Shown piece by piece: positions 1-64,000 of a stretch of DNA of 64,000 bases (position 1 is its first letter; every line of letters begins with the position of its first letter). Made by a program: the position numbers and the translations under genes. The notes under the pieces are model-generated. The model had not been told where the DNA came from, made no database searches, and saw only the letters and a program-made list of their open reading frames with translations. This DNA is from Streptomyces europaeiscabiei (GTDB lineage Bacteria > Actinomycetota > Actinomycetes > Streptomycetales > Streptomycetaceae): assembly GCF_036346855.1 (NCBI RefSeq), contig NZ_CP107841.1, positions 4,468,001 to 4,532,000 on the forward strand. Direction: 5' to 3'.

Positions 1-176
1 ATCGGCTGCACCGTGTTGGCGTCGACGAAGGCATTCACCGCGCTCTCTGGGATGCGGACGTGTCGGCCGACCTTGACGAACTCGATGCGTCGCTCGGCGA
101 TCAGTCGGCGCGGGAAGCGTTCCGTGGTGCCGAGGAGTTCGGCCACCTGCGCCACGGTGAGGTAGCGGTCAGCCAC
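1..176 (-). CDS. xis: Excisionase (Xis), 3' end outside window
   Basis: Small winged-helix DNA-binding protein that would direct excision of the integrated element together with an integrase, probably encoded just left of the window. The frame starts at a GTG (176-174) and reads VADRYLTVAQVAELLG, then a MerR/Xis-like helix-turn-helix and the typical RIEFVKVGRHVRIPESAV wing. About 58 residues are visible before the window edge. The start overlaps the end of repSA by 8 bp, which matches the repSA-xis-int operon order known from pSAM2. Identification is by motif and context. Confidence 0.85.
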   Translation of the reverse strand, partial: MADRYLTVAQVAELLGTTERFPRRLIAERRIEFVKVGRHVRIPESAVNAFVDANTVQP

Positions 177-1515
177 GGGTGGGTTCTCCTTCCGTTCCGG
201 GTGCGGGCGTGAGGGATTCGGCGAGCCAGGCTTCGGTGTCGGAGAGTCCGGTTCCTGCAAAGACCCAGTGGGCAAGGACGTACGTCGTATCTGGAGCCGG
301 TCCGTTGGCTGTCGCGGCTTGTGCGCGGCGCCATTCGGCGCGGGCGTCGCGGAGTGCGCCGAGGGTGGTGGAGTAGCGGCGGGACTTGGTGGAGAAGTGG
401 CCGCGGAAGCCGAGCATGTGGGCCCAGGCGCGCAGGCGGAGGTGTTCGAGATCCTTGCGTGCACCGAGGAACCAGGCGGTTCGAATGAGGCGGCGGGCGT
501 GGTCGCTGATGTCGAGCTGGGCGAGTTCGGCGGCGAACTTCAGCGGCCGGTCGAGAGCTCCCGCGGCTGTCTCGGCGCCCTTGGTGGCGTACTTGGCGAT
601 GTACGCGGCGACCGCGCGCTCGGTCAGCTCCTGGCCGTCGTTGAAGTCGGCGGAGCGGATGGTGCGGACGTCGAGTTGGCGGCCGAAGGTGAAGGTGTGA
701 GTGCGTCCGTCGATGACCGGGCCGTCCACACGGACCTTGGCTGCCGCCGTCTCGATGGCGTCGGTGAGCAGTTCGGCGGTGGCCCAGGCCGGAGGCGGGG
801 TGTCGCCGCCGGTGGGGCCGTCGATGCGGATGACGGCGTGGAAGTGGACGGCGCCGCGCTTTTGGTACTCGGCGACCTTGGCGAAGGAGACGCGGGCGTG
901 GTCGCGGAACCGGCGTTGTGACAGGCCCGCGCGCTTGGCGACTTCCCGGCGCAGGTAGGTGGAGAAGCGTCGCCAGAGCGGACCGGCGTGGGCGTTCCAG
1001 AGGACGGCCGCTTCGTAGTCGTAGGTGTCCGGGTCGAGCGGGGTGCCGAGTTCGGCGTCGTCATGGTCGTGGCGGTTGCGGCAGCGGCAGGAGCGACCGC
1101 TGGAAGGGCGGTTGTGGACCGGGCCGAAGCTCGGGGCGGTGAAGGTGGCGAAGACGCGCGGGTGGGTGGCGACGTGTTCGGGGGTGCCCTTGCCGCCGCG
1201 CAGGCCGGAGGTGATCAGGTGGAAGGTGTCACGGCGGTAGACCTCGGAGCAGGCCGCGCAGCGGGTGGTGCGGCGGTTGTTGCAGCGGACGAGGAGTTGG
1301 CCGGCCGGGAGGTCGGTGGAGTCGAGGTGGTGGAGAACGCGGCCGATCTCACCGGTCGTGGTGTCGACGTCGTGCTCGGTGCGGTGGCCGTCGAGGCGGA
1401 TGGGGTTGACGCAGCCGCCAAGTCCGGAGAGCTGGCGGAGGATACCGGGCAGGGTGCCGTGCTCCGCGAGCTTCGCGAGTTCCGGGAGCGGGGGCGGTGT
1501 GGTGCGGGTGAAGAT
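169..1515 (-). CDS. repSA: RepSA-type replication initiator, apparent AUC start
   Basis: Rolling-circle-type replication initiator of AICEs, needed to replicate the excised element before transfer. The frame is open from about 1600 to the stop at 169. It holds a Cys-rich putative zinc region (LLVRCNN..CAAC..CRCR), an HxH metal motif (VHFHAVIRIDG, HFH at 838-846, about residue 224) and a tyrosine motif AAYIAKYATKG (about residues 303-313) that fits the HUH-endonuclease pattern. No ATG, GTG or TTG occurs in frame upstream of 729, which is already past the HFH motif. A strong Shine-Dalgarno (AGAAGGAGA, 1530-1522) sits 7 nt before ATC at 1515-1513. That start gives 448 residues, close to pSAM2 RepSA (about 459). 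The start codon is therefore an inference; a mutated ATG would also explain it. Confidence 0.82.
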   Translation of the reverse strand: MFTRTTPPPLPELAKLAEHGTLPGILRQLSGLGGCVNPIRLDGHRTEHDVDTTTGEIGRVLHHLDSTDLPAGQLLVRCNNRRTTRCAACSEVYRRDTFHLITSGLRGGKGTPEHVATHPRVFATFTAPSFGPVHNRPSSGRSCRCRNRHDHDDAELGTPLDPDTYDYEAAVLWNAHAGPLWRRFSTYLRREVAKRAGLSQRRFRDHARVSFAKVAEYQKRGAVHFHAVIRIDGPTGGDTPPPAWATAELLTDAIETAAAKVRVDGPVIDGRTHTFTFGRQLDVRTIRSADFNDGQELTERAVAAYIAKYATKGAETAAGALDRPLKFAAELAQLDISDHARRLIRTAWFLGARKDLEHLRLRAWAHMLGFRGHFSTKSRRYSTTLGALRDARAEWRRAQAATANGPAPDTTYVLAHWVFAGTGLSDTEAWLAESLTPAPGTEGEPTRG

Positions 1516-1607
1516 GGCGATTCTCCTTCTGACTGGCTCGGTCAGGAGTGATGGCCCCGGGGCGGCGGATGCTTGGTCGTGTGCGCCGCCCCGGGTGTCG
1601 GGCGCGT

Positions 1608-1853
1608 TCAGCGCCGGTTCTGTTCGCGGATCAGGGAGCGCAGGACCACGGCCGCGATGGCCACGGAGAGGGCCGAGACGGCGACGGCGGCCAGGAGCGC
1701 GGTGATGACGACACCGCCGACGACCACGGCCGCCACGACTCCGGGACTGATGGAGACCGCCGGGAGCGAGCGCCGTACGGGCGCCGGATCGGCCGGGGTG
1801 TGGGTGTGTGCGGGCGGTGGGGTGGGGCTGTGGGGGTACTTGGGCAGGAACAC
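1608..1853 (-). CDS. Small SpdD-like membrane protein of the AICE
   Basis: An 81-residue protein with a Pro/His-rich N-terminus and one long hydrophobic stretch (about residues 36-72), ending in a basic tail (IREQNRR). AICEs of the pSAM2 type carry a cluster of such small spread (Spd) proteins between the transfer and replication genes; they help the element move between hyphal compartments. GTG start at 1853 with GGAGAG 8 nt upstream. It lies directly upstream of repSA and downstream of an ACTCGTCTA operator-like site (1872-1882), so it probably leads the spd-repSA-xis transcript. The exact Spd type is uncertain. Confidence 0.65.
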   Translation of the reverse strand: MFLPKYPHSPTPPPAHTHTPADPAPVRRSLPAVSISPGVVAAVVVGGVVITALLAAVAVSALSVAIAAVVLRSLIREQNRR

Positions 1854-1871
1854 GGTCGGGCTCTCCTTATC

Positions 1872-1882
1872 TACTCGTCTAG
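1872..1882. promoter_or_regulatory. KorSA-like operator half-site upstream of the spdD-repSA unit
   Basis: TACTCGTCTAG lies between two small spd genes, 19 bp upstream of the GTG of the 1608-1853 gene. The same core recurs at 4780-4790, 4857-4872, 6118-6126 (reverse) and 6604-6613, always in this element. Assignment to the GntR regulator encoded at 5310-6098 is inference. Confidence 0.5.
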
Positions 1883-2073
1883 GCGTGTGAGCCGTTTATG
1901 ACGTCCACGCCGGAGCGGGTGCCGGATTCGATGGCGGGGGCGAGGAAGGTCTGCGAGAGGTAGAAGCCGAAGAGGGCGATCAGGACGACGACCCAGGTGC
2001 GGACGCCGAGGAACTTGACCGCTCCCCAGGCGAAGAAGCCGAGGACGACGACGAGCGGCAGGCTGACGGTCAC
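1879..2073 (-). CDS. Small two-helix membrane protein of the AICE transfer cluster
   Basis: A 64-residue protein (MTVSLPLVVVLGFFAWGAVK) with two predicted membrane helices (about 4-20 and 26-45) and a short polar tail. Similar small hydrophobic proteins sit at this position in pSAM2-like elements and are counted among the Spd spread proteins. GTG start at 2073. It ends 25 bp before the next gene of the cluster, so co-transcription with the gene at 2098-2289 is likely. Function is inferred from position only. Confidence 0.65.
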   Translation of the reverse strand: MTVSLPLVVVLGFFAWGAVKFLGVRTWVVVLIALFGFYLSQTFLAPAIESGTRSGVDVINGSHA

Positions 2074-2097
2074 GGTGTACGGGGTCCCTTCGGAGGA

Positions 2098-2289
2098 TCA
2101 GCGGACGGGGCAGCGGTGGGTGCGGGCGGCCAGCTCGGCGGCGGCGCGGCTGTCGTAGTCGGCGGAGAAGCCGCAGCGCGGGGCCGTGCAGGCGGCGGTG
2201 TGCTTCTCGCGTCCCCGGCCGTCGTAGGACGTGGCGACCTGGACGGGGCCGATGCGGGTGGTGTTACGGAAGCGGCGGTTGGCGGACAC
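2098..2289 (-). CDS. Mobile element transfer protein (small Cys/His protein)
   Basis: A 63-residue protein starting VSANRRFRNTTRIGPVQVAT with a C-terminal C-x4-C...H-x-C arrangement (C34, C39, H58, C60) that could bind zinc. Proteins of this size and pattern are found between spdB2 and the small membrane Spd genes of Streptomyces AICEs and are annotated as mobile element transfer proteins. The GTG at 2289 was chosen because GGAGA lies 6 nt upstream and the reading frame upstream of it overlaps spdB2 out of frame. Confidence 0.68.
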   Translation of the reverse strand: MSANRRFRNTTRIGPVQVATSYDGRGREKHTAACTAPRCGFSADYDSRAAAELAARTHRCPVR

Positions 2290-2300
2290 GGGGTCTCCTC

Positions 2301-2942
2301 TCAGAGGTGGGCGGCGATGGCTTCGGCCATGGGCGCGGGGACGCCGAGGCGGGCGCGGAGAGTCGGGGTGTCGATCGGTGCTCCCGTGCGGATGTGGTGT
2401 TCGGCGGCGACCTTGCGGGCGTGTTCGACGAGGGCGGTCGGGACGGGTACAGCGGGCCGCTCGGGCGGCGGTGGCTCGATGGCCGGTGGTATCGGCGGCG
2501 GTTGCTCGGGGGCGACTTCGGGCGCGTGCTCCTGGTCCACGGTGTCGTCCGTGTCGTCGAGGTCCGTGTCGGTGGTCGTCGGGGTGGTGTGGGCGAGGAG
2601 GGTTCCGCCGAGGAAGGCGACGGCGGGCCAGCCCGCGACGAGGATGCGCAGCCAGGCCGGGACGTCGTTCAGGTCGAGGAGGCCGGCGGTGGCGACATTC
2701 GCTCCGAGGGAGGCGGCGAGGGCGATGACGAACCAGCACCACCCGGCCGCTTTCGCCTCACCGGTCCGCAGTCGGCGCCAGGCGGCGACGAGCAACAGGT
2801 CGACCGAGACCGGGTAGGCCCACGCCTTCCACCCGTCCTGACCGGCCGCCGAGGCGATGTCGTGCAGGTGGGCGAAGGACAGCGCGGCGGCGATGAGCGC
2901 CTGGACGAGCACCGCGTCGACACGGGCCAGTTGGGCGCGCAT
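2301..2942 (-). CDS. spdB2: SpdB2-like spread protein, DUF2637
   Basis: A 213-residue membrane protein. About the first 105 residues contain four hydrophobic segments in the DUF2637 pattern (LSFAHLHDIASAAGQDGWKA, then YPVSVDLLLVAAWR). They are followed by an acidic, proline-rich linker (TDTDLDDTDDT, PPPIPPAIEPPPP) and a C-terminal small helical region (residues 165-213). In pSAM2-like elements SpdB2 proteins act at septal cross-walls to spread DNA along the mycelium, probably with TraSA, encoded just upstream (3032-4408). The gap to TraSA is about 90 bp. Confidence 0.85.
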   Translation of the reverse strand: MRAQLARVDAVLVQALIAAALSFAHLHDIASAAGQDGWKAWAYPVSVDLLLVAAWRRLRTGEAKAAGWCWFVIALAASLGANVATAGLLDLNDVPAWLRILVAGWPAVAFLGGTLLAHTTPTTTDTDLDDTDDTVDQEHAPEVAPEQPPPIPPAIEPPPPERPAVPVPTALVEHARKVAAEHHIRTGAPIDTPTLRARLGVPAPMAEAIAAHL

Positions 2943-3031
2943 GATGCGGCTCCTTCCGGATTTCAGGCATGGCAGGGGTAGGGAGTTGGCGCGAGGCGGT
3001 CACGCCGACCGGGGTGAGGGGTGGGTGAAGG

Positions 3032-4408
3032 TCAGTCGGTCACCGGGTGCGGCTGCACTGCCGGGGCTGAGGACTCCACGGACCGTACGGGGGTGTCGGG
3101 CCGGAAGGGCTTCAGCGCGGGAAGGTCGGGCACCAGGTGGGCCAATTCCCGGCAGATCTCGGCAGCGGCGCCGAGAGAGAGGTACGGGGTGCGGATGCGG
3201 GACCAGCCGCCGGAGGTGTCACCGGCCACGGCCAGGCCGGGCAGTTCGGGAGCGATGGCGCAGGCGGCGAAGACCGCTTCAGGGGCGATGTCGCCCAGCG
3301 CCATTTTCGCGGAGGCTTCGTCGTTGACGCGGTGGCAGACCCGGCCGGTGAGCTGGGCCCGAAGCATGGTGGCGCCCTTGCCCAGCTCGGCGCCGAAGCG
3401 CTGCCCGCACACCTCCAGGTAGATGCCGACGGCGCGGCCGAGCTGGGCGAGGCGGATGAGCTGAGTGACCATCTCGTCCCGCCGTTCCTCGTCCTTCTTC
3501 GTGGCGACGAGGAAGAGTTCGGCCACTTCGTCGACGAACAGCACGATCGGCACCGGGCGTTGACTCTCAGGCAGGCCCCAGATGTCGGAGGTGATCTCCT
3601 CGTCGGGTGTGCCGGGGGCGATGCCCTGCCGGGCCTTGATCAGGTCGTAGCGGTCCTCCATTTCCTTGACGAGCACGGGCAGCAGCTCGGCAGCTTCGTC
3701 GGAGTCGGTGGCGAGGGCGGAGAGCCGGGAGGCGAACGGCGCCAGCTCCACACCCCGCTTGCAGTCGATACCGACCAGGGCAACGGACTGCCGGGCCAGG
3801 CCGGTGATCAAGTGCCGCAGGTACATGGACTTGCCGGACAGCGTGGCGCCGAGGGTGAGTTGGTGCGGGATGGTGCGGTAGTCGCGTACGAAGGGAGTGG
3901 CGTCCTCCCGCAGTGCCACGGGCACCTTGAGGAGTTCGGCGGCGGCCTTGCGGGGCATCCGCACGTTCCGCAGCACGTCGAAGCCGACGAGCCGCAGTTC
4001 GACCACGCCAGGCTTGACCGTCGTCACGTACACGGCGTGGACGCCCCAGGCGTGCCGCAGCCGTTCGGCCGAGGCGGCGACATCGGCGGGTTCCTGCCCC
4101 GGAGCGAGCCGGAGGCGGAGCCGCAGCCCGGTCGAGGTGGGCCGGATGATGCCCCGACGGGGCGGTACCGGCCGGACCTCCCGCCGAGTGGTGGCCTTGA
4201 CGGCGAGGACCCGCAGCCGGGACGGCGCCACGGTCAGCCCGCACGCCTCCATGACCGAGCCGTAGGAGCCGAGGAGCCGGGCGGTGGATATCGGCAGGCC
4301 GACCGTGGGCCAGTACACGCGGGGGTGCTTGGCCCGGATGTAGGCGGCCCCGCCGCCGAGCGCGGCGACAGGACCACCCACCTCCAGAAGAGTCACCAGA
4401 TCGGACAT
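3032..4408 (-). CDS. traSA: TraSA, FtsK/SpoIIIE-type conjugative DNA translocase
   Basis: A 458-residue FtsK/SpoIIIE-like ATPase that moves double-stranded DNA between mycelia, the single main transfer protein of AICEs. Walker A GATLSGKS at residues 187-194 and Walker B PIVLFVDE at about 287-294 are intact; an N-terminal hydrophobic segment (about 8-24) may anchor it. The ATG at 4408-4406 overlaps the preceding stop by one base (TGATG), so the start is well supported and translation is probably coupled to the gene at 4408-4764. A longer upstream frame exists but runs over that gene. Confidence 0.93.
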   Translation of the reverse strand: MSDLVTLLEVGGPVAALGGGAAYIRAKHPRVYWPTVGLPISTARLLGSYGSVMEACGLTVAPSRLRVLAVKATTRREVRPVPPRRGIIRPTSTGLRLRLRLAPGQEPADVAASAERLRHAWGVHAVYVTTVKPGVVELRLVGFDVLRNVRMPRKAAAELLKVPVALREDATPFVRDYRTIPHQLTLGATLSGKSMYLRHLITGLARQSVALVGIDCKRGVELAPFASRLSALATDSDEAAELLPVLVKEMEDRYDLIKARQGIAPGTPDEEITSDIWGLPESQRPVPIVLFVDEVAELFLVATKKDEERRDEMVTQLIRLAQLGRAVGIYLEVCGQRFGAELGKGATMLRAQLTGRVCHRVNDEASAKMALGDIAPEAVFAACAIAPELPGLAVAGDTSGGWSRIRTPYLSLGAAAEICRELAHLVPDLPALKPFRPDTPVRSVESSAPAVQPHPVTD

Positions 4409-4764
4409 CAGGCGGTGGCCCCCATGGCGGCCGGGAAGGCGGCCGGAGTCACGGCGGCGGCGCGGAAGGCGATGCCGTGACGCTGCTGCCCGTTGAACAC
4501 GCTCTCCCACGGCCGGGCAACCAGCCCCGGCAACGAGACCGGCGCCCCCAGCGTCAGCCCTTCGGTCACACCACCCTCAGGAATGGTGACCTTGACCAGC
4601 GACGACTCCCCGTCCTCGATGTAGACGACGCCGAGCGTCATCAACGCTTCCCCGCTCACGGCGTCCTTGGCGATCTCGCCCGTCTGCCGGTCCCGGACCT
4701 TGGGCTCAGGAGCCTCGGTCAGCAGAATCGTCGCGGCCGAGGTCTCAACACGAATGGTGCGCAA
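4408..4764 (-). CDS. Conserved AICE protein upstream of TraSA, unknown function
   Basis: A 118-residue soluble protein (TTG start, MRTIRVETSAATILL) that looks all-beta, with no cysteine pairs or membrane segment. Genes like this commonly precede traSA in Streptomyces AICEs but no function is known to me. It is the first gene of the traSA transcript: an ACTCGTCTAT operator-like site lies 16 bp upstream (4780-4790), and the stop overlaps the traSA start. A role accessory to transfer is inference. Confidence 0.7.
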   Translation of the reverse strand: MRTIRVETSAATILLTEAPEPKVRDRQTGEIAKDAVSGEALMTLGVVYIEDGESSLVKVTIPEGGVTEGLTLGAPVSLPGLVARPWESVFNGQQRHGIAFRAAAVTPAAFPAAMGATA

Positions 4765-4779
4765 GGCAATTCACCCATC

Positions 4780-4790
4780 TACTCGTCTAT
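4780..4790. promoter_or_regulatory. KorSA-like operator upstream of the traSA unit
   Basis: TACTCGTCTAT lies 16 bp upstream of the TTG start of the traSA-unit leader gene, where a repressor would block transcription. It shares the ACTCGTCTA core with the other sites in this element. Confidence 0.5.
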
Positions 4791-4856
4791 ACATGATGCG
4801 ATCTGCGAACCCGATCTACGGGGCTCACGCGGACCACCCTGCCACACCACTTGCCC

Positions 4857-4872
4857 ACTCGTCTATACGAGT
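4857..4872. promoter_or_regulatory. Palindromic operator ACTCGT-CTAT-ACGAGT
   Basis: The most symmetric copy of the element's operator motif: perfect 6-bp arms around CTAT. It lies in the divergent region between the traSA unit (minus) and the small gene starting at 4943 (plus). Perfect dyad symmetry fits a dimeric GntR repressor such as the KorSA-like protein. Confidence 0.6.
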
Positions 4873-4942
4873 ATGCCTGTTGGGGTGTACGAGTTCGAGA
4901 AGCGCGCCCCCCACTGTCAGACCCATCCGCCAGAATCCGGCC

Positions 4943-5284
4943 ATGCTGATAGCAACAAGCGCCAACGGCCACGTGGTGAAGCGTCCCTCGAAGCCAGCCA
5001 TCGGGACGATGCTCGCCAACCTGCGACGCGGCAACGAGCACATGGTGCTTGAGCGCCAGGCGGAGGACCTCGAAGGGGACTGGTACATCCAGGTCCTGTT
5101 CCGCGACAACAACACCTACCAGCTGGAATACCGGGACGGTGTCCCTGCCGAGCACTACCAGACGCGCACCGTCTCGCAAGAGAAAGTGCGGGTGGCGCTC
5201 ATCGGCTGGGTAACCGGCAAGCCGGACTGGCGCGATGGCTTCATGTGGAACAACATCGGCGACATGTTCACACCGGAGGCCTAG
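4943..5284 (+). CDS. Hypothetical AICE protein
   Basis: A 113-residue soluble protein starting MLIATSANGHVVKRPSKPAI. It has a central HMVLERQAEDLEGDWYIQVL stretch and is rich in aromatic residues towards the C-terminus (DWRDGFMWNNIGDMF). I do not recognise a named family; similar-sized proteins of this kind occur between traSA and korSA in Streptomyces elements. It is divergent from the traSA unit and convergent with the GntR gene, ending 25 bp from that gene's stop. The longer upstream frame was rejected because it runs through the operator region. Confidence 0.62.
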   Translation: MLIATSANGHVVKRPSKPAIGTMLANLRRGNEHMVLERQAEDLEGDWYIQVLFRDNNTYQLEYRDGVPAEHYQTRTVSQEKVRVALIGWVTGKPDWRDGFMWNNIGDMFTPEA

Positions 5285-5309
5285 CACCCCACCGACACCG
5301 GTCACGCGA

Positions 5310-6098
5310 TCACGTCGCCGGGAGCTGGTACGCCAGGACGTACGCATCCGCAGCCATAACCGTGTCGCAGACCTCCACGGCCCGACCTTCGGCGTCGAAG
5401 GCGGTACGGATCAGGTGGATCACCGGCACACCGGAGGCCAGCCGGAGCGTCTTCACCTCGGCCGGCGAGGGCATCCGGGCGCGGATCTCCTCCTCGAAGT
5501 GGTCGAGGCGGTGGCCCAGCTCTTCGAGGCGGGCGTAGATCCCGCCGGGGCCGGGGTTGGGCTCGGCGATGGGAGTACCGCGCGCGATGTCGAGCGGGAG
5601 ATACGAGGTGGCGAACTCGACCGGCCGCCCGTCGAGGAGATACCGGCGTCGACGAGCCAGCACCCGCCGCACGGACCCGAGCCGTGTCGAGACGTCCTGA
5701 CTGGCCTTTTCTTCCTTTACCTCAAGGCTGTCGACCTGGGGGTGACTGCCGGCGGCGTTGGCTTCGACGATGAAAGCCGCCTTGCCCTGCTCGCGGTGGC
5801 GCCGGGCGAACCGGTCGGAGGCGAGTCGCCGCACGGGCGGCCGGGGCCGGACGAAGACGCCCTTGCCGTGCTCGGCGTGCACGAGCCCTTCGCCCTGGAG
5901 GACGGAGAAGGAGTTGCGGACCGTCATCCGGGATACCCCGTAGTGGTCAACAAGCTCGGCTTCCGAGGGCAGTTTTTCACCCTCCTTGAACCGCCCACGG
6001 TCGATGGCCTCACGCAACTGGTCGGCGATCTGCCGAAAGACCGCACGATCACTCGTGGGATCGAGATCACCGAGGAAGCCGGAAGGAAGAGAGGGCAC
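5310..6098 (-). CDS. korSA: KorSA-like GntR/HutC-family repressor
   Basis: A 262-residue transcriptional regulator. The N-terminal GntR winged helix (about residues 15-80) carries the typical KLPSEAELVDHYGVSRMTVR signature. It is followed by a UTRA ligand-binding domain (about 95-255; RYLLDGRPVEFATSYLP). In pSAM2, KorSA represses its own gene and the replication activator gene pra, keeping the element integrated. GTG start at 6098 with GGAG 5-6 nt upstream. The gene is divergent from the Nudix gene, and a TAGACGAGT site lies between them, so autoregulation is likely. Confidence 0.87.
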   Translation of the reverse strand: MPSLPSGFLGDLDPTSDRAVFRQIADQLREAIDRGRFKEGEKLPSEAELVDHYGVSRMTVRNSFSVLQGEGLVHAEHGKGVFVRPRPPVRRLASDRFARRHREQGKAAFIVEANAAGSHPQVDSLEVKEEKASQDVSTRLGSVRRVLARRRRYLLDGRPVEFATSYLPLDIARGTPIAEPNPGPGGIYARLEELGHRLDHFEEEIRARMPSPAEVKTLRLASGVPVIHLIRTAFDAEGRAVEVCDTVMAADAYVLAYQLPAT

Positions 6099-6117
6099 GT
6101 GTACTCCTTTAGATATC

Positions 6118-6126
6118 TAGACGAGT
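6118..6126. promoter_or_regulatory. KorSA-like operator in the korSA/Nudix divergent promoter
   Basis: TAGACGAGT, reverse of the ACTCGTCTA core, inside the 83-bp region between the two divergent genes, preceded by the AT-rich TTTAGATATC stretch. It is placed to control both genes. Confidence 0.5.
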
Positions 6127-6181
6127 GGGCGATTGTTGTTGCTACGGTGGAGAGCCTAGCCAGCCGAGAGGGCCGAGGAAC

Positions 6182-6613
6182 GTGAGCACTGACCGTCCGC
6201 ACTCCGTGAGCGTCGCCGGAGTCATAGTCGACGACCAGGGCCGCGCCCTCTTGATCAAACGCCGTGACAACGGCAAGTGGGAACCCCCGGGCGGAGTCCT
6301 CGAACGCGAGGAAACCCTTCCCGAAGCCCTCCAGCGCGAAGTCCTCGAAGAGACCGGCATCAAGATCGCACTTCCCGCGACCCTGACCGGCGTCTACAAG
6401 AACATGACGGGCCTGATCGTCTCGCTGGTCTTCCGCTGTGAGGCGGCCGACGGCACACCGACCACCGGCGACGAGACCCGCGCACTGCGCTGGGCCACCC
6501 GTGAAGAAGTCACCGAGCTTGCCGACGAGGCATACGCGATCCGCGTCCTGGACGCATTGGACGCGGCATCCCCGCCGGCCATCCGCGCCCACGACGGCGT
6601 GAAACTCGTCTAG
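6182..6613 (+). CDS. pif: Nudix hydrolase, Pif-like transfer immunity candidate
   Basis: A 143-residue Nudix-fold protein with a complete Nudix box (GX5EX7REUXEEXGU) at GGVLEREETLPEAL followed by REVLEETGI. Nudix enzymes cleave nucleoside diphosphates linked to another moiety; in pSAM2 the Nudix protein Pif gives immunity against transfer from another donor. Position next to korSA supports that role, but substrate and immunity function are inferred. GTG start at 6182 with a GAGGAA ribosome site. The last codons overlap another ACTCGTCTAG motif (6604-6613). Confidence 0.78.
   Translation: MSTDRPHSVSVAGVIVDDQGRALLIKRRDNGKWEPPGGVLEREETLPEALQREVLEETGIKIALPATLTGVYKNMTGLIVSLVFRCEAADGTPTTGDETRALRWATREEVTELADEAYAIRVLDALDAASPPAIRAHDGVKLV
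6604..6613. promoter_or_regulatory. KorSA-like operator copy ahead of the ATPase gene
   Basis: ACTCGTCTAG overlaps the stop of the Nudix gene, and a related ACGAGTATACGAG sequence lies at 6664-6676 just inside the next gene. Together they flank the promoter or start of the 6660-7088 gene. Confidence 0.4.
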
Positions 6614-6659
6614 CCCGAACCCGCTGCACATGGCGGCCTACCAGCACGAAGGAACTTGT

Positions 6660-7088
6660 ATGCACGAGTATACGAGCACCGCCCGGGTCTGGGGACTCAC
6701 TTGCCCAGGATTTCCGGAAGAGGTGAGCCGGGCCCGCCGCTGGACCCGCGACATCCTGCACGGATCGCCCCTGGCCTACGACGCCGAGCTGATCGTGAGC
6801 GAGCTGAGCGCGAACGCGATCCTCCACACGGCCAGCGGCATGGAATCCGGCAGCTTCCACCTGGCCCTCGCGGTGACCCGGCAGGTGATCGCCCTGTCGG
6901 TGACGGACGGCGGAGGAACCGGCACGGCCCCCAAGGCCGAGCACCAGGACGCCGAGGCCGAACACGGCCGAGGCCTGGGCATGGTCACCGCACTCGCCCA
7001 CCGAGTCGTCGTCCACGGCAGCAACAGCGGATACACGGTCACCGCGGAACTGTTCACCGGCACCCGACCGGGAGACCACCTGTGCTGA
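6660..7088 (+). CDS. ATP-binding protein, HATPase_c_2 (anti-sigma-factor-kinase-like)
   Basis: A 142-residue GHKL-type ATPase domain: N-box SELSANAILHT, G1-like DGGGTG and GRGLGMV. Such stand-alone RsbW-like domains are abundant in Streptomyces and usually act as anti-sigma factors or partners of small regulators; the partner here is unknown. The ATG at 6660 was chosen over an upstream ATG (6630) because GAAGGAA lies 6 nt before it. It overlaps the next gene by 7 bp, so the two are translationally linked. Confidence 0.8.
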   Translation: MHEYTSTARVWGLTCPGFPEEVSRARRWTRDILHGSPLAYDAELIVSELSANAILHTASGMESGSFHLALAVTRQVIALSVTDGGGTGTAPKAEHQDAEAEHGRGLGMVTALAHRVVVHGSNSGYTVTAELFTGTRPGDHLC

Positions 7089-7489
7089 AGGACGAAGCCC
7101 GCCGGGGCTACTGGTGCGAGTGCTGGACCGAAGACCTCATCGACAAGGGCGGGTTGGAACTGCGGGCCTCGTTCGACGCCTACACGGCACCCCAGGCCGA
7201 CAGATGGGTTGCCGTCGCGCTCCGCACCATCTCACCGGCATTCGACCCGGACGCATCCGCCCAGGCGTGGGAGTGGCTGTACGACGGCCGCATAGACACA
7301 CGACGAGCCCTCCTACGCTCCGAACCCTGTACCGTGTCGGTCACCTTCGACTCGACCCGCATCACCTGGACGATCCGGCCAGTGATCTTCCTGCCCCTCG
7401 CACACCGACAGGGCACGGAACTTCCAGCCTGCGCATACGACTTCAAGCCTCACACGGGCCGCTCGAACCAGCCGCCGAGGTGCGGTTGA
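7082..7489 (+). CDS. Hypothetical AICE cargo protein
   Basis: A 135-residue protein starting VLKDEARRGYWCECWTED with several Trp residues. No membrane segment or known motif is evident. The GTG start lies within the last codons of the upstream ATPase gene, which suggests a two-gene operon. Its C-terminus becomes Pro/Arg-rich (GRSNQPPRCG), which may be a read-through of a once shorter gene. No function is assigned. Confidence 0.6.
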   Translation: MLKDEARRGYWCECWTEDLIDKGGLELRASFDAYTAPQADRWVAVALRTISPAFDPDASAQAWEWLYDGRIDTRRALLRSEPCTVSVTFDSTRITWTIRPVIFLPLAHRQGTELPACAYDFKPHTGRSNQPPRCG

Positions 7490-7712
7490 AACGCCTGCTC
7501 TAAACGATCTCCTTCCAGACGATCGCCGAGATTGTCTGGCGAGCTACCACCCGAACTCAGAGGGCCCGACGACTCGGGTCACATGGACGGTGCGACAGGT
7601 GCTCTTCCTGTCTTCCACACCGTCAAGGTCGCGAACTCCCCCTATGCGCATACGCCTTCAAAACGCTCACGCCCCGAGTTGTCGCTTAACCTCGTCCCCC
7701 TGGGGGTGGGAG

Positions 7713-8132
7713 ATGGAGCAGGCCGTTTTCGAGTCGGTCAGGTACTCCGCGATGTGCCAGGACTGTGGTGCGGAGCTGGAGTGCTGCGGTGTCCAAGCGC
7801 TCGTTGACGGCCGCTTGCGGTGGGACGTCGAGTCAACGTGTCCTGCGTGCGGGTTCGCGGTGGCCGTGTGTGGCGGGGATCTGCCGAGTGAACAGCGCCA
7901 GCAGCTGCTCGCGGAGCATGGGCCAGCGACCCTTCAAGTGCTCGATGAGTCGGCAAACAGTGTCGTGATCATGAGGGTGCTCCGAGCCGAGCTGGGCATC
8001 GATCTGGTCGACGCCAAGGCTGTGCTGCGCCGTGTTCTGAGCGGTGGCCACTCAGGAACGCTTCCTGAGCTGGAACTACTCGCCCAGAAGCTGCGGGCGG
8101 CTGGCATCGCGGCCGCCGCTACGCGGTCCTAG
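7713..8132 (+). CDS. Zinc-ribbon protein with L7/L12 C-terminal-like domain
   Basis: A 139-residue protein with cysteines CQDCGAELECCG and, after a spacer, CPACGFAVAVCG, which could form a zinc ribbon. The C-terminal half (VVIMRVLRAELGIDLVDAKA) resembles the helical C-terminal domain of ribosomal protein L7/L12 (KVIRE..GL.LKEAK). Similar small proteins occur in Streptomyces without known function. The ATG at 7713 starts just before the conserved part and follows a purine-rich GGGGGTGGGAG stretch; the upstream extension looks non-coding. Its end is 34 bp from the IS481-associated repeat. Confidence 0.6.
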   Translation: MEQAVFESVRYSAMCQDCGAELECCGVQALVDGRLRWDVESTCPACGFAVAVCGGDLPSEQRQQLLAEHGPATLQVLDESANSVVIMRVLRAELGIDLVDAKAVLRRVLSGGHSGTLPELELLAQKLRAAGIAAAATRS

Positions 8133-8166
8133 AACAGCGGCCAGCGTGCCAAAGCCCGGAGGGGAC

Positions 8167-8206
8167 GTCAGGCATCTCCCGGGCCCGGACAAACCCCGAG
8201 CGAGCG
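8167..8206. repeat. 40-bp direct repeat, outer copy left of the IS481 element
   Basis: Matches 10207-10246 at 38 of 40 positions. Both copies begin with the right-end inverted repeat of the IS (GTCAxGCATCTCCCGGG). It is too long for a target duplication and looks like the right end of a second, deleted IS copy. Confidence 0.7.
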
Positions 8207-8212
8207 TGTCTA

Positions 8213-10206
<1,994 letters not shown>

Positions 10207-10225
<19 letters not shown>

Positions 10226-10246
10226 CGGACAAACCCCGAGCGAGCG
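10207..10246. repeat. 40-bp direct repeat, right copy at the IS481 right end
   Basis: Partner of 8167-8206. The first 19 bp are the terminal inverted repeat; the last 21 bp (CGGACAAACCCCGAGCGAGCG) are flanking sequence shared with the left outer copy. Confidence 0.7.
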
Positions 10247-10492
10247 ACTGCGTTACAACTTTCTCTACTGGTTCAAGAGCCCGCGCACGGCGCGGGCGCG
10301 CACCGCCTCTGCGGCGCGGCCTGCCTCCTGTCTGCGCCCCGGCTGGCCGCGCCCGGCGGCGCGCCTCGTGCAGCGGGCAGAAGCGAGGAGGTCACCCGCA
10401 GGTCAAGGACATGCCTCCGGCGGGGGCGCTCAGGCTCCGAGATGGCGGGGGCACCGTTTGTGGGTGCCAGCCGATTGGTGGCGCGCGCGGGG
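10247..10492. other. Gene-free stretch right of the IS
   Basis: Contains GC-rich short hairpins (for example GCCCGCGCACGGCGCGGGC at 10279-10297). I see no frame with family features here. It may be remnant mobile DNA. Confidence 0.4.
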
Positions 10493-10646
10493 AGCTCCCA
10501 TCCCGTCTGCCATCGACCCAGGCAGAGCCGAGCAGACGCGGCCCAGGGGCGTCAAGGTCGTTCGTACAGTGGCGCGCTCCACCTTGACGCCCCTGAACCA
10601 CGCCCGCTCCACGGTGTGTGGGTCGACGGCAGACGGGATGGGAGCT
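10493..10646. repeat. 154-bp imperfect palindrome (MITE-like or cruciform)
   Basis: Outer arms 10493-10520 and 10619-10646 match at 27 of 28 positions when inverted. Inner arms 10544-10558 and 10581-10595 are perfect 15-bp complements (CAGGGGCGTCAAGGT). All arms share one centre near 10569.5, and the middle segments are partly complementary. No open reading frame is evident. It could be a miniature transposable element or a strong RNA hairpin between the IS and the gene ending at 10697. Confidence 0.7.
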
Positions 10647-10696
10647 GGGGTGAGTGGTGGGCTGAGAAAGCGGGGAACGGGGTGCTCCTAGTCTCA

Positions 10697-11173
10697 TCAG
10701 TCCCACGCGTTGAAGATCACCCCGCCCAGCGTGGTAATGCCATATAAACGAATCTCGCGCCACTCGCCCTGTGACAGGTCTGAGGTGTCCACGTCGGCAA
10801 GAGATGCGGTGAGCTGCTCGCGGTCGAGCACCAGGAACCCAGCGTGCACGAAGGTGCCGGCCCAGGGCGGTGGTGCGACGAACTCCTCGCGGTACCAGTC
10901 CCTGCGCATCTGAGCGAACGCGATCCAGGGCTGATGGGCGTGGCACAAGATGATGTGCTGGCCTGCGTCCTCGACGACCGACGCGGTGTGGAACGTGCGG
11001 GGGTATGCCTGTTCCTCCACCTCGCCCACCTTGCCTCCAGCAGCGCGAGCAGCTGCATACAGAGCGCCCCTGAAGGCCCGTAGATCGGTCTCGGGAAGGG
11101 GGCCGTCCTTTGGCCGATGAAAGCCTGTCGCCCCTCGCGGCAAGCTGAAGCCAGTGTTCTTGTCGTCGGCCAT
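10697..11173 (-). CDS. Hypothetical protein
   Basis: A 158-residue soluble protein starting MADDKNTGFSLPRGATGFHR. It is rich in aromatic residues (HAHQPWIAFAQMRRDWYREE) and ends with a hydrophobic beta-like tail (LYGITTLGGVIFNAWD). I do not recognise the family. The ATG at 11173 is preferred because the upstream extension runs into the att-like repeat region. It sits between the palindrome and the first tRNA-Ser relic, so it is probably cargo of a decayed element. Confidence 0.55.
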   Translation of the reverse strand: MADDKNTGFSLPRGATGFHRPKDGPLPETDLRAFRGALYAAARAAGGKVGEVEEQAYPRTFHTASVVEDAGQHIILCHAHQPWIAFAQMRRDWYREEFVAPPPWAGTFVHAGFLVLDREQLTASLADVDTSDLSQGEWREIRLYGITTLGGVIFNAWD

Positions 11174-11339
11174 GTGGTCATCTTGCCGCCTGTGTTCGAT
11201 GGACGTTCCCACGCCTCTGCACACACCGCAGGGCATCCGGAGGTATCCCCGGGCAACAGCAGCGTGCCCCTCCTGTGCCCGATCGAGCGGGGAACCACGG
11301 GGAACACCGGACGATCACGGTGGGTCGACGTGCTGACGA

Positions 11340-11366
11340 CCCCTGACCATGTTGCCTGGTCAAGGG
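11340..11366 (-). terminator. Relic tRNA-Ser terminator hairpin, copy 1
   Basis: Arms CCCCTGACCA and TGGTCAAGGG (one mismatch), immediately downstream of the tRNA-Ser fragment on its strand. Two other copies with compensating changes lie at 15681-15717 and 22786-22820. Confidence 0.6.
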
Positions 11367-11376
11367 CCGTTCACCT

Positions 11377-11432
11377 GCGGTGGGTGTGGGATTTGAACCC
11401 ACGGTGACATCGCTGCCACGACGGTTTTCAAG
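11377..11432 (-). pseudogene. tRNA-Ser(UGA) 3' fragment, copy 1 (att-site relic)
   Basis: On the minus strand this reads CTTGAAAACCGTC (anticodon TGA and 3' anticodon stem), a long variable arm, T-arm GTGGGTTCAAATCCCAC and acceptor end ACCCACCGC. The 5' half of a tRNA is absent. A 3' half starting at the anticodon loop is what remains beside an element inserted by a tyrosine integrase into a tRNA gene. Confidence 0.85.
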
Positions 11433-11481
11433 ATCGCCGGTGGTTGACTCAGCCAGGCCAGCTAAAGCGACGCAGTGCCGA

Positions 11482-11892
11482 TCAATCCTTAAGGCGACGC
11501 TTCCACCACGGGTCCCAACTCGCCGCGTAGGGATCAGGGAGTGTTCGTGAGACATAACGATCATCCAAGGAAGCAACCGCCGCAAGAAAGTCACGCTTGC
11601 TCCTGCGCCGCATCGAAGCCGCCACATCCTGCAACAGCGTTCGCGCGTGCATGTCCCTCCAGGCCGTCGTCCCGTAGCCGTGGTTCGCTCCCTGGTCCGG
11701 CCACTCGTGTAGAGCCAGAGCCCAAGCCCGGAAGGCACGGGCAACATGCCCTGCCGGCAGCTGATGACGGGCCTCGAACCGAGCGATCTCGTGATGCGTC
11801 GCGGCGCACAGCCCGTCAATAGCCAAGCGACTGCCGCCCAGCACGCGTCGAGGCCGTTCGGCCCTGATCTCGCCCGGGGAACGGCGAGCCAT
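11482..11892 (-). CDS. Hypothetical protein
   Basis: A 136-residue, Arg/Ala-rich, apparently all-helical protein (MARRSPGEIRAERPRRVLGG). It has His/Trp-containing motifs (HEIARFEARHQLPAGHVA; WPDQGANHGYGTTAWRDMHA). No known domain is recognised. ATG at 11892 with GGAAG upstream. It ends 50 bp from the tRNA-Ser relic, which suggests it belonged to the element once integrated there. Confidence 0.5.
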   Translation of the reverse strand: MARRSPGEIRAERPRRVLGGSRLAIDGLCAATHHEIARFEARHQLPAGHVARAFRAWALALHEWPDQGANHGYGTTAWRDMHARTLLQDVAASMRRRSKRDFLAAVASLDDRYVSRTLPDPYAASWDPWWKRRLKD

Positions 11893-12017
11893 GAGAACTT
11901 CCCGTATGACAAAGGACGGAGCACCTCACGGTACCGCGCAATGGCCATCGACCGTCACCGCTGTGACGGCACCGAGTAGACGGCTCTGGAACGCCACCAC
12001 GTGCTCGGGTGAGTGTC

Positions 12018-12136
12018 TAACTGCGTGACAACGCCCACGAACAGCGGCGGACAAGGGCGGACGCCTGCGGACCATCGGCGCAGGTGAGAAGCACAGCAGT
12101 CCACGGTCAGACGCCCGCTCAGTTTGCTTCGGGAGC
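12018..12136. repeat. Dispersed att-like repeat, family A copy 1
   Basis: Begins CTAACTGCGTGACAACGCC and ends near GTTTGCTTCGGGAGCAAAC. Related copies lie at 16319-16450 and 20479-20610. The repeats carry no frame of their own and resemble the non-coding ends of related integrative elements. The 11893-12326 gap otherwise shows nothing. Confidence 0.6.
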
Positions 12137-12326
12137 AAACGGTCTAGGAGCAAAGTGCGGGCGCTCTATCGCCTTCGGTCATGAAGGTCCGGGCGGCGGC
12201 TGTGCCTACCCCACATGACCCGACGAGCCCGCACAGCGAGTCAGACGTCATGCTCCCTCGCCAATGCTTCTCAGTGCCTCGCGCCGTCTGCCATCATCAG
12301 GGAGCCGCCCCTCTAGGAGATGACGA

Positions 12327-13031
12327 ATGTGTGCAGCCGGAACGCCTGGCTCAGCTCACCCCTGGTCTCCTCTTACGTACCTAGGACAGCTGTCCCAGGA
12401 AGCGCAGCATCTGGTCTTCGCCACGGGGACCGAGGTGAGCTACCACCGCGACAACGTCCTATTCCGGGAAGGAGAACCCTCCACCTATCTGCTCTTGCTG
12501 AAGCAGGGGCTGGTGAAGGTGACCGCCGCCTCGGAAACAGGTCAAGTGACGCTGCTCGCCATCCGCGGTCCGGGCGACGTCATCGGTGAGCTCTCGGCGG
12601 CTGACGGAAACCCGCAGCGGTCTGCAACGGTGGTGGCGGCTGCTGACGTACACGCGTGCCTGATAAACCATCAGGACTTCATCCGACTTACCCAGCAGCG
12701 TCCAGAGATCATGGTGGCGATGCTCCATGTTCTCAGTGACAAACTGCGTCAAGCCTCCCGTGCGCGGGTCGAGGTACACACCTACACCGTGCGCATGCGG
12801 CTGGCTCGCGTCCTGGTAGAGCTTGCCCAGGCGTACGGGCAGGAAGGAACAGGCGGCACACGGATCGATCTCTCGCTCACCCAGCCGGAGCTGGCGGCTC
12901 TGGTGTCCGCCTCTCCCGCGTCTATCGCCAGGTGTCTGCGAGAGCTCCGCCAGAGGCGGATACTCGACATCGGCTATCGCCATGTGACGCTGCACGACAC
13001 GAAGGCGTTGGCTGCCATCGCCCGGAGCTGA
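12327..13031 (+). CDS. Crp/Fnr-family transcriptional regulator
   Basis: A 234-residue regulator. A cyclic-nucleotide-binding-type beta-roll (about residues 20-130, with LLLLKQGLVKVTA and GPGDVIGELSAADG) is followed by a long dimer helix and a Crp-type winged helix (about 170-225; LTQPELAALVSASPASIARC). The phosphate-binding region keeps GE and R (PQRSATVVA), so ligand binding is possible but unproven. ATG at 12327 with AGGAGA 6 nt upstream. It stands alone, 370 bp from the next gene, inside the decayed-element region; its targets are unknown. Confidence 0.88.
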   Translation: MCAAGTPGSAHPWSPLTYLGQLSQEAQHLVFATGTEVSYHRDNVLFREGEPSTYLLLLKQGLVKVTAASETGQVTLLAIRGPGDVIGELSAADGNPQRSATVVAAADVHACLINHQDFIRLTQQRPEIMVAMLHVLSDKLRQASRARVEVHTYTVRMRLARVLVELAQAYGQEGTGGTRIDLSLTQPELAALVSASPASIARCLRELRQRRILDIGYRHVTLHDTKALAAIARS

Positions 13032-13405
13032 GGGACCCTGCACCTAGGCGAGTTGCTACGAAAATCTACGTCCCAGGTATGAGCGGTGGTTAGACAGGAG
13101 CAGGCGAAGCCGCGGGCTACCACCCCCGCAGCTTGCCTGCCTGAACGCCGGACAAGGGCTCGGCAAAGAGACTCCTGTGCGACCTGACCAGGTTAGACGC
13201 ACCGCCGACCCCGAGACCATGTCAAATGATGAGGTTCACGACGGTTTTTTGGATCTCGCCTCGATGTCCCTGGGGCTCTAGAAGCGGGCACAATCACCAC
13301 GTAAGGTGATGATCGATCGACGGGTAGTTAAGCGCGTCTCCTACCAAGGCGCTCTGCCGTCGATCATCGGATAGGGCTCGGCAATCGGACTTCGCAGGAG
13401 ATGAT
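13032..13405. other. Intergenic region with structured leader
   Basis: No gene seen. At 13308-13368 there is a stem (GATGATCGA...CGACGG pairing with CCGTCGATCATC) enclosing a second small stem, just upstream of the small membrane gene at 13406. It could be a terminator, a leader structure or a small RNA. Confidence 0.4.
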
Positions 13406-13597
13406 GTGACAACGCATATCTGGATGCTTGTCGTCAGCGGTACGGTAGTGATCACCGCTCTCGCACTCGCAGCCTTCGCGGTATCGAAGATGGAGAAAGG
13501 TTCGCCCGCCCGGGTGGCCATCGTGATCACGGCGCTGGCCGGGTTCCTCGCCGCTATTCCGCCGCTGGTCACCTCCTTCACCGCGCTCCAGGGCTAG
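13406..13597 (+). CDS. Small membrane protein
   Basis: A 63-residue protein with two hydrophobic helices (about 5-25 and 35-55) joined by a short basic loop (SKMEKGSPAR). GTG start with AGGAG 5 nt upstream, a strong initiation site. Its stop is 3 bp before the nucleotidyltransferase-like gene, so they form an operon. Function unknown. A small two-helix protein next to a nucleotidyltransferase fold could be an effector or membrane partner (inference). Confidence 0.6.
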   Translation: MTTHIWMLVVSGTVVITALALAAFAVSKMEKGSPARVAIVITALAGFLAAIPPLVTSFTALQG

Positions 13598-13600
13598 ACC

Positions 13601-14161
13601 ATGGGCAGAGCCGGGCACTGGAACCTCAATCGCTTCGTCCCTCACAGTGGCGAACCGAGCTTCATTGACCGCCAGTGCCCGGTGCTGTCCGAACGCCTGG
13701 AGAGTGAGCCGTTCCAGCGGCTACGCACACTGCAGCTGCCCCGCGAGGACTTCGTCGTCGCGGGCAGCGCCCCGCTGTTCATCCGCGGGCTGAGAAACGA
13801 GATCTCCGATCTCGACATTGTGACGTATGACGTCGCCTGGGAGCGTGCTCGGTCTCTGGCCGAGGCACACAACGCGCCCTACGGAGAGGCGGAATCGGTC
13901 CCCCTTTTCCACGGGCGTATCGAGGTCCTCAACGGATGGTTCCCGCACCTCTTCGGCACCGTTCCAGCTCTCATCACACGTACCGAGGTCATCGGCGGCT
14001 TCAGGTTCCTGACCTTGTCGGACACGGCCCTTTGGAAGCGCGACCTGGACCGCGAGAAGGATCGCGCCGACCTCCTACGCCTGTCCTGTTCCCCACGGCG
14101 CCCACCGCCGCGCCGGCTGACCTGGCTGGGCACGCGACGTCACTTGGGCCACCGTGTATAG
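13601..14161 (+). CDS. Nucleotidyltransferase-like protein
   Basis: A 186-residue protein with the polymerase-beta-type nucleotidyltransferase signature GSAPLFIRG (residues 55-63), followed by D70-x-D72 in NEISDLDIV. These are the residues expected to bind the nucleotide and metal. A third acidic residue may be E116 or D121 in the following strands. The C-terminal 25 residues are Arg/Pro-rich and read like out-of-frame sequence, so a late frameshift is possible. It overlaps the next gene by 8 bp. Stand-alone proteins of this fold often act as toxins, antitoxins or tRNA/protein modifiers; none is proven here. Confidence 0.6.
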   Translation: MGRAGHWNLNRFVPHSGEPSFIDRQCPVLSERLESEPFQRLRTLQLPREDFVVAGSAPLFIRGLRNEISDLDIVTYDVAWERARSLAEAHNAPYGEAESVPLFHGRIEVLNGWFPHLFGTVPALITRTEVIGGFRFLTLSDTALWKRDLDREKDRADLLRLSCSPRRPPPRRLTWLGTRRHLGHRV

Positions 14162-14444
14162 AAGGGGCCCGGAGAACGGTGAAGAGACCACGTCCGAGGC
14201 CTGTAGTCCTACAGCCAGCGAGGCTGCTCAGGCCGAAGCCAACCTGGTCAGGTCTGGGCCGTCCTGGAAGCGGATTGCCGTAGCGGCTGGCGGTATCGTC
14301 ACCGCGGTTAGCACAGCCATCATCACCCTCGTCGCGACTCACAAGTCCGCACATATGGCGAACGCGGCGGCTTACACCCACGGCCTCCTTGACGGGGCCG
14401 AAACCGCGAGGAACGGTTACGACTTCGACGAGGTCCACGACTAG
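14154..14444 (+). CDS. Small single-span membrane protein
   Basis: A 96-residue protein with an acidic N-terminus, one hydrophobic helix (about residues 40-62; IAVAAGGIVTAVSTAIITLV) and a polar C-terminus. The GTG start lies inside the end of the nucleotidyltransferase-like gene, so the three genes 13406-14444 look co-transcribed. A later start is possible. Unknown function. Confidence 0.5.
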   Translation: MYRRGPENGEETTSEACSPTASEAAQAEANLVRSGPSWKRIAVAAGGIVTAVSTAIITLVATHKSAHMANAAAYTHGLLDGAETARNGYDFDEVHD

Positions 14445-14918
14445 GACGAGTTGGCGAACGGCGTGAAGCCTGCCCTTCGGGTGCTAGATCAGTGCGGGGG
14501 CCAAACAGGGGGCCAAAAAGGCCGCAGTCGCAACATGACTGTCCTGGACAGTCGTGGACAGCCGTGGAGGGAAACAGGCAAGTCAGCGGCCCCATACCGA
14601 GGTCCCAAGGCACCTGATCGCGTTCGGGACGAAGAGGTCGTCACCCAAGGTCTCACCCCCACGCTTCCGCCGACGCGGCTTGCTCCGGTCGACGGCATGG
14701 CATCGTGGCTGAGGCCGGTGGGGGTGCAGCGAGGCACACGCGCGCCTGATCGTCGGCGCACCCACCGTCGTGGCTGACTGTCGTCGGCTGAGGTTCGTGC
14801 CACAACCGTGCCAGATCCAGGGGTCAGCCACGGTCAACAGCGGTTGCATGCGGTCGAGTTGCCAGCCACCGCATCAGATATCGAAGCCGCAGGTCAGTAG
14901 CAGGAAACCCCAGCCTCT
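14445..14918. repeat. Att-like repeat region, family B copy 1
   Basis: No gene seen. 14630-14790 (TTCGGGACGAAGAGGTCGTC through GTGGCTGACTGTCGTCGGCT) is repeated at about 16430-16600. GTGCCACAACCGTGCCAGAT at 14797-14816 resembles motifs at 17885 and 21438. These look like element ends next to the tRNA-Arg relic that follows. Confidence 0.55.
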
Positions 14919-14961
14919 CTCCTAAAGCGGGTGTCGCAGGTTCGAATCCTGCCGGGGGCAC
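14919..14961 (+). pseudogene. tRNA-Arg(CCU) 3' fragment, copy 1 (att-site relic)
   Basis: Reads CTCCTAAAGCGGGTG (anticodon CCT), T-arm GCAGGTTCGAATCCTGC and acceptor CGGGGGCA. The 5' half is missing. The matching terminator follows. A second, slightly diverged copy is at 23516-23559. Confidence 0.85.
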
Positions 14962-14966
14962 AGGTA

Positions 14967-15006
14967 AAGGGCCAGCTCAGGAGGGTTTCCTCCCAGGCTG
15001 GCCCTT
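14967..15006 (+). terminator. Terminator of tRNA-Arg relic, copy 1
   Basis: Arms AAGGGCCAGC and GCTGGCCCTT with an inner GAGG/CCTC stem, directly after the tRNA-Arg fragment. The same hairpin follows copy 2. Confidence 0.75.
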
Positions 15007-15034
15007 CGTCGCAGGTCCACAGACAGCCCGACTC

Positions 15035-15102
15035 GCCGGAAGCTTACGGGGCCATGATCACTCACCCCATGGCAGCTCCCGCCCAAAGCCGCTCCACCGA
15101 CC
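15035..15102. repeat. 68-bp dispersed repeat, copy 1
   Basis: Starts CCGGAAGCTTACGGGGCCAT and runs to about CCGACCT; nearly identical to 22358-22426. Non-coding; probably an element-end or target-flank sequence duplicated by repeated integration. Confidence 0.65.
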
Positions 15103-15129
15103 TTGCTGAGTAACCTCACCCAGCGGTCG

Positions 15130-15564
15130 TCAAAGCTCCCAGTCATCCTCGCCACCAGGGCCCACCGTGATCGGGGCTACCCCGTGTCTGGCCAGGTGCC
15201 AGGACACGAATCGTGGATCTGGGCCGATCCAGAGCCCGGCACCGTCTTGAAAGTCGATGACCAAAGCACCGTGCTCGCGGACATCGACCCCCTCTCGGCG
15301 ACGCCTGAATTCAGCCGCCGCCGACACCCCCGTGAGTGTCTGCCCGAATAGGGCCAGAACGGGGGCGAGGCTCACACCCGTGCCGGGGTCGATTTCATGC
15401 CATTCGCCACCGGCATCCCGGAACAGGAACGGCGTCTCCAGCACCAACTCGGCATCCAACCGGTAGCCCTCATCGGGGTCGAGAGCGCCAAGGCTCAGCC
15501 GCACTTGGTGATCAAAAGCTGTGCGCTCCACTTGAGCGCCGATCAAGGCGCTAGGGACCTTCAC
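15130..15564 (-). CDS. DUF6188-like hypothetical protein
   Basis: A 144-residue, mainly beta protein starting VKVPSALIGAQVERTAFDHQ. The pattern of an N-terminal FDxQ..L strand, a central PVLALFGQ turn and a C-terminal LWIGPDPRFVSWHL resembles the DUF6188 family of small Streptomyces proteins. The GTG at 15564 is preferred because GGGAG lies 6 nt upstream; a longer frame enters the att-like repeats. It is enclosed between tRNA-Arg and tRNA-Ser relics. No function is known. Confidence 0.6.
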   Translation of the reverse strand: MKVPSALIGAQVERTAFDHQVRLSLGALDPDEGYRLDAELVLETPFLFRDAGGEWHEIDPGTGVSLAPVLALFGQTLTGVSAAAEFRRRREGVDVREHGALVIDFQDGAGLWIGPDPRFVSWHLARHGVAPITVGPGGEDDWEL

Positions 15565-15680
15565 CCTGTCTCCCTTCCGCACCGTGTGACAGCTCGACAG
15601 CGTAACTGCGTGCCCCTCCCGTGTCCGTTCGGTCGGGAAACGGCGGGGAGTCACGGTCGCTGGCGAACAACGCTCACGAG

Positions 15681-15717
15681 AACGGCTCCTGACCGATTTA
15701 CCTGGTCAGGAGCCGTT
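15681..15717 (-). terminator. Relic tRNA-Ser terminator hairpin, copy 2
   Basis: Perfect 14-bp arms AACGGCTCCTGACC and GGTCAGGAGCCGTT. Relative to copy 3 a base pair is exchanged on both arms (CTCC/GGAG against CCCC/GGGG). Confidence 0.75.
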
Positions 15718-15722
15718 CATCT

Positions 15723-15779
15723 GCGGTGGGTGTGGGATTTTGAACCCACGGTGACATTGCTGCCATGACGGTTTTCAAG
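15723..15779 (-). pseudogene. tRNA-Ser(UGA) 3' fragment, copy 2
   Basis: Same 3' half as copy 1, with one extra base in the T-loop (GATTTTGAACCC on the plus strand) and two substitutions in the variable arm. It could not fold into a normal tRNA. Confidence 0.85.
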
Positions 15780-15918
15780 ATCGCGTAAGACTTGACTGGC
15801 CCCTTGAGGCTTCACCGCCCGCGTTGCTGCCTAGCTGACGCAGATCGCGTACGCAGAGGGTCCAGGAATCGCGTGTCCCCCTACGCTTCTATATCCAGCG
15901 ACCAACGGGGGCAGCAGC

Positions 15919-16089
15919 GTGGGTCTCTTCGTCGGCATACTCGTGATCACCATCGGACTTCCAGTGCTTGGCATCCTGAGCCGCAAGGTCAGTAACGGCC
16001 AGCTGTGGCAGACCGGGATGGCCATTTGGTTCGTGGGCTCCCCGGCAGTGCTCGGTCTTGGCGGTTGGCTGATCTACCGGAGTTTCTGA
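15919..16089 (+). CDS. Very small membrane protein
   Basis: A 56-residue protein starting VGLFVGILVITIGLPVLGIL with two hydrophobic helices (about 1-20 and 33-53). GTG start preceded by a GGGGG run 6-10 nt upstream. It lies alone between a tRNA-Ser relic and the repeat region. Coding is supported by clean membrane topology rather than homology, so confidence is limited. Confidence 0.45.
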   Translation: MGLFVGILVITIGLPVLGILSRKVSNGQLWQTGMAIWFVGSPAVLGLGGWLIYRSF

Positions 16090-16642
16090 ACCAGGGCGAA
16101 CCCGGTGGACCTCCTGTGAGGGCGGGGTGCGGCATCCCCGTACCGCAACCCCAGCAACCGCCCTCAGCCGGCAGCACCCCTCCAGGGCCTCGTAGCGACC
16201 GGTATGGCTGTGGCTGACCGATCTCGCTAGAGCTACGGATCGAGAGGTGGGACAGGAGGCGCGTGAAGAGCGATGATCGCGACCACCGAACACACTGGAA
16301 GCCGCACAGGTTGCGTGTCTAACTGCGTGACAACGCCAGCGAACAACCGCGGACGAGCGCGGACGTCAGCGGACCATCGGCGCAGGTGAGCAGCACACCA
16401 GCCCAAGGCCAGACGCCCACCCAAGTTGCTTCGGGACGACGAAGTCATCGCCCAACGGCTCACCGTCGCACTTCCGTCGGCGCAACTTACTCTGGTCGAC
16501 GACATGGCAGCGTGGCTGAGGCCAGTGGGGGTACAGCGAGACACACGCGCGCCTGATCGGTCGACGCACCCGCCATCGTGGCTGACTGTCGTCGGCTGAC
16601 GCTCAGACCCCAAGACCGAGCTTCCACCCAGGTGGGTGTTGG
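16090..16642. repeat. Att-like repeat region with family A copy 2 and family B copy 2
   Basis: No gene seen. Family A begins at 16319 (CTAACTGCGTGACAACGCC). Family B follows at about 16430-16600, here directly joined to A, suggesting the two were once one element end. Confidence 0.6.
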
Positions 16643-17164
16643 CTAGGTTTCACGCTCCGCCTGGCGCGCTGCTTCTATGAACAGGTCGATGGAGGCCAAG
16701 TAGGCGTTCATGGCGCGTCGGAAAGCCTCGGCCTCGCGTATGTCTTCCTCTACGGAGATGAGGCGGATGTACGCCTCGCCTGAAGCCCTGTGGACTGCCT
16801 TCGCTGCCGCTATGGGCTCAGGGTGACACTCCAGAGACACAACAGCTAGGGCGCGCAGGAACGGTTCGTAGGAGTCACGTAGTTGATCTCGAAGCCCAGT
16901 AAGGGAAGCAAATCGTGCCTCTTCATTGTCTACCTTCAGGAACTTGGGGATCCTGAGGTACAGGACCCCCATCTGGTTCGCTTGCTGAATGAAGTCCAAC
17001 TGCGTGGCTCTACGTGCTTCGCGCACCCGCGCGACGTGCGCAGCTTCGGCAGCGGCATGCGCCTGAATGCGAGCAGCTTGCGCATTGCCCCTACTTGTCA
17101 CCCAACTGGCGACAACTGCTGTAGCAGCCGTCAGCAGGGCCACCCACAAGGCACTATTGTCCAT
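16643..17164 (-). CDS. Membrane-anchored coiled-coil protein, unknown function
   Basis: A 173-residue protein (MDNSALWVALLTAATAVVAS) with one N-terminal membrane helix (about 5-22). It continues as a long, charged, helical region (HAAAEAAHVARVREARR; EEDIREAEAFRRAMNAYLA). Such single-span coiled-coil proteins are common on Streptomyces mobile elements. The ATG at 17164 is chosen as the start nearest the membrane helix; an ATG at 17185 is an alternative, and neither has a strong ribosome site. Confidence 0.55.
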   Translation of the reverse strand: MDNSALWVALLTAATAVVASWVTSRGNAQAARIQAHAAAEAAHVARVREARRATQLDFIQQANQMGVLYLRIPKFLKVDNEEARFASLTGLRDQLRDSYEPFLRALAVVSLECHPEPIAAAKAVHRASGEAYIRLISVEEDIREAEAFRRAMNAYLASIDLFIEAARQAERET

Positions 17165-17480
17165 GGCCCACAGTGTGAGTGACATCGGCCAACTTGCCCA
17201 GTGTGCACCGATATCAGATCTTCGAACAACGACGCGCAGACATAGCCGCTGGATCGACGGCTTCCAGCCCACTCGGCGGACTAGCAAGCGGCGAGCCCGT
17301 CTCAGTTTCCGTCTCATTCAGCGCCGTTCACGGCCGTTCAGACGAGACCGGAGGCGGTAGACGCTCAGGCGATCGAACCCCGATGAACGCAGGTGAACGC
17401 CCCCGAAGGACACCCACCACCCCACCACCACAGTTGGAAAGCGTGTTGGGTGGTGTGCACCGAGGAGGAAGCAGGGTCGG

Positions 17481-17837
17481 ATGTCAGACGTCGATGAGAG
17501 TGTGTCGGCCATGGAGACACCCATTGCCCCTGAGACCGGGGATGAGGAGCACGCCGTCATCGCGCACTTCCGGCTCGCCAATGGCCGTTTCGGCAAGGCC
17601 GACCAGCGGGAGCTGGTCTACGAGGCCGAGCAGGCGATGGCAGCCGCGGTCGAGGAAGCCGATGTTGGGGAGGTCGACGGCAACGAGTTCGGTGCCGGCG
17701 AGGCAGTCGTGTACGCCTATGGACCCGATGCCGATGCTCTGTTCAAGGTCATGGAGCCGATTCTGCGCGGTCTACCGTTCCGGCCGGCGCACGTCGTTTT
17801 CAGGCGAGGCGACGGTGAGTCCCGTCTGGACCTGTAG
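17481..17837 (+). CDS. Hypothetical small acidic protein
   Basis: A 118-residue protein with an acidic N-terminus (MSDVDESVSAMETPIAPETG), then an alpha/beta-looking domain (IAHFRLANGRFGKADQRELV and LFKVMEPILRGLPFRPAHVV). ATG preceded by GGAGGAA about 10 nt upstream. No named family is recognised. It sits between the repeats and the tRNA-Gly relic, so it is probable cargo of a decayed element. Confidence 0.55.
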   Translation: MSDVDESVSAMETPIAPETGDEEHAVIAHFRLANGRFGKADQRELVYEAEQAMAAAVEEADVGEVDGNEFGAGEAVVYAYGPDADALFKVMEPILRGLPFRPAHVVFRRGDGESRLDL

Positions 17838-18010
17838 GCCCGGCCCAGCGGCCGCCGGGCTGAACCGGGCGAGGTCGAGACGAGGCGCACCACAACCGCA
17901 CCAGATCTAGCGGGGAGCAGCGGGGAATCACGGGGAGCAGAGGCACTGCGGCCAACGCCAACACCCAGTCGCTTGCCCAGGTCAGCGCTCAAGTAGGCCC
18001 TAAATGACCG

Positions 18011-18058
18011 CAGCTTCCCAAGCTGAGAGCGCGAGTTCGATTCTCGTCACCCGCTCCA
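18011..18058 (+). pseudogene. tRNA-Gly(CCC) 3' fragment, copy 1 (att-site relic)
   Basis: CAGCTTCCCAAGCTG (anticodon arm with CCC), then T-arm GCGAGTTCGATTCTCGT and acceptor CACCCGCTCCA. The D-arm and 5' acceptor strand are absent. It keeps an encoded CCA-like end and its own terminator. Confidence 0.85.
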
Positions 18059-18063
18059 TGCGA

Positions 18064-18090
18064 AACCCCCAGGTCATTGACCCGGGGGTT
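18064..18090 (+). terminator. Terminator of tRNA-Gly relic
   Basis: AACCCCC pairs with GGGGGTT around GGTCATTGACC, followed by CTTTGTTGT, right after the tRNA fragment. Confidence 0.65.
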
Positions 18091-18417
18091 CTTTGTTGTC
18101 TAGACCGGTGCGCGGGTGGCGCACCCCAACCGCACCATAAGGACTCGGCTAGGTCCCGGCGGCCTCCTCCTCGTGGTGCGCGGAGTCGCCCGTGTGGTTC
18201 TTCGCACGCTCGGCGCGCACCATCTCGTCGAGGCCGGCCGCCAAGTCACGCTGCCGCTCGTCGTCGGAGTGCTGATAGATCAGCGCGGCCTTCTCGGAGC
18301 ACTGTCAGTGGCCGAGGTTGGGGTGGAGCGTTCAGGTCCTGGCGCCGGGCCGCACCGACTTCACCCGCTGTGACCTTCTGATCCGTAGCTCTGGAGGGAT
18401 GCTCATGCGTATTGAGG

Positions 18418-18804
18418 TCAGGATGGATGCGTAAGGCCGTACGCGTTAAGAAATGTAAAGCCAAGGAAAGCGAGCGAGGTGAAGGCCGCACCTCCATGCC
18501 AGATGGCTTCGGGGAGAGTAGCTCCATCAGCCCGATCGGCCATGCCGTATGCCACGCCACCCAGCAGTGCAGCAAGCATGACAGCTACTAGAGGAAGAGG
18601 CTGCGGGGTGAGCATGCTACTGAAAGCCAGCGTGGTCATTCCGGTGAAAGAAATTCCAGCTCGCTTAATGGAGCCGGGCAAAGTGCCACCGTCGTTTCGA
18701 TGCAGGAGTCCTGCGCCAACAGCAAGAAGCAATCCTGTAAGCGCGGAAGTGATGATAATCCAAGGATTCAGGGAGTTGGGGATTGAGGTAGCGAAATGAC
18801 CCAC
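18418..18804 (-). CDS. Small four-helix membrane protein
   Basis: A 128-residue protein starting VGHFATSIPNSLNPWIIITS with four hydrophobic helices and two similar halves (HRNDGGTLPGSIKRAG and ADRADGATLPEAIWHG). These suggest an internal duplication of a two-helix unit. GTG at 18804. Codon use is less GC-rich than in neighbouring chromosomal genes, as in the next gene (19001-20302), so both may have arrived together. Function unknown. Confidence 0.6.
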   Translation of the reverse strand: MGHFATSIPNSLNPWIIITSALTGLLLAVGAGLLHRNDGGTLPGSIKRAGISFTGMTTLAFSSMLTPQPLPLVAVMLAALLGGVAYGMADRADGATLPEAIWHGGAAFTSLAFLGFTFLNAYGLTHPS

Positions 18805-19000
18805 GTTAATTTCCTTCCGCCTGCTCCATACCCGGTTGGGCACTCGGAAGGGGATCACATCACCTCGCACCGACCCTAGCCTGCACACTTCTCCGTTTCT
18901 CCACGTACCTGCTGGTCAGACGGCTAGCATGACTTGCACCGAGTCAGCCGAGTCAGCCGACTCGGTGCCAGCCCGAGGACGTACCTGGTAGGAGGCGAAG

Positions 19001-20302
19001 GTGTCCGACGAGCAAAGTGATCACGGTGATGAGTTCACCACGGCCTTCCTCGAACTCCATCGACGCGCTGGAAAACCGCGTGCAAGTCAAATCCTAGAGC
19101 GCGCAGCGAATATGCGACTCATGGACCGAAGAATTGCCGGGTACGGAAAAGCGCCAGCCGATAGCACCGTCGATGACTGGATTCGGAATAATCGAATTCC
19201 TCGTAGCGAGACCAAGCTTCTCCTGGTAGTAGCGGTTTTGGCGCATATGGCCGAAGAACGCGAGGGGTCGCGTACCTTACCAGCTCACCTGACTGCTCCA
19301 GAAGCTTGGCGTCGCCGCCTGACACAGAAACGGCAAGCCGCCCCTTCTGTTAGTTCAACGAACTACCCCAGCATGACGACAGAGGAATCCAGCGAGTGGG
19401 CCGGAAAAGATTTTTCTACAAAAAAGTTGCGCTTCACCGTTTTAATCACTGCCGGTGCAGCAGTAATCGCCACCGCGACGGCAATTGCTCTACTGGTGGC
19501 CAATGGGGAGACTAGAGACAAAGACGAAGGGTCACGCATCGAAGGAAAGTCGACTAGTATCGAATACACAGACAGCAGGCAGGCGCCGGTCAAAGTGGTA
19601 GCAGTGACCCCACGGCTCGCCGATGCCAATAGTTGGACTTACAAGAAAGCCCTCACTCTTTCCAATGATGCCCTATCCAAAATCGGAGATCCGGGTGGCT
19701 TTGGGAATAGCCTTTCCCGCTACGATAAATGGTTTCTCGATCACGACGCAGTTCCAGTGGGCGGCAGGGCAGACCAAATTATCCTGGAAGGCAACTCAAG
19801 AACCCCTGTTCGCGTCATTGATATTGAAGTCAACAAGCAGTGCCACCCACCCCTCGCGGGTTCGCTATTCGATAACCCTGGGGCCGGGGCCGACGACTCA
19901 ACCACTCTCAGTGTTGACTTGGACAGGCCCATGCAGGTTGAAGAATCAAGTCCGCAAGCCGAGCCAGGACCGTACTTCGATCGCCACACGATCTCGCTCA
20001 AGTATGGCGAGCAACACGTTCTGGTACTACAGGCCGAGACTTCTAAGTTCTATTGCGAATATACACTGGGGCTCAAGATTTCACGCAATGGCGAAACATT
20101 AACCCAAGTCGTCAAGAACAATGGAGTTCCGTTTAGAGTGTCTGCCGAGATTGGGGATCACGAAGATCACAATCCATATAAAGGATATGCGCGCGTCTAC
20201 ATTGCCGGCATTCCATCCTCTTACGCCTGCCCCTCCAGCAAAGGCAAGCTAATCCGAGTGGATCCCCTGACCTACACTATAGAAACAAAGAAATGCCCAT
20301 GA
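19001..20302 (+). CDS. HTH-like, membrane-anchored protein with extracytoplasmic domain; low GC
   Basis: A 433-residue protein. The N-terminal about 110 residues (EFTTAFLELHRRAGKPRASQ; TVDDWIRNNRIPRS) resemble the helical DNA-binding-like domain of Streptomyces HTH/TM proteins. One membrane helix follows at about 146-168 (VLITAGAAVIATATAIALLV), then about 260 residues of probably extracytoplasmic, beta-rich sequence with paired cysteines (QCHPPL, FYCEY, YACPSS, KKCP). GTG start with GGAGG upstream. The DNA is visibly more AT-rich than its surroundings, with many A/T-ending codons, indicating transfer. The overall layout parallels the protein at 28189-29583. It may sense an outside signal; no ligand is known. 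Confidence 0.6.
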   Translation: MSDEQSDHGDEFTTAFLELHRRAGKPRASQILERAANMRLMDRRIAGYGKAPADSTVDDWIRNNRIPRSETKLLLVVAVLAHMAEEREGSRTLPAHLTAPEAWRRRLTQKRQAAPSVSSTNYPSMTTEESSEWAGKDFSTKKLRFTVLITAGAAVIATATAIALLVANGETRDKDEGSRIEGKSTSIEYTDSRQAPVKVVAVTPRLADANSWTYKKALTLSNDALSKIGDPGGFGNSLSRYDKWFLDHDAVPVGGRADQIILEGNSRTPVRVIDIEVNKQCHPPLAGSLFDNPGAGADDSTTLSVDLDRPMQVEESSPQAEPGPYFDRHTISLKYGEQHVLVLQAETSKFYCEYTLGLKISRNGETLTQVVKNNGVPFRVSAEIGDHEDHNPYKGYARVYIAGIPSSYACPSSKGKLIRVDPLTYTIETKKCP

Positions 20303-20611
20303 GGGCAGCCGCGCGCGTGGTCGGTCGCCGTCGTGGCTGGCTTTCGTCGGCTCTCCACCGCCGGACGGGGCTGCGGGCCTACAACGCGTCGGCCGACGCC
20401 GACAGAATGATCGAGGGACAGCCGTCAGCCTCCCTGCACCGATGCTTCCCGCAAAGCAAGAAAATTGAGGGTGAGTGTGTAACTGCGTGACAACGCCGAC
20501 GAACAACAGCGGACGCCAGCGAACGTCATCAGACCGTCAGTGCAGCTCAGAACCACACCAGACCAAGGCAGCGCCCCCACCAAGGTTGCTTCGGGACGAA
20601 GCGGTCGTCGA
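20303..20611. repeat. Family A att-like repeat, copy 3
   Basis: No gene seen. GTAACTGCGTGACAACGCC starts at about 20479, and the module ends near GGTTGCTTCGGGACGAAGCG (about 20610). A partial family-B tail (GTGGCTGGCTTTCGTCGGCT) lies at 20332. Confidence 0.55.
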
Positions 20612-21220
20612 CTAACCGCACGAATCGCAAATGCCTGTCGAAGGCAGTTGGACGAAGCAGCGCTCACAAACCCGGGCAGGCTTTTCAGTGCGCTCGCGCC
20701 GACGCTCGACCGCGGCTTGAAGTCTGGGGGCGAGGGCCGGCACACCACCGCCAGGCGGCATGGTCGCCCCAAAGTGGCGGTAGCAAGCCAGGCGGGCGTC
20801 GGCAGCGTGATGCTCACGTTCCAGCTCGTCATCTACCGGCGTCTCTCCGGCGACCGCCAGAACTTCCTTGTAGCCACTGCCTACCTTGCCGTCGTCTGTA
20901 TGGACCACCAGGGCCGTCAGTGGTGGGTCGCCGCGACGGTGGGCTTCACGCACCACCCGGCCCAAGATCGGACCGATCCAGTTGTGCAGGAGAGTCTTGG
21001 TCCGGATGCCAGTCCTGCTCTGAATCTCCTCCGCCAACTCCTTGTAAGTGATCACTGCGTGGTAGGTCTGCGCTACGCCTACGAGGATCAAGTACGCCTC
21101 TGAGCTCCAGGCTTCGCGTGCCTCCTGGCCCGTCGGCTTATCGGTGCCGGCCTCAGACTCAGAATCCCCCTGCTTCATCCCCACCCCGTCTTGCTCTTGA
21201 TCGTTGGCACTCTCTTGCAT
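20612..21220 (-). CDS. Winged-helix-like protein with C-terminal zinc ribbon, unknown function
   Basis: A 202-residue protein. After an acidic leader, residues about 40-125 (AYLILVGVAQTYHAVITYKE, then LAEEIQSRTGIRTKTLLHNW) look like a helical, winged-helix fold with a PPLTALVVHTDDGKVGSGY turn. The C-terminus holds CERCFVQLPSTGICDSCG, a CxxC-x10-CxxC zinc ribbon. Similar proteins occur scattered in actinobacterial accessory regions. A nucleic-acid-binding role is plausible but inferred. Confidence 0.6.
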   Translation of the reverse strand: MQESANDQEQDGVGMKQGDSESEAGTDKPTGQEAREAWSSEAYLILVGVAQTYHAVITYKELAEEIQSRTGIRTKTLLHNWIGPILGRVVREAHRRGDPPLTALVVHTDDGKVGSGYKEVLAVAGETPVDDELEREHHAADARLACYRHFGATMPPGGGVPALAPRLQAAVERRRERTEKPARVCERCFVQLPSTGICDSCG

Positions 21221-21567
21221 CCTCCCCTACGGGAGGACGACAGCGCCATGGCTCTGTGCGAGCTCACCGACGTACGCCAACCGGTACACAGAGCAGCGTC
21301 GGCAGCGAGCGCCCTGATCCCTGCGATACAGCAGCGAAGTACAGCAACCACGACGACCGTAGCTGGCCGCCAGCACTCTTCAATGGCCAGCTGAACAGCT
21401 ATCGCGACCTCAACGACCTCTGCGCCGAGACTTCGGGACGTTCGTGCCAGATCCGTGCCAGGTCGTGCGGGGAACTACGGGGAATGGCGGGGAACAACGA
21501 GCCATCCCGTCACCTCTCACAGTAGCTTCGCCGCAGGTCACCGCAGCAACTACCGCCAGAGAACACG

Positions 21568-21606
21568 AGCTTCCCAGGCTGAGAGCGCGAACTTGATTCG
21601 CGTCAC
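21568..21606 (+). pseudogene. Decayed tRNA-Gly 3' fragment, copy 2
   Basis: AGCTTCCCAGGCTGAGAGCG followed by AACTTGATTCGCGTCAC matches the tRNA-Gly(CCC) relic at 18011, with several substitutions and loss of the acceptor end. No terminator follows. Confidence 0.7.
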
Positions 21607-21620
21607 GCAGGGCCTGGCGG

Positions 21621-22121
21621 TCAGCGCCGTCCACGATCTCTGAACAGCCGGGCCGCCCAGCCTCCGATGATGATGACCCCGGCGAGGATCGCACTCCGAA
21701 GCCAGCTGTCTGGCGGATCCTTCAGCTGTCCAACAAGCCATAGGACCACCGTGAAGATCGACCAGTGGCTGATCCATAGCAAGCCCTCAAGCCGCACGGG
21801 CAGTGCATCGCTCTCGACGGGAGAGACAGGAGCCGACCGGAACCCCCCTTTGCGCTCGTAGTGAGCCTGGCGTCGGCGCTCAAAGCGACACACGAGCCAG
21901 GCGAACAGCCCGGCGCCCAGCCCCACCAGCACTGCCTGCAGCATGCGCCCCGGATCGTCGAAAGCGGACAGGGCCGCGGCAAACAGCAGTCCCTGGAAGA
22001 CGCCATGGACTACTCCCGTACCTACCGGATGCCGGGCCAAGTACACCTGCACTCGGGGCGGCGGTTTGGTCCCGCCGAAGCGCTCGTCAAAACGCAGGAA
22101 CGCCCGCCGCAATCTCTCCAC
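21621..22121 (-). CDS. Membrane protein, unknown function
   Basis: A 166-residue protein with a basic, amphipathic N-terminus (MERLRRAFLRFDERFGG). About four hydrophobic helices follow, in two pairs (about 38-78 and 110-158), separated by a polar loop (RFERRRQAHYERKGGFRSAP). No family is recognised. Its stop lies 15 bp from the tRNA-Gly relic. It is one of several small membrane proteins in this decayed region. Confidence 0.55.
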   Translation of the reverse strand: MERLRRAFLRFDERFGGTKPPPRVQVYLARHPVGTGVVHGVFQGLLFAAALSAFDDPGRMLQAVLVGLGAGLFAWLVCRFERRRQAHYERKGGFRSAPVSPVESDALPVRLEGLLWISHWSIFTVVLWLVGQLKDPPDSWLRSAILAGVIIIGGWAARLFRDRGRR

Positions 22122-22357
22122 CGGTCAATTCCCCTCTCCCCGACACTGGTTGATGCGCATCTTTCCCTACGGGCGCTCCCATTGTCCTTGTGACGGGATG
22201 CCGCCCTCTCGCAGACACGGCCCTGGCAGCCGACTCCGGAACATGCGGCAAGCGACCAGCTTCAGTGTCAGCGGCGGCTGAACCTGGGTTCTGGCTCACT
22301 TTGGTCGGTTGAAATCTGACCCGGGTGTCTTCGGTTCGGTCGTTTCAGGGACCTCTC

Positions 22358-22426
22358 CCGGAAGCTTACGGGGCCATGATCACTCGCCCCATGGCAGCTC
22401 CCGCCCAAAGCCGCTCCGCCGACCTA
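22358..22426. repeat. 68-bp dispersed repeat, copy 2
   Basis: Partner of 15035-15102 with two substitutions in about 68 bp. It lies beside the small membrane gene 22424-22675. Confidence 0.65.
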
Positions 22427-22675
22427 GTCGGACACCGTGTCCGCCGTGCGTTCCTGAGCGACAGGAAACATCAGCCGGGCAGCGAAGACGATCACGCCCA
22501 GGGATCCCCATGCCAGGGCATGACGTAGCCATCTCATGCCGCCCTCCCAGGCTTGCGGAGGACCGAAGACCAACCAGACCACAACAATGGCGCCGACCAG
22601 CACGCTTGCCACGCCAGCTGTGCGACGTAATCCAGGACTCATGCGCCCAGGATCTCCCGTGGTCTCCACCCTCAC
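22424..22675 (-). CDS. Small two-helix membrane protein
   Basis: An 83-residue protein with two hydrophobic segments (about 20-38 and 50-68; VASVLVGAIVVVWLVFGPPQ). GTG at 22675 or ATG 11 codons later (MSPGLRRTAG) could be the start. Its 3' end overlaps the edge of a dispersed repeat. Function unknown. Confidence 0.45.
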   Translation of the reverse strand: MRVETTGDPGRMSPGLRRTAGVASVLVGAIVVVWLVFGPPQAWEGGMRWLRHALAWGSLGVIVFAARLMFPVAQERTADTVSD

Positions 22676-22785
22676 AATCGAAAAAGCGGCGAGTGCCCTA
22701 CAGTTCGGGTCGCGTGCCCCCTCTGTGCCCGCCAGCTCAGGGAACCACGGGGAAAATCGGTCGCCGACGGGCAGCCATCAGCCTG

Positions 22786-22820
22786 ACGGCCCCTGACCGT
22801 ATCGCCTGGTCAGGGGCCGT
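22786..22820 (-). terminator. Relic tRNA-Ser terminator hairpin, copy 3
   Basis: Perfect 13-bp arms ACGGCCCCTGACC and GGTCAGGGGCCGT, downstream of tRNA-Ser relic 3. Confidence 0.75.
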
Positions 22821-22826
22821 TCGCCT

Positions 22827-22880
22827 GCGGTGGGTGTGGGATTTGAACCCACGGTGACATCGCTGCCACGACGGTTTCAA
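22827..22880 (-). pseudogene. tRNA-Ser(UGA) 3' fragment, copy 3
   Basis: Same 3' half as copies 1 and 2, with one A lost from the anticodon loop (CTTGAAACC). The TGA of its anticodon doubles as the stop codon of the gene at 22877-23251. Confidence 0.85.
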
Positions 22881-23251
22881 GACTGTTGGCCTGTTGCATC
22901 GTCGCCCAGCCCAGGAGGCAGGTGAGCCATCACCAGGCCGATGGCGTCCTCAGCCGTTGCCGCCTCTCCGAGGAGGGTCCCGTAACCGGACGCGTAGACG
23001 CTGTATGGCGGCTCACCCAGCACGATGAACGGCAGATCATCAGCCGGAGGCTCGTACCACGGGGGAGCATCACGGATGAACTTGAGTGTGCCGTGGGTGT
23101 GAAAGGGAAAGAGCCCGCGCAGCACAGGCTCGGCGTATGCGGCAGCCGCGATGGGTGGCAACGTGTCGTTGAACGAGCCTCGGGTCCCTGGTCGACGCTC
23201 CAGCAGCCATGTCCACGCAGTCTCAACGTCAGGGGCCTCGGACATGGTCAT
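22877..23251 (-). CDS. DUF6193-like protein, 3' end fused to a tRNA-Ser relic
   Basis: A 124-residue protein with the DUF6193 pattern: an ETAWTWLLE helix, LRGLFPFHTHGTLKFIRD, then a C-terminal SVYASGYGTLLGEAATAEDA stretch and a LVMAHLPPGLG end. DUF6193 proteins are small Streptomyces proteins sometimes linked to natural-product clusters; no activity is established. The last residues (GQQS) and the stop TGA (22879-22877) come from the tRNA-Ser fragment, so integration probably set the present 3' end. ATG at 23251 or at codon 3 (MSEAPDVE). Confidence 0.7.
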   Translation of the reverse strand: MTMSEAPDVETAWTWLLERRPGTRGSFNDTLPPIAAAAYAEPVLRGLFPFHTHGTLKFIRDAPPWYEPPADDLPFIVLGEPPYSVYASGYGTLLGEAATAEDAIGLVMAHLPPGLGDDATGQQS

Positions 23252-23515
23252 ACGATCCTACAACCGACAGACGGCAGGCAAGATCTCTGTGTCGATACAG
23301 CAGGGAAGTACAGCAACCCTCCCCGTCCTTCTGCAGGCAAGCACAGCCGCCCAAGGACCGGGATGGCCCCAGAGCTCAATCTGTATAGAGCTACAGATCA
23401 GAAGGCTTCTGACATCCACGGCTGACATCAACGACGCCGGACAGCGGCGTACACCAGCAACTCTGTCCGGCCGTCGCACCAGCCGACGGCTGCAGCCGGA
23501 TCAGGCTCGGATCGA

Positions 23516-23559
23516 ACTCCTGAAGCGGGTGTCGCAGGTTCGAGTCCTGCCGGGGGCAC
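23516..23559 (+). pseudogene. tRNA-Arg(CCU) 3' fragment, copy 2
   Basis: ACTCCTGAAGCGGGTGTCGC, then T-arm GCAGGTTCGAGTCCTGC and acceptor CGGGGGCAC. It differs from copy 1 at two or three positions, including one in the T-loop. The 5' half is missing. Confidence 0.85.
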
Positions 23560-23564
23560 AACAT

Positions 23565-23607
23565 AAAGGGCCAGCTCAGGAGGGGTTTCCTCTCAGGCTG
23601 GCCCTTC
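23565..23607 (+). terminator. Terminator of tRNA-Arg relic, copy 2
   Basis: AAAGGGCCAGC pairs with GCTGGCCCTT, with an inner GAGG/CCTC stem, as after copy 1. Confidence 0.75.
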
Positions 23608-23610
23608 ATC

Positions 23611-24003
23611 GTGTTCGAGGCCGTGCTACACGCGGGCCACTCATGCCACGCGGATGCCCCATCGCTCCTGGCCGGTGTCCTCTCTCCCGCCCTCACTGAT
23701 CCCTTCACCTCAGCCGCAGACAGCGCAGCAAGCCGCGCCTCACCGAACCTCACCGATCTCACCGCGGGCGGCACCATCCGCTTCCGGATCAAAGGCACGG
23801 ACGAGACCTGCGAGGTCAAGGTCAGGCGGGTCACCGAGTACCCCGACTTCGAAGCACTGCTCGATGGCGAGGGACCGAGCAACGTCAACCCGACCGCCAC
23901 CCGCGAACTGCGGCTCGCCAACATCCGCGCCATCTACCCGTCCGAGAAGGAAGCCCTGGGCGCCCTCGCCATCGAGATCGCACTGCTCGACTCGGCCCCC
24001 TGA
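23611..24003 (+). pseudogene. ASCH-domain protein, N-terminally truncated
   Basis: The frame from 23611 (130 residues) has a good ASCH-type C-terminal half from ASPNLTDLTAGGTIRFRI, through VTEYPDFEALLDGEG, to IRAIYPSEKEALGALAIEI. The about 40 residues before it (HAGHSCHADAPSLLAG) do not look like the expected first strand and helix of an ASCH domain, and they begin only 4 bp after the tRNA-Arg terminator. The element junction therefore probably removed the native start. ASCH domains bind RNA or nucleotides; this copy may be non-functional or reuse a new start. Confidence 0.6.
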
Positions 24004-24034
24004 ACCTGGCAGAACGTCACTACGATCACGGGCC

Positions 24035-24964
24035 ATGGACTGGCTGGAGCGCACCGCGAAGCTGAGGCAGTGGACCAGGAGCGGGACACGCGCTCCGCAC
24101 AAGCCGTTGCTGCTCCTGTATGCCCTCGGCCGGTTTCAGGAGGATGCCGACGGCGGGCTGCGCTACACCGCGGTGGAAGAAGACCTCCAGCGGCTGTTGA
24201 CCGAGTACGGCCCACCGAACAGGACGACGCCCGCCTATCCGTTCCACCACCTGGTCAGCGACGGTGTGTGGGAAGTGCGTACCGATCGCGGGCCCGGCAG
24301 CCCTGGAACCGGGGTGCGGGGTCTGCGCGAGACGGGTGCCACCGGGCAGCTCGCGCTGGATCTGAGGACTGCGTTGCGACACGAACCACCGCTGCTCGCC
24401 AGGATTGCGCGGTCGCTGCTCGATCTGCACTTCCCGCCCTCGCTGCACAGTGAACTGTGCGAAGCCGTCGGCCTGGAGCTGGAGCCGACCGAGACCGAGC
24501 ACCTCTCGACCGTGAGACGACAGCGGGACCGGCGGATGCGGGAACTGGTGCTGACCGCCTACGAGTACCGGTGTGCGTTCTGCGGTTACGACGGCAGGCT
24601 CGGCGCGGTGCCGGTCGGGCTGGAGGCAGCGCACGTGCGGTGGTGGGCATTCGACGGACCCGACGACGTCGAGAACGGGCTGTGCCTGTGCTCACTGCAC
24701 CACAAGCTCTTCGACAAGGGTGTCCTCGGGGTTGGATGGGGGTCCCCCCGCTCGAACGAAGCCGAGAGTGAGGGAGGTCACCGCATCCTGGTCTCGCAAC
24801 GCTTCGTCGGCCACAGCCCCGCTGCCCGCGAACATGTCATAGCGCTCGCCGGCCGTCCGCTCGTCGGCCCACAGCCGGGCGCACGCCCAGTCGCAGCCGC
24901 CCACCTCGACTGGCACACCACCCAGGTCTTCCACGGCAGTCCACGCCCGGCCACTGCTGTCTGA
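24035..24964 (+). CDS. Putative phosphorothioate-dependent restriction endonuclease (SBD-HNH)
   Basis: A 309-residue enzyme of the ScoMcrA/SprMcrA type. Residues about 1-145 resemble the sulfur-binding domain (APHKPLLLLYALGRF; TPAYPFHHLVSDGVW). Residues about 165-270 form an HNH nuclease with CAFC (180-183), EAAH (198-201), and NGLCLCSLHHKLFDKG. Family members cut DNA carrying backbone phosphorothioate made by Dnd enzymes. No dnd genes are in the window, so it would act against foreign modified DNA. Residues about 233-248 are encoded by an inserted dispersed repeat (24735-24776) and are not expected in the family, yet the frame stays open. ATG at 24035. Confidence 0.8.
   Translation: MDWLERTAKLRQWTRSGTRAPHKPLLLLYALGRFQEDADGGLRYTAVEEDLQRLLTEYGPPNRTTPAYPFHHLVSDGVWEVRTDRGPGSPGTGVRGLRETGATGQLALDLRTALRHEPPLLARIARSLLDLHFPPSLHSELCEAVGLELEPTETEHLSTVRRQRDRRMRELVLTAYEYRCAFCGYDGRLGAVPVGLEAAHVRWWAFDGPDDVENGLCLCSLHHKLFDKGVLGVGWGSPRSNEAESEGGHRILVSQRFVGHSPAAREHVIALAGRPLVGPQPGARPVAAAHLDWHTTQVFHGSPRPATAV
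24735..24776 (+). repeat. Dispersed Streptomyces repeat inserted in frame in the HNH gene
   Basis: ATGGGGGTCCCCCCGCTCGA followed by ACGAAGCCGAGAGTGAGGG matches a repeat type I know from many Streptomyces intergenic regions (GGGGGTCCCCCCGCTCGAGC...GCCGAGAG). Here it sits inside a coding region and adds about 14-16 residues. Confidence 0.65.
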
Positions 24965-25012
24965 TCACTGGGTCAGCACTGGCATCAGGGGCGTGGCCGA
25001 CCGACTGCCCAC

Positions 25013-25053
25013 GGCTGCGGCTGCGGCTGCGGCTGCGGCTGCGGCTGCGGCTG
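25013..25053. repeat. GGCTGC hexanucleotide tandem repeat (about 7 units)
   Basis: Uninterrupted GGCTGC units in the gap between the HNH gene and the LuxR remnant. Prone to slippage; no coding role seen. Confidence 0.8.
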
Positions 25054-25076
25054 AGTGTGTCGGTTGATGGCGGCGG

Positions 25077-25165
25077 TCACCCGCGGATCAGGCCCAACTC
25101 GCCCGCGCGTACTCCGGCCTGGAAACGGGAACCCGCGTTGAGGGTGACGAGCAGTTCGGCGAAAC
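25077..25165 (-). pseudogene. C-terminal remnant of a LuxR-type HTH regulator
   Basis: On the minus strand the end of an open frame reads FAELLVTLNAGSRFQAGVRA and then ELGLIRG before a stop. This resembles the last helices of a LuxR/NarL HTH domain. Nothing upstream in this frame fits, because it runs antisense-in-frame through cvnB. A small decayed remnant. Confidence 0.4.
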
Positions 25166-25174
25166 GCGCCGTGG

Positions 25175-25594
25175 CTATCCCGCGGCCAGGGGCGTGGAGT
25201 TGAGTTCGCGTATCAACTGCGGGGTGAGCAGTTCGCCGGCCCGGTCGGCGAGAACGGCCATTTCGTAGCCGACCAGGCCGACGTCGCATCCCTCGGGAGC
25301 GAGGACGCCGAGGCAGCTGCCGTCGCGGATGCGACCGACCATGAGGAAGCCGCCGAGCATTTCGATCATGACGAGCTTCATGCCGTGGAAGCCGTGTGTT
25401 GTCGCCGCGTTCTGCGCGAGGCTGGTGATGCCCGAGACGACGGCGGCGAGGTGGTCGGCACGATCTCGGCCGAGGCCGTCCGAGGCGGCCATGAGGAGGC
25501 CGTCGGAGGAGACGGCGACGGCATCGATGACGCCGTCGGTGGTGCGTACGAACTCCGAGATGAGCCAGCCGAAACTCTGGACGGCGGTGGTCAC
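25175..25594 (-). CDS. cvnB: CvnB-like roadblock/LC7 domain protein
   Basis: A 139-residue roadblock/LC7-fold protein (FGWLISEFVRTTDGVIDAVA; SSDGLLMAASDGLGRDRADH). In Streptomyces conservons CvnB works with the sensor-like CvnA, CvnC (DUF742) and the GTPase CvnD as a signalling complex resembling a G-protein system. GTG start overlaps the cvnA stop by 4 bp (GTGA), showing translational coupling. No cvnC or cvnD follows; a LuxR remnant and repeats are found instead, so the conservon is incomplete here. Confidence 0.88.
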   Translation of the reverse strand: MTTAVQSFGWLISEFVRTTDGVIDAVAVSSDGLLMAASDGLGRDRADHLAAVVSGITSLAQNAATTHGFHGMKLVMIEMLGGFLMVGRIRDGSCLGVLAPEGCDVGLVGYEMAVLADRAGELLTPQLIRELNSTPLAAG

Positions 25595-27906
25595 GATGAC
25601 ACTCCTTGGGTGCTTCTGGCCTCGGCACGGGCGACACCTGCTCGGAAGCCGTTGAGCAGGGCGGAGACAGCGGGCCTGGCGGGCGGGGGTGCGGCGGCGC
25701 CGTTCTGGGCGGGGGCGAGCAGGCGCCCGGGAAGGACGAGGAGAGCGGACAGGCCGCCGCCGGGGGTGTCGAAGAGCTGGACCTGCGCGCCTTCACCGAG
25801 GCGGTGGACGAGCCGGCCGACGACGAGGTGGCCGAGGAACCGGGTGGGCGCGGCGAGAAGGGCTTCCTCGCCGGATTCGGAGAGACGAGTGCGCGCACGT
25901 TCCTTGTCGGCTTCGGACATGCCGATGCCGTGGTCGACGACGGCGAAGCAGTACGTGTCGTCCTCGGTGTCGTACCAGCCGTGCACCTCGACCGGTTCGG
26001 TCGGAGGTGAGAAGTTCAGCCCGTTCTCGACGAGTTCGGCGAGGAGGTGGGCGACATCCGCGACGGCGTGCCCGCGCACCCGCACCGGCTCCACCGCCGC
26101 GATCAGGACCCGCCGGTACTGCTCCACCTCGGCGACGGCGGACTGAACGACCTCCAGGCCGTCGGCGGGTGGTGCCGTGGGCCGCGGCGGATTCTGCCCG
26201 GCCAGGACCAGCAGGCTTTCGGCGTTGCGCCGCATACGGGTGGCGAGGTGGTCGAGCTCGAAGAGCTCGGCGAGGGCGTCCGGGTCGAGTTCCTGCCGTT
26301 CCAGGCGGGTGATGAGGCTGAGCTGGCGACGCACGAGGTTCTGGTTGCGGCGGCCGAGATTGGCGAGCGATTCGGTGGTGTTGCGGCGCAGGCCGGCCTG
26401 CTGGGCAGCCAGGTGGAGGGCGGTGTGTTCCACCTGGCGCAGGGACGCCGCGACCTCGGCGATCTCCGCCGCGCCACCCAGCAACCGTGCCTCGGGGGCG
26501 TCCGGGGCCTCCGTCGGCGGGAGGACCTCCCCTTGGTCCTGCGGGGACTGCTGGATACGGGCGACGGTCGCGGGCAGCCGGTGGCGCGCCACGTCGTGGG
26601 CGGCCGCGGCGAGTGCGCCGAGCGGGCGGGTGAGGGAACGCGAGGCGAAAGCGGCGAGGCCCGCGACGAGAGCGGCCATGAGCGTTCCCGCGACGAGGTA
26701 GGCGGCAAGGCCGAGTTCCGCTTCGTGACTGAGCCGGTCGGCCCGGTCCCGTACGTCGTCACCGACCGACTGCTGGACGGCGTACAGATCGTCGACGAGT
26801 ACGGTCATCGCGTCCCACCACGTGCCGACGTCGGCGCGCAGCGCGGAGCCGTCGGCGGCGCCCTCCGCCTGATTCTCGTAGGCGGTGGCGCGTTGGGCGT
26901 CCTTGGTGCCGAAAGCGTTCTTCAGGGCGGCGCGCTCGGGCGCGGTGGCGACCTGGCGGAAACGAGTGAGGGCGGCGACGCGGGTGGCGCGCACTTCGGT
27001 GAAGGTGAGGTACTCGCGGCCGTGGAAGGCTCCCTCGGCGAACACGCCGTTGAGGAGACCACGTTCGAGAGCGACGGACTCCTTGGCCGCAGCCAGCTCC
27101 CGCAACGCCGCCAAGCCGTCGCCCAGTTGACGGTCGGCGCGGGTGGCGGTCTCCGTCACCGGGTCGACGGCGTTGAGAGCGTCGACGGCGGTGGTGTAGA
27201 AGGCGAGGGTGGCGCTCCGGTCCGCGGTGTCCGTGCCGACGATGTCCCTGTCGGTCGTGCCTACGGTGTCCCCGTCGGTCGTGCCTACGGTGTCCCCGTC
27301 GGTAGGGGTGCCCTTGTCGACGGAGGTGTCCTTGTCGACGGGGGTGCCCTTGTCGACGGGGGTGCCCTTGTCGACGGAGGTGCCCTTGTCGGCTGCGGCA
27401 CGGATGGCGGTGAGGCGCCGCAGGTGCCGCTGGATGACCTCCGCGACGGCGGGTTCGTGGCGCATTCCGCGCAGCGCGGTGTCAACGCGCTTGCGCGTGG
27501 CGGCGAGTGGGGTGCGGAAGCTCTCCTCGCCGCCCAACAGGCCGTTCGTCAACCCGCGTTCGCGTTGCAGCTGGTGCACCAGCGCCTGGACCCGCAGGCT
27601 GAGGCCGACCTCGGCACGGGTCGTCCGCGCGTCGCCGAGGGCCTCGGCGCGGTCGTACATGGACAGACCGGCCACCGCCAGCAGCAAGCAGATCGGGACC
27701 GTGATGACCACCGTCACACGGCCTCTGATGCTGCGCCAGCCAGGCAGCGGACGACGGTTGTTGGGCAGCGGATGGTCGCCGGGGGTCGTTCGGCTGCCGT
27801 GGCGGCGCCCTGATCCGCCCCTGCCGAGACGGCCCTTGGCGATTGCGCCGAGCCCGCTGAGCCTGCCGGGCAGCGGCCGGGATGACGTCCACACCCTCAT
27901 ACTCAC
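25591..27906 (-). CDS. cvnA: CvnA-like sensor with nitrate/nitrite-sensing-type domain and GHKL ATPase
   Basis: A 771-residue membrane protein. A basic N-terminus and TM1 (about 64-84) are followed by an extracytoplasmic NIT-like helical domain (TRAEVGLSLRVQALVHQLQR; KESVALERGLLNGVFAEGAF). Then come TM2 (about 415-435), a HAMP-like linker and a GHKL ATPase domain (N-box ELVENGLNFSPP; G1 VVDHGIGMSE; FLGHLVVGRLV). The phosphoacceptor histidine region is atypical, as in other CvnA proteins. The NIT region is interrupted by short peptide repeats (DKGTPV and TDGDTVGT) encoded at about 27240-27395. GTG at 27906 or ATG at 27900. Confidence 0.88.
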   Translation of the reverse strand: MSMRVWTSSRPLPGRLSGLGAIAKGRLGRGGSGRRHGSRTTPGDHPLPNNRRPLPGWRSIRGRVTVVITVPICLLLAVAGLSMYDRAEALGDARTTRAEVGLSLRVQALVHQLQRERGLTNGLLGGEESFRTPLAATRKRVDTALRGMRHEPAVAEVIQRHLRRLTAIRAAADKGTSVDKGTPVDKGTPVDKDTSVDKGTPTDGDTVGTTDGDTVGTTDRDIVGTDTADRSATLAFYTTAVDALNAVDPVTETATRADRQLGDGLAALRELAAAKESVALERGLLNGVFAEGAFHGREYLTFTEVRATRVAALTRFRQVATAPERAALKNAFGTKDAQRATAYENQAEGAADGSALRADVGTWWDAMTVLVDDLYAVQQSVGDDVRDRADRLSHEAELGLAAYLVAGTLMAALVAGLAAFASRSLTRPLGALAAAAHDVARHRLPATVARIQQSPQDQGEVLPPTEAPDAPEARLLGGAAEIAEVAASLRQVEHTALHLAAQQAGLRRNTTESLANLGRRNQNLVRRQLSLITRLERQELDPDALAELFELDHLATRMRRNAESLLVLAGQNPPRPTAPPADGLEVVQSAVAEVEQYRRVLIAAVEPVRVRGHAVADVAHLLAELVENGLNFSPPTEPVEVHGWYDTEDDTYCFAVVDHGIGMSEADKERARTRLSESGEEALLAAPTRFLGHLVVGRLVHRLGEGAQVQLFDTPGGGLSALLVLPGRLLAPAQNGAAAPPPARPAVSALLNGFRAGVARAEARSTQGVSS
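27246..27392. repeat. In-frame minisatellite within cvnA
   Basis: Two adjacent arrays: a 24-bp unit (TCGGTCGTGCCTACGGTGTC...) repeated about twice at 27246-27300, and an 18-bp unit (GGGGTGCCCTTGTCGACG) repeated about five times at 27305-27392. Unit lengths are multiples of three, so copy-number change keeps the frame. Confidence 0.8.
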
Positions 27907-28188
27907 GAAGCTAGTCCGGCTGCCGTGGCGGCCGGTTTCCGGCCTGTTAGGCCCGTGGGAACTTCAGTTGCGCCGCCCTCACACCGCATGGCAGGAGACT
28001 GTGACCGTGCAGGGCAGGACGAGTGCCCGGGCTCGTCCACCACGCGGAGGCCTGACGCCAGCCTTCTGATGCGGCTGCCGTATACGAGGGGCCTTCTCTG
28101 CCGCCTGCCTCCTCGGTGTCTCCGTTCCTGCCTCTTCCGCAAGGGGAAGGTCGCCGCGGCGCTCCGCGTTGGTGCTTCTGTTGCTTCG

Positions 28189-29583
28189 TCAGTCGCCGGT
28201 TTCCGTCTTGTCCTCGGCGGTGGTCATGGGGACCCAGCCACGGGGGTCGCGGTACCAGTAGTGCGGTAGCTCCTCGATGCCGGTGGTGCGGAACGGGCGG
28301 CCGTGGTCGTCGATGCGCACCGTGCCGGTTCGGCCCTGTGAGGACCAGTCGAGTTCGAGGTACCAGTCGCAGGTGCAGGACTCGGTGCTCGCGGCGAGCA
28401 TCAGGACCTCCGGCTCCCGCAGGGACACCTGGTAGGGGAAGTCGATCGCGGGGGCCGGTCTGTCCGGGTCGTTGCCCGGCATCGACCGGGCCAGGGGCCG
28501 GTTCGCGTCGAGGTTCACGGAGAAGTGGCGGGGGATGAGGACGGCGCCGCAGCCTCCGTACGTGGAGTAGGCGATGCCCCGGCGGGCGGCGGGGGTGGTG
28601 CGGCCGGCCACGCGCACATGCAGTGCCTCCAGGACGACGGCTGCGGAGCCGCGTCCCTGCACCGAGATCCGCAGATTGGTGGTGCGCCCGTGCACCGCCT
28701 CCAGGGACGCGGCCCACACCGCGGCGTCCGCCGGGATCGGCGGCGGTGGGACCTGCTGCGGTGGCTTGTCGATGACGTAGTTGTGGTCGCATTCGAGCCG
28801 CCAGAGCTGGGAGTTGGCCGTCCAGGTGAGCGGGACCGGCGGCGGGACCGTACCGCCGCTCGCCCGGTTCTTCTGCGGGCCGCCGTCGCTGTGCGTGGCC
28901 GACGCTGAGGGTTCCGGTGCGGTGGGGGCGGAGGCCGAGGCCGCCGACTCACCGCCACCGGAAGGGGGCCCGGAGGCGGATGTGGCGAGGCCGACGAGCG
29001 CGATGGCGAGCGAGGCCGCCAGTACTGTCGATCGCACGGGCCGCCGTCGGAGGCGCCCGGCATGGGGCCGCCGGTCGGCCGGTGAGGCCGGCGCCGAGCG
29101 TGGGTCGGCCGCTGGGGTAGGCCCCGGGCGCGGGACGACCACTGAGATCGGCCGCGGGCGCGGATCGACCACTGGGGTAGGCCCCGGGCGCGGATCGGCC
29201 ACTGAGATCGGCTCGGGTGCCTCGTCCGACGGGCTGCTGTGACTCGCGGAAGCAGCCGATGCCGATGCCGCGGTGCTCGTGGTGTCGTGGGGCGTCGGTG
29301 CCCGCCGGGCATCGGACGGGCGTGGTCGTTTCCGTGCCGCGGCTGCCAGGATCCACCGGCGGTGCAACTCCACGCGTTCCTCGGAGGAGGCTCCGCAGAG
29401 TGCGGCGAACCGCTCGATCCCGGTGAAGTCCTTGGGAACCGCCTCACCGGCGCAGTAGCGGTGCAACGTGGAGGCGTTCGTTCCCAGAGGGCGGGCCAGC
29501 GCCGCGTAGCTGCGGTCTGTGCGCTCCTTCAGACGCGCCAGCAGTAGCGCGAACTCCGCTACGTCATCGTGGATTGCATCCAT
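28189..29583 (-). CDS. HTH-domain protein with TM segment and extracytoplasmic C-terminus
   Basis: A 464-residue protein. The N-terminal about 85 residues form an HTH like that of Streptomyces XRE proteins (SYAALARPLGTNASTLHRYC; VPKDFTGIERFAALCGAS). Next is a low-complexity region with tandem DPRPGPTPVV-type decapeptides (about 130-180), one membrane helix (about 200-220; VLAASLAIALVGLATSA) and a roughly 240-residue extracytoplasmic domain with Trp/Cys residues (WRLECDHNYVID; CTCDWYLELDW). The layout suggests direct signal reception outside and DNA or protein contact inside. The ATG at 29583 is chosen; longer starts exist. Function unproven. Confidence 0.68.
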   Translation of the reverse strand: MDAIHDDVAEFALLLARLKERTDRSYAALARPLGTNASTLHRYCAGEAVPKDFTGIERFAALCGASSEERVELHRRWILAAAARKRPRPSDARRAPTPHDTTSTAASASAASASHSSPSDEAPEPISVADPRPGPTPVVDPRPRPISVVVPRPGPTPAADPRSAPASPADRRPHAGRLRRRPVRSTVLAASLAIALVGLATSASGPPSGGGESAASASAPTAPEPSASATHSDGGPQKNRASGGTVPPPVPLTWTANSQLWRLECDHNYVIDKPPQQVPPPPIPADAAVWAASLEAVHGRTTNLRISVQGRGSAAVVLEALHVRVAGRTTPAARRGIAYSTYGGCGAVLIPRHFSVNLDANRPLARSMPGNDPDRPAPAIDFPYQVSLREPEVLMLAASTESCTCDWYLELDWSSQGRTGTVRIDDHGRPFRTTGIEELPHYWYRDPRGWVPMTTAEDKTETGD

Positions 29584-30346
29584 GTGGTCCGTACTCGCAT
29601 CCATCCGTCGGCCTGTGCCGTCATGTCCTGATCCGGGACGACATCCCAGGCACTCCCCCACAGGTGCACGTCAATACGGCTGGGATGGTTGCAGGGTCGC
29701 GCCGTCCCTCTCCCCCAGACCACCGTCACCCGCGGTCCTGGGGCGCCGCCTTCTGCACCGCCGCCGGCCGGGCCCGCACACCGCATCGGAGCACCGCTTC
29801 CCGCCGGTGAGCCGCGCGGCCTGAAGGAGTGGGTCGGGGACGTCGACGCACCCGACTTGGCAGCGGGGGCTCTGAGGCAGGGCCGTTTGCACCGTCGCCG
29901 GCCGAGGCTGCGGGCGCGGGTCGAGGCCACCGGGTACCCGGACGCCGACCTCAGGGGGATTCCCATCCCAGACCGGCATCCCAGGCTGCCCTGTCTCCGC
30001 AGGTTGCCGGAGGTGGGATCGTCCCACCGTTGCAAGTCGGAGGCAGCCGTTGCCCCAAGCCCACGAGGCATCCGACGCTATGGCTGTCGCACCGGCTGAA
30101 GCGGCCGATCGCACGGCAACACCACGGCACCCCGACCCACCCGTCCGCTGGGACACCCATCTCTTCGGGCACCCGGGTGCGGGGCGCGGACGCTCACGGG
30201 GTCGCCCGACCGCCTTCGCCCCCGCCACGGCCACCGCCACCGCCACGGCCACCGCCACCGCGGTCCGAGGGAGAGGCGGGTGGTGTGGCGGCGGCAGCCG
30301 AGCACGCGACCTCATACCGAATACCGATCAGAAGAGGAACACGCAC
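29584..30346. other. Gene-free stretch
   Basis: No convincing gene. Contains CCACGG/CCACCG short tandem repeats at about 30215-30262 and the promoter region of the secreted-protein gene at 30347. Several long frames here are GC-driven shadows. Confidence 0.45.
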
Positions 30347-30958
30347 ATGAACATGAAGTCCCTTGCGACCCACCGTGTGGCCGTGGCCGCAGGTCTCGTC
30401 CTGGCTCTCGGGTGTGGTGTGTCGGCACAGGCCTCCGCCACCGGGCCGCGGACGATCAGCGGGAAGGCCAACGACGCGGTGACGCACCGCTCGGGCGGCA
30501 GCAGCGCCAAGAGCACCATCGCCGCCTGCTCCCAGAAGGTCCTCGGGGTGTCCGCCGTGACGGAGCCCGCAGACAGCAAGGACGCCAGGCACCTCCTCCT
30601 CACTGTCCAGAACGCCGGCGACAAGAAGTGCAACCTCTACCGCTACCCCCTCGTGCGGCTTGGTGACGGCCGGAACACGGCCCGCGTGATCAAGGAGAGC
30701 GACCCGCACCCGGGGATGCCCGTCACTCTCGCTCCGGGTGAGGAGGGCTATGCCGCTCTGCTCGTCAACGGCCCCATGGATGAGTACGAGGCGAAGAGCA
30801 TCACCCTCAGCCTCCAGGGTCGTAAGTCCGGCAGCAGCGCGGGCAAGCCGATCGATGTCCCCATGCCCGTCCCCACGTTGTACGCCAACGACTTTCAGCG
30901 TGTCACCTACTGGACGACTGCTCCCGGCTACGCCCTGGACTTCATCATGTCGAAATGA
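30347..30958 (+). CDS. Secreted DUF4232-like protein
   Basis: A 203-residue protein with a signal peptide (MNMKSLATHRVAVAAGLVLA, cleavage near AQASA). A beta-sandwich-type domain of the DUF4232 pattern follows (DARHLLLTVQNAGDKKCNLY; MPVTLAPGEEGYAALLVNG) with two cysteines (C62 and C97) that could pair. DUF4232 proteins are abundant secreted or lipoproteins of actinobacteria with unknown roles. ATG at 30347 with GAAGAGGAA upstream. A strong terminator follows at 31073-31139. Single-gene unit. Confidence 0.78.
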   Translation: MNMKSLATHRVAVAAGLVLALGCGVSAQASATGPRTISGKANDAVTHRSGGSSAKSTIAACSQKVLGVSAVTEPADSKDARHLLLTVQNAGDKKCNLYRYPLVRLGDGRNTARVIKESDPHPGMPVTLAPGEEGYAALLVNGPMDEYEAKSITLSLQGRKSGSSAGKPIDVPMPVPTLYANDFQRVTYWTTAPGYALDFIMSK

Positions 30959-31072
30959 CGGACCTCGATCGCAACCGCCGGGTGAGGCGGGTGGGGGGTA
31001 CAGGGATACAGGCCGGCGTCTCGGCTGGATGGCGGCCGACCGCGGCCGACCGCGGCCGACCTGACGCCGGAA

Positions 31073-31139
31073 GGAGCCGCGGCTGACGCGGTCGCCCCAC
31101 CGCAACAGTGCGGTGGGGCGACCCTTCAGCCGCGGCTCC
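31073..31139 (+). terminator. Double-stem terminator after the DUF4232 gene
   Basis: Outer arms GGAGCCGCGGCTGA / TCAGCCGCGGCTCC and inner arms GTCGCCCCACCGCA / TGCGGTGGGGCGAC are all perfect. No T-run follows, as is common in Streptomyces. Confidence 0.8.
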
Positions 31140-31189
31140 CCTGCACCACATTTACCGACTTCGGCGCCTCGGGGTCGGTTCGGTCTGTG

Positions 31190-31480
31190 GAGAGCGAGGC
31201 CGGTATCGGCGGGAAACCCGCCGAGGATGTGTGCCGGTACGCAGCGCGTCGAGTCGCCCGCGGAGCAGAGCCTCCCACTCGCTGAGAGCGCGGGCAGCCA
31301 GGTTGGCCGGGCTCCGCTCGATGTCCGCCCACAGACCGTCCACCGGGTTGTGGACCGACGCTTCAGCCACCCGTAACTCCCGGGCGGTGCAAGGAGCTTC
31401 GATGCCCTCCTCGAAGAGGCCCACGGCCCGCATACGTGCCTCTTCCCGGCGCCTGCGCTGCTCGGCGGTCAGCCCGCCCC
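31190..31480 (-). pseudogene. Remnant of an IS630-like transposase (N-terminal HTH)
   Basis: The minus-strand frame reads GGGLTAEQRRRREEARMRAV, then FEEGIEAPCTARELRVAEAS. This resembles the N-terminal HTH of IS630-family transposases (LT.E.R.RRE..R..AA..F..G....IA..LRVS..SV). The catalytic domain is absent and the C-terminus degenerates. Confidence 0.45.
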
Positions 31481-31566
31481 CCGTCCGGATGACGCACGCT
31501 TGCGGGCGACAGCCAAGACTGCCCCGTCCGGATGACGCACGCTTGCGGGCGACAGCCGAGACTGCC
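31481..31566. repeat. 43-bp tandem duplication
   Basis: Units 31481-31523 and 31524-31566 (CCGTCCGGATGACGCACGCT...) differ at one base. They lie at the 5' side of the IS630 remnant. Confidence 0.9.
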
Positions 31567-31770
31567 CCTGTCACGAGGTCTGCCGAAGGCCCGGACTCCA
31601 TAACGCCATAACGCCAAGGTCAACAGACGGGGCGATCGGGTGAAATGGCGACTTCTAGCCTGCTTACCGACCAATCGGTTATTTCCGGTCAGTACATTCC
31701 CCACGTCGACTCCTCCACTCGCTCCCGGAGCCTGACCGCAGCGGACCTTCACGGACAGGAGAAACCGTAG

Positions 31771-32403
31771 ATGACAAGACACGGATTGAGGCGGCGCATG
31801 TCTGCCCTCGGCACGGTGGTGGGGCTGGGCGTCACACTGCCGTTTGCCCTGTCGGCCACGCCCGCCCATGCTCAGCCGATCCTGAGCGTCGACAAGAGCC
31901 ACGAAGGGAACTTCGCACGGGGAGGGCAGGGTGTCTACACCATCACCGTGACCAACAGCGGCGATGAGCCGGCCTCGCCGCTCACCCTCACGGACAACCT
32001 TCCCACGGGTCTCACGGTTGCGGACATCCAAGGCGACCTCGCGTCTACCTGTAACGTCACCAACAGCGGTACGACGGTCACTTGCAATGGTGGCTGGGGT
32101 CTTGCCGGTCCTGGCTCCACCGAATTCGTGATCACAGTCAACGTCGCCGACGACGCACCGTGTTCCGTCACCAACACCGTCACGGTCACCCAAGGGGGAG
32201 GTACAACCGTCTCGGACAGTGACCAGACGACGATCACCGGAGGCGACTGCGACAACGGAGGCGGTGGCGGTGGGGGCTCGATCCTGCCGATCAACCTCAA
32301 CGGTGTCATCCCGATGTTCAACAACATCAGCATCAACGACAACATCAACAGCCCCGGCGCCAGCAACGACAGCCGCCAGACCTTCCGGCTGGACGCGCCC
32401 TGA
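31771..32403 (+). CDS. Secreted DUF11-type protein with Asn-rich C-terminal tail
   Basis: A 210-residue protein. The signal peptide ends near ATPAHA (residues 30-35). One immunoglobulin-like DUF11 repeat follows (residues about 37-155; GVYTITVTNSGDEPASPLTL, LTDNLPTGLTV), then a Gly linker and a tail GVIPMFNNISINDNINSPGA rich in Asn. DUF11 domains occur in cell-surface and spore-coat-associated proteins. The tail has the polar, Asn-rich look of proteins found at the surface of aerial hyphae, but no chaplin or rodlin signature is present. ATG at 31771 with AGGAGA upstream. Confidence 0.7.
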   Translation: MTRHGLRRRMSALGTVVGLGVTLPFALSATPAHAQPILSVDKSHEGNFARGGQGVYTITVTNSGDEPASPLTLTDNLPTGLTVADIQGDLASTCNVTNSGTTVTCNGGWGLAGPGSTEFVITVNVADDAPCSVTNTVTVTQGGGTTVSDSDQTTITGGDCDNGGGGGGGSILPINLNGVIPMFNNISINDNINSPGASNDSRQTFRLDAP

Positions 32404-32790
32404 GCTGTGGCGTCGCACCCCGCATCACACCCCGTACGCGTTCTGGACCGAGTCACTGTCACGCAAGCGCGAAGCTCCAGCCGGTAGTCGCTGCTGATCG
32501 AGGTTGCTCGGGCACACTTCCTCGACACCGTCGTTGCGGCACGGCCGTGGGTCCAAGGGAATGCGGGTCACGCGAGTTTGAGCCGACGTCATCGAGCCAA
32601 CCCTGAGCACTCCTGACATCCACGGCTGACATCGAAAAGGGCGCACAGTCAGCCCTTCCGCCCAGAGGGCGGGAGGGCTCCTGCGCTTGCGACACCTATC
32701 AGCGGCGCTCCGTTTCTGCCCCACCGCTGCGCTCCGCCGCTGCTCCGCCGAGGTGCGCGGGTGGGCGAGTCGCTCTTGACGCGAGCTGCG
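32404..32790. other. Gene-free stretch with a shared 21-bp sequence
   Basis: No gene seen. CTGACATCCACGGCTGACAT at 32613-32632 also occurs at 23409-23428. A hairpin AGCCCTTCCGCCC / GGGCGGGAGGGCT lies at about 32652-32679. Confidence 0.45.
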
Positions 32791-32794
32791 TCAC

Positions 32795-33290
32795 TGGGCG
32801 CTGATGGCGTCGGCGGGTGGGGTGCGCAGTGCCTGGCGGGTGGGGAGTTCGATGGTGGGGAAAGCCGTGACGGTGACGGTGAGCGCGAGGGCGGGCAGAC
32901 GGTGGCGGTGAGCGCGAGGGCGGGCAGCAGCCATGCGGGGCCCGCGGGCCAGGGGCGGCCGAGGAAGCCCTGACCCAGGAGGGCGAAGGCCGCCGCCCGC
33001 ACGCCGGTCGTGTCCCGTACGTCCGCGAGCGTGGCGGCGGGCAGTCCGCCCAGGCCCGGCGCGCTCAGCCGCTGCTGGGCGAGGGTGCCGGTGCGGGTCT
33101 CGTCCGCCGTGGCGGCCAGCAAGGTGGTCTGGGTGAGGGTGTACGTCAGCACGAACACGGCGGCCATGGCCAGGGTGCTGACGATCCCCGCGTTGCGCAG
33201 GGCGTAGGCGCGGACGTTGGCCATCGCCAGCCACGTCGGCGCGGAGACGCCGGAGCGTGTGCGCCGGGCCGCCGCGTTCCCGATGCCCCG
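32795..33290 (-). pseudogene. FtsX-family permease remnant
   Basis: The frame reads SGVSAPTWLAMANVRAYALR, then GIVSTLAMAAVFVLTYTLTQ and QRLSAPGLGGLPAATLADVR, as in the last part of an ABC-exporter FtsX permease. An internal stretch is missing after GVRAAA. The C-terminal TM and the RQALRTPPADAISAQ end are in another frame, displaced by a 29-bp duplication (32878-32898 repeated at 32907-32927). The N-terminal half and an ATPase partner are absent. Confidence 0.65.
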
Positions 33291-33295
33291 GCGCT

Positions 33296-33545
33296 CTACG
33301 GCGGCCCGCCTGAGCGCACGCCTGAGCACGTAGCGCTCCACCTGGACGACGAACTCTCCGGCACCGGCAAGGGTCCGGAGCGGCCGTACCTCGTCGTCTC
33401 CGCAGACGCCGAGTACGCCGAAGCCCCAGTCCCGCGGAACGATCGCGTCGACGCCGACGTCCGTGGACCGTGCGCCCGCGTGCCTGCCCCACGCCCGGTC
33501 GGCGCCCACCCCCGGCCGACCGACCACCACGACATGCCGCAGGTC
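33296..33545 (-). pseudogene. Unidentified coding-like remnant
   Basis: In frame with the permease remnant but without a start: RHVVVVGRPGVGADRAWGRH and VDAIVPRDWGFGVLGVCGDD look like real protein sequence. No family is recognised. It ends near the tail of the amphi-Trp gene, which overlaps it slightly on the same strand. Confidence 0.35.
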
Positions 33546-33969
33546 ACGGCGCGATGGTCGGTCGGCCCGAGGTCTCCGGCACAGCTCCGGGCGTTTTCGT
33601 GGCGGACGGCTTCGTGGTTTTGCTCCTGCTGGTGCCCGTGCTGCTCCGGGCAGGCTTGGCGGCCGCGTTCTTCCGCCTCGTGGCCTTCCCCGTGCCTGCG
33701 GCCGTCCGCGACGGCGCTGTCCGGGTCGGTGCGGTCCGGGTCGGTGCGGTCGGCCACTTGAACTCGATCTCCAGCTCGATCTCGCCGTCACCGATCTCGA
33801 CCTCGACCTCGCTGCGAAGGTCGTCGGGAATCCGCAGGCTCAGTGTTCCGTGGCCGAGTTCCACGTCGGCTTCCCCGCCCTCCCGCAACGCGGCTGCGAG
33901 GGCCGTGAGCTGGTCAGCCGCCTCAAGGCGTGAGAGCGAGCGCTTCTGCTCGAACTTGAGGTCTCTCAT
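33544..33969 (-). CDS. Amphi-Trp domain protein with basic low-complexity tail
   Basis: A 141-residue protein. Residues 1-75 match the amphi-Trp domain pattern (MRDLKFEQKRSLSRLEAADQ; LGHGTLSLRIPDDLRSEVEV), a small beta domain common in archaea and actinobacteria. The rest is a Thr/Ala/Lys/Arg-rich tail (PTRTAPTRTAPSRTA), probably disordered and perhaps nucleic-acid-binding. ATG at 33969. The tail runs into decayed DNA, so it may have been longer or shorter originally. Function unknown. Confidence 0.7.
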   Translation of the reverse strand: MRDLKFEQKRSLSRLEAADQLTALAAALREGGEADVELGHGTLSLRIPDDLRSEVEVEIGDGEIELEIEFKWPTAPTRTAPTRTAPSRTAAGTGKATRRKNAAAKPARSSTGTSRSKTTKPSATKTPGAVPETSGRPTIAP

Positions 33970-34491
33970 GGGTGTCTCCGATCCGACACAAAGGGCAGAT
34001 AGCGCTCATTGTGGTGCCAGGCACGGAATCGGACATCTCATGGCCGGGCGAAGGGGCCTGGCCGGGCGACCGGCCGGGGTCTCTTCGAACCATGCGCGTC
34101 CCCGGGCGCCCCTAGGACGCTTCTGATGGCTCTTGGTCGGAGAGACCCCGGCCGATCGGCGCCGCGCGAGGTGACTCGTGAGGCGCTGACCGCCTCACCG
34201 GACTCGCCCGTAACCGCCAACGAACGGCTTCAAGAGCCGCCAGAAACGGCCTGGGCGCCCTGGCGTTCCCGGGCGCCCCTATGCGTCGCCAGGCGTCGCT
34301 AAGCGCCCCTGCCCGTCCATTCGCCTCGTTCGCCCCCATGGTGACCCATCCATCCCATATGTTCCATGTGTCCCATGCGCGAAAGCCGGATGGGTTCTAC
34401 GGTTGAGGAGAACTCCCCCGGGTTCGTGGAACTCGGTTCCTTCCGCCTCGTACATCCCTCGGGCTCGAAACTCACCAGGAGGGCATGCGAC
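33970..34491. other. Intergenic region with a 14-bp inverted repeat
   Basis: No gene seen. CGGCCGGGGTCTCT (34071-34084) pairs perfectly with AGAGACCCCGGCCG (34141-34154) across a 56-bp loop. Around 34330-34385 runs of YCCATs (ATCCATCCCATATGTTCCAT) form an irregular repeat. Confidence 0.5.
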
Positions 34492-34818
34492 ATGTCCACT
34501 GCATCCGAAACCCCTGTCCTGGACACCCTCGCCGCCATGACGGTCGACTCGCTGGAGCGCTGCGGGCTGCCCCCGGACATGCTCATCCTCACGCGCATCG
34601 CGGCACTCGCCGCCTCGGACGCCCCGCCCATCTCCTACGCGGCCCATATCGACCCCGCCCTCAAGACCGGCCTGACCGCCGAACAACTGCAGGACGTCCT
34701 GGTCGCCATCGCCCCCATCGTGGGCACCGCCCGCGTCATGACGGCAGCGGGCAACATCGCCACGGCACTCGGCATCGCCATCGCCGTCGCCGATGCCGAG
34801 ATCGGGTCTCAGGGCTGA
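34492..34818 (+). CDS. Carboxymuconolactone decarboxylase-fold protein without CxxC
   Basis: A 108-residue all-helical protein (SLERCGLPPDMLILTRIAAL; TAEQLQDVLVAIAPIVGTAR) of the CMD/AhpD fold. The catalytic CxxC-x-x-H pair of AhpD-type members is absent (only one Cys), so redox catalysis is unlikely; it fits the short gamma-CMD-like group. ATG at 34492 with AGGAGG upstream. It precedes the DUF2252 gene by 139 bp on the same strand. Confidence 0.78.
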   Translation: MSTASETPVLDTLAAMTVDSLERCGLPPDMLILTRIAALAASDAPPISYAAHIDPALKTGLTAEQLQDVLVAIAPIVGTARVMTAAGNIATALGIAIAVADAEIGSQG

Positions 34819-34957
34819 GAGCAGACGCCCCGGCATCGATATCCGCGCGGCCGACGGCCGAGAGGGCCATGGAATCCCTCTGTCCGACGTGCCCTGTGCC
34901 GGGTGTCCCCAGAGCCACAGGGCCAGAGAGCCGTAGGGCCAGGCAGGAGGGTCTTCG

Positions 34958-36391
34958 ATGTCCCAGAACGCAGCGACCACGGCGATGCGCATGGCACCGC
35001 ACACCACACCCGAGGAGCGCGCCGCCCTCGGCAAAGAGGCGCGGCGCCGCACACCACGGTCGGGCCACGCCGTGTACAAGCCGTCTCCTGCCCGGCCGGA
35101 TCCGCTGTCGATCCTGGAGGCGCAGTCCGCGTCGCGAGTGCCCGAACTGGTCCCGATCCGCTACGGCCGGATGACCGAGTCCCCGTTCCGCTTCTACCGG
35201 GGCGCCGCCGCGATCATGGCGTCCGACCTGGCCGGCACCCCCGTCTCGGGGCTCACGGCCCAGCTGTGCGGAGACGCGCACCTGCTGAACTTCCGTCTGC
35301 TCGCCTCGCCGGAGAGACAGTTGATGTTCGACATCAACGACTTCGACGAGACGCTGCCGGGCCCCTGGGAGTGGGACGTCAAGCGCCTGTCGGCGAGTCT
35401 CGTCATCGCGGGCCGGGCGAACGGCTTCGACGACGACGAGCGCGCCCGCATCGTGAGCGCCACGGTCCGTTCGTACCGCGAGGCGATGATCTCCTTCGCG
35501 GGCACGGGCAACCTCGACGTCTGGTACGCGAAGGTCGACCAGGACCTCCTCGAGTCCCTGGCCCCGGGCCGGCTCCACAAGCACGGTCAGAAAAGACTGG
35601 CCCGCGCCATGGCGAAGGCCCGTACCCGTGACAGCCTGCAGGCTTTCGACAAGCTCACCGTAACGGTCGACGGCCGGCCGAGGATCGCGCCGGACCCCCC
35701 GCTGCTCATGCCGGCCGGCGACCTGCTGCCGGACGTCGAGCGCAGCGCCCTGGAACGCCAGTTCCGCGGTCTCGTCGAACGGTACGGCCGCACCCTGACC
35801 TCCGACCGGCGCACACTGCTGCAGGACTACCGACTGGCGGACGTCGCCCGCAAGGTGGTCGGCGTCGGCAGCGTCGGCACCCGATGCTGGATCTTCCTCC
35901 TGCTCGGCCGGGACGGCCAGGACCCGCTCTTCCTCCAGGCGAAGGAGGCCGACACCTCCGTACTCGCCGAGCACGTCGGCGCGAGCCGGTACCGCAACCA
36001 GGGTGAGCGGGTGGTCTCGGGCCAGCGGCTGATGCAGGCCGCGAGCGACATCTTCCTCGGCTGGGAACGGGTGGACGGGATCGACGGCAAGCAGCGCGAC
36101 TTCTACGTCCGCCAGCTGCGCGACTGGAAGGGCATCGCCGTGCCGGAGACGATGCGGCCGGAGGGCATGCGGGCGTTCGGCCAACTGTGCGGGTTCACCC
36201 TGGCTCGTGCGCACGCGCGGTCCGGCGACCGCATCGCGATCGCCTCGTACCTGGGCAAAAGCAGTTCGTTCGACCGGGCACTCGCCACCTTCGCCGAGGC
36301 CTACGCCGACCAGAACGAGCGCGACCACCAGGCCCTGGTCGACGCGGTACGCGAGGGCCGGCTCCCCGCGGAGGAACTGCCCGCGGCCTGA
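34958..36391 (+). CDS. DUF2252 domain protein
   Basis: A 477-residue protein with the whole DUF2252 pattern, a kinase-like fold of unknown substrate: FYRGAAAIMASDL, LCGDAHLLNFRLL, MFDINDFDETLPGPWEWD, VVGVGSVGTRCWIFLLLG. GDAHxxNF and DxNDFDE resemble the catalytic HxD..N and DFD motifs of aminoglycoside-phosphotransferase-like kinases, so phosphorylation of a small molecule is plausible. ATG at 34958 with AGGAGG 7 nt upstream. Length is normal for the family. Confidence 0.88.
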   Translation: MSQNAATTAMRMAPHTTPEERAALGKEARRRTPRSGHAVYKPSPARPDPLSILEAQSASRVPELVPIRYGRMTESPFRFYRGAAAIMASDLAGTPVSGLTAQLCGDAHLLNFRLLASPERQLMFDINDFDETLPGPWEWDVKRLSASLVIAGRANGFDDDERARIVSATVRSYREAMISFAGTGNLDVWYAKVDQDLLESLAPGRLHKHGQKRLARAMAKARTRDSLQAFDKLTVTVDGRPRIAPDPPLLMPAGDLLPDVERSALERQFRGLVERYGRTLTSDRRTLLQDYRLADVARKVVGVGSVGTRCWIFLLLGRDGQDPLFLQAKEADTSVLAEHVGASRYRNQGERVVSGQRLMQAASDIFLGWERVDGIDGKQRDFYVRQLRDWKGIAVPETMRPEGMRAFGQLCGFTLARAHARSGDRIAIASYLGKSSSFDRALATFAEAYADQNERDHQALVDAVREGRLPAEELPAA

Positions 36392-37355
36392 CGCGGGCGG
36401 CCGGGGTCCGAGGTCCGAGGTCCGAGGGGCACGGGTGTTCCTTCCGGGCCCCTCTCTCCCTGGGCAGAGGTGCTGCCGCGGCAAGGCCTTGGCGAGACCG
36501 CCGAGGCCGATGGCGGCCAGGGTCATCCTGGCGGCGGCGTTGGCGCCCGTTCGCCATGGGCGTCATTCTGGCGGCTGTGGCCGCGCGCGAAGCCGCGCGA
36601 AGCCGCGCGAAGCCGCGCGAAGCCGCGGCAACCGTCTTCACCTCCGACACCGACGACAGAGCCCAACTCCTCGCGGGACCCTCTGTACGAATCGAGAAGG
36701 TCTGACGAGACGCCGCCCACACCTCACTCCGACCGCTGCCGGGTCACCACCATGAGCGCAACGACAGCACCCCGTTGAGGAGTGCCGAGGAAGCCGAGGC
36801 ACGGGGCGCTGTCCTCTTCCGGACACCCGCGCTCCGGGCCTACGCGGGGAGCCTCACCACAGAGGACATGGTCCGTCGTTCTCAGGCCTTCCACTCACCT
36901 GAGGGATGTCGGGCCGAGTCGGCCCGCCGAGTGGAACGCCACGAGCACAGAAGACACTGACCACGCACGCGCCCACGAAGGAGTCGCGTGCCGCAGCCAT
37001 GCCCGACGCAGAGTCGGCCACCGTGGACGAGAGGGCCGGTGGGCGCAGTCGGACCCGCCCCCGACCTGCGAAGCTCCAGGTCACCTGCCCTACGGCCCAG
37101 TCTCTCCCCGCAATCCTGCCGGGGCACGCGGCCAAGGGCCGGTTCGGAGAGCGGTCCTCCGGGCCGGCCCTTCGATGTGGATCACAGGCTCGGTGCTCCA
37201 CATGCGCCGCGATGGTGCCCGTGGGGCCTGTGTGACTTCTGTGAAACTTGAAGTTTCAGGGTTTCAGACGTCCGGGTGGGAATGACAGGGTTCGGAGCGC
37301 ACAACTCGGCCGCTGCGTGCGGCCGTTGGACTCCTCACCCCCCACGAGGCGTGAC
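36392..37355. other. Long gene-free stretch with short tandem repeats
   Basis: GAAGCCGCGC units repeat at about 36586-36626 and GTCCGAG units at 36408-36428. No reading frame here has family features. The right end carries the promoter region and palindrome of the M36 peptidase gene. Confidence 0.45.
37242..37258. promoter_or_regulatory. Palindrome TGAAACTT-G-AAGTTTCA upstream of the M36 peptidase
   Basis: Perfect 8-bp arms, AT-rich in a GC-rich setting, about 100 bp upstream of the peptidase ATG. A likely repressor or activator site; the regulator is unknown and not encoded next to it. Confidence 0.55.
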
Positions 37356-40319
37356 ATGGCGAAAGCCTCCTCGCAGAGAACGCGAGCGACCATATTCACG
37401 GCGACGGCCGGCCTTGCGCTGGCCGTCGCCCTTTTGCCCGGTACCGCGAGCGCGGTACCGGACGACCCGACGGGGCCTTCCGCGCCCGGCACCGGGTCCC
37501 CGGCGGCCGAAGGTGTGCCGCCCACGCCGTCGCAGCAGACGCTGGTACGGCGCGACGCCCAGTTGGCGAAGGCCGAGCAGCGGCCCGGCGTACGGCGGCT
37601 GCGGGACCGGCTCGGTGCTCAGGGTGTGCTCGAACTGGACCCGGCCACGGGCACCGCGCGCCAGGTGGCCCGGCTGGACGGGTATCTGACGGCGCGCAGT
37701 GCGGCAGACCCGGAGGACATCGTCCGTGCGTATCTGCGGGCCCATCCCGATGTCTTCGGGCTCTCCACCGGTCAGGTGGGCGACCTGACGCTGCGCAAGC
37801 AGTACACCGACGTCGCCGGCATACGCCATCTGTCCTTCGTGCAGTCGGTCGACGGAGTGCCGGTGTTCGGCAACGGCGTCAAGGCCCATGTCGCCCGCGA
37901 CGGGCGGCTGATCAGCGTGCTCGGCTCCCCGGTGCGGAACCTGCCGTCCGGGTTGTCTCCCGGGCGGATCAGCGGAACCCAGGCCCGGCACACCGCCGTA
38001 CGCGACATCGCGGGCGCCAGGGCGGTCGGCGGTGACAACCCGGACGGCGACACCGCCAAGCAGGTGGTGTACGCGGCGTCCGGCGGCGCCGCCCGCCGCG
38101 CATGGCGGACCGTCACCTCGCCGGACGGCCACGCCATGTGGCTGCACGTCGTCGACGCGGCGACCGGGCGGGTCCTGTACCGGCAGAACCTGTCCTCCGA
38201 CCAGTCCTCCGACCAGTCCGCGACCAGGACGTCGGGCAGCGGCTCGGTGGTGGCGGCGGCCAAGAAGACCCCGCCCCCCGCTCCGGGGCCGCTCCTCGGC
38301 GCCAGACGGGCTCTGGCCTGGGAGAACGCACCGGGTGACGCGCGGGGTGGCAAGCAGCGCACCCGCAACCTGACCGCCCGGGGATGGCTCCCTGCCAACG
38401 CCAAGACCCTCGACGGGACCGTCGCGCACGTCTACAGCGACGTGAACGACAACAACGAGCCGGACGTCGGGGAGGAGATCACGCCGGCGAAGAACGGGAC
38501 GTTCTCCTTCCCGTTCAAGCCCTTCACCGGTGACGGCTGCGGCACCCCGGTGCCGTGCTCATGGGACGCGAAGACGCCGAACTCCTGGCAGACCAACCGC
38601 GAGCAGAACGCCGCGCAGGTCTTCTACTTCCTCGGCACCTTCCACGACCACCTGAAGTCCGCCCCGATCGGCTTCACCCGGGCCGCGGGCAACTTCGACA
38701 GCCGGGACGGCGACGCCCTGCAGGCGCAGACCGACGACGGCGCGGCCATGAAGGACGGGCTGCCCGACGACAACCACCTGAACAACGCCAACATGGGGAC
38801 GCCGCCGGACGGGCAGCCGCCCACGATGCAGCTCTTCCTCACCGCGCCGTCGGACAACTACCCCATAGTGCAGGGCAATTGGGGCGACGACGCCGCCACC
38901 GTCTATCACGAGTACACCCACGGTCTGTCCAACCGGCTCGTCGTCGACGCGGACGGCGTCTCGACCCTCGTCAGCCAGCAGTCGGGGGCCATGGGCGAGG
39001 CGTGGAGCGACTGGTACGCCCTCGACCTCCTCGCCGCCGAGGGCCTGCGGAAGGACACCCGTGGCGCGGACGGCGAGGTGACGCTCGACCCGCCGAACTG
39101 GGTGGACTCCGCCCCGACCCGTTCTCAGGGGCTGGACTGCCCGGTCGGCTCCACGTCGGCCAGGTGCCCCGGCACGACGGGGGCGGGCCCCGGCGGGTAC
39201 ACCTACGGCGACTACGGGAAGATCTCCGGCGGCGGCCCCGAGACGCATGCCGACGGCGAGATCTGGGGCGAGACCCTGTGGGACCTGAGGGCCGCACTCG
39301 GCAGCCGGCTCTCCCAGTCGCTGGTGACCCGGGCCATGGAACTGTCGCCCGCCAATCCCAGCTTCCTCGACCAGCGCAACGCCATCCTGCAGGCCGACAC
39401 GGTGGTCAACGGCGGGCGCTCCCACGACCGTATCTGGAAGGTCTTCGCCCACCGGGGCATGGGCTACTTCGCCGCCGCCCTCACGGGTGACGACACCAAG
39501 CCGGACGAGGACTTCTCGCTGCCGCCCGGCCCGGACACCCCGGTGGTCACGCTCACCGGCAAGGTCACCGACGACGCGTCCGGCGCCGCCGTGGGCGGGG
39601 TCACGGTCAGCATCAGCGGGCACGCCTCCGGCTTCCCCGGCTCCGACTTCTCCGCCGTGTCCGCGGCGGACGGGACGTACACGATCCAGGACGTCCCCGA
39701 GGGCACGTACCGGAAGGTGTACGCGAGCGGCAACGGTTTCGAGCCGCAGATCCGCACCCTCGTCGTGGGATCCGGTTCCGCCGACTGGCAGGTGCGCCGC
39801 GACTGGGCCGCCGCCTCCGGCGGTGCCGAGGTCGCGGACTTCAGCGGTCCGGACAACTCCGGGTTCGGCTGTGGGCCGGGCGGACTGATCGACATGTCCG
39901 CCACCGTCTGGGGATCGGACTTCAGCGGCGGCACCAACGGCACCGGGGTCGACCCCGTCCACAACACCGTCCGGCTGCCCGAGGCCGTGGACATCAGCGA
40001 GCTGCTCGTCGATCCGACGGCGGGCTGCGGGGACGACACGACCGCGTCCCTCGGCGACTACCGGATCGACACCTCCGCCGACGGCACCACCTGGACCACC
40101 GCCGCCGAGGGCCACTTCGGACCCGCAGACACCGGCCGGGAGAACGTTGTGGCCCTCACGGCCGGCACCGGTCAGAACGTCCGGTACGTCCGGCTGACCA
40201 TGCTCGGCAACCAGGCCGTCGACAACGGCGTCGACTGCGCGAAGGACTCCGGGCCCTCGGGCTGCCAGTACCTGGACGTGACCGAACTCGTGGTGCACGG
40301 CGCCCCCCACAAGGGCTGA
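37356..40319 (+). CDS. Secreted M36 (fungalysin) metallopeptidase with accessory domains
   Basis: A 987-residue zinc peptidase. The signal peptide (TIFTATAGLALAVALLPG, cleavage near ASA) is followed by an FTP/PepSY-type propeptide (about 45-290; RHLSFVQSVDGVPVFGNGVK). The M36 catalytic domain has HEYTH at 518-522 and the downstream GEAWSDWYALD helix carrying the third ligand. A carboxypeptidase-regulatory-like beta domain (about 735-815; GVTVSISGHASGF) and a C-terminal discoidin-like (F5/8 type) domain close the protein. It probably degrades extracellular protein. ATG at 37356; a terminator follows. Confidence 0.9.
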   Translation: MAKASSQRTRATIFTATAGLALAVALLPGTASAVPDDPTGPSAPGTGSPAAEGVPPTPSQQTLVRRDAQLAKAEQRPGVRRLRDRLGAQGVLELDPATGTARQVARLDGYLTARSAADPEDIVRAYLRAHPDVFGLSTGQVGDLTLRKQYTDVAGIRHLSFVQSVDGVPVFGNGVKAHVARDGRLISVLGSPVRNLPSGLSPGRISGTQARHTAVRDIAGARAVGGDNPDGDTAKQVVYAASGGAARRAWRTVTSPDGHAMWLHVVDAATGRVLYRQNLSSDQSSDQSATRTSGSGSVVAAAKKTPPPAPGPLLGARRALAWENAPGDARGGKQRTRNLTARGWLPANAKTLDGTVAHVYSDVNDNNEPDVGEEITPAKNGTFSFPFKPFTGDGCGTPVPCSWDAKTPNSWQTNREQNAAQVFYFLGTFHDHLKSAPIGFTRAAGNFDSRDGDALQAQTDDGAAMKDGLPDDNHLNNANMGTPPDGQPPTMQLFLTAPSDNYPIVQGNWGDDAATVYHEYTHGLSNRLVVDADGVSTLVSQQSGAMGEAWSDWYALDLLAAEGLRKDTRGADGEVTLDPPNWVDSAPTRSQGLDCPVGSTSARCPGTTGAGPGGYTYGDYGKISGGGPETHADGEIWGETLWDLRAALGSRLSQSLVTRAMELSPANPSFLDQRNAILQADTVVNGGRSHDRIWKVFAHRGMGYFAAALTGDDTKPDEDFSLPPGPDTPVVTLTGKVTDDASGAAVGGVTVSISGHASGFPGSDFSAVSAADGTYTIQDVPEGTYRKVYASGNGFEPQIRTLVVGSGSADWQVRRDWAAASGGAEVADFSGPDNSGFGCGPGGLIDMSATVWGSDFSGGTNGTGVDPVHNTVRLPEAVDISELLVDPTAGCGDDTTASLGDYRIDTSADGTTWTTAAEGHFGPADTGRENVVALTAGTGQNVRYVRLTMLGNQAVDNGVDCAKDSGPSGCQYLDVTELVVHGAPHKG

Positions 40320-40338
40320 CGGACCCACCACCCGACCT

Positions 40339-40376
40339 CCGAGGGCGGCATCCCGACAACGGGACGCCGCCCTCGG
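40339..40376 (+). terminator. Terminator of the M36 gene
   Basis: CCGAGGGCGGC and GCCGCCCTCGG form a long GC stem with an inner TCCCG/CGGGA stem, 20 bp after the stop. Confidence 0.8.
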
Positions 40377-40872
40377 GCGTTCCTGCCGCCATGGGCCGAG
40401 AGAGCGGCAGGAGTAGGTTGCCGCCGCCCGCGGCCTCGGGACACGCCTCCCCCGGTACACGGATCGCCGACACTGCGGCCACCAACCCCGGCGTCGGTGC
40501 GCGAGCGCGGCTCGGCCGGACCGGCCTCGGGGGCGTCCCGCACGGCCCGCAGGGGCAGGTACGCCACCGAGCTGATGAGGTTTCCGCCCTTCGGGGCCGC
40601 CCAGGGTGGTGTTCCTCCCCTCCAGGGCAGGGCGGACACGGGGGTCGATGACGAGACCCTGCTGCGTACGTCCGCGCCGTCGTACTCGATCGCCACCCCG
40701 GCCCGCCCGGCGCTGTCCGTCACACCCCTTCTCGTCGAGTGACGGCGCGAGCGTTCGCCGCGTACACGAAGGGCTCCGCACCTCGCAGTCACAATCCAGC
40801 CACGCACCCTCCAAAAATCAGCCCGCATACAGGATGATTCATCCTTCAACTGCACCACCGTGGGGGGGGATC
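40377..40872. other. Gene-free stretch
   Basis: No convincing gene. A minus-strand frame (RAGVAIEYDGADVRSRVSSS) is weakly protein-like but has no start or family match. The right end holds the promoter of the gene at 40873. Confidence 0.4.
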
Positions 40873-41598
40873 ATGAGCCACGACATCACGCCACCGCCCA
40901 TGCCGGGCTACGGGCCGCCGATGCCACCGCAGCCGCCGAGGCCGCCGGGCGGGAACCGGACGAACCTGGTCATCGTCGGCTGCGCCGTGGCCGTCGTCGC
41001 GAGTGTCATCGCCACGGGGGTCGTGGTGATGAACGACGGCGACGGGACGGCCTCCCCCGCGCCGAGGGTCACCGTCACCAAGACGGTCGCGGCCGAGGAC
41101 GCCGGCACCACGGGCGACGACAGCTCCGACAGCGGCTCCGGCAGCGGGTCCGACGACTCCTCCGACGACGCGAGCGACACCTCGGCCGACACCTCGGCCG
41201 ACGACGACGGTGTCTTCGCCCTCGACGACACGGTGATCTACGACAGCGACGTCGAGGTCACGCTCTCCGGGTTCAAGCGCGGGGTGTCCAGCGAGTACGC
41301 CTCGCCCGAGAACACGCCGTACGCGAAGTTCACGATCAAGATCGTCAATGGGTCCGACGTCACGGTCGACGCCAACGAGATGACCGTCGACTGCGCCTAC
41401 GGCGACGAAGGCAAGGAGGGCGAAGGCATCTACGACGACGGGCTTGACGGGCTCCCCGACACCCGTATCCTCGCCGGGCGCTCTCTCACCGTTCCATGGG
41501 CCTGCGAACTCCCCAGGAGCGAGACGTTCCTCCAGATCGAGGTCTCCCCCGACTACGACTCCGAGGAAGCGATCTTCACCGGCAACGTGAAGAAGTGA
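40873..41598 (+). CDS. Membrane-anchored protein with DUF4352-like domain
   Basis: A 241-residue protein: proline-rich cytoplasmic N-terminus (PPPMPGYGPPMPPQPPRPPG), one membrane helix (about 31-55), a Ser/Asp-rich spacer (SGSGSGSDDSSDDASDTSAD) and an extracytoplasmic beta domain (about 115-240; VEVTLSGFKRGVSSEYASPE; FTIKIVNGSDVTVDANEM). It resembles DUF4352 immunoglobulin-like proteins widespread in actinobacteria. Role unknown. ATG preceded by a run of G that can serve as ribosome site. Confidence 0.7.
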   Translation: MSHDITPPPMPGYGPPMPPQPPRPPGGNRTNLVIVGCAVAVVASVIATGVVVMNDGDGTASPAPRVTVTKTVAAEDAGTTGDDSSDSGSGSGSDDSSDDASDTSADTSADDDGVFALDDTVIYDSDVEVTLSGFKRGVSSEYASPENTPYAKFTIKIVNGSDVTVDANEMTVDCAYGDEGKEGEGIYDDGLDGLPDTRILAGRSLTVPWACELPRSETFLQIEVSPDYDSEEAIFTGNVKK

Positions 41599-41679
41599 GG
41601 GACGGGCACACTTGAAGGCAGTGCGTGCGGCGCGTGCAGTGCGTGCGGTGCGTCGACAAGCACCTCCGGGAAGGGTCAG

Positions 41680-41973
41680 ATGTTGATCATCTTTGGCACC
41701 AAGGGATACCTCTACCAGCTCGCGATACTGACGCTGGTGTGCGGGCAGTGCGGGAACCCCGCCGCTCACACGCTCAGGAAGCGGGTCACGAAGTTCACGC
41801 TGTTCTTCGTGCCGCTGTTCCCGGTCTCGACGAAATACCAGACGCAGTGCACCTTCTGCGGCGCCGAGCAGAAGGTGAGCGCCGAGCAGGCCGAACAGCT
41901 CCAGGCGCAGAACGCGGGCGGTCACGGCACCCGCTCCACCGGCCAGCCGCAGCAGCAGCCGTACCAGTCATGA
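41680..41973 (+). CDS. Zinc-ribbon domain protein
   Basis: A 97-residue protein with CGQCG (residues 21-25) and CTFCGAEQKV (about 57-66), a four-cysteine zinc ribbon flanking a hydrophobic hairpin (FTLFFVPLFPVSTKYQ). A Gln-rich tail follows (QPQQQPYQS). Such zinc-ribbon proteins with an FFVPLFP stretch are widespread in actinobacteria with no known role and may be membrane-associated. ATG at 41680 with GAAGGG upstream. Confidence 0.78.
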   Translation: MLIIFGTKGYLYQLAILTLVCGQCGNPAAHTLRKRVTKFTLFFVPLFPVSTKYQTQCTFCGAEQKVSAEQAEQLQAQNAGGHGTRSTGQPQQQPYQS

Positions 41974-42091
41974 GAGCGGTGAGAACGCGCTGAGCACGCC
42001 CGCTGTGGGGAAGCTGTGAGTTCGCTGATTCTCATTCTTCCCTCAGCACTCGCTCAGCGTCGCCCCAGAAGCGGCCCCGACAGTCGCTGCC

Positions 42092-42991
42092 ATGAACGAA
42101 ATGAACGCGGGAGGCGTCCGGCAGCGCTCGGTCGAGATCGTGGTGCCGGTGTACAACGAGGCGCACGTCCTCGCCGGCAGTGTCGGCCGTCTCCACGCAT
42201 ACCTCGAAGCGTCCTTCCCGTTCCCGTTCCGGATCACGATCGCGGACAACGCGAGCACGGACGCCACCTGGGAGGCGGCCCTCGCCCTGGCCGAGCGGCT
42301 CCCGCACGTGCATGCCGTCCATCTGGACCGGAAGGGGCGGGGGCGGGCGCTCAAGCACGTGTGGAGCCGGTCCACCGCGGACGTCGTCGCCTACATGGAC
42401 GTCGACCTCTCGACCGGCCTCGAAGGCTTCCTGCCGCTGGTCGCGCCCCTGCTCTCCGGCCACAGCGACCTCGCGATCGGCAGCCGGCTGCACCGGCAGG
42501 CCGACGTCGTCCGCGGGCCCAGGCGTGAGTTCGTCTCCCGCTCCTACAACCTGCTGCTGAAGCTGGGCCTCGCCGCCCGCTTCTCGGACGCCCAGTGCGG
42601 CTTCAAGGCGGTACGCGCCGACGTCTTCCGCGCGCTCGCCCCGCACATCGAGGACACCGCCTGGTTCTTCGACACCGAACTCCTCGTGCTGGCCCAGCGC
42701 AACGGGCTCCGCATCCACGAGGTCCCCGTCGACTGGGTCGACGACCCCGACAGCCGCGTCGACATCGTCCGTACCGCCGTCGACGACCTCAAGGGCATGG
42801 GCCGCATGTTCCGGGCGACGGTCGAACGCCGGGTCCGCGTGGCCGACGTACCGCACCGGGCGCGTCGTTCGTGGGTGGCGACCGCCGACAGAGGCCGTAC
42901 GGCCTCCCCCACCACCGGCATCGGAACCCCCTCCACCGCACCGCTCCCCCAGCTCGCCCGGGGCCTCAAGGACATGGAGTACGCGTCATGA
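42092..42991 (+). CDS. GT2-family glycosyltransferase (dolichyl-phosphate-sugar synthase-like)
   Basis: A 299-residue GT-A enzyme: VEIVVPVYNEAHVLAGSVGR, DNASTDAT, then the DxD-type MDVDLSTG and GSRLHRQADV, and the acceptor-side CGFKAVRADVF. It would transfer a sugar from a nucleotide sugar to polyprenyl phosphate, supplying the GT39-like enzyme encoded immediately downstream (ATGA overlap at 42988-42991). No C-terminal membrane helices are seen, so it is cytoplasmic or peripheral. The C-terminal about 40 residues are low complexity. Confidence 0.88.
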   Translation: MNEMNAGGVRQRSVEIVVPVYNEAHVLAGSVGRLHAYLEASFPFPFRITIADNASTDATWEAALALAERLPHVHAVHLDRKGRGRALKHVWSRSTADVVAYMDVDLSTGLEGFLPLVAPLLSGHSDLAIGSRLHRQADVVRGPRREFVSRSYNLLLKLGLAARFSDAQCGFKAVRADVFRALAPHIEDTAWFFDTELLVLAQRNGLRIHEVPVDWVDDPDSRVDIVRTAVDDLKGMGRMFRATVERRVRVADVPHRARRSWVATADRGRTASPTTGIGTPSTAPLPQLARGLKDMEYAS

Positions 42992-45147
42992 CGACCCTCG
43001 CCCCGCCGCCCGCCACCGGGCGGGACAGCGGCCCGAGGCATCGGGCCGAAGCTCCTCCCGCCGGAGCCGCCGGAGCCGCCGGAGCCGGGGGCGGTCTCGC
43101 CGCCCGCGCCCGCCGGATGTTCACCGGAGCGCCGGAGGACCCGCGCTGGGCGCGCCCGGCCCTGTGGGCGATCCTCGTCCTGGCCACGGCGCTGTACGCC
43201 TGGAACCTCTCCTCCATCACCGGCAACACCTTCTACAACGCGGCCGTCTACAGCGGCACGAAGAGCTGGAAGGCGTTCTTCTTCGGCGCGCTGGACGCGG
43301 GCAGCTTCATCACCGTCGACAAACCGCCGTTCGCGCTGTGGGTCATGGGCCTGTCGGCCCGGGTGTTCGGCTACGGCACCTGGCAGATGATGCTGCCGAT
43401 GGTCGCGGTCGGCGTGGGCTCGGTGGCCCTGCTGTACCGGATGGTCAAGCGGGACTTCGGGGCCGTGGCGGGCACGATCGCCGCGCTCGCCCTTGCCCTC
43501 ACGCCGATCACGGTCGCCATCACCCGGGACACCAACCCGGACCCGGTCCTCGTCTTCCTGATGCTGCTCGGCGCGGCGGCGCTCATGAAGGCCGTACGCA
43601 CCGGACGCGTGATGCCCCTGATCTGGTCCGGCGTCGCGATCGGCTTCGCCTTCAACACGAAGATGATGCAGGCGTACGTCGTCCTGCCGGTCTTCTTCCT
43701 GGTCTACCTCTGGGCGGCGAACGCCCCGCTCGGCCGCCGGATCCGCAACCTGGCCGTCGGCACGGTCGCGCTGATCGTGTCGAGCGCCTGGTGGATGGTG
43801 GTCGTGGATCTGATCCCCGCCTCCTCCCGGCCGTACATCGGCGGCTCGACCGACAACACGGTCTGGGACCTCGTCATCGGCTACAACGGCTTCGGCCGGA
43901 TCTTCGGCGCCAGTTCGTCGGTGGGCTCGCAGGGCAACGGGGCGAGCTTCGGCGGTGACGCGAGCGTCTACCGGATGTTCAACGAGATCATGGGCGGCCA
44001 GATCTCCTGGCTGATCCCGTTCGCGCTGATCGCCCTGGCGGGCGGTCTGGTGCTGCGGGGCCGGGCACCGCGTACGGACGCCAGGCGGGCCGCGCTGATG
44101 CTCTGGGGCGGCTGGTTCGTCCTGCACTACCTGACCTTCGCCCTCGCCGAGGGCACCTTCCACCCGTACTACGTCACCGCCATGGCCCCCGGTATCGCGG
44201 CGCTCGCCGGTGCGGGCGGGGTCATGCTGTACGGCGCCTTCAAGGAGGGGTCGGTCCTCAGGTGGGGCTGGGTGCTGCCGCTGGCCGTCGCGGTGAGCGC
44301 GGTCTGGGCGGTCGTGCTGCTCCAGCGGGTCTCCGGCTCCGGGACGATCTACACGGTCGCCCAGGTCGTGGCCGGTGTCGCCGGTGCGGTCGCCGTGATC
44401 GGGCTCCTGGTCGGACGGTTCACGCGGCGCCGGAAGCTCGTCGCGCTGGCCTCCCTCGCGGCGGTCGTCGCCCTGCTGGCCGGGCCCGCCGCGTACTCGG
44501 TGTCTGCGGCCACCACCGCGAGCTCCAACGGCACCAACCCGACGGCCGGCCCCAACACCGGGGGCGGCATGGGCGGCGGCGGTGGCATGGGCGGCGGCCA
44601 GCGGCCCAGCGGGAACGCGCAGAACGGGAACGCCCCGAGCGGTACGGGCAACTCCGCCTCCAGCAGCTCCGGTTCGAGCTCCACCTCCGGCAACTCCACC
44701 TCCAGCGACTCCACCGCCTCCTCCGGCAGCACTCAGGCCGATGGCGCCGACGGCGACGGTGGCGGTACCGGTGGTGGGGGCATGGGCGGCGACTCCGAGG
44801 TCTCCTCCGAGATGATCACGTACCTGAAGAAGAACCAGGACGGCGCGACCTGGCTGGTGGCGGTGGCCACCGACCAGACGGCCTCCTCGATCATCCTGGA
44901 GTCCGGTCAGCCGGTGATCTCCATGGGCGGCTGGTCCGGCAGCGACGAGGCTATGACCCTCGCCAAGCTCAAGGAACTGGTGAAGGCCGGCAAGCTCCAC
45001 TACATCGTCGTCAGCGACAGCGGCAGCGGCGGCCAGGGCGGCAACAGCAGCGCCGCCTCCGAGATCGCCGAGTGGGTCAAGGACAACGGCAGCGCCGTGA
45101 GCGACTACAGCGGGCTGTACCGCCTGGACGCGTCCGACGTCAGCTGA
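42988..45147 (+). CDS. GT39-family (PMT/ArnT-like) membrane glycosyltransferase
   Basis: A 719-residue GT-C enzyme. The first extracytoplasmic loop has the expected acidic pair region (YNAAVYSGTKSWKAFFFGAL; DAGSFITVDKPPFALW). About eleven membrane helices follow (residues 55-500). A Gly/Ser-rich segment (GGGMGGGGGMGGGQRPSG; SASSSSGSSSTSGNST) links to a C-terminal extracytoplasmic domain (about 605-715; SEMITYLKKNQDGATWLVAV). It should move a sugar from a lipid carrier to protein or cell-envelope glycan outside the membrane. Translational coupling with the GT2 gene supports joint action. The 3' end overlaps the convergent ATPase gene by 8 bp. Confidence 0.88.
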   Translation: MTTLAPPPATGRDSGPRHRAEAPPAGAAGAAGAGGGLAARARRMFTGAPEDPRWARPALWAILVLATALYAWNLSSITGNTFYNAAVYSGTKSWKAFFFGALDAGSFITVDKPPFALWVMGLSARVFGYGTWQMMLPMVAVGVGSVALLYRMVKRDFGAVAGTIAALALALTPITVAITRDTNPDPVLVFLMLLGAAALMKAVRTGRVMPLIWSGVAIGFAFNTKMMQAYVVLPVFFLVYLWAANAPLGRRIRNLAVGTVALIVSSAWWMVVVDLIPASSRPYIGGSTDNTVWDLVIGYNGFGRIFGASSSVGSQGNGASFGGDASVYRMFNEIMGGQISWLIPFALIALAGGLVLRGRAPRTDARRAALMLWGGWFVLHYLTFALAEGTFHPYYVTAMAPGIAALAGAGGVMLYGAFKEGSVLRWGWVLPLAVAVSAVWAVVLLQRVSGSGTIYTVAQVVAGVAGAVAVIGLLVGRFTRRRKLVALASLAAVVALLAGPAAYSVSAATTASSNGTNPTAGPNTGGGMGGGGGMGGGQRPSGNAQNGNAPSGTGNSASSSSGSSSTSGNSTSSDSTASSGSTQADGADGDGGGTGGGGMGGDSEVSSEMITYLKKNQDGATWLVAVATDQTASSIILESGQPVISMGGWSGSDEAMTLAKLKELVKAGKLHYIVVSDSGSGGQGGNSSAASEIAEWVKDNGSAVSDYSGLYRLDASDVS

Positions 45148-45772
45148 CAGTCACTCCCGCCTGACCGACCGCTCCCGACGGGCGGGCCACCGGATCTCCC
45201 CCTCCGGCGGCCCGCCCGTCCGTTTCGATGGACACCTCCGCCCACACCGTCTTCCCCACGGGCCGACGAGGCGCCGACCCCCAGCGCACGGCCAGGACGT
45301 CCACCAGGAGCAGTCCTCGACCGGACTCGCCCTCGGGATACGACAAGGGCGGGGTCGTGGGTGGCCACTTCGCGGAGGCGGCGTCCGCGACCTCGATACG
45401 CACCAGGCCCGCAGCCGCGTCGAGGGCGAGCCGGAGGCCGAAGTCGTGTCCGGGAACCCGGCCGTGCTGTACGGCGTTCGCGGCGAGTTCGCCGACGACG
45501 ATCGCGACCGCGCACGACGTGTCGGACACCGACAGATAGCCCCACTCCTGCATGCGCCGGACGGTGAAGCGTCGGGCGAGCCGCACGCCTCGCGGTGAGG
45601 AGACGAACTGCTCCGCGAATGCGGGGAGTTCGCGTGCCGCGTCGGCCGGCGCGACGGTTTTCGCCGCAGGGGGCGCGGCGCTCCGTCGTGGCACGTCTCC
45701 CGGGGTGGTCGTTCCTGTCCGCACGGTCGGTCCGTCCTTGTCTGTCGAGCCGAGGCATCTCGCGACGTGCAC
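45140..45772 (-). CDS. ATP-binding protein, HATPase_c_2 (RsbW-like)
   Basis: A 210-residue protein with a GHKL ATPase domain (about 60-185): VVGELAANAVQHG (N-box), VRIEVADAASAKWP, GRGLLLVDVLAVRWG. Stand-alone domains of this kind accompany DUF5753-HTH and DUF397 genes in Streptomyces, as here (divergent from 45871). They may regulate sigma factors. GTG at 45772; a later start is possible since the first 45 residues are low complexity. Its stop overlaps the end of the glycosyltransferase gene. Confidence 0.82.
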   Translation of the reverse strand: MHVARCLGSTDKDGPTVRTGTTTPGDVPRRSAAPPAAKTVAPADAARELPAFAEQFVSSPRGVRLARRFTVRRMQEWGYLSVSDTSCAVAIVVGELAANAVQHGRVPGHDFGLRLALDAAAGLVRIEVADAASAKWPPTTPPLSYPEGESGRGLLLVDVLAVRWGSAPRRPVGKTVWAEVSIETDGRAAGGGDPVARPSGAVGQAGVTVS

Positions 45773-45870
45773 GAGTCATCACGTTCCGTGCTCAAGGATC
45801 GCCCGATCGACCTACGCTCGACAGGTGACACGGCCTTACTTTTCAGCCCGTAAGGAACGGAAGTGATGCT

Positions 45871-46815
45871 TTGGCCAACGGAATTGACCCCAGCACGTCG
45901 ATGGCGGCCCTGTTCGGCGCCCGGGTACGCAGACTCCGTACGGCGGCCGGACTGACCCAGGCCGAGCTCGGCGACCGGACGCACGTGGTGAGCACACGGA
46001 TCACGCAGATCGAGCGGGCGTCCGGAGCGAAACCGACGCTGGAGCTGGCGCGTGCGCTGGACGCGGCCCTCGGCGCGGACGACTTGTTGGTGGACCTGTG
46101 GCCGTACGTGTACCGGGAGGCGTTCCCGGACTGGTCGCGGAAGTTCATGGAGTACTCGGCGCGGGCGGGGGCCATCCGGCAGTACGCGGCTCATGTGGTG
46201 CCTGGCTTGTTGCAGACGGAGGACTACGCGCGGGCGGTGCTGAGTGTCGGTCGAACGCTCAGCAGCGAGGAGCAGCTGGAAGAGCGGGTCGCCCTTCGTA
46301 TGGGACGACAGGAGCGCCTCGGTACGCCCGATCGTCCCGAACTGTGGGTGGTCCTCGACGAGGCGGTGCTCAGACGTCCGGTCGGTGGCCGGGAGGTGAT
46401 GGGTGAGCAGTTGGCGCGGCTGCTCGGGACCACGGCGGAACCCCACATCACCGTGCAGGTACTGCCGTTCGACCAAGGTGAGCACGATGCCTTGGGCGGA
46501 TCACTCACGGTGCTCACCATGCCGGACGGCTCGGAGATCGCCTACACGGAAGGCGCGCACTACGGCCAACTCATCGAGGATCCGGACGAGGTCAGGAGTT
46601 TCGCGCTGACTTACGATCGGCTGCGGGCGGCAGCGCTGCCCCCGCTCATGTCGCTCGACATGATCCGATCCGTGATGGAGGACAACCACCGTGGAGCGAA
46701 CGTCCCGTCCCGATCCGAACGGCGTCGCCTGGCGCAAGAGCAGCTACAGCAATCAGGAGGGCGGCGACTGCGTGGAAGTGGCCGACGGGTTCCGGACCGT
46801 CGTCCCCGTCCGTGA
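45871..46815 (+). CDS. XRE-family regulator with DUF5753, extended into the DUF397 gene
   Basis: A 314-residue regulator: N-terminal HTH (TAAGLTQAELGDRTHVVSTR) followed by DUF5753 (about 90-275; PGLLQTEDYARAVL; VTVQVLPFDQG-type segment). Family members usually end shortly after a final helix like SLDMIRSVMEDNHRG. Here the frame continues for about 40 Arg/Gln-rich residues, overlapping the DUF397 gene by 125 bp in another frame. TTG start at 45871 because AAGGAACGG lies upstream and no ATG/GTG fits. It probably regulates a developmental or antibiotic-related target together with the DUF397 proteins. Confidence 0.85.
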   Translation: MANGIDPSTSMAALFGARVRRLRTAAGLTQAELGDRTHVVSTRITQIERASGAKPTLELARALDAALGADDLLVDLWPYVYREAFPDWSRKFMEYSARAGAIRQYAAHVVPGLLQTEDYARAVLSVGRTLSSEEQLEERVALRMGRQERLGTPDRPELWVVLDEAVLRRPVGGREVMGEQLARLLGTTAEPHITVQVLPFDQGEHDALGGSLTVLTMPDGSEIAYTEGAHYGQLIEDPDEVRSFALTYDRLRAAALPPLMSLDMIRSVMEDNHRGANVPSRSERRRLAQEQLQQSGGRRLRGSGRRVPDRRPRP

Positions 46816-46909
46816 CAGCAAGGTCCCGCACGGTCCGGCGTTGCACTTCGACACCGCCACATGGGCCGCCTTCATAGGTGGGTTGAAGGCCGGGCACCAC
46901 CGTCCCTGA
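46691..46909 (+). CDS. DUF397 protein, copy 1
   Basis: A 72-residue protein with the DUF397 core: WRKSSYSNQEGGDCVEVADG, then VPVRDSKVPHGPALHF and a final WAAFIGGLK helix. DUF397 proteins work with DUF5753-HTH regulators (as in the WhiJ-type loci) and probably modulate their activity. GTG at 46691 lies inside the 3' end of the regulator gene. A near-identical second copy follows. Confidence 0.85.
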   Translation: MERTSRPDPNGVAWRKSSYSNQEGGDCVEVADGFRTVVPVRDSKVPHGPALHFDTATWAAFIGGLKAGHHRP

Positions 46910-46955
46910 GGCCGTCCACCGCTCGACATGATCCGGTCCCATGGAGGCAACTACC

Positions 46956-47177
46956 GTGGCTCGAATCTCCCGTCCCGAACTGAACGGCGCCGCCTGGCGC
47001 AAGAGCAGCTACAGCAATCAGGCGGGGGGCGACTGCGTGGAAATGGCCGAGGGATTCCGCGGGGCCGTCGTCCCCGTCCGTGACAGCAAGGTCCCGCACG
47101 GTCCGACGCTGTGCTTCGACACCGCCTCCTGGGCCGCCTTCATAGGCCAGTTGAAGGCCGGGCACCCCCGTCCCTGA
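46956..47177 (+). CDS. DUF397 protein, copy 2 (tandem duplicate)
   Basis: A 73-residue DUF397 protein (WRKSSYSNQAGGDCVEMAEG) about 80% identical by eye to copy 1. The duplicated segment of about 264 bp begins inside the tail of the regulator gene (46658) and repeats from 46922, including the CTCGACATGATCCG sequence before the start. GTG at 46956; an upstream ATG at 46941 would add five residues. Confidence 0.82.
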   Translation: MARISRPELNGAAWRKSSYSNQAGGDCVEMAEGFRGAVVPVRDSKVPHGPTLCFDTASWAAFIGQLKAGHPRP

Positions 47178-47457
47178 GTCGGCCGGACCCCGGTCGTCGT
47201 CCGTCTCACGGGCTCACCGGACCCTTGTCCGCGAGGGTCCGGCGGGCCACTGACCTCCTGAAAGAACCGGGGGAAAGAACTACCCGCCCACCCACCCTCC
47301 CCGGTCGCGAAGCCCGCGTCACCCGTCCGAGTGACCGGCTTGCAGGCGCGGGATGCGGGCGGTTACGTTCGCCGCGACAACCTCAAACAGATACGGCCCC
47401 CGGCCGGGACGGCAATCCCGAACGAGGGCCTGACCAACCAGGAAGTAGCGCTTCCCG

Positions 47458-48426
47458 ATGGCTGACTCGCAGTCTAACGCGCGCCTGCGCGCCGACGCCG
47501 GAGCGCCGACCTCCGGCGTGATCCACGTACGCACCCGCCTCACGGCCGACTTCACCGTGATCTCGAACGCCCTCGCCCAGCGGCGCGGCAGCGCGGTCAC
47601 GGTCGGCGTCGCGGTCTACATCCTCTCCCTGCCCGACGGCACCCCCGTGAGCATCACCGCCCTGTGCGAGCACTTCGACGAGGGCGAGATCCTGATCTCG
47701 CGGGCGCTCAGGGAACTCGAAGCGGCCGGATACCTGGAGCGCCGCCGCGAGCGAACGCCCGCCGGGAAGATCCGCACCCGGACGTACTTCTACGACGTCC
47801 CCGGCGGCGATCCGGGCCTGAATCCGGACCCGGACCCGGACCCGGACCCGGACCCGAATCCGGATCCGGACGGGTCTTCGGGGCCGCCCAAGCCCCGTCG
47901 GCCCCGGAAGAAGCCCGCCGAGGCGGCGGTCACGCCCTCACCCGTAGACGGAACGGTGACCGCGCCCGCGCCCGCACGGACCGAGGCGGCGGCACCGATC
48001 CCGCTCGACACCGCCGAAGCCCACGCCGACGCTGCCGCCGACCCTCGCGCCATCGCCGTACTCGCCGGCCTGCGGCGCGTGGACTCCCGCCTCGTCCTGT
48101 CCGCGCGGGAAGCCGCCCGCCTCGCCCCGGCCGTCACCCGGTGGCTCGCGGCAGGCCTCCTGCCCGCCCAGATCACCGACCACCTCACCGCGCGTCTCCC
48201 GGACCACTTCCTGGTCCGCCCGGCCGGCATCCTCGCCTACCGGCTCAAGGAGACGCCCCTTCCCCTGCCCGCACCGGCCGGAGACGCGGACCGCGCAGAA
48301 CCCGCAGTACGTCCAGCGGTCACGAAGATGCGGAACTGCGACGGTTGCGACCGGGGCTTCCGCTCGGCGGGACACAGTCGATGCCGGGACTGCCGATCCG
48401 ATGACCGACTTCGGGCGACTGGCTGA
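47458..48426 (+). CDS. Winged-helix protein with Asp-Pro repeats and C-terminal zinc ribbon
   Basis: A 322-residue protein. Residues about 25-115 form a winged helix (RRGSAVTVGVAVYILSLPDG; LISRALRELEAAGYLERRRE). Next is a DPDPDPDPDP linker (encoded at about 47821-47875), an Ala/Pro-rich region, and a helical domain (about 195-265; DSRLVLSAREAARLAPAVTR). It ends with CDGCDRGFRSAGHSRCRDC. This layout is common in Streptomyces DNA-binding proteins of mobile or plasmid type. ATG at 47458. Target unknown. Confidence 0.78.
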   Translation: MADSQSNARLRADAGAPTSGVIHVRTRLTADFTVISNALAQRRGSAVTVGVAVYILSLPDGTPVSITALCEHFDEGEILISRALRELEAAGYLERRRERTPAGKIRTRTYFYDVPGGDPGLNPDPDPDPDPDPNPDPDGSSGPPKPRRPRKKPAEAAVTPSPVDGTVTAPAPARTEAAAPIPLDTAEAHADAAADPRAIAVLAGLRRVDSRLVLSAREAARLAPAVTRWLAAGLLPAQITDHLTARLPDHFLVRPAGILAYRLKETPLPLPAPAGDADRAEPAVRPAVTKMRNCDGCDRGFRSAGHSRCRDCRSDDRLRATG

Positions 48427-48477
48427 GCCAGTGATTCAGCTGCCCTTGACCAGCCGGGACACGAGGATGACACTGGT

Positions 48478-48497
48478 TGTACGACATTTGTCATACA
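48478..48497. promoter_or_regulatory. Inverted repeat upstream of the toxin-antitoxin pair
   Basis: TGTACGACA and TGTCATACA (8 of 9 complementary) separated by 2 bp, 21 bp upstream of the antitoxin ATG. A probable autoregulatory operator. Confidence 0.6.
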
Positions 48498-48517
48498 CGA
48501 GAGGAAGGGAGGTGGGA

Positions 48518-48883
48518 ATGGTTCCGAACACCGAAAAGAAGAGCCGGGCCTCCGGTGCCACAACCAGAAGGCGCACACCGACCGCAGCCTCGGCCTCACA
48601 GTCGCGCCAACAGCAGGGCGCCAGCAGTGCGACGAGCGTGGCCCAGGTGCGGCTGCGCCCGGATGAGCTGGCGGATCTGCAACGGGTGATGCAGACCCTC
48701 AATCTGCACTCGCTCTCCGATGCCCTGCGCGAGGGGCTTCGGCTCCTCTCTCGCGAAGCGACCGAGGTCGCCGCATCTCAGGAGATCCGCGACTTCTACC
48801 AGGGCGCCCAGGCTCCGACTCCGGCAGGTGTCCTGCCCGCCACGGCGGACGAACTGGCGGCAGCGGACGGGACCGAGTGGTGA
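48518..48883 (+). CDS. MazE/RHH-like antitoxin
   Basis: A 121-residue protein. After a basic, disordered leader (SASQSRQQQGASSATS), residues about 45-80 look like a ribbon-helix-helix (VAQVRLRPDELADLQRVMQT; LHSLSDALREGLRLLSREA). The C-terminal acidic part (TADELAAADGTEW) probably binds and blocks the toxin. ATG at 48518 with AAGGGAGGTG upstream. Its stop overlaps the toxin start. Confidence 0.75.
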   Translation: MVPNTEKKSRASGATTRRRTPTAASASQSRQQQGASSATSVAQVRLRPDELADLQRVMQTLNLHSLSDALREGLRLLSREATEVAASQEIRDFYQGAQAPTPAGVLPATADELAAADGTEW

Positions 48884-49215
48884 ACATCGGCTCCGCTCTG
48901 CGGGGTGAAGTGTGGGGTTGCGCCCTCCCCAGCCCCATGGGCCCGCACCCGGTGGTTGTTCTCACGGTGAACCGCATCGCCGAACCGCTGTCGGCGCTCA
49001 CCGTCGCCGTGATCACCGGAACGAGTGGCCCCACCTCCACCCACGTTCCGATCGGTCGTGACTGCGGAGTGACCAAGTACGACGAGTCGTTCGTGAACTG
49101 CACCGACCTGCACACCGTGGACAAACCAAGGCTTCGGCGGCGTCTCGGCCTGCTGGATCCGAGCGAGATGCGGCGGGTGGAAGAGTGCGTTCGCGTGATC
49201 CTTGGGCTGACCTAG
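48877..49215 (+). CDS. PemK/MazF-family toxin
   Basis: A 112-residue protein with the PemK/MazF fold pattern: RGEVWGCALPSPMGPHPVVV, a SALTVAVITGT strand, and a late helix SEMRRVEECVRVILGL. Family members cut RNA at short sequences. The start is GTG at 48877 or 48880 (the latter gives a GTGA overlap with the antitoxin stop). The usual arginine after the PHP turn (RPVVV) is replaced by H/P here, so activity should not be assumed. Confidence 0.75.
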   Translation: MVNIGSALRGEVWGCALPSPMGPHPVVVLTVNRIAEPLSALTVAVITGTSGPTSTHVPIGRDCGVTKYDESFVNCTDLHTVDKPRLRRRLGLLDPSEMRRVEECVRVILGLT

Positions 49216-49222
49216 TCGCCGC

Positions 49223-50416
49223 CTACGCGTCCGGTACCGCCGGTGACGTGAGCCACGCCCGCTCGTCCCGACCCGCCGCCCACAACACCAGCGTCACCGT
49301 CACCGACGCCCCCGCCATCACCGCCATCGCCGCGCCCGGTGAGGTCAGTTGGGCCACTCCGCCCGCCAGGCCCGCGCTCACCCCCTGCAACGTGAGCATG
49401 CCCGCCGAGTGCAACCCCAGAGCGTGGCCCGTGAGTTCGGGTGGGGTCAGGGCCAGCAGTCGCTGTTGCTGGACCAGGCTCGCGCCGAAGCCGACGGAGG
49501 CGAGGGCCGCGCAGGCCGCCGCGACGGGGGTCGGCGGGTGGAGGGCGAAGAGCAGGTACGGGGTGGCCAGGAGCAGGAGGAGGGGCGTGGCCAGGCGGTC
49601 GCGTACCCGAGGTGGGAGGAGACGGCCGACCGTCACGTCGCCCGCCAGCATGCCGAGCGCCGCACAGGCGAAGAGGAGGCCCGCGCGGTCGGGGGCGTAC
49701 GCGACGAACAGGGACTCGCAGCCGACGACCAGGCCGTTGGGGATCCACAGGCTCAGATAGAGGCGGCGGCGGGGAGCGGACGACCACAGGCGGGCGTTCG
49801 TGCGCCAGGTCTCGGCGACGGACGGGCGGCCGGAGGCGCGCGGGGCGCGGCGGGTCAGGCCCGCGAAGGAACAAAGGGCGGCCGTCGCATACAGGGCCGC
49901 CGCCACCAGCAGCGTGACCTCCGGGGACAGCAACGCCACCAGGACGCCGCCGGTCGCGTAACCGGCGACCTGCATGACCCCGTGCAGCATGTTGAACACC
50001 GAGCGGCCGAGCAGATAGCCGTCCTTCGGAAGGATCTCGTTCAGCAGGCCCCAGTGGACTCCGCCGCCGAGGGACGCGACCAGGCCCTGGGCGGCGATCA
50101 CCGCGAAGACCGTCCACAGGGGCAGGCCGGGCAGGGCAAGGGACGCCGCACTCGCCGCGAAGACCACCGCCAGGCCGGTCAACGTCCCCCGCGGCGGCAG
50201 TCGGTCCGCAGCCGAGAGCAGGGTCGTCGCACCGAGCACCTGGGCGAGGGACGGGCCGAACATGCTGAGCGCGGACAGGAGCGGGGAGCCGGTCGCCGCG
50301 TAGACGGAGGTGGCGAGGGCGAGGCCGCCGATCGTGGAGGCGGCTGCCTGGAGGGCGGAGGAGAGGAAGAGAGGGGTGAACTCCCTGGTGCGGAAGAGGT
50401 CTTGGTAGCTGCGCAT
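49223..50416 (-). CDS. MFS transporter
   Basis: A 397-residue membrane protein with about twelve helices, starting MRSYQDLFRTREFTPLFLSS, a start typical for the Streptomyces MFS group of putative exporters. Conserved loop residues include LAQVLGATTLLSAADRLPPR and GHALGLHSAGML. It lies divergent from the ArsR-like regulator at 50566, with 149 bp between them, which suggests that regulator controls it. Substrate unknown. ATG at 50416. Confidence 0.88.
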   Translation of the reverse strand: MRSYQDLFRTREFTPLFLSSALQAAASTIGGLALATSVYAATGSPLLSALSMFGPSLAQVLGATTLLSAADRLPPRGTLTGLAVVFAASAASLALPGLPLWTVFAVIAAQGLVASLGGGVHWGLLNEILPKDGYLLGRSVFNMLHGVMQVAGYATGGVLVALLSPEVTLLVAAALYATAALCSFAGLTRRAPRASGRPSVAETWRTNARLWSSAPRRRLYLSLWIPNGLVVGCESLFVAYAPDRAGLLFACAALGMLAGDVTVGRLLPPRVRDRLATPLLLLLATPYLLFALHPPTPVAAACAALASVGFGASLVQQQRLLALTPPELTGHALGLHSAGMLTLQGVSAGLAGGVAQLTSPGAAMAVMAGASVTVTLVLWAAGRDERAWLTSPAVPDA

Positions 50417-50565
50417 GGGAAATGACCCTCGTCCCCTCCGCACGCCCGCCGTAATGTTTCGCCCACACGCGAAAGCCGAACCCGCGAGAGCCGCACCCGC
50501 GACAGCTCCGCCGAAGCCGAGGCGCACCCCGGGACCGGCTCGCTTCTGACTCCGGAGGTGTCCAC

Positions 50566-51576
50566 GTGGGCTGGTGGCAGGTCAACGCCGACACGCTCGC
50601 CGGGAGCCGCTTCGTCGTCTCGCCGCTCGCGGAGACGTTCGCGAGCCTGAAGATGCTGCACGCCGGGGCCGGGACACACCCCGGGGAGCGGGACTGGCTG
50701 CGGGCCCACCTGCCCGCGTACCGGGCCGAGTTGGCCGGGGATCCCGTCACCGCCCTGCTGATCCGCTCGGGGCTCGGCAAGGAGTGGATCGCCGACTTCC
50801 TCACCCCCACACCGCGCGAGGACGAGACCTTCGCGGACGGGATCGCCCGTGTCCGGGGCGCCGACCCCGCCGCCGCCCGCGCCCACCTCACCCTCTCCCT
50901 GCGCGGCCCGCTGCCCGCCGCCCTGCACCGCGACGACCTGCCCGACCGTGCGGCCGGCCTTCTGACGTACGTGTGGGAGGAGACCGTGCGGCCGTACTGG
51001 GAGCGGCGTCGGCGGGTGCTGGAGGCCGATGTGCTCGCCCGGACCGCGCTGTTGGGGCAGGGCGGCTGGGCGGCCGTGCTGGACGCGATGCGACCGGGGA
51101 TGCGGTGGCTCGGCGAGAACCGGCTGCAGGTCAACGCGCACGAATACCCGCCGCGCGAGATCTCCGGGGCACGGCTGGTCTTCGTGCCGGTCACGCCGCA
51201 GCGGACGGGGTGGGTGGCGTGGGAGGAGCGGGAGCGGTACGCCGTCGTCTACCCGTGCTCCGGCGTCCTCGCCAAAGGAAGCGGTGCCACCGCCGTGCCC
51301 TCCGCCCTCGGACCGCTCCTCGGCGACGCCCGCGCCCGTGTCCTCGTCCTCCTCGACGCCCCCATGAGCACGACCCAGCTGTGCGCGGTGACCGGCCAGG
51401 GCCTCGGCTCCGTCGGCCGCCACCTGAGGGTGCTGCTGGACGCCGGGCTGGTCCGGCGCGGGCGGGCCGGACGGTCGGTGCTGTACGCGCGCACGGCGGA
51501 GGGCGAGGTGCTGGTGCGTGCCGCACCACACCCTCGCGGAGGCGAACGTCCTTCCGGAGATAGCATCCGTTTATGA
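50566..51576 (+). CDS. ArsR-type winged-helix regulator (DUF5937-like N-terminus)
   Basis: A 336-residue protein. The N-terminal part (SRFVVSPLAETFASLKMLHA; DWLRAHLPAYRAELAG) resembles DUF5937. The C-terminal about 75 residues are an ArsR winged helix (LGPLLGDARARVLVLLDAPM; STTQLCAVTGQGLGSVGRHL; LLDAGLVRRGRAGRSVLYAR). It is placed to control the divergent MFS gene. GTG at 50566 with GGAGG upstream. Its stop overlaps the ATG of the glutathione peroxidase gene (ATGA). Confidence 0.8.
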   Translation: MGWWQVNADTLAGSRFVVSPLAETFASLKMLHAGAGTHPGERDWLRAHLPAYRAELAGDPVTALLIRSGLGKEWIADFLTPTPREDETFADGIARVRGADPAAARAHLTLSLRGPLPAALHRDDLPDRAAGLLTYVWEETVRPYWERRRRVLEADVLARTALLGQGGWAAVLDAMRPGMRWLGENRLQVNAHEYPPREISGARLVFVPVTPQRTGWVAWEERERYAVVYPCSGVLAKGSGATAVPSALGPLLGDARARVLVLLDAPMSTTQLCAVTGQGLGSVGRHLRVLLDAGLVRRGRAGRSVLYARTAEGEVLVRAAPHPRGGERPSGDSIRL

Positions 51577-52079
51577 CTACGAACAACGCCACCCCCTCTG
51601 TCCTGGACGTACGGATCGACGCCCTCAAGGGCGGTTCCGCGGACCTCTCGCAGTACGCCGGACAGGCCGTCCTCGTCGTGAACGTCGCCTCCAAGTGCGG
51701 TCTCACCCCCCAGTACACCGGCCTGGAGGCACTGCAGGCGCGCTACGCCGCGCAGGGCTTCACCGTGCTCGGGGTGCCGTGCAACCAGTTCCTCGGGCAG
51801 GAGCCGGGGTCGGCCGACGAGATCGCGGAGTTCTGCTCGGCGACGTACGGCGTGACCTTCCCGATGACCGAGAAGGTCGAGGTCAACGGGGAGGGCCGGC
51901 ACGCGCTGTACGAGCGGCTGGTGGACCACGCGGACGCCGAGGGGCACACCGGTGACATCCGCTGGAACTTCGAGAAGTTCCTGATCGGCCGTGACGGCTC
52001 GGTCGTCGCCCGCTTCTCGCCGCAGACCGAGCCCGAGGCGGCGGAGCTGGTCGCCGCCGTGGAGAAGGCCATCGGCTGA
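51573..52079 (+). CDS. Glutathione peroxidase-family thiol peroxidase
   Basis: A 168-residue enzyme with the catalytic tetrad pattern: Cys42 in NVASKCGLTPQY, Gln in VPCNQFLGQEPG and Trp-Asn in RWNFEKFLI. Cysteine replaces selenocysteine, as in most bacteria, and reduction is probably by thioredoxin or mycothiol because Streptomyces lacks glutathione. It detoxifies peroxides. Translationally coupled (ATGA) to the upstream regulator. Confidence 0.93.
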   Translation: MTTNNATPSVLDVRIDALKGGSADLSQYAGQAVLVVNVASKCGLTPQYTGLEALQARYAAQGFTVLGVPCNQFLGQEPGSADEIAEFCSATYGVTFPMTEKVEVNGEGRHALYERLVDHADAEGHTGDIRWNFEKFLIGRDGSVVARFSPQTEPEAAELVAAVEKAIG

Positions 52080-52102
52080 CGCCCGGAGGGGTCGTTCGTT
52101 GA

Positions 52103-52121
52103 CCTTGCCCCTGGGGCAAGG
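52103..52121. promoter_or_regulatory. MerR-type operator CCTTGCCCC-T-GGGGCAAGG
   Basis: Perfect 9-bp arms overlapping a TTGACC -35-like sequence (52099-52104), 53 bp upstream of the MerR regulator GTG. This is the usual position for a MerR activator site. Confidence 0.7.
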
Positions 52122-52173
52122 GGCACCGTCCCTCTCGTCGGGCGGAGGGCGCCCGGCGACGGAGGATGACCCA

Positions 52174-53055
52174 GTGCACATCGACGGACCGGACGACCTG
52201 CTCACCATCGGTGCCTTCGCCGCCCGCGCGCGGCTGTCGGCGAAGGCGCTGCGGCTGTACGACCGGCTGGGGCTGCTCACGCCGGCGTACGTCGACGAGG
52301 TGAACGGCTACCGGTACTACCGGGCCGGCCAGGTCGAACGTGCCCGTCTGGTGGCCCTGCTGCGCCAGCTCGACATGCCGCTCTCGCGGATCGCGGAGAT
52401 CGTGGACGTCGTCGAGCCGGCCGGCACGCGGGCCGCCGAGCTGCTCGCCGCGTACTGGGCCGGGGCCGAGGAACGGTTCGCGTCACAGCGGACCCTTGCC
52501 GCCTACCTCCGTGGACGTTTGTCGGGAACGGAGTCAGGTATGGACGAGACGTACGGGAAGTTCACGGTCGAGACGGTCGATACGGCCCCGCAGGTGCTGC
52601 TGACCCAGTCGCGGCACACGCTCGCGGACGAGTTGCCGACGTGGATCGGGGCGTCGCTGGGGCGGCTGGAGGAGGGCGCGGCGGCGTGCGGCGGGACCAC
52701 CGGCGCGCCGTTCGTCGTGTATCACTCCGAGGTGTCCATGGAGAGTGACGGGCCTGCGGAGTCGTGTGTGCCGGTGGCCGACGAGGGCGCGGCGCGGGCG
52801 TGGGCGGCCGAGCACGGGCGAGCCTGGGAGACGAAGGTCCGCGTGGAGCCGGCGAGGCGGCTCGTGTACACCCGGATCACCAAGGCCCAGGTGGCCCATC
52901 CGCAGATCATCGCGGCGTTCGAGGCGGTAGAGCGGTGGATCGCCGCGCAGGGCCTGGAGGTCACCGGCCCGTGCCGTGAGATCTACTTCGCGGACTGGGA
53001 CGCGGCGGGCCCCGAGGACCCGGTGTGCGACGTGGCGTTCCCGGTCGCATCCTGA
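52174..53055 (+). CDS. MerR-family regulator with GyrI-like effector domain
   Basis: A 293-residue regulator: MerR winged helix (LLTIGAFAARARLSAKALRL; DEVNGYRYYRAGQVERARLV), a coiled helix, then a GyrI/BmrR-like ligand-binding domain (about 128-290; VDTAPQVLLTQSRHTLADEL; RRLVYTRITKAQVAHPQIIA). It probably senses a small hydrophobic compound. GTG at 52174 with GGAGG 8 nt upstream. No obvious target gene is adjacent other than itself; a terminator follows at 53073-53100. Confidence 0.87.
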   Translation: MHIDGPDDLLTIGAFAARARLSAKALRLYDRLGLLTPAYVDEVNGYRYYRAGQVERARLVALLRQLDMPLSRIAEIVDVVEPAGTRAAELLAAYWAGAEERFASQRTLAAYLRGRLSGTESGMDETYGKFTVETVDTAPQVLLTQSRHTLADELPTWIGASLGRLEEGAAACGGTTGAPFVVYHSEVSMESDGPAESCVPVADEGAARAWAAEHGRAWETKVRVEPARRLVYTRITKAQVAHPQIIAAFEAVERWIAAQGLEVTGPCREIYFADWDAAGPEDPVCDVAFPVAS

Positions 53056-53072
53056 CCCCTGGGGCACGGGGC

Positions 53073-53100
53073 ACGGCCGTAGGGCTTTCCCTACGGCCGT
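53073..53100 (+). terminator. Terminator after the MerR gene
   Basis: ACGGCCGTAGGG and CCCTACGGCCGT, perfect 12-bp arms with a 4-nt loop, 18 bp after the stop. Confidence 0.8.
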
Positions 53101-53309
53101 AGCGGATCGCACACGTCCTGTCGGCCAACTGTCAGCGAGTGATTAGCGTCTACCTCAGCACACGTCTGTCCCCACGCACGGAGAACGTACGGAGAAGGCA
53201 CGGAGAACGGCTGGGAAGGCGTCTGTGAAGACGTTCGAGAAGAGTTCGAGAAGACGTTTGTGAAGACCGCACCCGCCCGCACGAGTCGAAACGGAACGGA
53301 AGAGCCGCT

Positions 53310-55076
53310 GTGGCCTTTGCCGAGCTGACCCCACGACGGCCCGTCTCGCGCGCCGACAAACCGTCGCGCGAGCCGTGGCGGGAACGCCACCGGGTGCCCC
53401 TCACGGCCGCCCTGTGCGCCCTGCCGCTGTACTTCGTGTGGTGGGCGGTCTTCGCCACCGGCGGCGGCGATCTGGCGGCCCAGGTGGCGTGGGCGGAGTT
53501 CGCGAAGATGTACCCGGACTCCGCGGTCAACCTGTTCTGGTACGGGGGTCTGCACGCGGCGAACTACAGCGTGCTCTCGCCGTATCTGATGGCGGCGTGC
53601 GGAGTCGTCCCCGTCACGCTGGTGTCGGGGCTCTCGGCCTCCTGGCTGGCCGGTGCGGTCGTCACTCGTACGGGTGTACGCGCGCCGGTGCCGGTCGCGC
53701 TGGCGGCGACGTTCTCGCTGTGGTGCCAGGTGGTGTCGGGGCGCTCCACGTTCATGCTGGGCACGGCCTTCGCGATGGGGGCCCTGCTGGCGGTGCTGAG
53801 CGGGCGCGGCGGGCGGCAGCTCGCGGTGGCGGCGGTGTGCGCGACGCTGTCCACGCTGGGGAGCCCCGTCTCCGGGCTGTTCCTCCTCGTGGTCGGCGCC
53901 GCGTATCTGCTGTGCCGCGAGTGGGGCCGGGCGGCGGCGCTGATCGCGCCGCCGGTGACCGTCGTCGCCGTGACCACGCTGCTGTTCCCCTTCGAGGGCG
54001 AGCAGCCCATGGCCTTCAGCCGGATCTGGCCCCCGGTCGTGCTGTGCGTGGTGGTCGTGCTGGTCGCACCGAGCGCCTGGCGGGTGCTGCGCCTGAGCGC
54101 CGCGATCTACGCGCTCGGCGTGGTCCTCTGCTATCTGATCCCCACCCCCATCGGCACCAACGTCGAACGCCTCCTGGAGCTGGCGGGCCCGGCGACGGCC
54201 CTGGCGATCTGCCTGTACCGGGGCGAGGCGCGCTCGGCCGACGACCGGCTGCCGCTGTCCTGGTTCACGCCCCGGCGGCGGCAGATCGCCGGAGTGGTGG
54301 CCCTGGTGCTGTCGGTGACCTGGCTGACCGGCAAGACGACCGCCGACATCGTCACCAACACCAAGGTGCCCGAGTGGGCGGTGAAGACCGACGGCGTGGT
54401 GAAGGAGCTGAAGCGGCTCGGCGCCTGGAAGACCCGCGTCGAGGTGGTACCGGCCCGCGACCACCGCGAGGCCGCCATCCTCGCCCCGTACATCAACATG
54501 GCGCGCGGCTGGAACCGGCAGGCCGACGTCGAGCGCGGCCGCCTCTTCTACGAGGGCCACGGCGGGACCGAGGTGCCCGAGGGGGCCTTCACGCCGACCG
54601 CGTACAAGGCGTGGCTCTCGCAGTGGGCCGTCGGATTCGTGGTCCTCGTCAACGGCGAGCCGGACGGGCCCGCCGAGCTCGAACACGCGCTGGTGACCAG
54701 CGGACCGGACTATCTGCAGCCTGTCTGGCAGGACGCCAACTGGAAGATCTACCGGGTGAAGAACGCGACCCCGCTGGTCGACAGGCCGGCCTCCGTCGTC
54801 AGCGCGGACGGCGCCAACCTCGTCGTCCACATGCCGAAGGCCGGCGAGATCACCGTCCGCGTCGCCTACTCCCCCTGGCTCTGGGCCGACAACGGCTGCC
54901 TCACCGCCGACCGTGAGTCCGACGGCGACCTCACCGAGTTCACCCGCCTGACGGTGCATGAGCCGGGGAATGTGCGGATCAGCTCCCAGTACGGGGGACC
55001 GTCACGGAAGACGGCCCTGGAGTGCGAGAAGGAAGCGGACGAGAAGGCGGAGCAGGGGGACGGAGAGGACGGGTAG
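53310..55076 (+). CDS. Large integral membrane protein, GT-C-like topology
   Basis: A 588-residue protein with about ten to eleven membrane helices (residues 30-345) and a C-terminal extracytoplasmic domain of about 230 residues (VEVVPARDHREAAILAPYIN; VGFVVLVNGEPDGPAELEHA; WLWADNGCLTADRESDGD). The layout resembles GT-C-type glycosyltransferases or YfhO-like proteins rather than a true MFS transporter, although such proteins are often named MFS. No clear DxD is seen in the first loop, so catalysis is unproven. GTG at 53310. Confidence 0.7.
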   Translation: MAFAELTPRRPVSRADKPSREPWRERHRVPLTAALCALPLYFVWWAVFATGGGDLAAQVAWAEFAKMYPDSAVNLFWYGGLHAANYSVLSPYLMAACGVVPVTLVSGLSASWLAGAVVTRTGVRAPVPVALAATFSLWCQVVSGRSTFMLGTAFAMGALLAVLSGRGGRQLAVAAVCATLSTLGSPVSGLFLLVVGAAYLLCREWGRAAALIAPPVTVVAVTTLLFPFEGEQPMAFSRIWPPVVLCVVVVLVAPSAWRVLRLSAAIYALGVVLCYLIPTPIGTNVERLLELAGPATALAICLYRGEARSADDRLPLSWFTPRRRQIAGVVALVLSVTWLTGKTTADIVTNTKVPEWAVKTDGVVKELKRLGAWKTRVEVVPARDHREAAILAPYINMARGWNRQADVERGRLFYEGHGGTEVPEGAFTPTAYKAWLSQWAVGFVVLVNGEPDGPAELEHALVTSGPDYLQPVWQDANWKIYRVKNATPLVDRPASVVSADGANLVVHMPKAGEITVRVAYSPWLWADNGCLTADRESDGDLTEFTRLTVHEPGNVRISSQYGGPSRKTALECEKEADEKAEQGDGEDG

Positions 55077-55191
55077 GACGGGGAAAACGCAGAGCGTAGG
55101 ACGTAGGGCGAGGAGAGCCTGGGACGGGGAGGACGCAGGACGCGGGGAGGACGTGGGGCAGGTGCGCGTCACGCGCCGGGCCGTACAGCAC

Positions 55192-55233
55192 CGAAGCGCT
55201 CCTCGCGACCATGCGGTCGCAGGGAGCGCTTCG
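55192..55233. terminator. Bidirectional terminator between convergent genes
   Basis: CCGAAGCGCTCC and GGAGCGCTTCGG arms with an inner GCGACC/GGTCGC stem, between the membrane protein gene and the carboxypeptidase gene. GGGCCAGGCC-type repeats follow at 55251-55290. Confidence 0.8.
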
Positions 55234-55303
55234 GTGTGGTCCTGCTTGTCCGGGCCAGGCCGGGCCGGGCCAGGCAGGGCCGGGCCAGGCAGGGGCCCGC
55301 GGG

Positions 55304-58303
55304 TCAGCCGACGCGGGTCAGCTTGGTGAGGAAGTCGGGCTCGGTGAGGTTCCGTTGGAGGGCGACCGGTACCTCCACGCCGTCACCGGCGCCGTCACCG
55401 ACGATCAGTGAGCCGACCTCGGTGCCCGACTTCGCCTCGTGCGGGATGGTGGCGCTCGGGTCGAGTTCGAGCTTGACCGTCTTGCCTGCCCAGCCGACCG
55501 CCGAGACGTTCTTGGTGACCACGACCGGGGTCTGTCCGCCGAGCCCGTCGTCGACGTAGCCGACGACGTCGCCCTTCTTCAGGATCGCGTCGGAGATCAG
55601 CGCGTCCTGGGCGGCGAGCATCGCGGTCTTGCTGACCGCGTTGACCGTGTCGATGATCGGCGGTGTGTGCTGGCCGAGGACCGCGCCGACGACGATCGCC
55701 GTCTCACCGCCGACCTCCTTCGTGGCCGCGAAGAGGAGGTTGCCGCCGGCGGCCGTGGTGGAGCCGGTCTTGATGCCGATGGCGTTGTCGTACGGGACGA
55801 GGGTGTTGTAGTTCCGATGCTTCAGGCCTGAGGGGTCCTTCCACTCGGGCAGCCTGGTGATGTCCGTCAGTGCCTTCATCTTCACCACCGCGTTGCCGAG
55901 CTTGACCTGGTCCTCGGCGGTGGAGACGGTCGTCTCCTTCAACCCGGACGGGTCGGTGTACGTGGTGTTGGTCATGCCGAGGTCCTTGGCGGCGGCGTTC
56001 ATCTTCTTGACGAACTCCTCCTCGGACCCGTTGCTGTCCCAACGGGCGAGCAGCCGCGCGATGTTGTTCGCGGACGGAATCATGATGGCCGCGATCGCGT
56101 CGTACTGGGAGAGTTCGTCGCCCTCCTTGACGGTGTTGAGCGTGGACTCGCCGTCCTTGTCGTAGCCGCCCTCGGTCTCCGCCTTCGCGTCGACCGGGAT
56201 CGTCGCGCCCTTCGCGCCGGCCTTCATCGGGTGTTCCTTGAGGATGACGTACGCGGTCATCGCCTTGGCGACCGAGCCGATGGCCACGGGCTTCTGCTCG
56301 CCGAAGCTGTCCACCGTGCCGATGCCGTTGACGTCCATCCAGCCCTGCCCCTCGGCGGGCCACGGCAGGTCGACCTTGCCGCCCTTGAACGCGTACGACT
56401 CGTCGACGGTCAGGGCGAGCGTGGGGGTGGGGAGCGGACGGAATGACTGTGCGACAGCAAACGCGATCACCAGCAGGGCGGCCAGGGGCGTCCAGATCTT
56501 GACCCGGCGGATGATCGTCCGCACGGGGGTCTGGCGCGGGGGTGGTGTGTTCGTCAGCTCCGCCAGCAGATCCAGCGGCGGCTTGGGCGGCAGCGGCTGC
56601 TGCGTCGTCCGCTCCGGGCCCACCTGCGGGATGGCCCGCGTCGCCTCCGCCGGGCTGGTGGCGGGGCTGCCGGGCGCGGCTGCCGGAGGCTTGGGCGGGG
56701 CGTGCTCGTCCAGCGACTTCAGCGCGACGAATTTGCTGGTGCGCTCGGCCGGGGGCGGGGAATCCGCGATGTCGCCCCTGGCGGCGGTGTCGGCGGCTGC
56801 GGGCTTGTCGTCGGCCTTGGCCGCCCTGCCGTCGACCTCGGACCTGTCGGAGACCCCGGCCTTGTCGGAGATCCCGGACCTGTCGTCGCCCCCGGCCTTG
56901 TCGTCGGCCTTGGCCGCCCTGCCGTCGACCTCGGACCTGTCGGAGACCCCGGACCTGTCGACATCCTTGGGCTTGTCGGAGACCCCTGCGTCCTCGGCGG
57001 GGGCGGCGGGCTCGGTGGCCTTGGTGGCACCGCCGCCCAGCTTGAGCATGGTGGTGGGGTGGTCCACGGCGGGCGGTCGGGGAGCCCGGAAGATCGCGGT
57101 CGGCTGATCCACGACCCGCCCCGCGCCGGCTCCACCATCGCCCTCCGACCCCGGCCGCGCCTCGGCGCCGGATGCCGAAGCCACGGCGGCCTCCGGCTCG
57201 TCGTCGGCTTGAACGGCCTCGGGGGCTGCGTCGAGCCGGGCTGCGTCAACCGGAGCTTCGACCTCGGCCTCGGGGGCTACGTCGGGCTGGGCTTCGGCCT
57301 CGGTCTCGGGGGCTACGTCGGGCTGGGCTTCGGCCTCGGGGGCTGCGTCAACCGGAGCTTCGGCCTCGGGGGCCACGTCGGCGTGAGCACCGGCACCGGG
57401 AGCGGCGTCAACCGGAGCTTCGACCTCGGCCTCGGGGGCCACGTCGGCGTGAGCACCGGCACTGGGAGCGGCGTCGGCCCGGGCGTCGTCGCCCGGCTCG
57501 GGGCTCGTCGTCTCCTCCGCCCGCGCTGCGGGCAGTCGCGCCATCGAGGCGGCCCGCGTGGGCGCAGCGGCACCCCGCTCGCGCGGGTCGGCGTCACCGT
57601 CCTCGCTGTCCTCACCGTCCGCACCGGCCGCCGACTCCCTGCCGGAGGCCGCGTCCTGGCCCTCCTGGGCCCCGTCCGCGCCCTGACCCTCCTCGGCCCC
57701 GTCGGCGTCGGGCCGCGCCTCCGTGGAGCCGTCCGGGCTCTTCGCGGCCCCGTCCGGGTCCTCACCGTCGCCGGAGTCGGTGTCCGCCCCGGCATCGCCC
57801 GAGCCGGCGCCCGGGCCCCCGGCAGCCGATCCAGCGTCACGCGAACCGGCGTCCGAGCCCTCGGTGTCCGCCTCACCGTCACCCGAGTCGGCGTCCGGGC
57901 GCCCAGCGTCCGGACGGGCCTCGACCGAGCCGCCGGCGCCCGCCCCGCCGGTCCGGCCGGTCTCTGGCTCGTCCGTCCCCGTCTCCGGCTCGTCCGTCCG
58001 CGACCCGGCGGTATCCCGCCCCGCAGGCTCAGCCGTGTCCGTGTCCGTGTCCGAGTCCGTGGCCGCGCCCCTCAGGGCGTCGTCCAGCTTCAGGCCCTCC
58101 GCCTCCGCCGCCTCCAGCAGTGCCCGGCGGGAGAAGACCGCTGTCGCCTGGTCGACCTTCGGGGTGGAGTCCCGGGACAACGACAGGCGAGGGTCCGGGG
58201 ATGGCTTCGCCGGGCCGGGGGCCGGAATCGGTGGCTCGTTCCCCGGTGTCGACTCCGTCGACGACTCGTACCGCTTCGACCTGTCGGGGGACGTGCCCGC
58301 CAC
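55304..58303 (-). CDS. D-alanyl-D-alanine carboxypeptidase (S11) with long disordered cytoplasmic N-terminus
   Basis: A 999-residue bitopic protein. Residues 1 to about 595 are acidic, Ala/Asp/Glu/Pro-rich and repetitive (PEAEAPVDAA, VSDRSEVDGRAAKADDK). They contain three similar motifs: VDQATAVF, VDQPTAIF and VDHPTTML. One membrane helix (about 604-622; TPLAALLVIAFAVAQSF) precedes an extracytoplasmic S11 penicillin-binding domain with SVAK (catalytic Ser about 677), SANN and KTGST, and a C-terminal beta domain. It trims peptidoglycan stem peptides. GTG at 58303 was chosen because GGAGGAGG lies 5 nt upstream; the frame is open to 58378. Confidence 0.9.
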   Translation of the reverse strand: MAGTSPDRSKRYESSTESTPGNEPPIPAPGPAKPSPDPRLSLSRDSTPKVDQATAVFSRRALLEAAEAEGLKLDDALRGAATDSDTDTDTAEPAGRDTAGSRTDEPETGTDEPETGRTGGAGAGGSVEARPDAGRPDADSGDGEADTEGSDAGSRDAGSAAGGPGAGSGDAGADTDSGDGEDPDGAAKSPDGSTEARPDADGAEEGQGADGAQEGQDAASGRESAAGADGEDSEDGDADPRERGAAAPTRAASMARLPAARAEETTSPEPGDDARADAAPSAGAHADVAPEAEVEAPVDAAPGAGAHADVAPEAEAPVDAAPEAEAQPDVAPETEAEAQPDVAPEAEVEAPVDAARLDAAPEAVQADDEPEAAVASASGAEARPGSEGDGGAGAGRVVDQPTAIFRAPRPPAVDHPTTMLKLGGGATKATEPAAPAEDAGVSDKPKDVDRSGVSDRSEVDGRAAKADDKAGGDDRSGISDKAGVSDRSEVDGRAAKADDKPAAADTAARGDIADSPPPAERTSKFVALKSLDEHAPPKPPAAAPGSPATSPAEATRAIPQVGPERTTQQPLPPKPPLDLLAELTNTPPPRQTPVRTIIRRVKIWTPLAALLVIAFAVAQSFRPLPTPTLALTVDESYAFKGGKVDLPWPAEGQGWMDVNGIGTVDSFGEQKPVAIGSVAKAMTAYVILKEHPMKAGAKGATIPVDAKAETEGGYDKDGESTLNTVKEGDELSQYDAIAAIMIPSANNIARLLARWDSNGSEEEFVKKMNAAAKDLGMTNTTYTDPSGLKETTVSTAEDQVKLGNAVVKMKALTDITRLPEWKDPSGLKHRNYNTLVPYDNAIGIKTGSTTAAGGNLLFAATKEVGGETAIVVGAVLGQHTPPIIDTVNAVSKTAMLAAQDALISDAILKKGDVVGYVDDGLGGQTPVVVTKNVSAVGWAGKTVKLELDPSATIPHEAKSGTEVGSLIVGDGAGDGVEVPVALQRNLTEPDFLTKLTRVG

Positions 58304-58566
58304 CGATGCCTCCTCCCGCGCGCCTCCCGTCTCAGGAGCGCGCGCCCAACCGAACCGTGAAACCCGCCGCCCGGACACTAGTCACCCCAGGCACCACCGC
58401 GCCGCGCCGGTGTCCGAACCATGTACCAGTGTCCTGTGTGCGGGCTTGACCCCTGCGGTAGACGAGAACGACATACCTATCGGTTCCACTACATTCCGGT
58501 CACGCACTCTCGACAGATGAATGTGAGAGGGGTCACCCTGTCATTCATCCACGCGGGGAGGCATGG

Positions 58567-59325
58567 ATGGGCAGGAGCCGCAGAACGATTCCGGAAGAGC
58601 TTCTACTGCTGGCGTTGGACCCGACCACGGGTACCACCGCACAGCCGCAGTCGCTCGACCTTGGTCTGGCCGGAGCGCAGCTAGTGGAGCTGGCGCTGGC
58701 CGGACGGATAGCCCCGGACGGGGATCGTATCGCCGTGGTGTCCCCACGGCCGACTGGAGATCCGACTCTGGATTGCGCGTTGGAGTTGCTGCGAAGGCGT
58801 GGCGCTCCCGTACGGGCGGTCCACTGGATAGGCGGGCCCCGTCTCGGGCTCCGCCAGACCTACCTCTCGCATCTGGAGCGGTGCGGCATGGTGCATGCCG
58901 TGGCGGGCCAGATGTGCGGAGTGCTGCCGACGACTCGCTATCAGTCGAGTCAGACCGAGATCAGCCGGGAGATCCGAACCCGGCTGGACTCCGCGATCCG
59001 CACCGGCGTCCCGCCGGACCCGCGGACCGCGGCGCTCGCCGCCCTGGCGCACGCGGTCGGCCTCGGCAAGCACCTGTATCCGGGGAACGAGGGACGCTCG
59101 TCCCGCTCCCGGCTGCGGGACCTGATCCGGCACGACCCCATGGGCGGCCTGGTGGCCCACGCCGTCATGGACGTGCAGAACGGCGTGGCCGCACAGCCAC
59201 GCCGCAGCCCGGCACCGACCGGCCGTCAGGCCGCCCCCGGCGCCAGGCCACCCGCACCGGAACCCGCACGTGGCGTTCCGATGCAGCCACGCCGCGGCTC
59301 GATGGCCCGCGTAGTGGCGCACTGA
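58567..59325 (+). CDS. GPP34 (GOLPH3-like) family protein
   Basis: A 252-residue protein of the GPP34 pattern: IPEELLLLALDPTTG, LAGAQLVELALAGRI, DCALELLRRRGAPVRAVHWI, TAALAALAHAVGLGKHLY. In eukaryotes this fold binds phosphoinositides; the bacterial members are numerous in Streptomyces with no settled role. The C-terminal 45 residues are Pro/Arg-rich and disordered. ATG at 58567 with GGGGAGG upstream. A perfect hairpin terminator lies at 59564-59613. Confidence 0.88.
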   Translation: MGRSRRTIPEELLLLALDPTTGTTAQPQSLDLGLAGAQLVELALAGRIAPDGDRIAVVSPRPTGDPTLDCALELLRRRGAPVRAVHWIGGPRLGLRQTYLSHLERCGMVHAVAGQMCGVLPTTRYQSSQTEISREIRTRLDSAIRTGVPPDPRTAALAALAHAVGLGKHLYPGNEGRSSRSRLRDLIRHDPMGGLVAHAVMDVQNGVAAQPRRSPAPTGRQAAPGARPPAPEPARGVPMQPRRGSMARVVAH

Positions 59326-59898
59326 GAAGCACGCGAAGCATGCGAAGCACGCGCTGAGGCACCGCCGGTGCGCGTGGGAGCCGGACCCCGGAGCCGCGGG
59401 TCCCGCCCCCACCGCACCCTGTGCATCACGCGCGACACCCGCTTCACGACGCTTCGTGACGCATGACTTGCACTGCTTGCACCGCTTACACCGCTTGCAC
59501 CGCTTGCACCGCAGGCGCCGAACCAACGGAAGGACCCCAGGACCCGGTTCGGGAGCCGCAGGTTCGCGCGGGGCGTGTACGGCCGCACAAACGGCCGTAC
59601 ACGCCCCGCGCGACCGCATGTCCCCGTGCGTCCGGGTACGTTCGGCCGGCTGTCGGCCGGATACCTCGCGGCTGCGACCTCTCGTCTGCCACCTCGCAGC
59701 TGCGACCTCTCAGCCGCGACCTCTCGTCAGCCGCCTGCGCGTCATCCGGCGGAGATCCCTCCGCGGCGGAAAATCACCGGCGTAAAGGGCGTGCGCAGCG
59801 CATATCCGCTGTTTTCCAGCGGTACCAAGCACCTTGGTGGCAATCTGCTCAACAGCAGATACACAAAGTAGAGGCACGCAGCCGGAGGTGCACGTCCC
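59326..59898. other. Intergenic region with short tandem repeats
   Basis: No gene seen. CTTGCACCG 9-bp units repeat at about 59466-59513, and GCGACCTCTC units at about 59671-59732. The terminator hairpin (59564-59613) lies between them. The right end is the promoter of the regulator at 59899. Confidence 0.5.
59564..59613. terminator. Strong perfect hairpin terminator
   Basis: Two perfect 22-bp arms (TCGCGCGGGGCGTGTACGGC... and its complement) with a 6-nt loop CACAAA. No T-run. Confidence 0.8.
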
Positions 59899-60768
59899 GT
59901 GGCGTCCAATGTCAATCCCACCGTCAGGCGACGCCGGTTGGGCCAGGAGCTGCGTCGGCTCCGCGAGCTCAAGGGCATGACCGCCGAGGAGGTCGCCGAG
60001 CGACTGCTGGTCTCCCAGTCGAAGATCAGCCGCCTGGAGAACGGCCGCCGCAGCATCAGCCAGCGCGACGTCCGCGACCTCTGCGGGGTCTACGAGGTCG
60101 AGGACCAGCGTGTCGTCGACTCGCTGATGCAGATGGCCAAGGACTCCCGCCAGCAGGGCTGGTGGCACGCCTTCGGCGATGTCCCGTACAGCGTCTACAT
60201 CGGCCTGGAGACCGACGCGGCCAGCCTGCGCGTCTACGACCCCCAGGTCGTCCCCGGGCTGCTGCAGACCCGGCCGTACGCCGAGGCACTCATCGCGGGC
60301 GCGTTGCCCGAGACGACACCCGGCGACATCGACAAGCGGGTCCAGGTACGGCTGCGGCGACAGGAACGTATCTCCGCGCCGGAGGCTCCCCTGCGGCTGT
60401 GGACGGTCCTCGACGAGTCCGCGCTGCGCCGTGTTGTGGGCAATCGCTCCCTCATGCGCGAGCAGCTGGAGCACCTGGTCGAGCAGTCCCAACTCCCGCA
60501 CGTCACCGTGCAGGTGATCCCCTTCGACATGGGCGCACATCCCGGCTTGAACGGGCAGTACGCGATTCTGGAATTCCCGGACGCGTCGGATTCCAGTGTC
60601 GTATACATCGAGGGCGTCACCAGCGACCTCTATCTGGAGAAGCCCGCCGACGTGCAGAAGTACAGCGTCATGTACGAGCACTTGAGGGCGCAGGCCCTGA
60701 ATGTGGAACAGTCACGCCAGTTCATCGCGGACATCGCGAAGGACTACGCACAACTCCGCCCCCACTGA
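59899..60768 (+). CDS. XRE-family regulator with DUF5753
   Basis: A 289-residue regulator: HTH (about 10-70; LRELKGMTAEEVAERLLVSQ; KISRLENGRRSISQRDVRD), then DUF5753 (about 90-280; YDPQVVPGLLQTRPYAEALI; HVTVQVIPFDMGAHPGL). Proteins of this type (WhiJ-like) regulate development or antibiotic production together with DUF397 partners, one of which is encoded at 61027. GTG at 59899. Unlike the 45871 locus the C-terminus has normal length. Confidence 0.88.
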   Translation: MASNVNPTVRRRRLGQELRRLRELKGMTAEEVAERLLVSQSKISRLENGRRSISQRDVRDLCGVYEVEDQRVVDSLMQMAKDSRQQGWWHAFGDVPYSVYIGLETDAASLRVYDPQVVPGLLQTRPYAEALIAGALPETTPGDIDKRVQVRLRRQERISAPEAPLRLWTVLDESALRRVVGNRSLMREQLEHLVEQSQLPHVTVQVIPFDMGAHPGLNGQYAILEFPDASDSSVVYIEGVTSDLYLEKPADVQKYSVMYEHLRAQALNVEQSRQFIADIAKDYAQLRPH

Positions 60769-61026
60769 ACGCCCGATCCAAGCCTTGATGGGGCTGAAGG
60801 GGCCGGAAGATACACCCTCGACACACTCGATGGGAAGACCCCCATGGAATATGCCACCCACCCGAGTGAATAGTCGCTTCGTCAGCCGATGTTGGCGAGT
60901 AGCGTCGATCACGCCAAGGAAATCAACGACCTTGGCGCAAACCGAACCGTGGCTTCCGGCAACGGACAGCACCATTCCACGGCTCGGCGACAGCAACTCA
61001 ACGACCAACCGGCAAGCGGAGCAGAA

Positions 61027-61236
61027 ATGGCAATTCAGCAAGGCGCCCAGGACACGTGGATCAAGTCGTCCTACTCCACGGGGAACGGCGCGTGCGTCGA
61101 GGTCAAGTCCCCCGTTGTCTCAGCCCTGTCCGTGCGTGACTCCAAGGTTTCCGACGGTCCGACCCTGGCGTTCCCCGCCGACTCGTGGAGCGCCTTCGTG
61201 GCCGAGGTCGGCCGGGGAGCCTTCGACCTCGCGTGA
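61027..61236 (+). CDS. DUF397 protein
   Basis: A 69-residue DUF397 protein (TWIKSSYSTGNGACVEVKSP; LSVRDSKVSDGPTLAFPADS; final WSAFVAEVGRG). It is the likely partner of the DUF5753-HTH regulator upstream. The ATG at 61027 with GGAG 5 nt upstream is preferred over an upstream ATG (60889), whose extra residues do not fit the family. Confidence 0.85.
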   Translation: MAIQQGAQDTWIKSSYSTGNGACVEVKSPVVSALSVRDSKVSDGPTLAFPADSWSAFVAEVGRGAFDLA

Positions 61237-61297
61237 CCATGGTTCACCACGACCATCACCATCCCCAACATCCCAACTTCACATACACCCACTGACA

Positions 61298-61338
61298 GAG
61301 CCCTCTCGACCGGCCCGCCGTCCTGGCCGAGGGGGCTC
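61298..61338 (+). terminator. Probable terminator after DUF397 gene
   Basis: GAGCCCTCTCGACC pairs with GGCCGAGGGGGCTC with G-U-compatible mismatches. A GGGAGCA tandem repeat lies just downstream (about 61363-61388). Confidence 0.55.
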
Positions 61339-61471
61339 GGCCTTGCCCTCACCTCACCGAGGGAGCAGGGAGCAGGGAGCAGGGAGCACGAGGGACGCCA
61401 CACACCGTGGGCGGAGGGGCACGAGGGGCACCACAGGGGCACAGCGGGATCCCCTCGGGATCGCCTCGGGA

Positions 61472-62329
61472 TCACCGCAACCGGTCCACGTACCTGTCCG
61501 TCCCCGGCACCGTGGGAACGAACGGCGCCAGCAACTCCGTCCTTCCCAGGCCCGATTCGGTGACCGCCTCGCCCAGTCCGCCGAAGTACTCCTCCCAGCA
61601 GTCGCGCGGGTCGGCCTCCAGGAACCACAGAAGCGTGAGGCGGGTGTCGACGCCCTCGACCTGCTTGACGTACGACATCCGGTCCAGGGGCAGCGGAGTG
61701 GGCCGGAAGACGGTGACCATCGCGGCCGGCGACCCGGCGAGCCGCTTGGGCAGATGCCGGGCCCGGAGCCACTCCAGCAACCCGGCCCGCTCCTCGGGCC
61801 CTTCGGCGTCGATCACCTGGAGCACGAGCCCCTCGTACGGGTGGTCCAGGGCGTGGAAGTCACGGGGCCCGGCGGCTCCGTCGCGGTAGACCGTCGCCTC
61901 GTGGTCCTGGAAGGCCGTGAAGACGTGCGTACGGTCCTGGTAGACGCGCGCGTCGCGGTTCAGTCGCTTGTTGATGGCGACCGTCCACCTCATGTGGTCG
62001 TCGTAACGGCCGTCGGTGATCCAGTACGTGGAGAGGTAGCAGCCGGCGGTGACCGGCTGGGCGATCGCCGACTTCTCCGGCGTACGCAGGAGTTGGAGAT
62101 CCCGGGTGGCCACCCAGCGGCGGCCGGAGAACATCCAGGGCATGGCCATCGCGCCCGCGTAGTAGTGGTCGTCCTCGTACCAGCGGTTGTACGCGTACTC
62201 GTGGCCCGGGTGCGGCTCGACCATGGTGATCAGGGCGTGGCCGGGCCGGACGCCGTACGGGCCGACGGCGGCCAGTTCGGCGTATGTGGCGCTGCGGGTG
62301 TCCTCGCTCATGCGCTTGGCCTCGCTCAT
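61472..62329 (-). CDS. EthD-like / alpha-beta barrel protein, function unknown
   Basis: A 285-residue soluble protein: ALITMVEPHPGHEYAYNRWY, a His/Tyr-rich EDDHYYAGAMAMPWMFSGRR, and a second half with AMVTVFRPTPLPLDRMSYVK. Two ferredoxin-like halves with paired long strands suggest a dimeric alpha/beta-barrel as in EthD/stress-barrel proteins. It is divergent from the SDR gene with a TetR-type operator between, so it may share a catabolic pathway with it. The ATG at 62329 or 62311 could be the start. Confidence 0.6.
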   Translation of the reverse strand: MSEAKRMSEDTRSATYAELAAVGPYGVRPGHALITMVEPHPGHEYAYNRWYEDDHYYAGAMAMPWMFSGRRWVATRDLQLLRTPEKSAIAQPVTAGCYLSTYWITDGRYDDHMRWTVAINKRLNRDARVYQDRTHVFTAFQDHEATVYRDGAAGPRDFHALDHPYEGLVLQVIDAEGPEERAGLLEWLRARHLPKRLAGSPAAMVTVFRPTPLPLDRMSYVKQVEGVDTRLTLLWFLEADPRDCWEEYFGGLGEAVTESGLGRTELLAPFVPTVPGTDRYVDRLR

Positions 62330-62365
62330 GTGCTTCCCCTTCCGTCCACCTGCGGTCGCCCATAC

Positions 62366-62382
62366 TCTGACGCTCCGTCAGA
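62366..62382. promoter_or_regulatory. TetR-type operator TCTGACG-CTC-CGTCAGA
   Basis: Perfect 7-bp arms in the 80-bp region between the divergent genes at 61472-62329 and 62410-63198. This spacing and core resemble known TetR-family sites. No tetR gene is in the window's right end. Confidence 0.65.
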
Positions 62383-62409
62383 TAATGCGCCAGAGCCGGG
62401 AGGTCTCCG

Positions 62410-63198
62410 ATGTCACTGCTCGCGGGAAAGACGGTCGTCGTCTCGGGGGTCGGGGCCGGGCTGGGTCAGCGGGTCGCCGCGGCGGTCGTACGGGACGGCG
62501 GGAACGCCGTGCTGGGGGCGCGCACGGAGGCGAATCTCGCCAAGGCCGCGGCGGACGTGGACCCGGGCGGCGCGCACACGGCGTACCGGGCGACCGACAT
62601 CACCGACGAGGCGCAGTGCACGGCGCTCGCGGCGCTTGCGCGGGAGCGGTTCGGGGGCGTGCACGCGGTGGTCCACGTGGCGGCCTGGGACAGCTACTTC
62701 GGGGGCCTGGAGGACGCCGACTTCACCACCTGGCAGGCGGTCCTCGACGTGAACCTGCTGGGCACCCTGCGGATGACCCGGGCCTGTCTGCCCGCCCTGA
62801 AGGCGGCGGGCGGCGGGTCGGTCGTCATCATCGGCACGCAGTCGGCGGTGGCCGCGCCCTCTCAGGTGCGGCAGGCGGCGTACGCGGCGTCCAAGGGCGC
62901 CCTGACGAGCGCGATGTACTCGCTGGCGCGGGAGCTGGGGCCGCACCGGATACGGGTCAACACCGTGCTGCCGGGCTGGATGTGGGGACCGCCCGTGGAG
63001 GCGTACGTGCGGTTCGCGGCGCACGGTGAGGGCGTGCCCGAGGCGGAGGTGCTGGCGCGCCTCGCCGAGCGGATGGCGCTGCCGGAGCTGGCCACGGACG
63101 GGGACGTCGCGGACGCGGCGGTCTTCCTGGCCTCCGACCGCGCACGGGCGATCACCGGCCAGTCGCTGCTCGTCAACGCCGGTGAACTGATGCGCTGA
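62410..63198 (+). CDS. SDR-family oxidoreductase
   Basis: A 262-residue short-chain dehydrogenase/reductase. The cofactor motif is VVSGVGAGLGQ (TGxxxGxG-type, residues 11-20), followed by the VHVAAWDSY region, VIIGTQSA with the catalytic Ser, YAASKGAL with catalytic Tyr-Lys, and the C-terminal FLASDRARAITGQSLLVNAG. It would oxidise or reduce an alcohol/ketone with NAD(P)H; the substrate is unknown. ATG at 62410. It shares an operator region with the divergent gene and is followed by a terminator. Confidence 0.92.
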   Translation: MSLLAGKTVVVSGVGAGLGQRVAAAVVRDGGNAVLGARTEANLAKAAADVDPGGAHTAYRATDITDEAQCTALAALARERFGGVHAVVHVAAWDSYFGGLEDADFTTWQAVLDVNLLGTLRMTRACLPALKAAGGGSVVIIGTQSAVAAPSQVRQAAYAASKGALTSAMYSLARELGPHRIRVNTVLPGWMWGPPVEAYVRFAAHGEGVPEAEVLARLAERMALPELATDGDVADAAVFLASDRARAITGQSLLVNAGELMR

Positions 63199-63211
63199 CC
63201 GCCCTCATCGG

Positions 63212-63245
63212 TCACCCTCGCCCAGGGGCGGGGGTGATCTTTTTC
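63212..63245 (+). terminator. Intrinsic terminator with T-run after the SDR gene
   Basis: TCACCCTCGCCC and GGGCGGGGGTGA stem followed by TCTTTTTC, 14 bp after the stop. Confidence 0.8.
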
Positions 63246-63393
63246 GGCCACCCTGTCGTTCATATGCATGAACCAAAGTCATCGCCCGGAACTTCTTTAC
63301 CCCCTCTTGACCTACCCATTCCTTGCCGTGGGCATGCCACCGAACCCAGAGTTCACATGCCTGACCCTGGCGGCGGACCCTGGAAGGGGGCCC

Positions 63394-64000
63394 ATGAACA
63401 GTCTCGACTGGGCCGTGCTCATCGGCTACTTCGGTGTGATGGTCGCGATCGGCGTCTGGTCGCACAAGCGTGTCGACAACGTCAGCGACTTCTTCACCGC
63501 CGGCGGCAAGATGCCCTGGTGGCTCTCCGGCATCTCGCACCACATGTCGGGCTACAGCGCGGTGATGTTCACCGGGTACGCCAGCATCGCGTACACCTAC
63601 GGTGTCACGTCCTTCGTGACCTGGTCGTTCCCCATCGCCCTCGGCATCGCCATCGGCTCCAAGCTGTTCGCGCCGCGCATCAACCGGCTGCGCTCACGGC
63701 TGCATGTGGCGTCTCCGCTCGAATATCTGAAGAACCGTTACAACCTGGGCACCCAGCAGGCGTTGGCCTGGTCCGGCATGCTGCTGAAGATCGTGGACGT
63801 CGGCGCGAAGTGGGCCGCGATCGCGACCCTGCTCTCGGTCTTCACGGGCATCTCCCTGAACCAGGGCATCCTGATCACCGGTTCGATCACCGCCGTCTAC
63901 TGCACCATCGGCGGCCTCTGGGCGGACGCGCTCACGGAGTTGGGTCAGTTCGTGATCCAACTGCTGGCGGGGATCGCGATGTTCGTCGCCGTGGTGGGCA
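63394..64000 (+). CDS. Sodium:solute symporter (SSS family), 3' end outside window
   Basis: At least 202 residues, five or more membrane helices, starting MNSLDWAVLIGYFGVMVAIG. SSS-family features: DNVSDFFTAGGKMPWWLSGI, SHHMSGYSAVMFTGYASIAY and the LEYLKNRYN loop. It would import a solute such as a sugar or organic acid with sodium. ATG at 63394 with GGAAGGGGG upstream; the window ends before the gene does. Confidence 0.9.
   Translation, partial: MNSLDWAVLIGYFGVMVAIGVWSHKRVDNVSDFFTAGGKMPWWLSGISHHMSGYSAVMFTGYASIAYTYGVTSFVTWSFPIALGIAIGSKLFAPRINRLRSRLHVASPLEYLKNRYNLGTQQALAWSGMLLKIVDVGAKWAAIATLLSVFTGISLNQGILITGSITAVYCTIGGLWADALTELGQFVIQLLAGIAMFVAVVG

What the first reader, a model, noticed from the sequence alone, without database searches (positions are those of the whole stretch)
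11377..23559. Interleaved array of seven 3' tRNA fragments from three tRNA species
Within 12 kb there are three tRNA-Ser(UGA) 3' halves on the minus strand, two tRNA-Arg(CCU) and two tRNA-Gly(CCC) 3' halves on the plus strand, and no intact tRNA gene. Order: Ser, Arg, Ser, Gly, Gly, Ser, Arg. Tyrosine-integrase elements leave such 3' halves at one end. The opposite orientations and mixed order mean that elements with different tRNA targets were nested or rearranged inside each other. This looks like a long-term integration hotspot with its fossil record preserved.
Basis: partly seen in the sequence, partly recalled or inferred. Interest (0 to 1): 0.75.

Follow-up and report, generated by a model that had tools for sequence, protein, structure and literature searches.

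The report
Stacked ends of Streptomyces mobile elements
A stretch of a Streptomyces-type chromosome keeps a row of leftover docking ends from several mobile DNA elements, all facing the same way, and comparison with other genomes suggests that such elements fuse end to end and trade cargo genes.

Summary
The seven 3' tRNA halves are real. The intact tRNA-Arg(CCU) gene lies 1.3 kb left of the window and carries an AICE (actinomycete integrative and conjugative element) with integrase, RepSA and FtsK/TraB-like genes. Arg fragment 1 (43 of 43 core bases identical to the intact gene) bounds a 16.2-kb element; Arg fragment 2 bounds an older, decayed accretion. Intact tRNA-Ser(UGA) and tRNA-Gly(CCC) lie 0.68 and 1.2 Mb away.

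Comparison points elsewhere. AICEs here share one backbone polarity: integrase at the left end, repeat 'arms' then att core at the right end. The tRNA reads with the arms in Arg, Gly, Thr and Pro types but against them in Ser(UGA) and Tyr types. In 53 loci all 43 class-A-type cores lie opposite to the nearest Ser(UGA) core, and all 4 Tyr cores lie the same way. The array is best read as a one-directional stack of AICE right ends, built by same-site accretion (Arg, Gly) plus fusion of differently targeted AICEs in backbone register (Ser). One cargo gene sits beside Ser, Tyr and Gly(UCC) cores in different genomes. Accretion and module exchange are published; I did not find the polarity rule in the papers searched.

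The parts
169..1590 (-). RepSA (pSAM2-type replication initiator) reading frame of the proximal Arg-type AICE; its integrase lies just outside at window -1172..-36, beside the intact tRNA-Arg(CCU) at -1346..-1273
   Evidence: Pfam PF20199 6e-54 on 169-729; frame open over 169-1590, start codon not settled; integrase PF00589 3e-18
2301..2942 (-). DUF2637 protein of the AICE
   Evidence: Pfam PF10935
3032..4510 (-). FtsK/SpoIIIE (TraB-like) DNA translocase of the AICE
   Evidence: Pfam PF01580 9e-34
5310..6098 (-). GntR/UTRA regulator of the AICE
   Evidence: Pfam PF00392, PF07702
6125..6613 (+). NUDIX protein of the AICE
   Evidence: Pfam PF00293
11262..11336 (+). Repeat arms, Ser-type right end 1
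   Evidence: 3-copy repeat; same arms follow intact tRNA-Ser(UGA) in other genomes
11377..11436 (-). Ser(UGA) 3' half 1 (att core)
   Evidence: 95% over 60 aligned positions to host tRNA-Ser(UGA)
14653..14791 (+). Right-end repeat D5 before Arg core 1
   Evidence: 86% to 16460-16613 (longer match); also near the Arg(CCG) att fragment in the same genome
14914..14961 (+). Arg(CCU) 3' half 1: right att core of the proximal 16.2-kb AICE
   Evidence: 47 of 48 aligned nt to intact tRNA-Arg(CCU); 43 of 43 for 14919-14961
14919..15782 (+). Arg1-Ser2 cassette (contains the DUF6188 gene)
   Evidence: 93% over 864 bp to G108, ends at both cores
15036..15103 (+). D7 module, truncated copy
15130..15654 (-). 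DUF6188 cargo gene
   Evidence: Pfam PF19686 2e-21; beside Ser, Tyr and Gly(UCC) cores elsewhere
15608..15649 (+). Repeat arms, Ser-type right end 2
15723..15783 (-). Ser(UGA) 3' half 2 (att core)
   Evidence: 90% over 61 aligned positions
16308..16613 (+). Right-end repeats D2+D5 (D2 precedes a Pro-type core in locus L102)
17885..18000 (+). Gly-type right-end arms
18011..18058 (+). Gly(CCC) 3' half 1 (att core)
   Evidence: 48 of 48 nt
18149..18346 (-). Integrase C-terminal remnant: left end of a decayed Gly-type element
   Evidence: tblastn hit and ALIYQH stretch with an internal stop; 18011-18304 is 84% to a Gly-type AICE left end in L177
20468..20619 (+). Right-end repeat D2, third copy
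21455..21484 (+). Repeat arms, Gly-type right end 2
21560..21606 (+). Gly(CCC) 3' half 2, decayed
   Evidence: 85% over 47 nt
22358..22425 (+). D7 module, truncated copy
   Evidence: 97% to 15036-15103
22712..22763 (+). Repeat arms, Ser-type right end 3
22827..22887 (-). Ser(UGA) 3' half 3 (att core)
   Evidence: 94% over 62 aligned positions
22877..23251 (-). DUF6193 cargo gene ending in Ser core 3
   Evidence: ORF; Pfam PF19692 2e-21
23517..23701 (+). Arg(CCU) 3' half 2 plus terminator and the altered last codons of an integrase: left-end-like remnant of an older Arg-type element
   Evidence: 90% over 185 bp to tRNA-Arg..int end (-1315..-1133); core 41 of 43

Best explanation
The locus is a composite AICE accretion at tRNA-Arg(CCU). 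AICEs have one backbone polarity: integrase at the left end, and cargo, repeat arms and att core at the right end. In class A (Arg, Gly, Thr, Pro) the tRNA 3' half reads with the arms and the intact tRNA sits on the int side. In class B (Ser-UGA, Tyr) it reads against them and the intact tRNA sits beyond the arms. The array is a one-directional stack of such right ends. Same-type repeats (Arg0/Arg1/Arg2, Gly1/Gly2) arose by site-specific accretion and decay. Ser ends entered when differently targeted AICEs fused in backbone register, most likely by homologous recombination through shared right-end modules; the fused elements then lost int, rep and tra of one partner. The proximal AICE has the main gene set and may still excise as a 16.2-kb circle (Arg0 x Arg1). 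Shown: fragments, terminator hairpins, int remnants, classes by int position for eight tRNA types, one backbone direction, the same cargo beside different cores. Inferred: the fusion step, its recombination route, the order of events and present mobility.
For: Intact tRNA-Arg(CCU) + integrase + RepSA + FtsK. The same Ser arms follow intact tRNA-Ser(UGA) in other genomes, with int at the far end in L128, L172 and L175. Class A by int position: Arg(CCU), Arg(ACG), Gly(CCC) L177 and L199, Thr L204, Pro L129, Gly(UCC) L276; class B Tyr L131. Over 53 loci (24 with other tRNA types, 22 with class-A types), 43 of 43 class-A-type cores lie opposite to the nearest Ser core, 38 of 38 without the window, and 4 of 4 Tyr cores the same way; 33 of the 43 are of types whose int position I saw. 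Right-end modules face the backbone direction in 63 of 65 cases, 54 of 56 without the window that defined them. Of 40 loci taken by rank, 14 were informative, all opposite. The DUF6188 cargo lies next to Ser (L247, L250), Tyr (L248) and Gly(UCC) (L249) cores. Gly1 is followed by a Gly-type left end.
Against: No fusion intermediate with two complete AICEs of different classes was found. Homology at the proposed recombination points is short (modules of about 40-170 bp). L208 has D2 and D7 in the opposite direction, and L130 has a full-length tRNA-Trp-like gene on the Ser strand. The Arg1-Ser2 cassette ends at both core edges, which integrase action at those cores would also explain. Loci may share ancestry: only 21 of 39 Ser-fragment right flanks stayed unclustered. 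Class membership of Arg(CCG), Arg(UCU), Ser(GGA), Val and Ile (10 of the 43) was not seen independently of orientation, and for Thr and Pro class and orientation come from the same single locus.
Confidence: 0.68

Rival explanations
1. Random nesting: elements with different tRNA targets inserted into one another's cargo, or inversions reshuffled the locus.
For: Different tRNA types are interleaved; Gly1-Gly2 lies inside Arg1-Arg2.
Against: It predicts mixed orientations; 43 of 43 class-A-type cores are opposite and 4 of 4 Tyr cores same, and right-end modules share one direction in 54 of 56 cases outside the window.
Confidence: 0.08
2. Cross-specific site recombination: a Ser-type integrase recombined its attP with an Arg or Gly att core through shared anticodon-arm sequence, so integrases themselves shuffle the cassettes.
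For: Homology between the window and G108 starts at the Arg core edge and ends at the Ser core edge; published AICEs sit in probable tRNA remnants (PMC3218068, passages).
Against: Recombination through tRNA-core homology should place both cores in the same tRNA orientation; the opposite is seen. It was the only pair with both ends at cores among 3843 HSPs, each pair counted both ways.
Confidence: 0.14
3. The Ser 3' half plus terminator is kept as a functional part, for example a terminator or insulator facing the att end, rather than a recombination relic.
For: Fixed orientation; a cargo ORF runs into a core (22877-23251 ends in Ser core 3); six of seven fragments are followed by a strong hairpin.
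Against: The cores come with the arms of Ser-type AICEs, at least one core here is clearly decayed, and Tyr, Gly and Arg cores occur in the same way.
Confidence: 0.1

Closest known systems
AICE accretion at tRNA-Arg in a Streptomyces population (Choufa et al. 2022, PMC9513070; passages read)
   Same: Several AICEs or defective AICEs and a remnant stacked at one tRNA-Arg, flanked by direct repeats; module exchange and change of integration specificity proposed.
   Different: There the stacked elements share one target and identical repeats; here right ends of Ser- and Gly-targeted elements are interleaved. The word 'orientation' does not occur in its main text.
Tandem AICEs of Frankia and S. 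avermitilis (Ghinet et al. 2011, PMC3218068; passages read)
   Same: att-tra-rep-int-att layout, tandem insertion in tRNA-Arg, extra att sites giving two circle sizes, probable tRNA remnants as targets.
   Different: No heterologous tRNA cores in one element in the passages read; 'orientation' absent from its main text.
CIMEs of ICESt1-type elements in Streptococcus thermophilus (recalled; the underlying paper appears in the reference list of PMC3218068)
   Same: att-bounded segments without int or transfer genes, as Arg1-Arg2 and Gly1-Gly2 here.
   Different: As recalled, CIMEs share the ICE's own att type; Ser ends here are of another type than the site and have no Ser tRNA beside them.
Integron gene cassettes (recalled, analogy only)
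   Same: Small cargo genes in a directional row, each next to a recombination site; one cargo found beside different sites.
   Different: Sites are tRNA 3' halves of several types; I saw no single integrase that reads them all and did not search for IntI or attC.

Membership tests
AICE (pSAM2-like) | Tyrosine integrase beside a tRNA att site | tested here: met
   Integrase at -1172..-36 next to intact tRNA-Arg(CCU)
AICE (pSAM2-like) | RepSA-type replication initiator | tested here: met
   Pfam RepSA; frame open 169-1590; start codon not settled
AICE (pSAM2-like) | FtsK/TraB translocase | tested here: met
   3032-4510, PF01580
AICE (pSAM2-like) | Excision and transfer | not testable with these tools
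   Needs attP PCR and mating
Same-site accretion array | Direct repeats of one att type in tandem | tested here: met
   Arg0, Arg1, Arg2 and Gly1, Gly2; int remnants at Gly1 and Arg2
Same-site accretion array | All elements share one target specificity | tested here: not met
   Three Ser(UGA) and two Gly(CCC) cores within an Arg(CCU) site
CIME | att-bounded segment lacking int and transfer genes | tested here: met
   Arg1-Arg2 (8.6 kb): no int, rep or tra Pfam hit among the ORFs scanned there; one int remnant
CIME | Mobilised in cis | not testable with these tools
   Needs excision assay
Integron cassette array | IntI integrase and attC sites | not tested
   No dedicated search was made

The most novel reading that the evidence does not exclude
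The right end of AICEs is a directional cassette platform used across the genus: small cargo gene + arms + tRNA core units are stacked in one direction and exchanged between elements of different target specificity, so that AICEs form one recombining network in which att cores and cargo are swapped like integron cassettes.
Probability: 0.28. Interest if true: 0.72.

Novelty: new variant of a known kind. Interest (0 to 1): 0.52.

Why it matters
It replaces 'nested and rearranged' by a simple rule that predicts the strand of a foreign tRNA fragment inside an AICE from its tRNA type. If it holds, tRNA fragments become directional markers of how conjugative elements fuse, switch target and carry cargo between Streptomyces species, a route by which specificity and cargo could be traded without nested insertion.

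Tried and rejected
Rejected: chance matches (0 of 500 resamplings reach 49 bits). Short extra cores are weak on their own: Pro(CGG) 14621-14641 (21 of 21, 32.6 bits) and Ser(GGA) 17429-17451 (29.7 bits) are reached in 11 and 58 of 500 resamplings; only the neighbouring modules (D2 before a Pro core in L102; H before a Ser(GGA) core in L135) support them. Doubted: D7 as an ordinary randomly inserted repeat (15 of 16 in backbone direction; about 310 bp with a sharp right edge); its nature is unsolved. The variable loop of the Ser core (AGCGAT type against GCGA in the host) does not separate element-borne from native copies across species. RepSA first looked truncated (ORF 169-729); the frame is open to 1590. 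Rfam gave one hit above its gathering score, a Streptomyces sRNA at 47235-47457.

Empty-site test, partial: 20 relatives with intact tRNA-Arg(CCU) were fetched, about 3 kb upstream and 16-17 kb downstream. 10 of 20 (L226, L227, L229, L235, L239-L243, L245) show the tRNA alone, with no second core, scanned module or integrase hit; 5 of 20 (L231, L232, L234, L236, L237) show integrase matches but no second core; 5 of 20 (L228, L230, L233, L238, L244) show further Arg cores. None of the 20 shows a Ser or Gly core. So the array is not ancestral, but upstream regions differ so much that a base-exact empty site was not reconstructed.

12 of the 53 loci were picked by hand before the 40 taken by rank; in the ranked draw I passed over four hits, two without arms (G216, G127) and two further hits in genomes already drawn (G170:3924943, G108:5795534), although second hits of G067 and G218 were kept. 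Searches scored 8 and 2 candidates a genome.
Full report
OBSERVATION. The seven fragments are all there and are far above chance (none of 500 resampled 13-kb stretches gives a hit of 49 bits; the seven give 49.7-74). The window is G000:C1:4468001-4532000 of a 10.95-Mb genome. It is taken to be Streptomyces from a Streptomyces sRNA hit and because 30 of 31 plasmid records matching window 11000-19000 are Streptomyces; the genome itself is unnamed. The window holds no intact tRNA, but tRNA-Arg(CCU) is intact 1.3 kb to its left, with a 378-aa integrase directly behind it. The intact Ser(UGA) and Gly(CCC) genes are 0.68 and 1.2 Mb away. Matches start at tRNA positions 27-32 (position 20 in the decayed Gly2), that is around the anticodon loop, and six of seven fragments (not Gly2) are followed at once by a strong hairpin, as expected of att cores with a tRNA terminator.

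WHAT SURROUNDS IT. From the tRNA rightwards come integrase, a RepSA frame, DUF2637, FtsK/TraB-like, GntR, NUDIX and a histidine-kinase-like ATPase gene: an AICE. Its right end is Arg1 (14914-14961), whose 43 bases from tRNA position 32 on equal the intact gene, giving an element of about 16.2 kb. From Arg1 to Arg2 (8.6 kb) the ORFs scanned are small cargo genes, two with Pfam domains (DUF6188, DUF6193) and the rest without. Arg2 and the following bases match the tRNA, terminator and last codons of the proximal integrase at 90% over 185 bp, with an altered reading frame end: an older Arg-type left end. Gly1 is likewise followed by an integrase C-terminal remnant, and that stretch matches the left end of a Gly-type AICE in another genome at 84%. 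Gly1 to Gly2 is thus read as a decayed 3.6-kb Gly-type element. Completeness falls from the tRNA outwards.

SER CORES. Each of the three has on its 3' side a hairpin and a repeat-arm block (11262-11336, 15608-15649, 22712-22763). In other genomes the same arms follow an INTACT tRNA-Ser(UGA), and in L128, L172 and L175 the integrase lies at the far end, beside the Ser att fragment in L128 and L175; in L172 no such fragment was in view. So Ser-type AICEs carry their tRNA at the arm end. In this genome the Ser arms were found only in the array: a 201-base query (40 of 41 candidates scored) gave the three copies and the intact gene, the latter without arms. By eye the Ser fragments also carry another variable loop than the host gene, so they were probably imported.

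THE POLARITY RULE. Integrase position gives two classes. Class A (tRNA on the int side): Arg(CCU), Arg(ACG), Gly(CCC), Gly(UCC), Thr, Pro. Class B (tRNA beyond the arms): Ser(UGA), Tyr. If elements are fused in backbone register, class A and class B tRNA cores must lie on opposite strands. In 53 loci holding a Ser(UGA) core (window, 12 chosen by hand, 40 by rank with four hits passed over), 24 hold other tRNA cores. All 43 cores of class A or presumed class A, intact genes included, are opposite to the nearest Ser core (38 of 38 without the window), 33 of them of types whose int position was seen, and 4 of 4 Tyr cores are the same way. One full-length tRNA-Trp-like gene (L130), class unknown, lies on the Ser strand. 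Of the 40 ranked loci, 14 were informative and all fit. Other right-end modules also face one way; without the window that defined them: D2 10 of 11, D5 8 of 8, H 11 of 11, Gly arms 12 of 12, D7 13 of 14; both exceptions are in L208. Sequences to the right of the core stayed unclustered for 21 of 39 Ser fragments and fell into small or mixed clusters for the rest, so the pattern is not one inherited locus, though the loci are not fully independent.

CARGO MOVES BETWEEN TYPES. The DUF6188 gene next to Ser2 matched in 23 of 392 genomes at E 0.001, with matches over 300 bp in 8 counting this one. Among fetched loci it lies beside a Ser core (L247, L250), a Tyr gene (L248) and a Gly(UCC) core (L249); L251 and L253 showed no core nearby, and L252 only intact Arg(ACG) and Ser(GCU) with integrase pieces. 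In L275 it sits in a 2.6-kb segment between an intact Tyr gene and a Tyr fragment, in L276 in a 4.3-kb Gly(UCC) segment with an interrupted integrase. The block from the Arg1 core edge to the Ser2 core edge is 93% identical over 864 bp in G108 and stops at both cores, the only such pair among 3843 HSPs.

MECHANISM. The data fit same-site accretion for the Arg and Gly repeats, and fusion of differently targeted AICEs in backbone register for the Ser ends, followed by loss of redundant genes. Random nesting predicts mixed strands; recombination through tRNA-core homology predicts equal strands; neither is seen. The fusion step is inferred. The precise cassette ends leave room for integrase action as well.

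RELATION TO KNOWN SYSTEMS. Accretion of AICEs at a tRNA-Arg, remnants, and module exchange are published (PMC9513070, passages); tandem AICEs with alternative circles and probable tRNA remnants as targets too (PMC3218068, passages). Neither main text uses the word 'orientation'. Searches (listings only; two returned nothing) showed no account of heterologous tRNA cores stacked in one direction; most subscription papers are not in that library, so this is a limited statement.

VERDICT. A real and informative locus: a composite, partly decayed AICE accretion. New variant of a known kind.

Noticed in passing
G000:C1:5635375-5694824 (L272-L274, L050): The same genome has an array of Gly(CCC) cores, 4 three-prime halves and 2 partial ones plus the intact gene, over about 60 kb, all on one strand, with one Cys-like fragment on the other strand.
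   Followed up: partly
window 15036-15103 and 22358-22425: D7: truncated copies of a conserved non-coding module of about 310 bp found in 163 of 246 genomes, with a sharp right edge, an imperfect inverted-repeat layout (by eye), and AICE backbone direction in 15 of 16 cases. Nature unknown.
   Followed up: partly
window 8167-10246: Transposase gene (rve/HTH_32, 640 aa) between two 40-bp direct repeats (95%) inside the AICE; a 96% copy of part of this stretch lies in the Arg(ACG) AICE region of the same genome (L061).
   Followed up: no
window 25174-28008: Nitrate-sensing-domain histidine-kinase-like gene right of the array lies just upstream of tRNA-Arg(CCU), inverted, in one of 20 relatives (L244), suggesting an inversion or displacement at this site.
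   Followed up: no
window 10249-10666: About 400-bp module with an internal palindrome (10493-10646) that recurs at 70-93% in many AICE loci.
   Followed up: no
window 12134-12157, 14621-14641, 16436-16459, 20600-20619, 17429-17451: D2 repeats end in Pro(CGG)-like (by eye, except 14621-14641) and the H repeat in Ser(GGA)-like anticodon-arm stubs, so the array may hold further truncated cores; the matches alone are not above chance.
   Followed up: partly
window 47235-47457: Streptomyces sRNA scr4677 (Rfam RF02673, 72 bits).
   Followed up: no
window 46652-47178: Tandem pair of about 260 bp, 88% identical.
   Followed up: no
L275:8725-11387: A 2.6-kb segment between an intact tRNA-Tyr and a Tyr 3' fragment carrying the DUF6188 gene, perhaps a minimal passenger element.
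   Followed up: no
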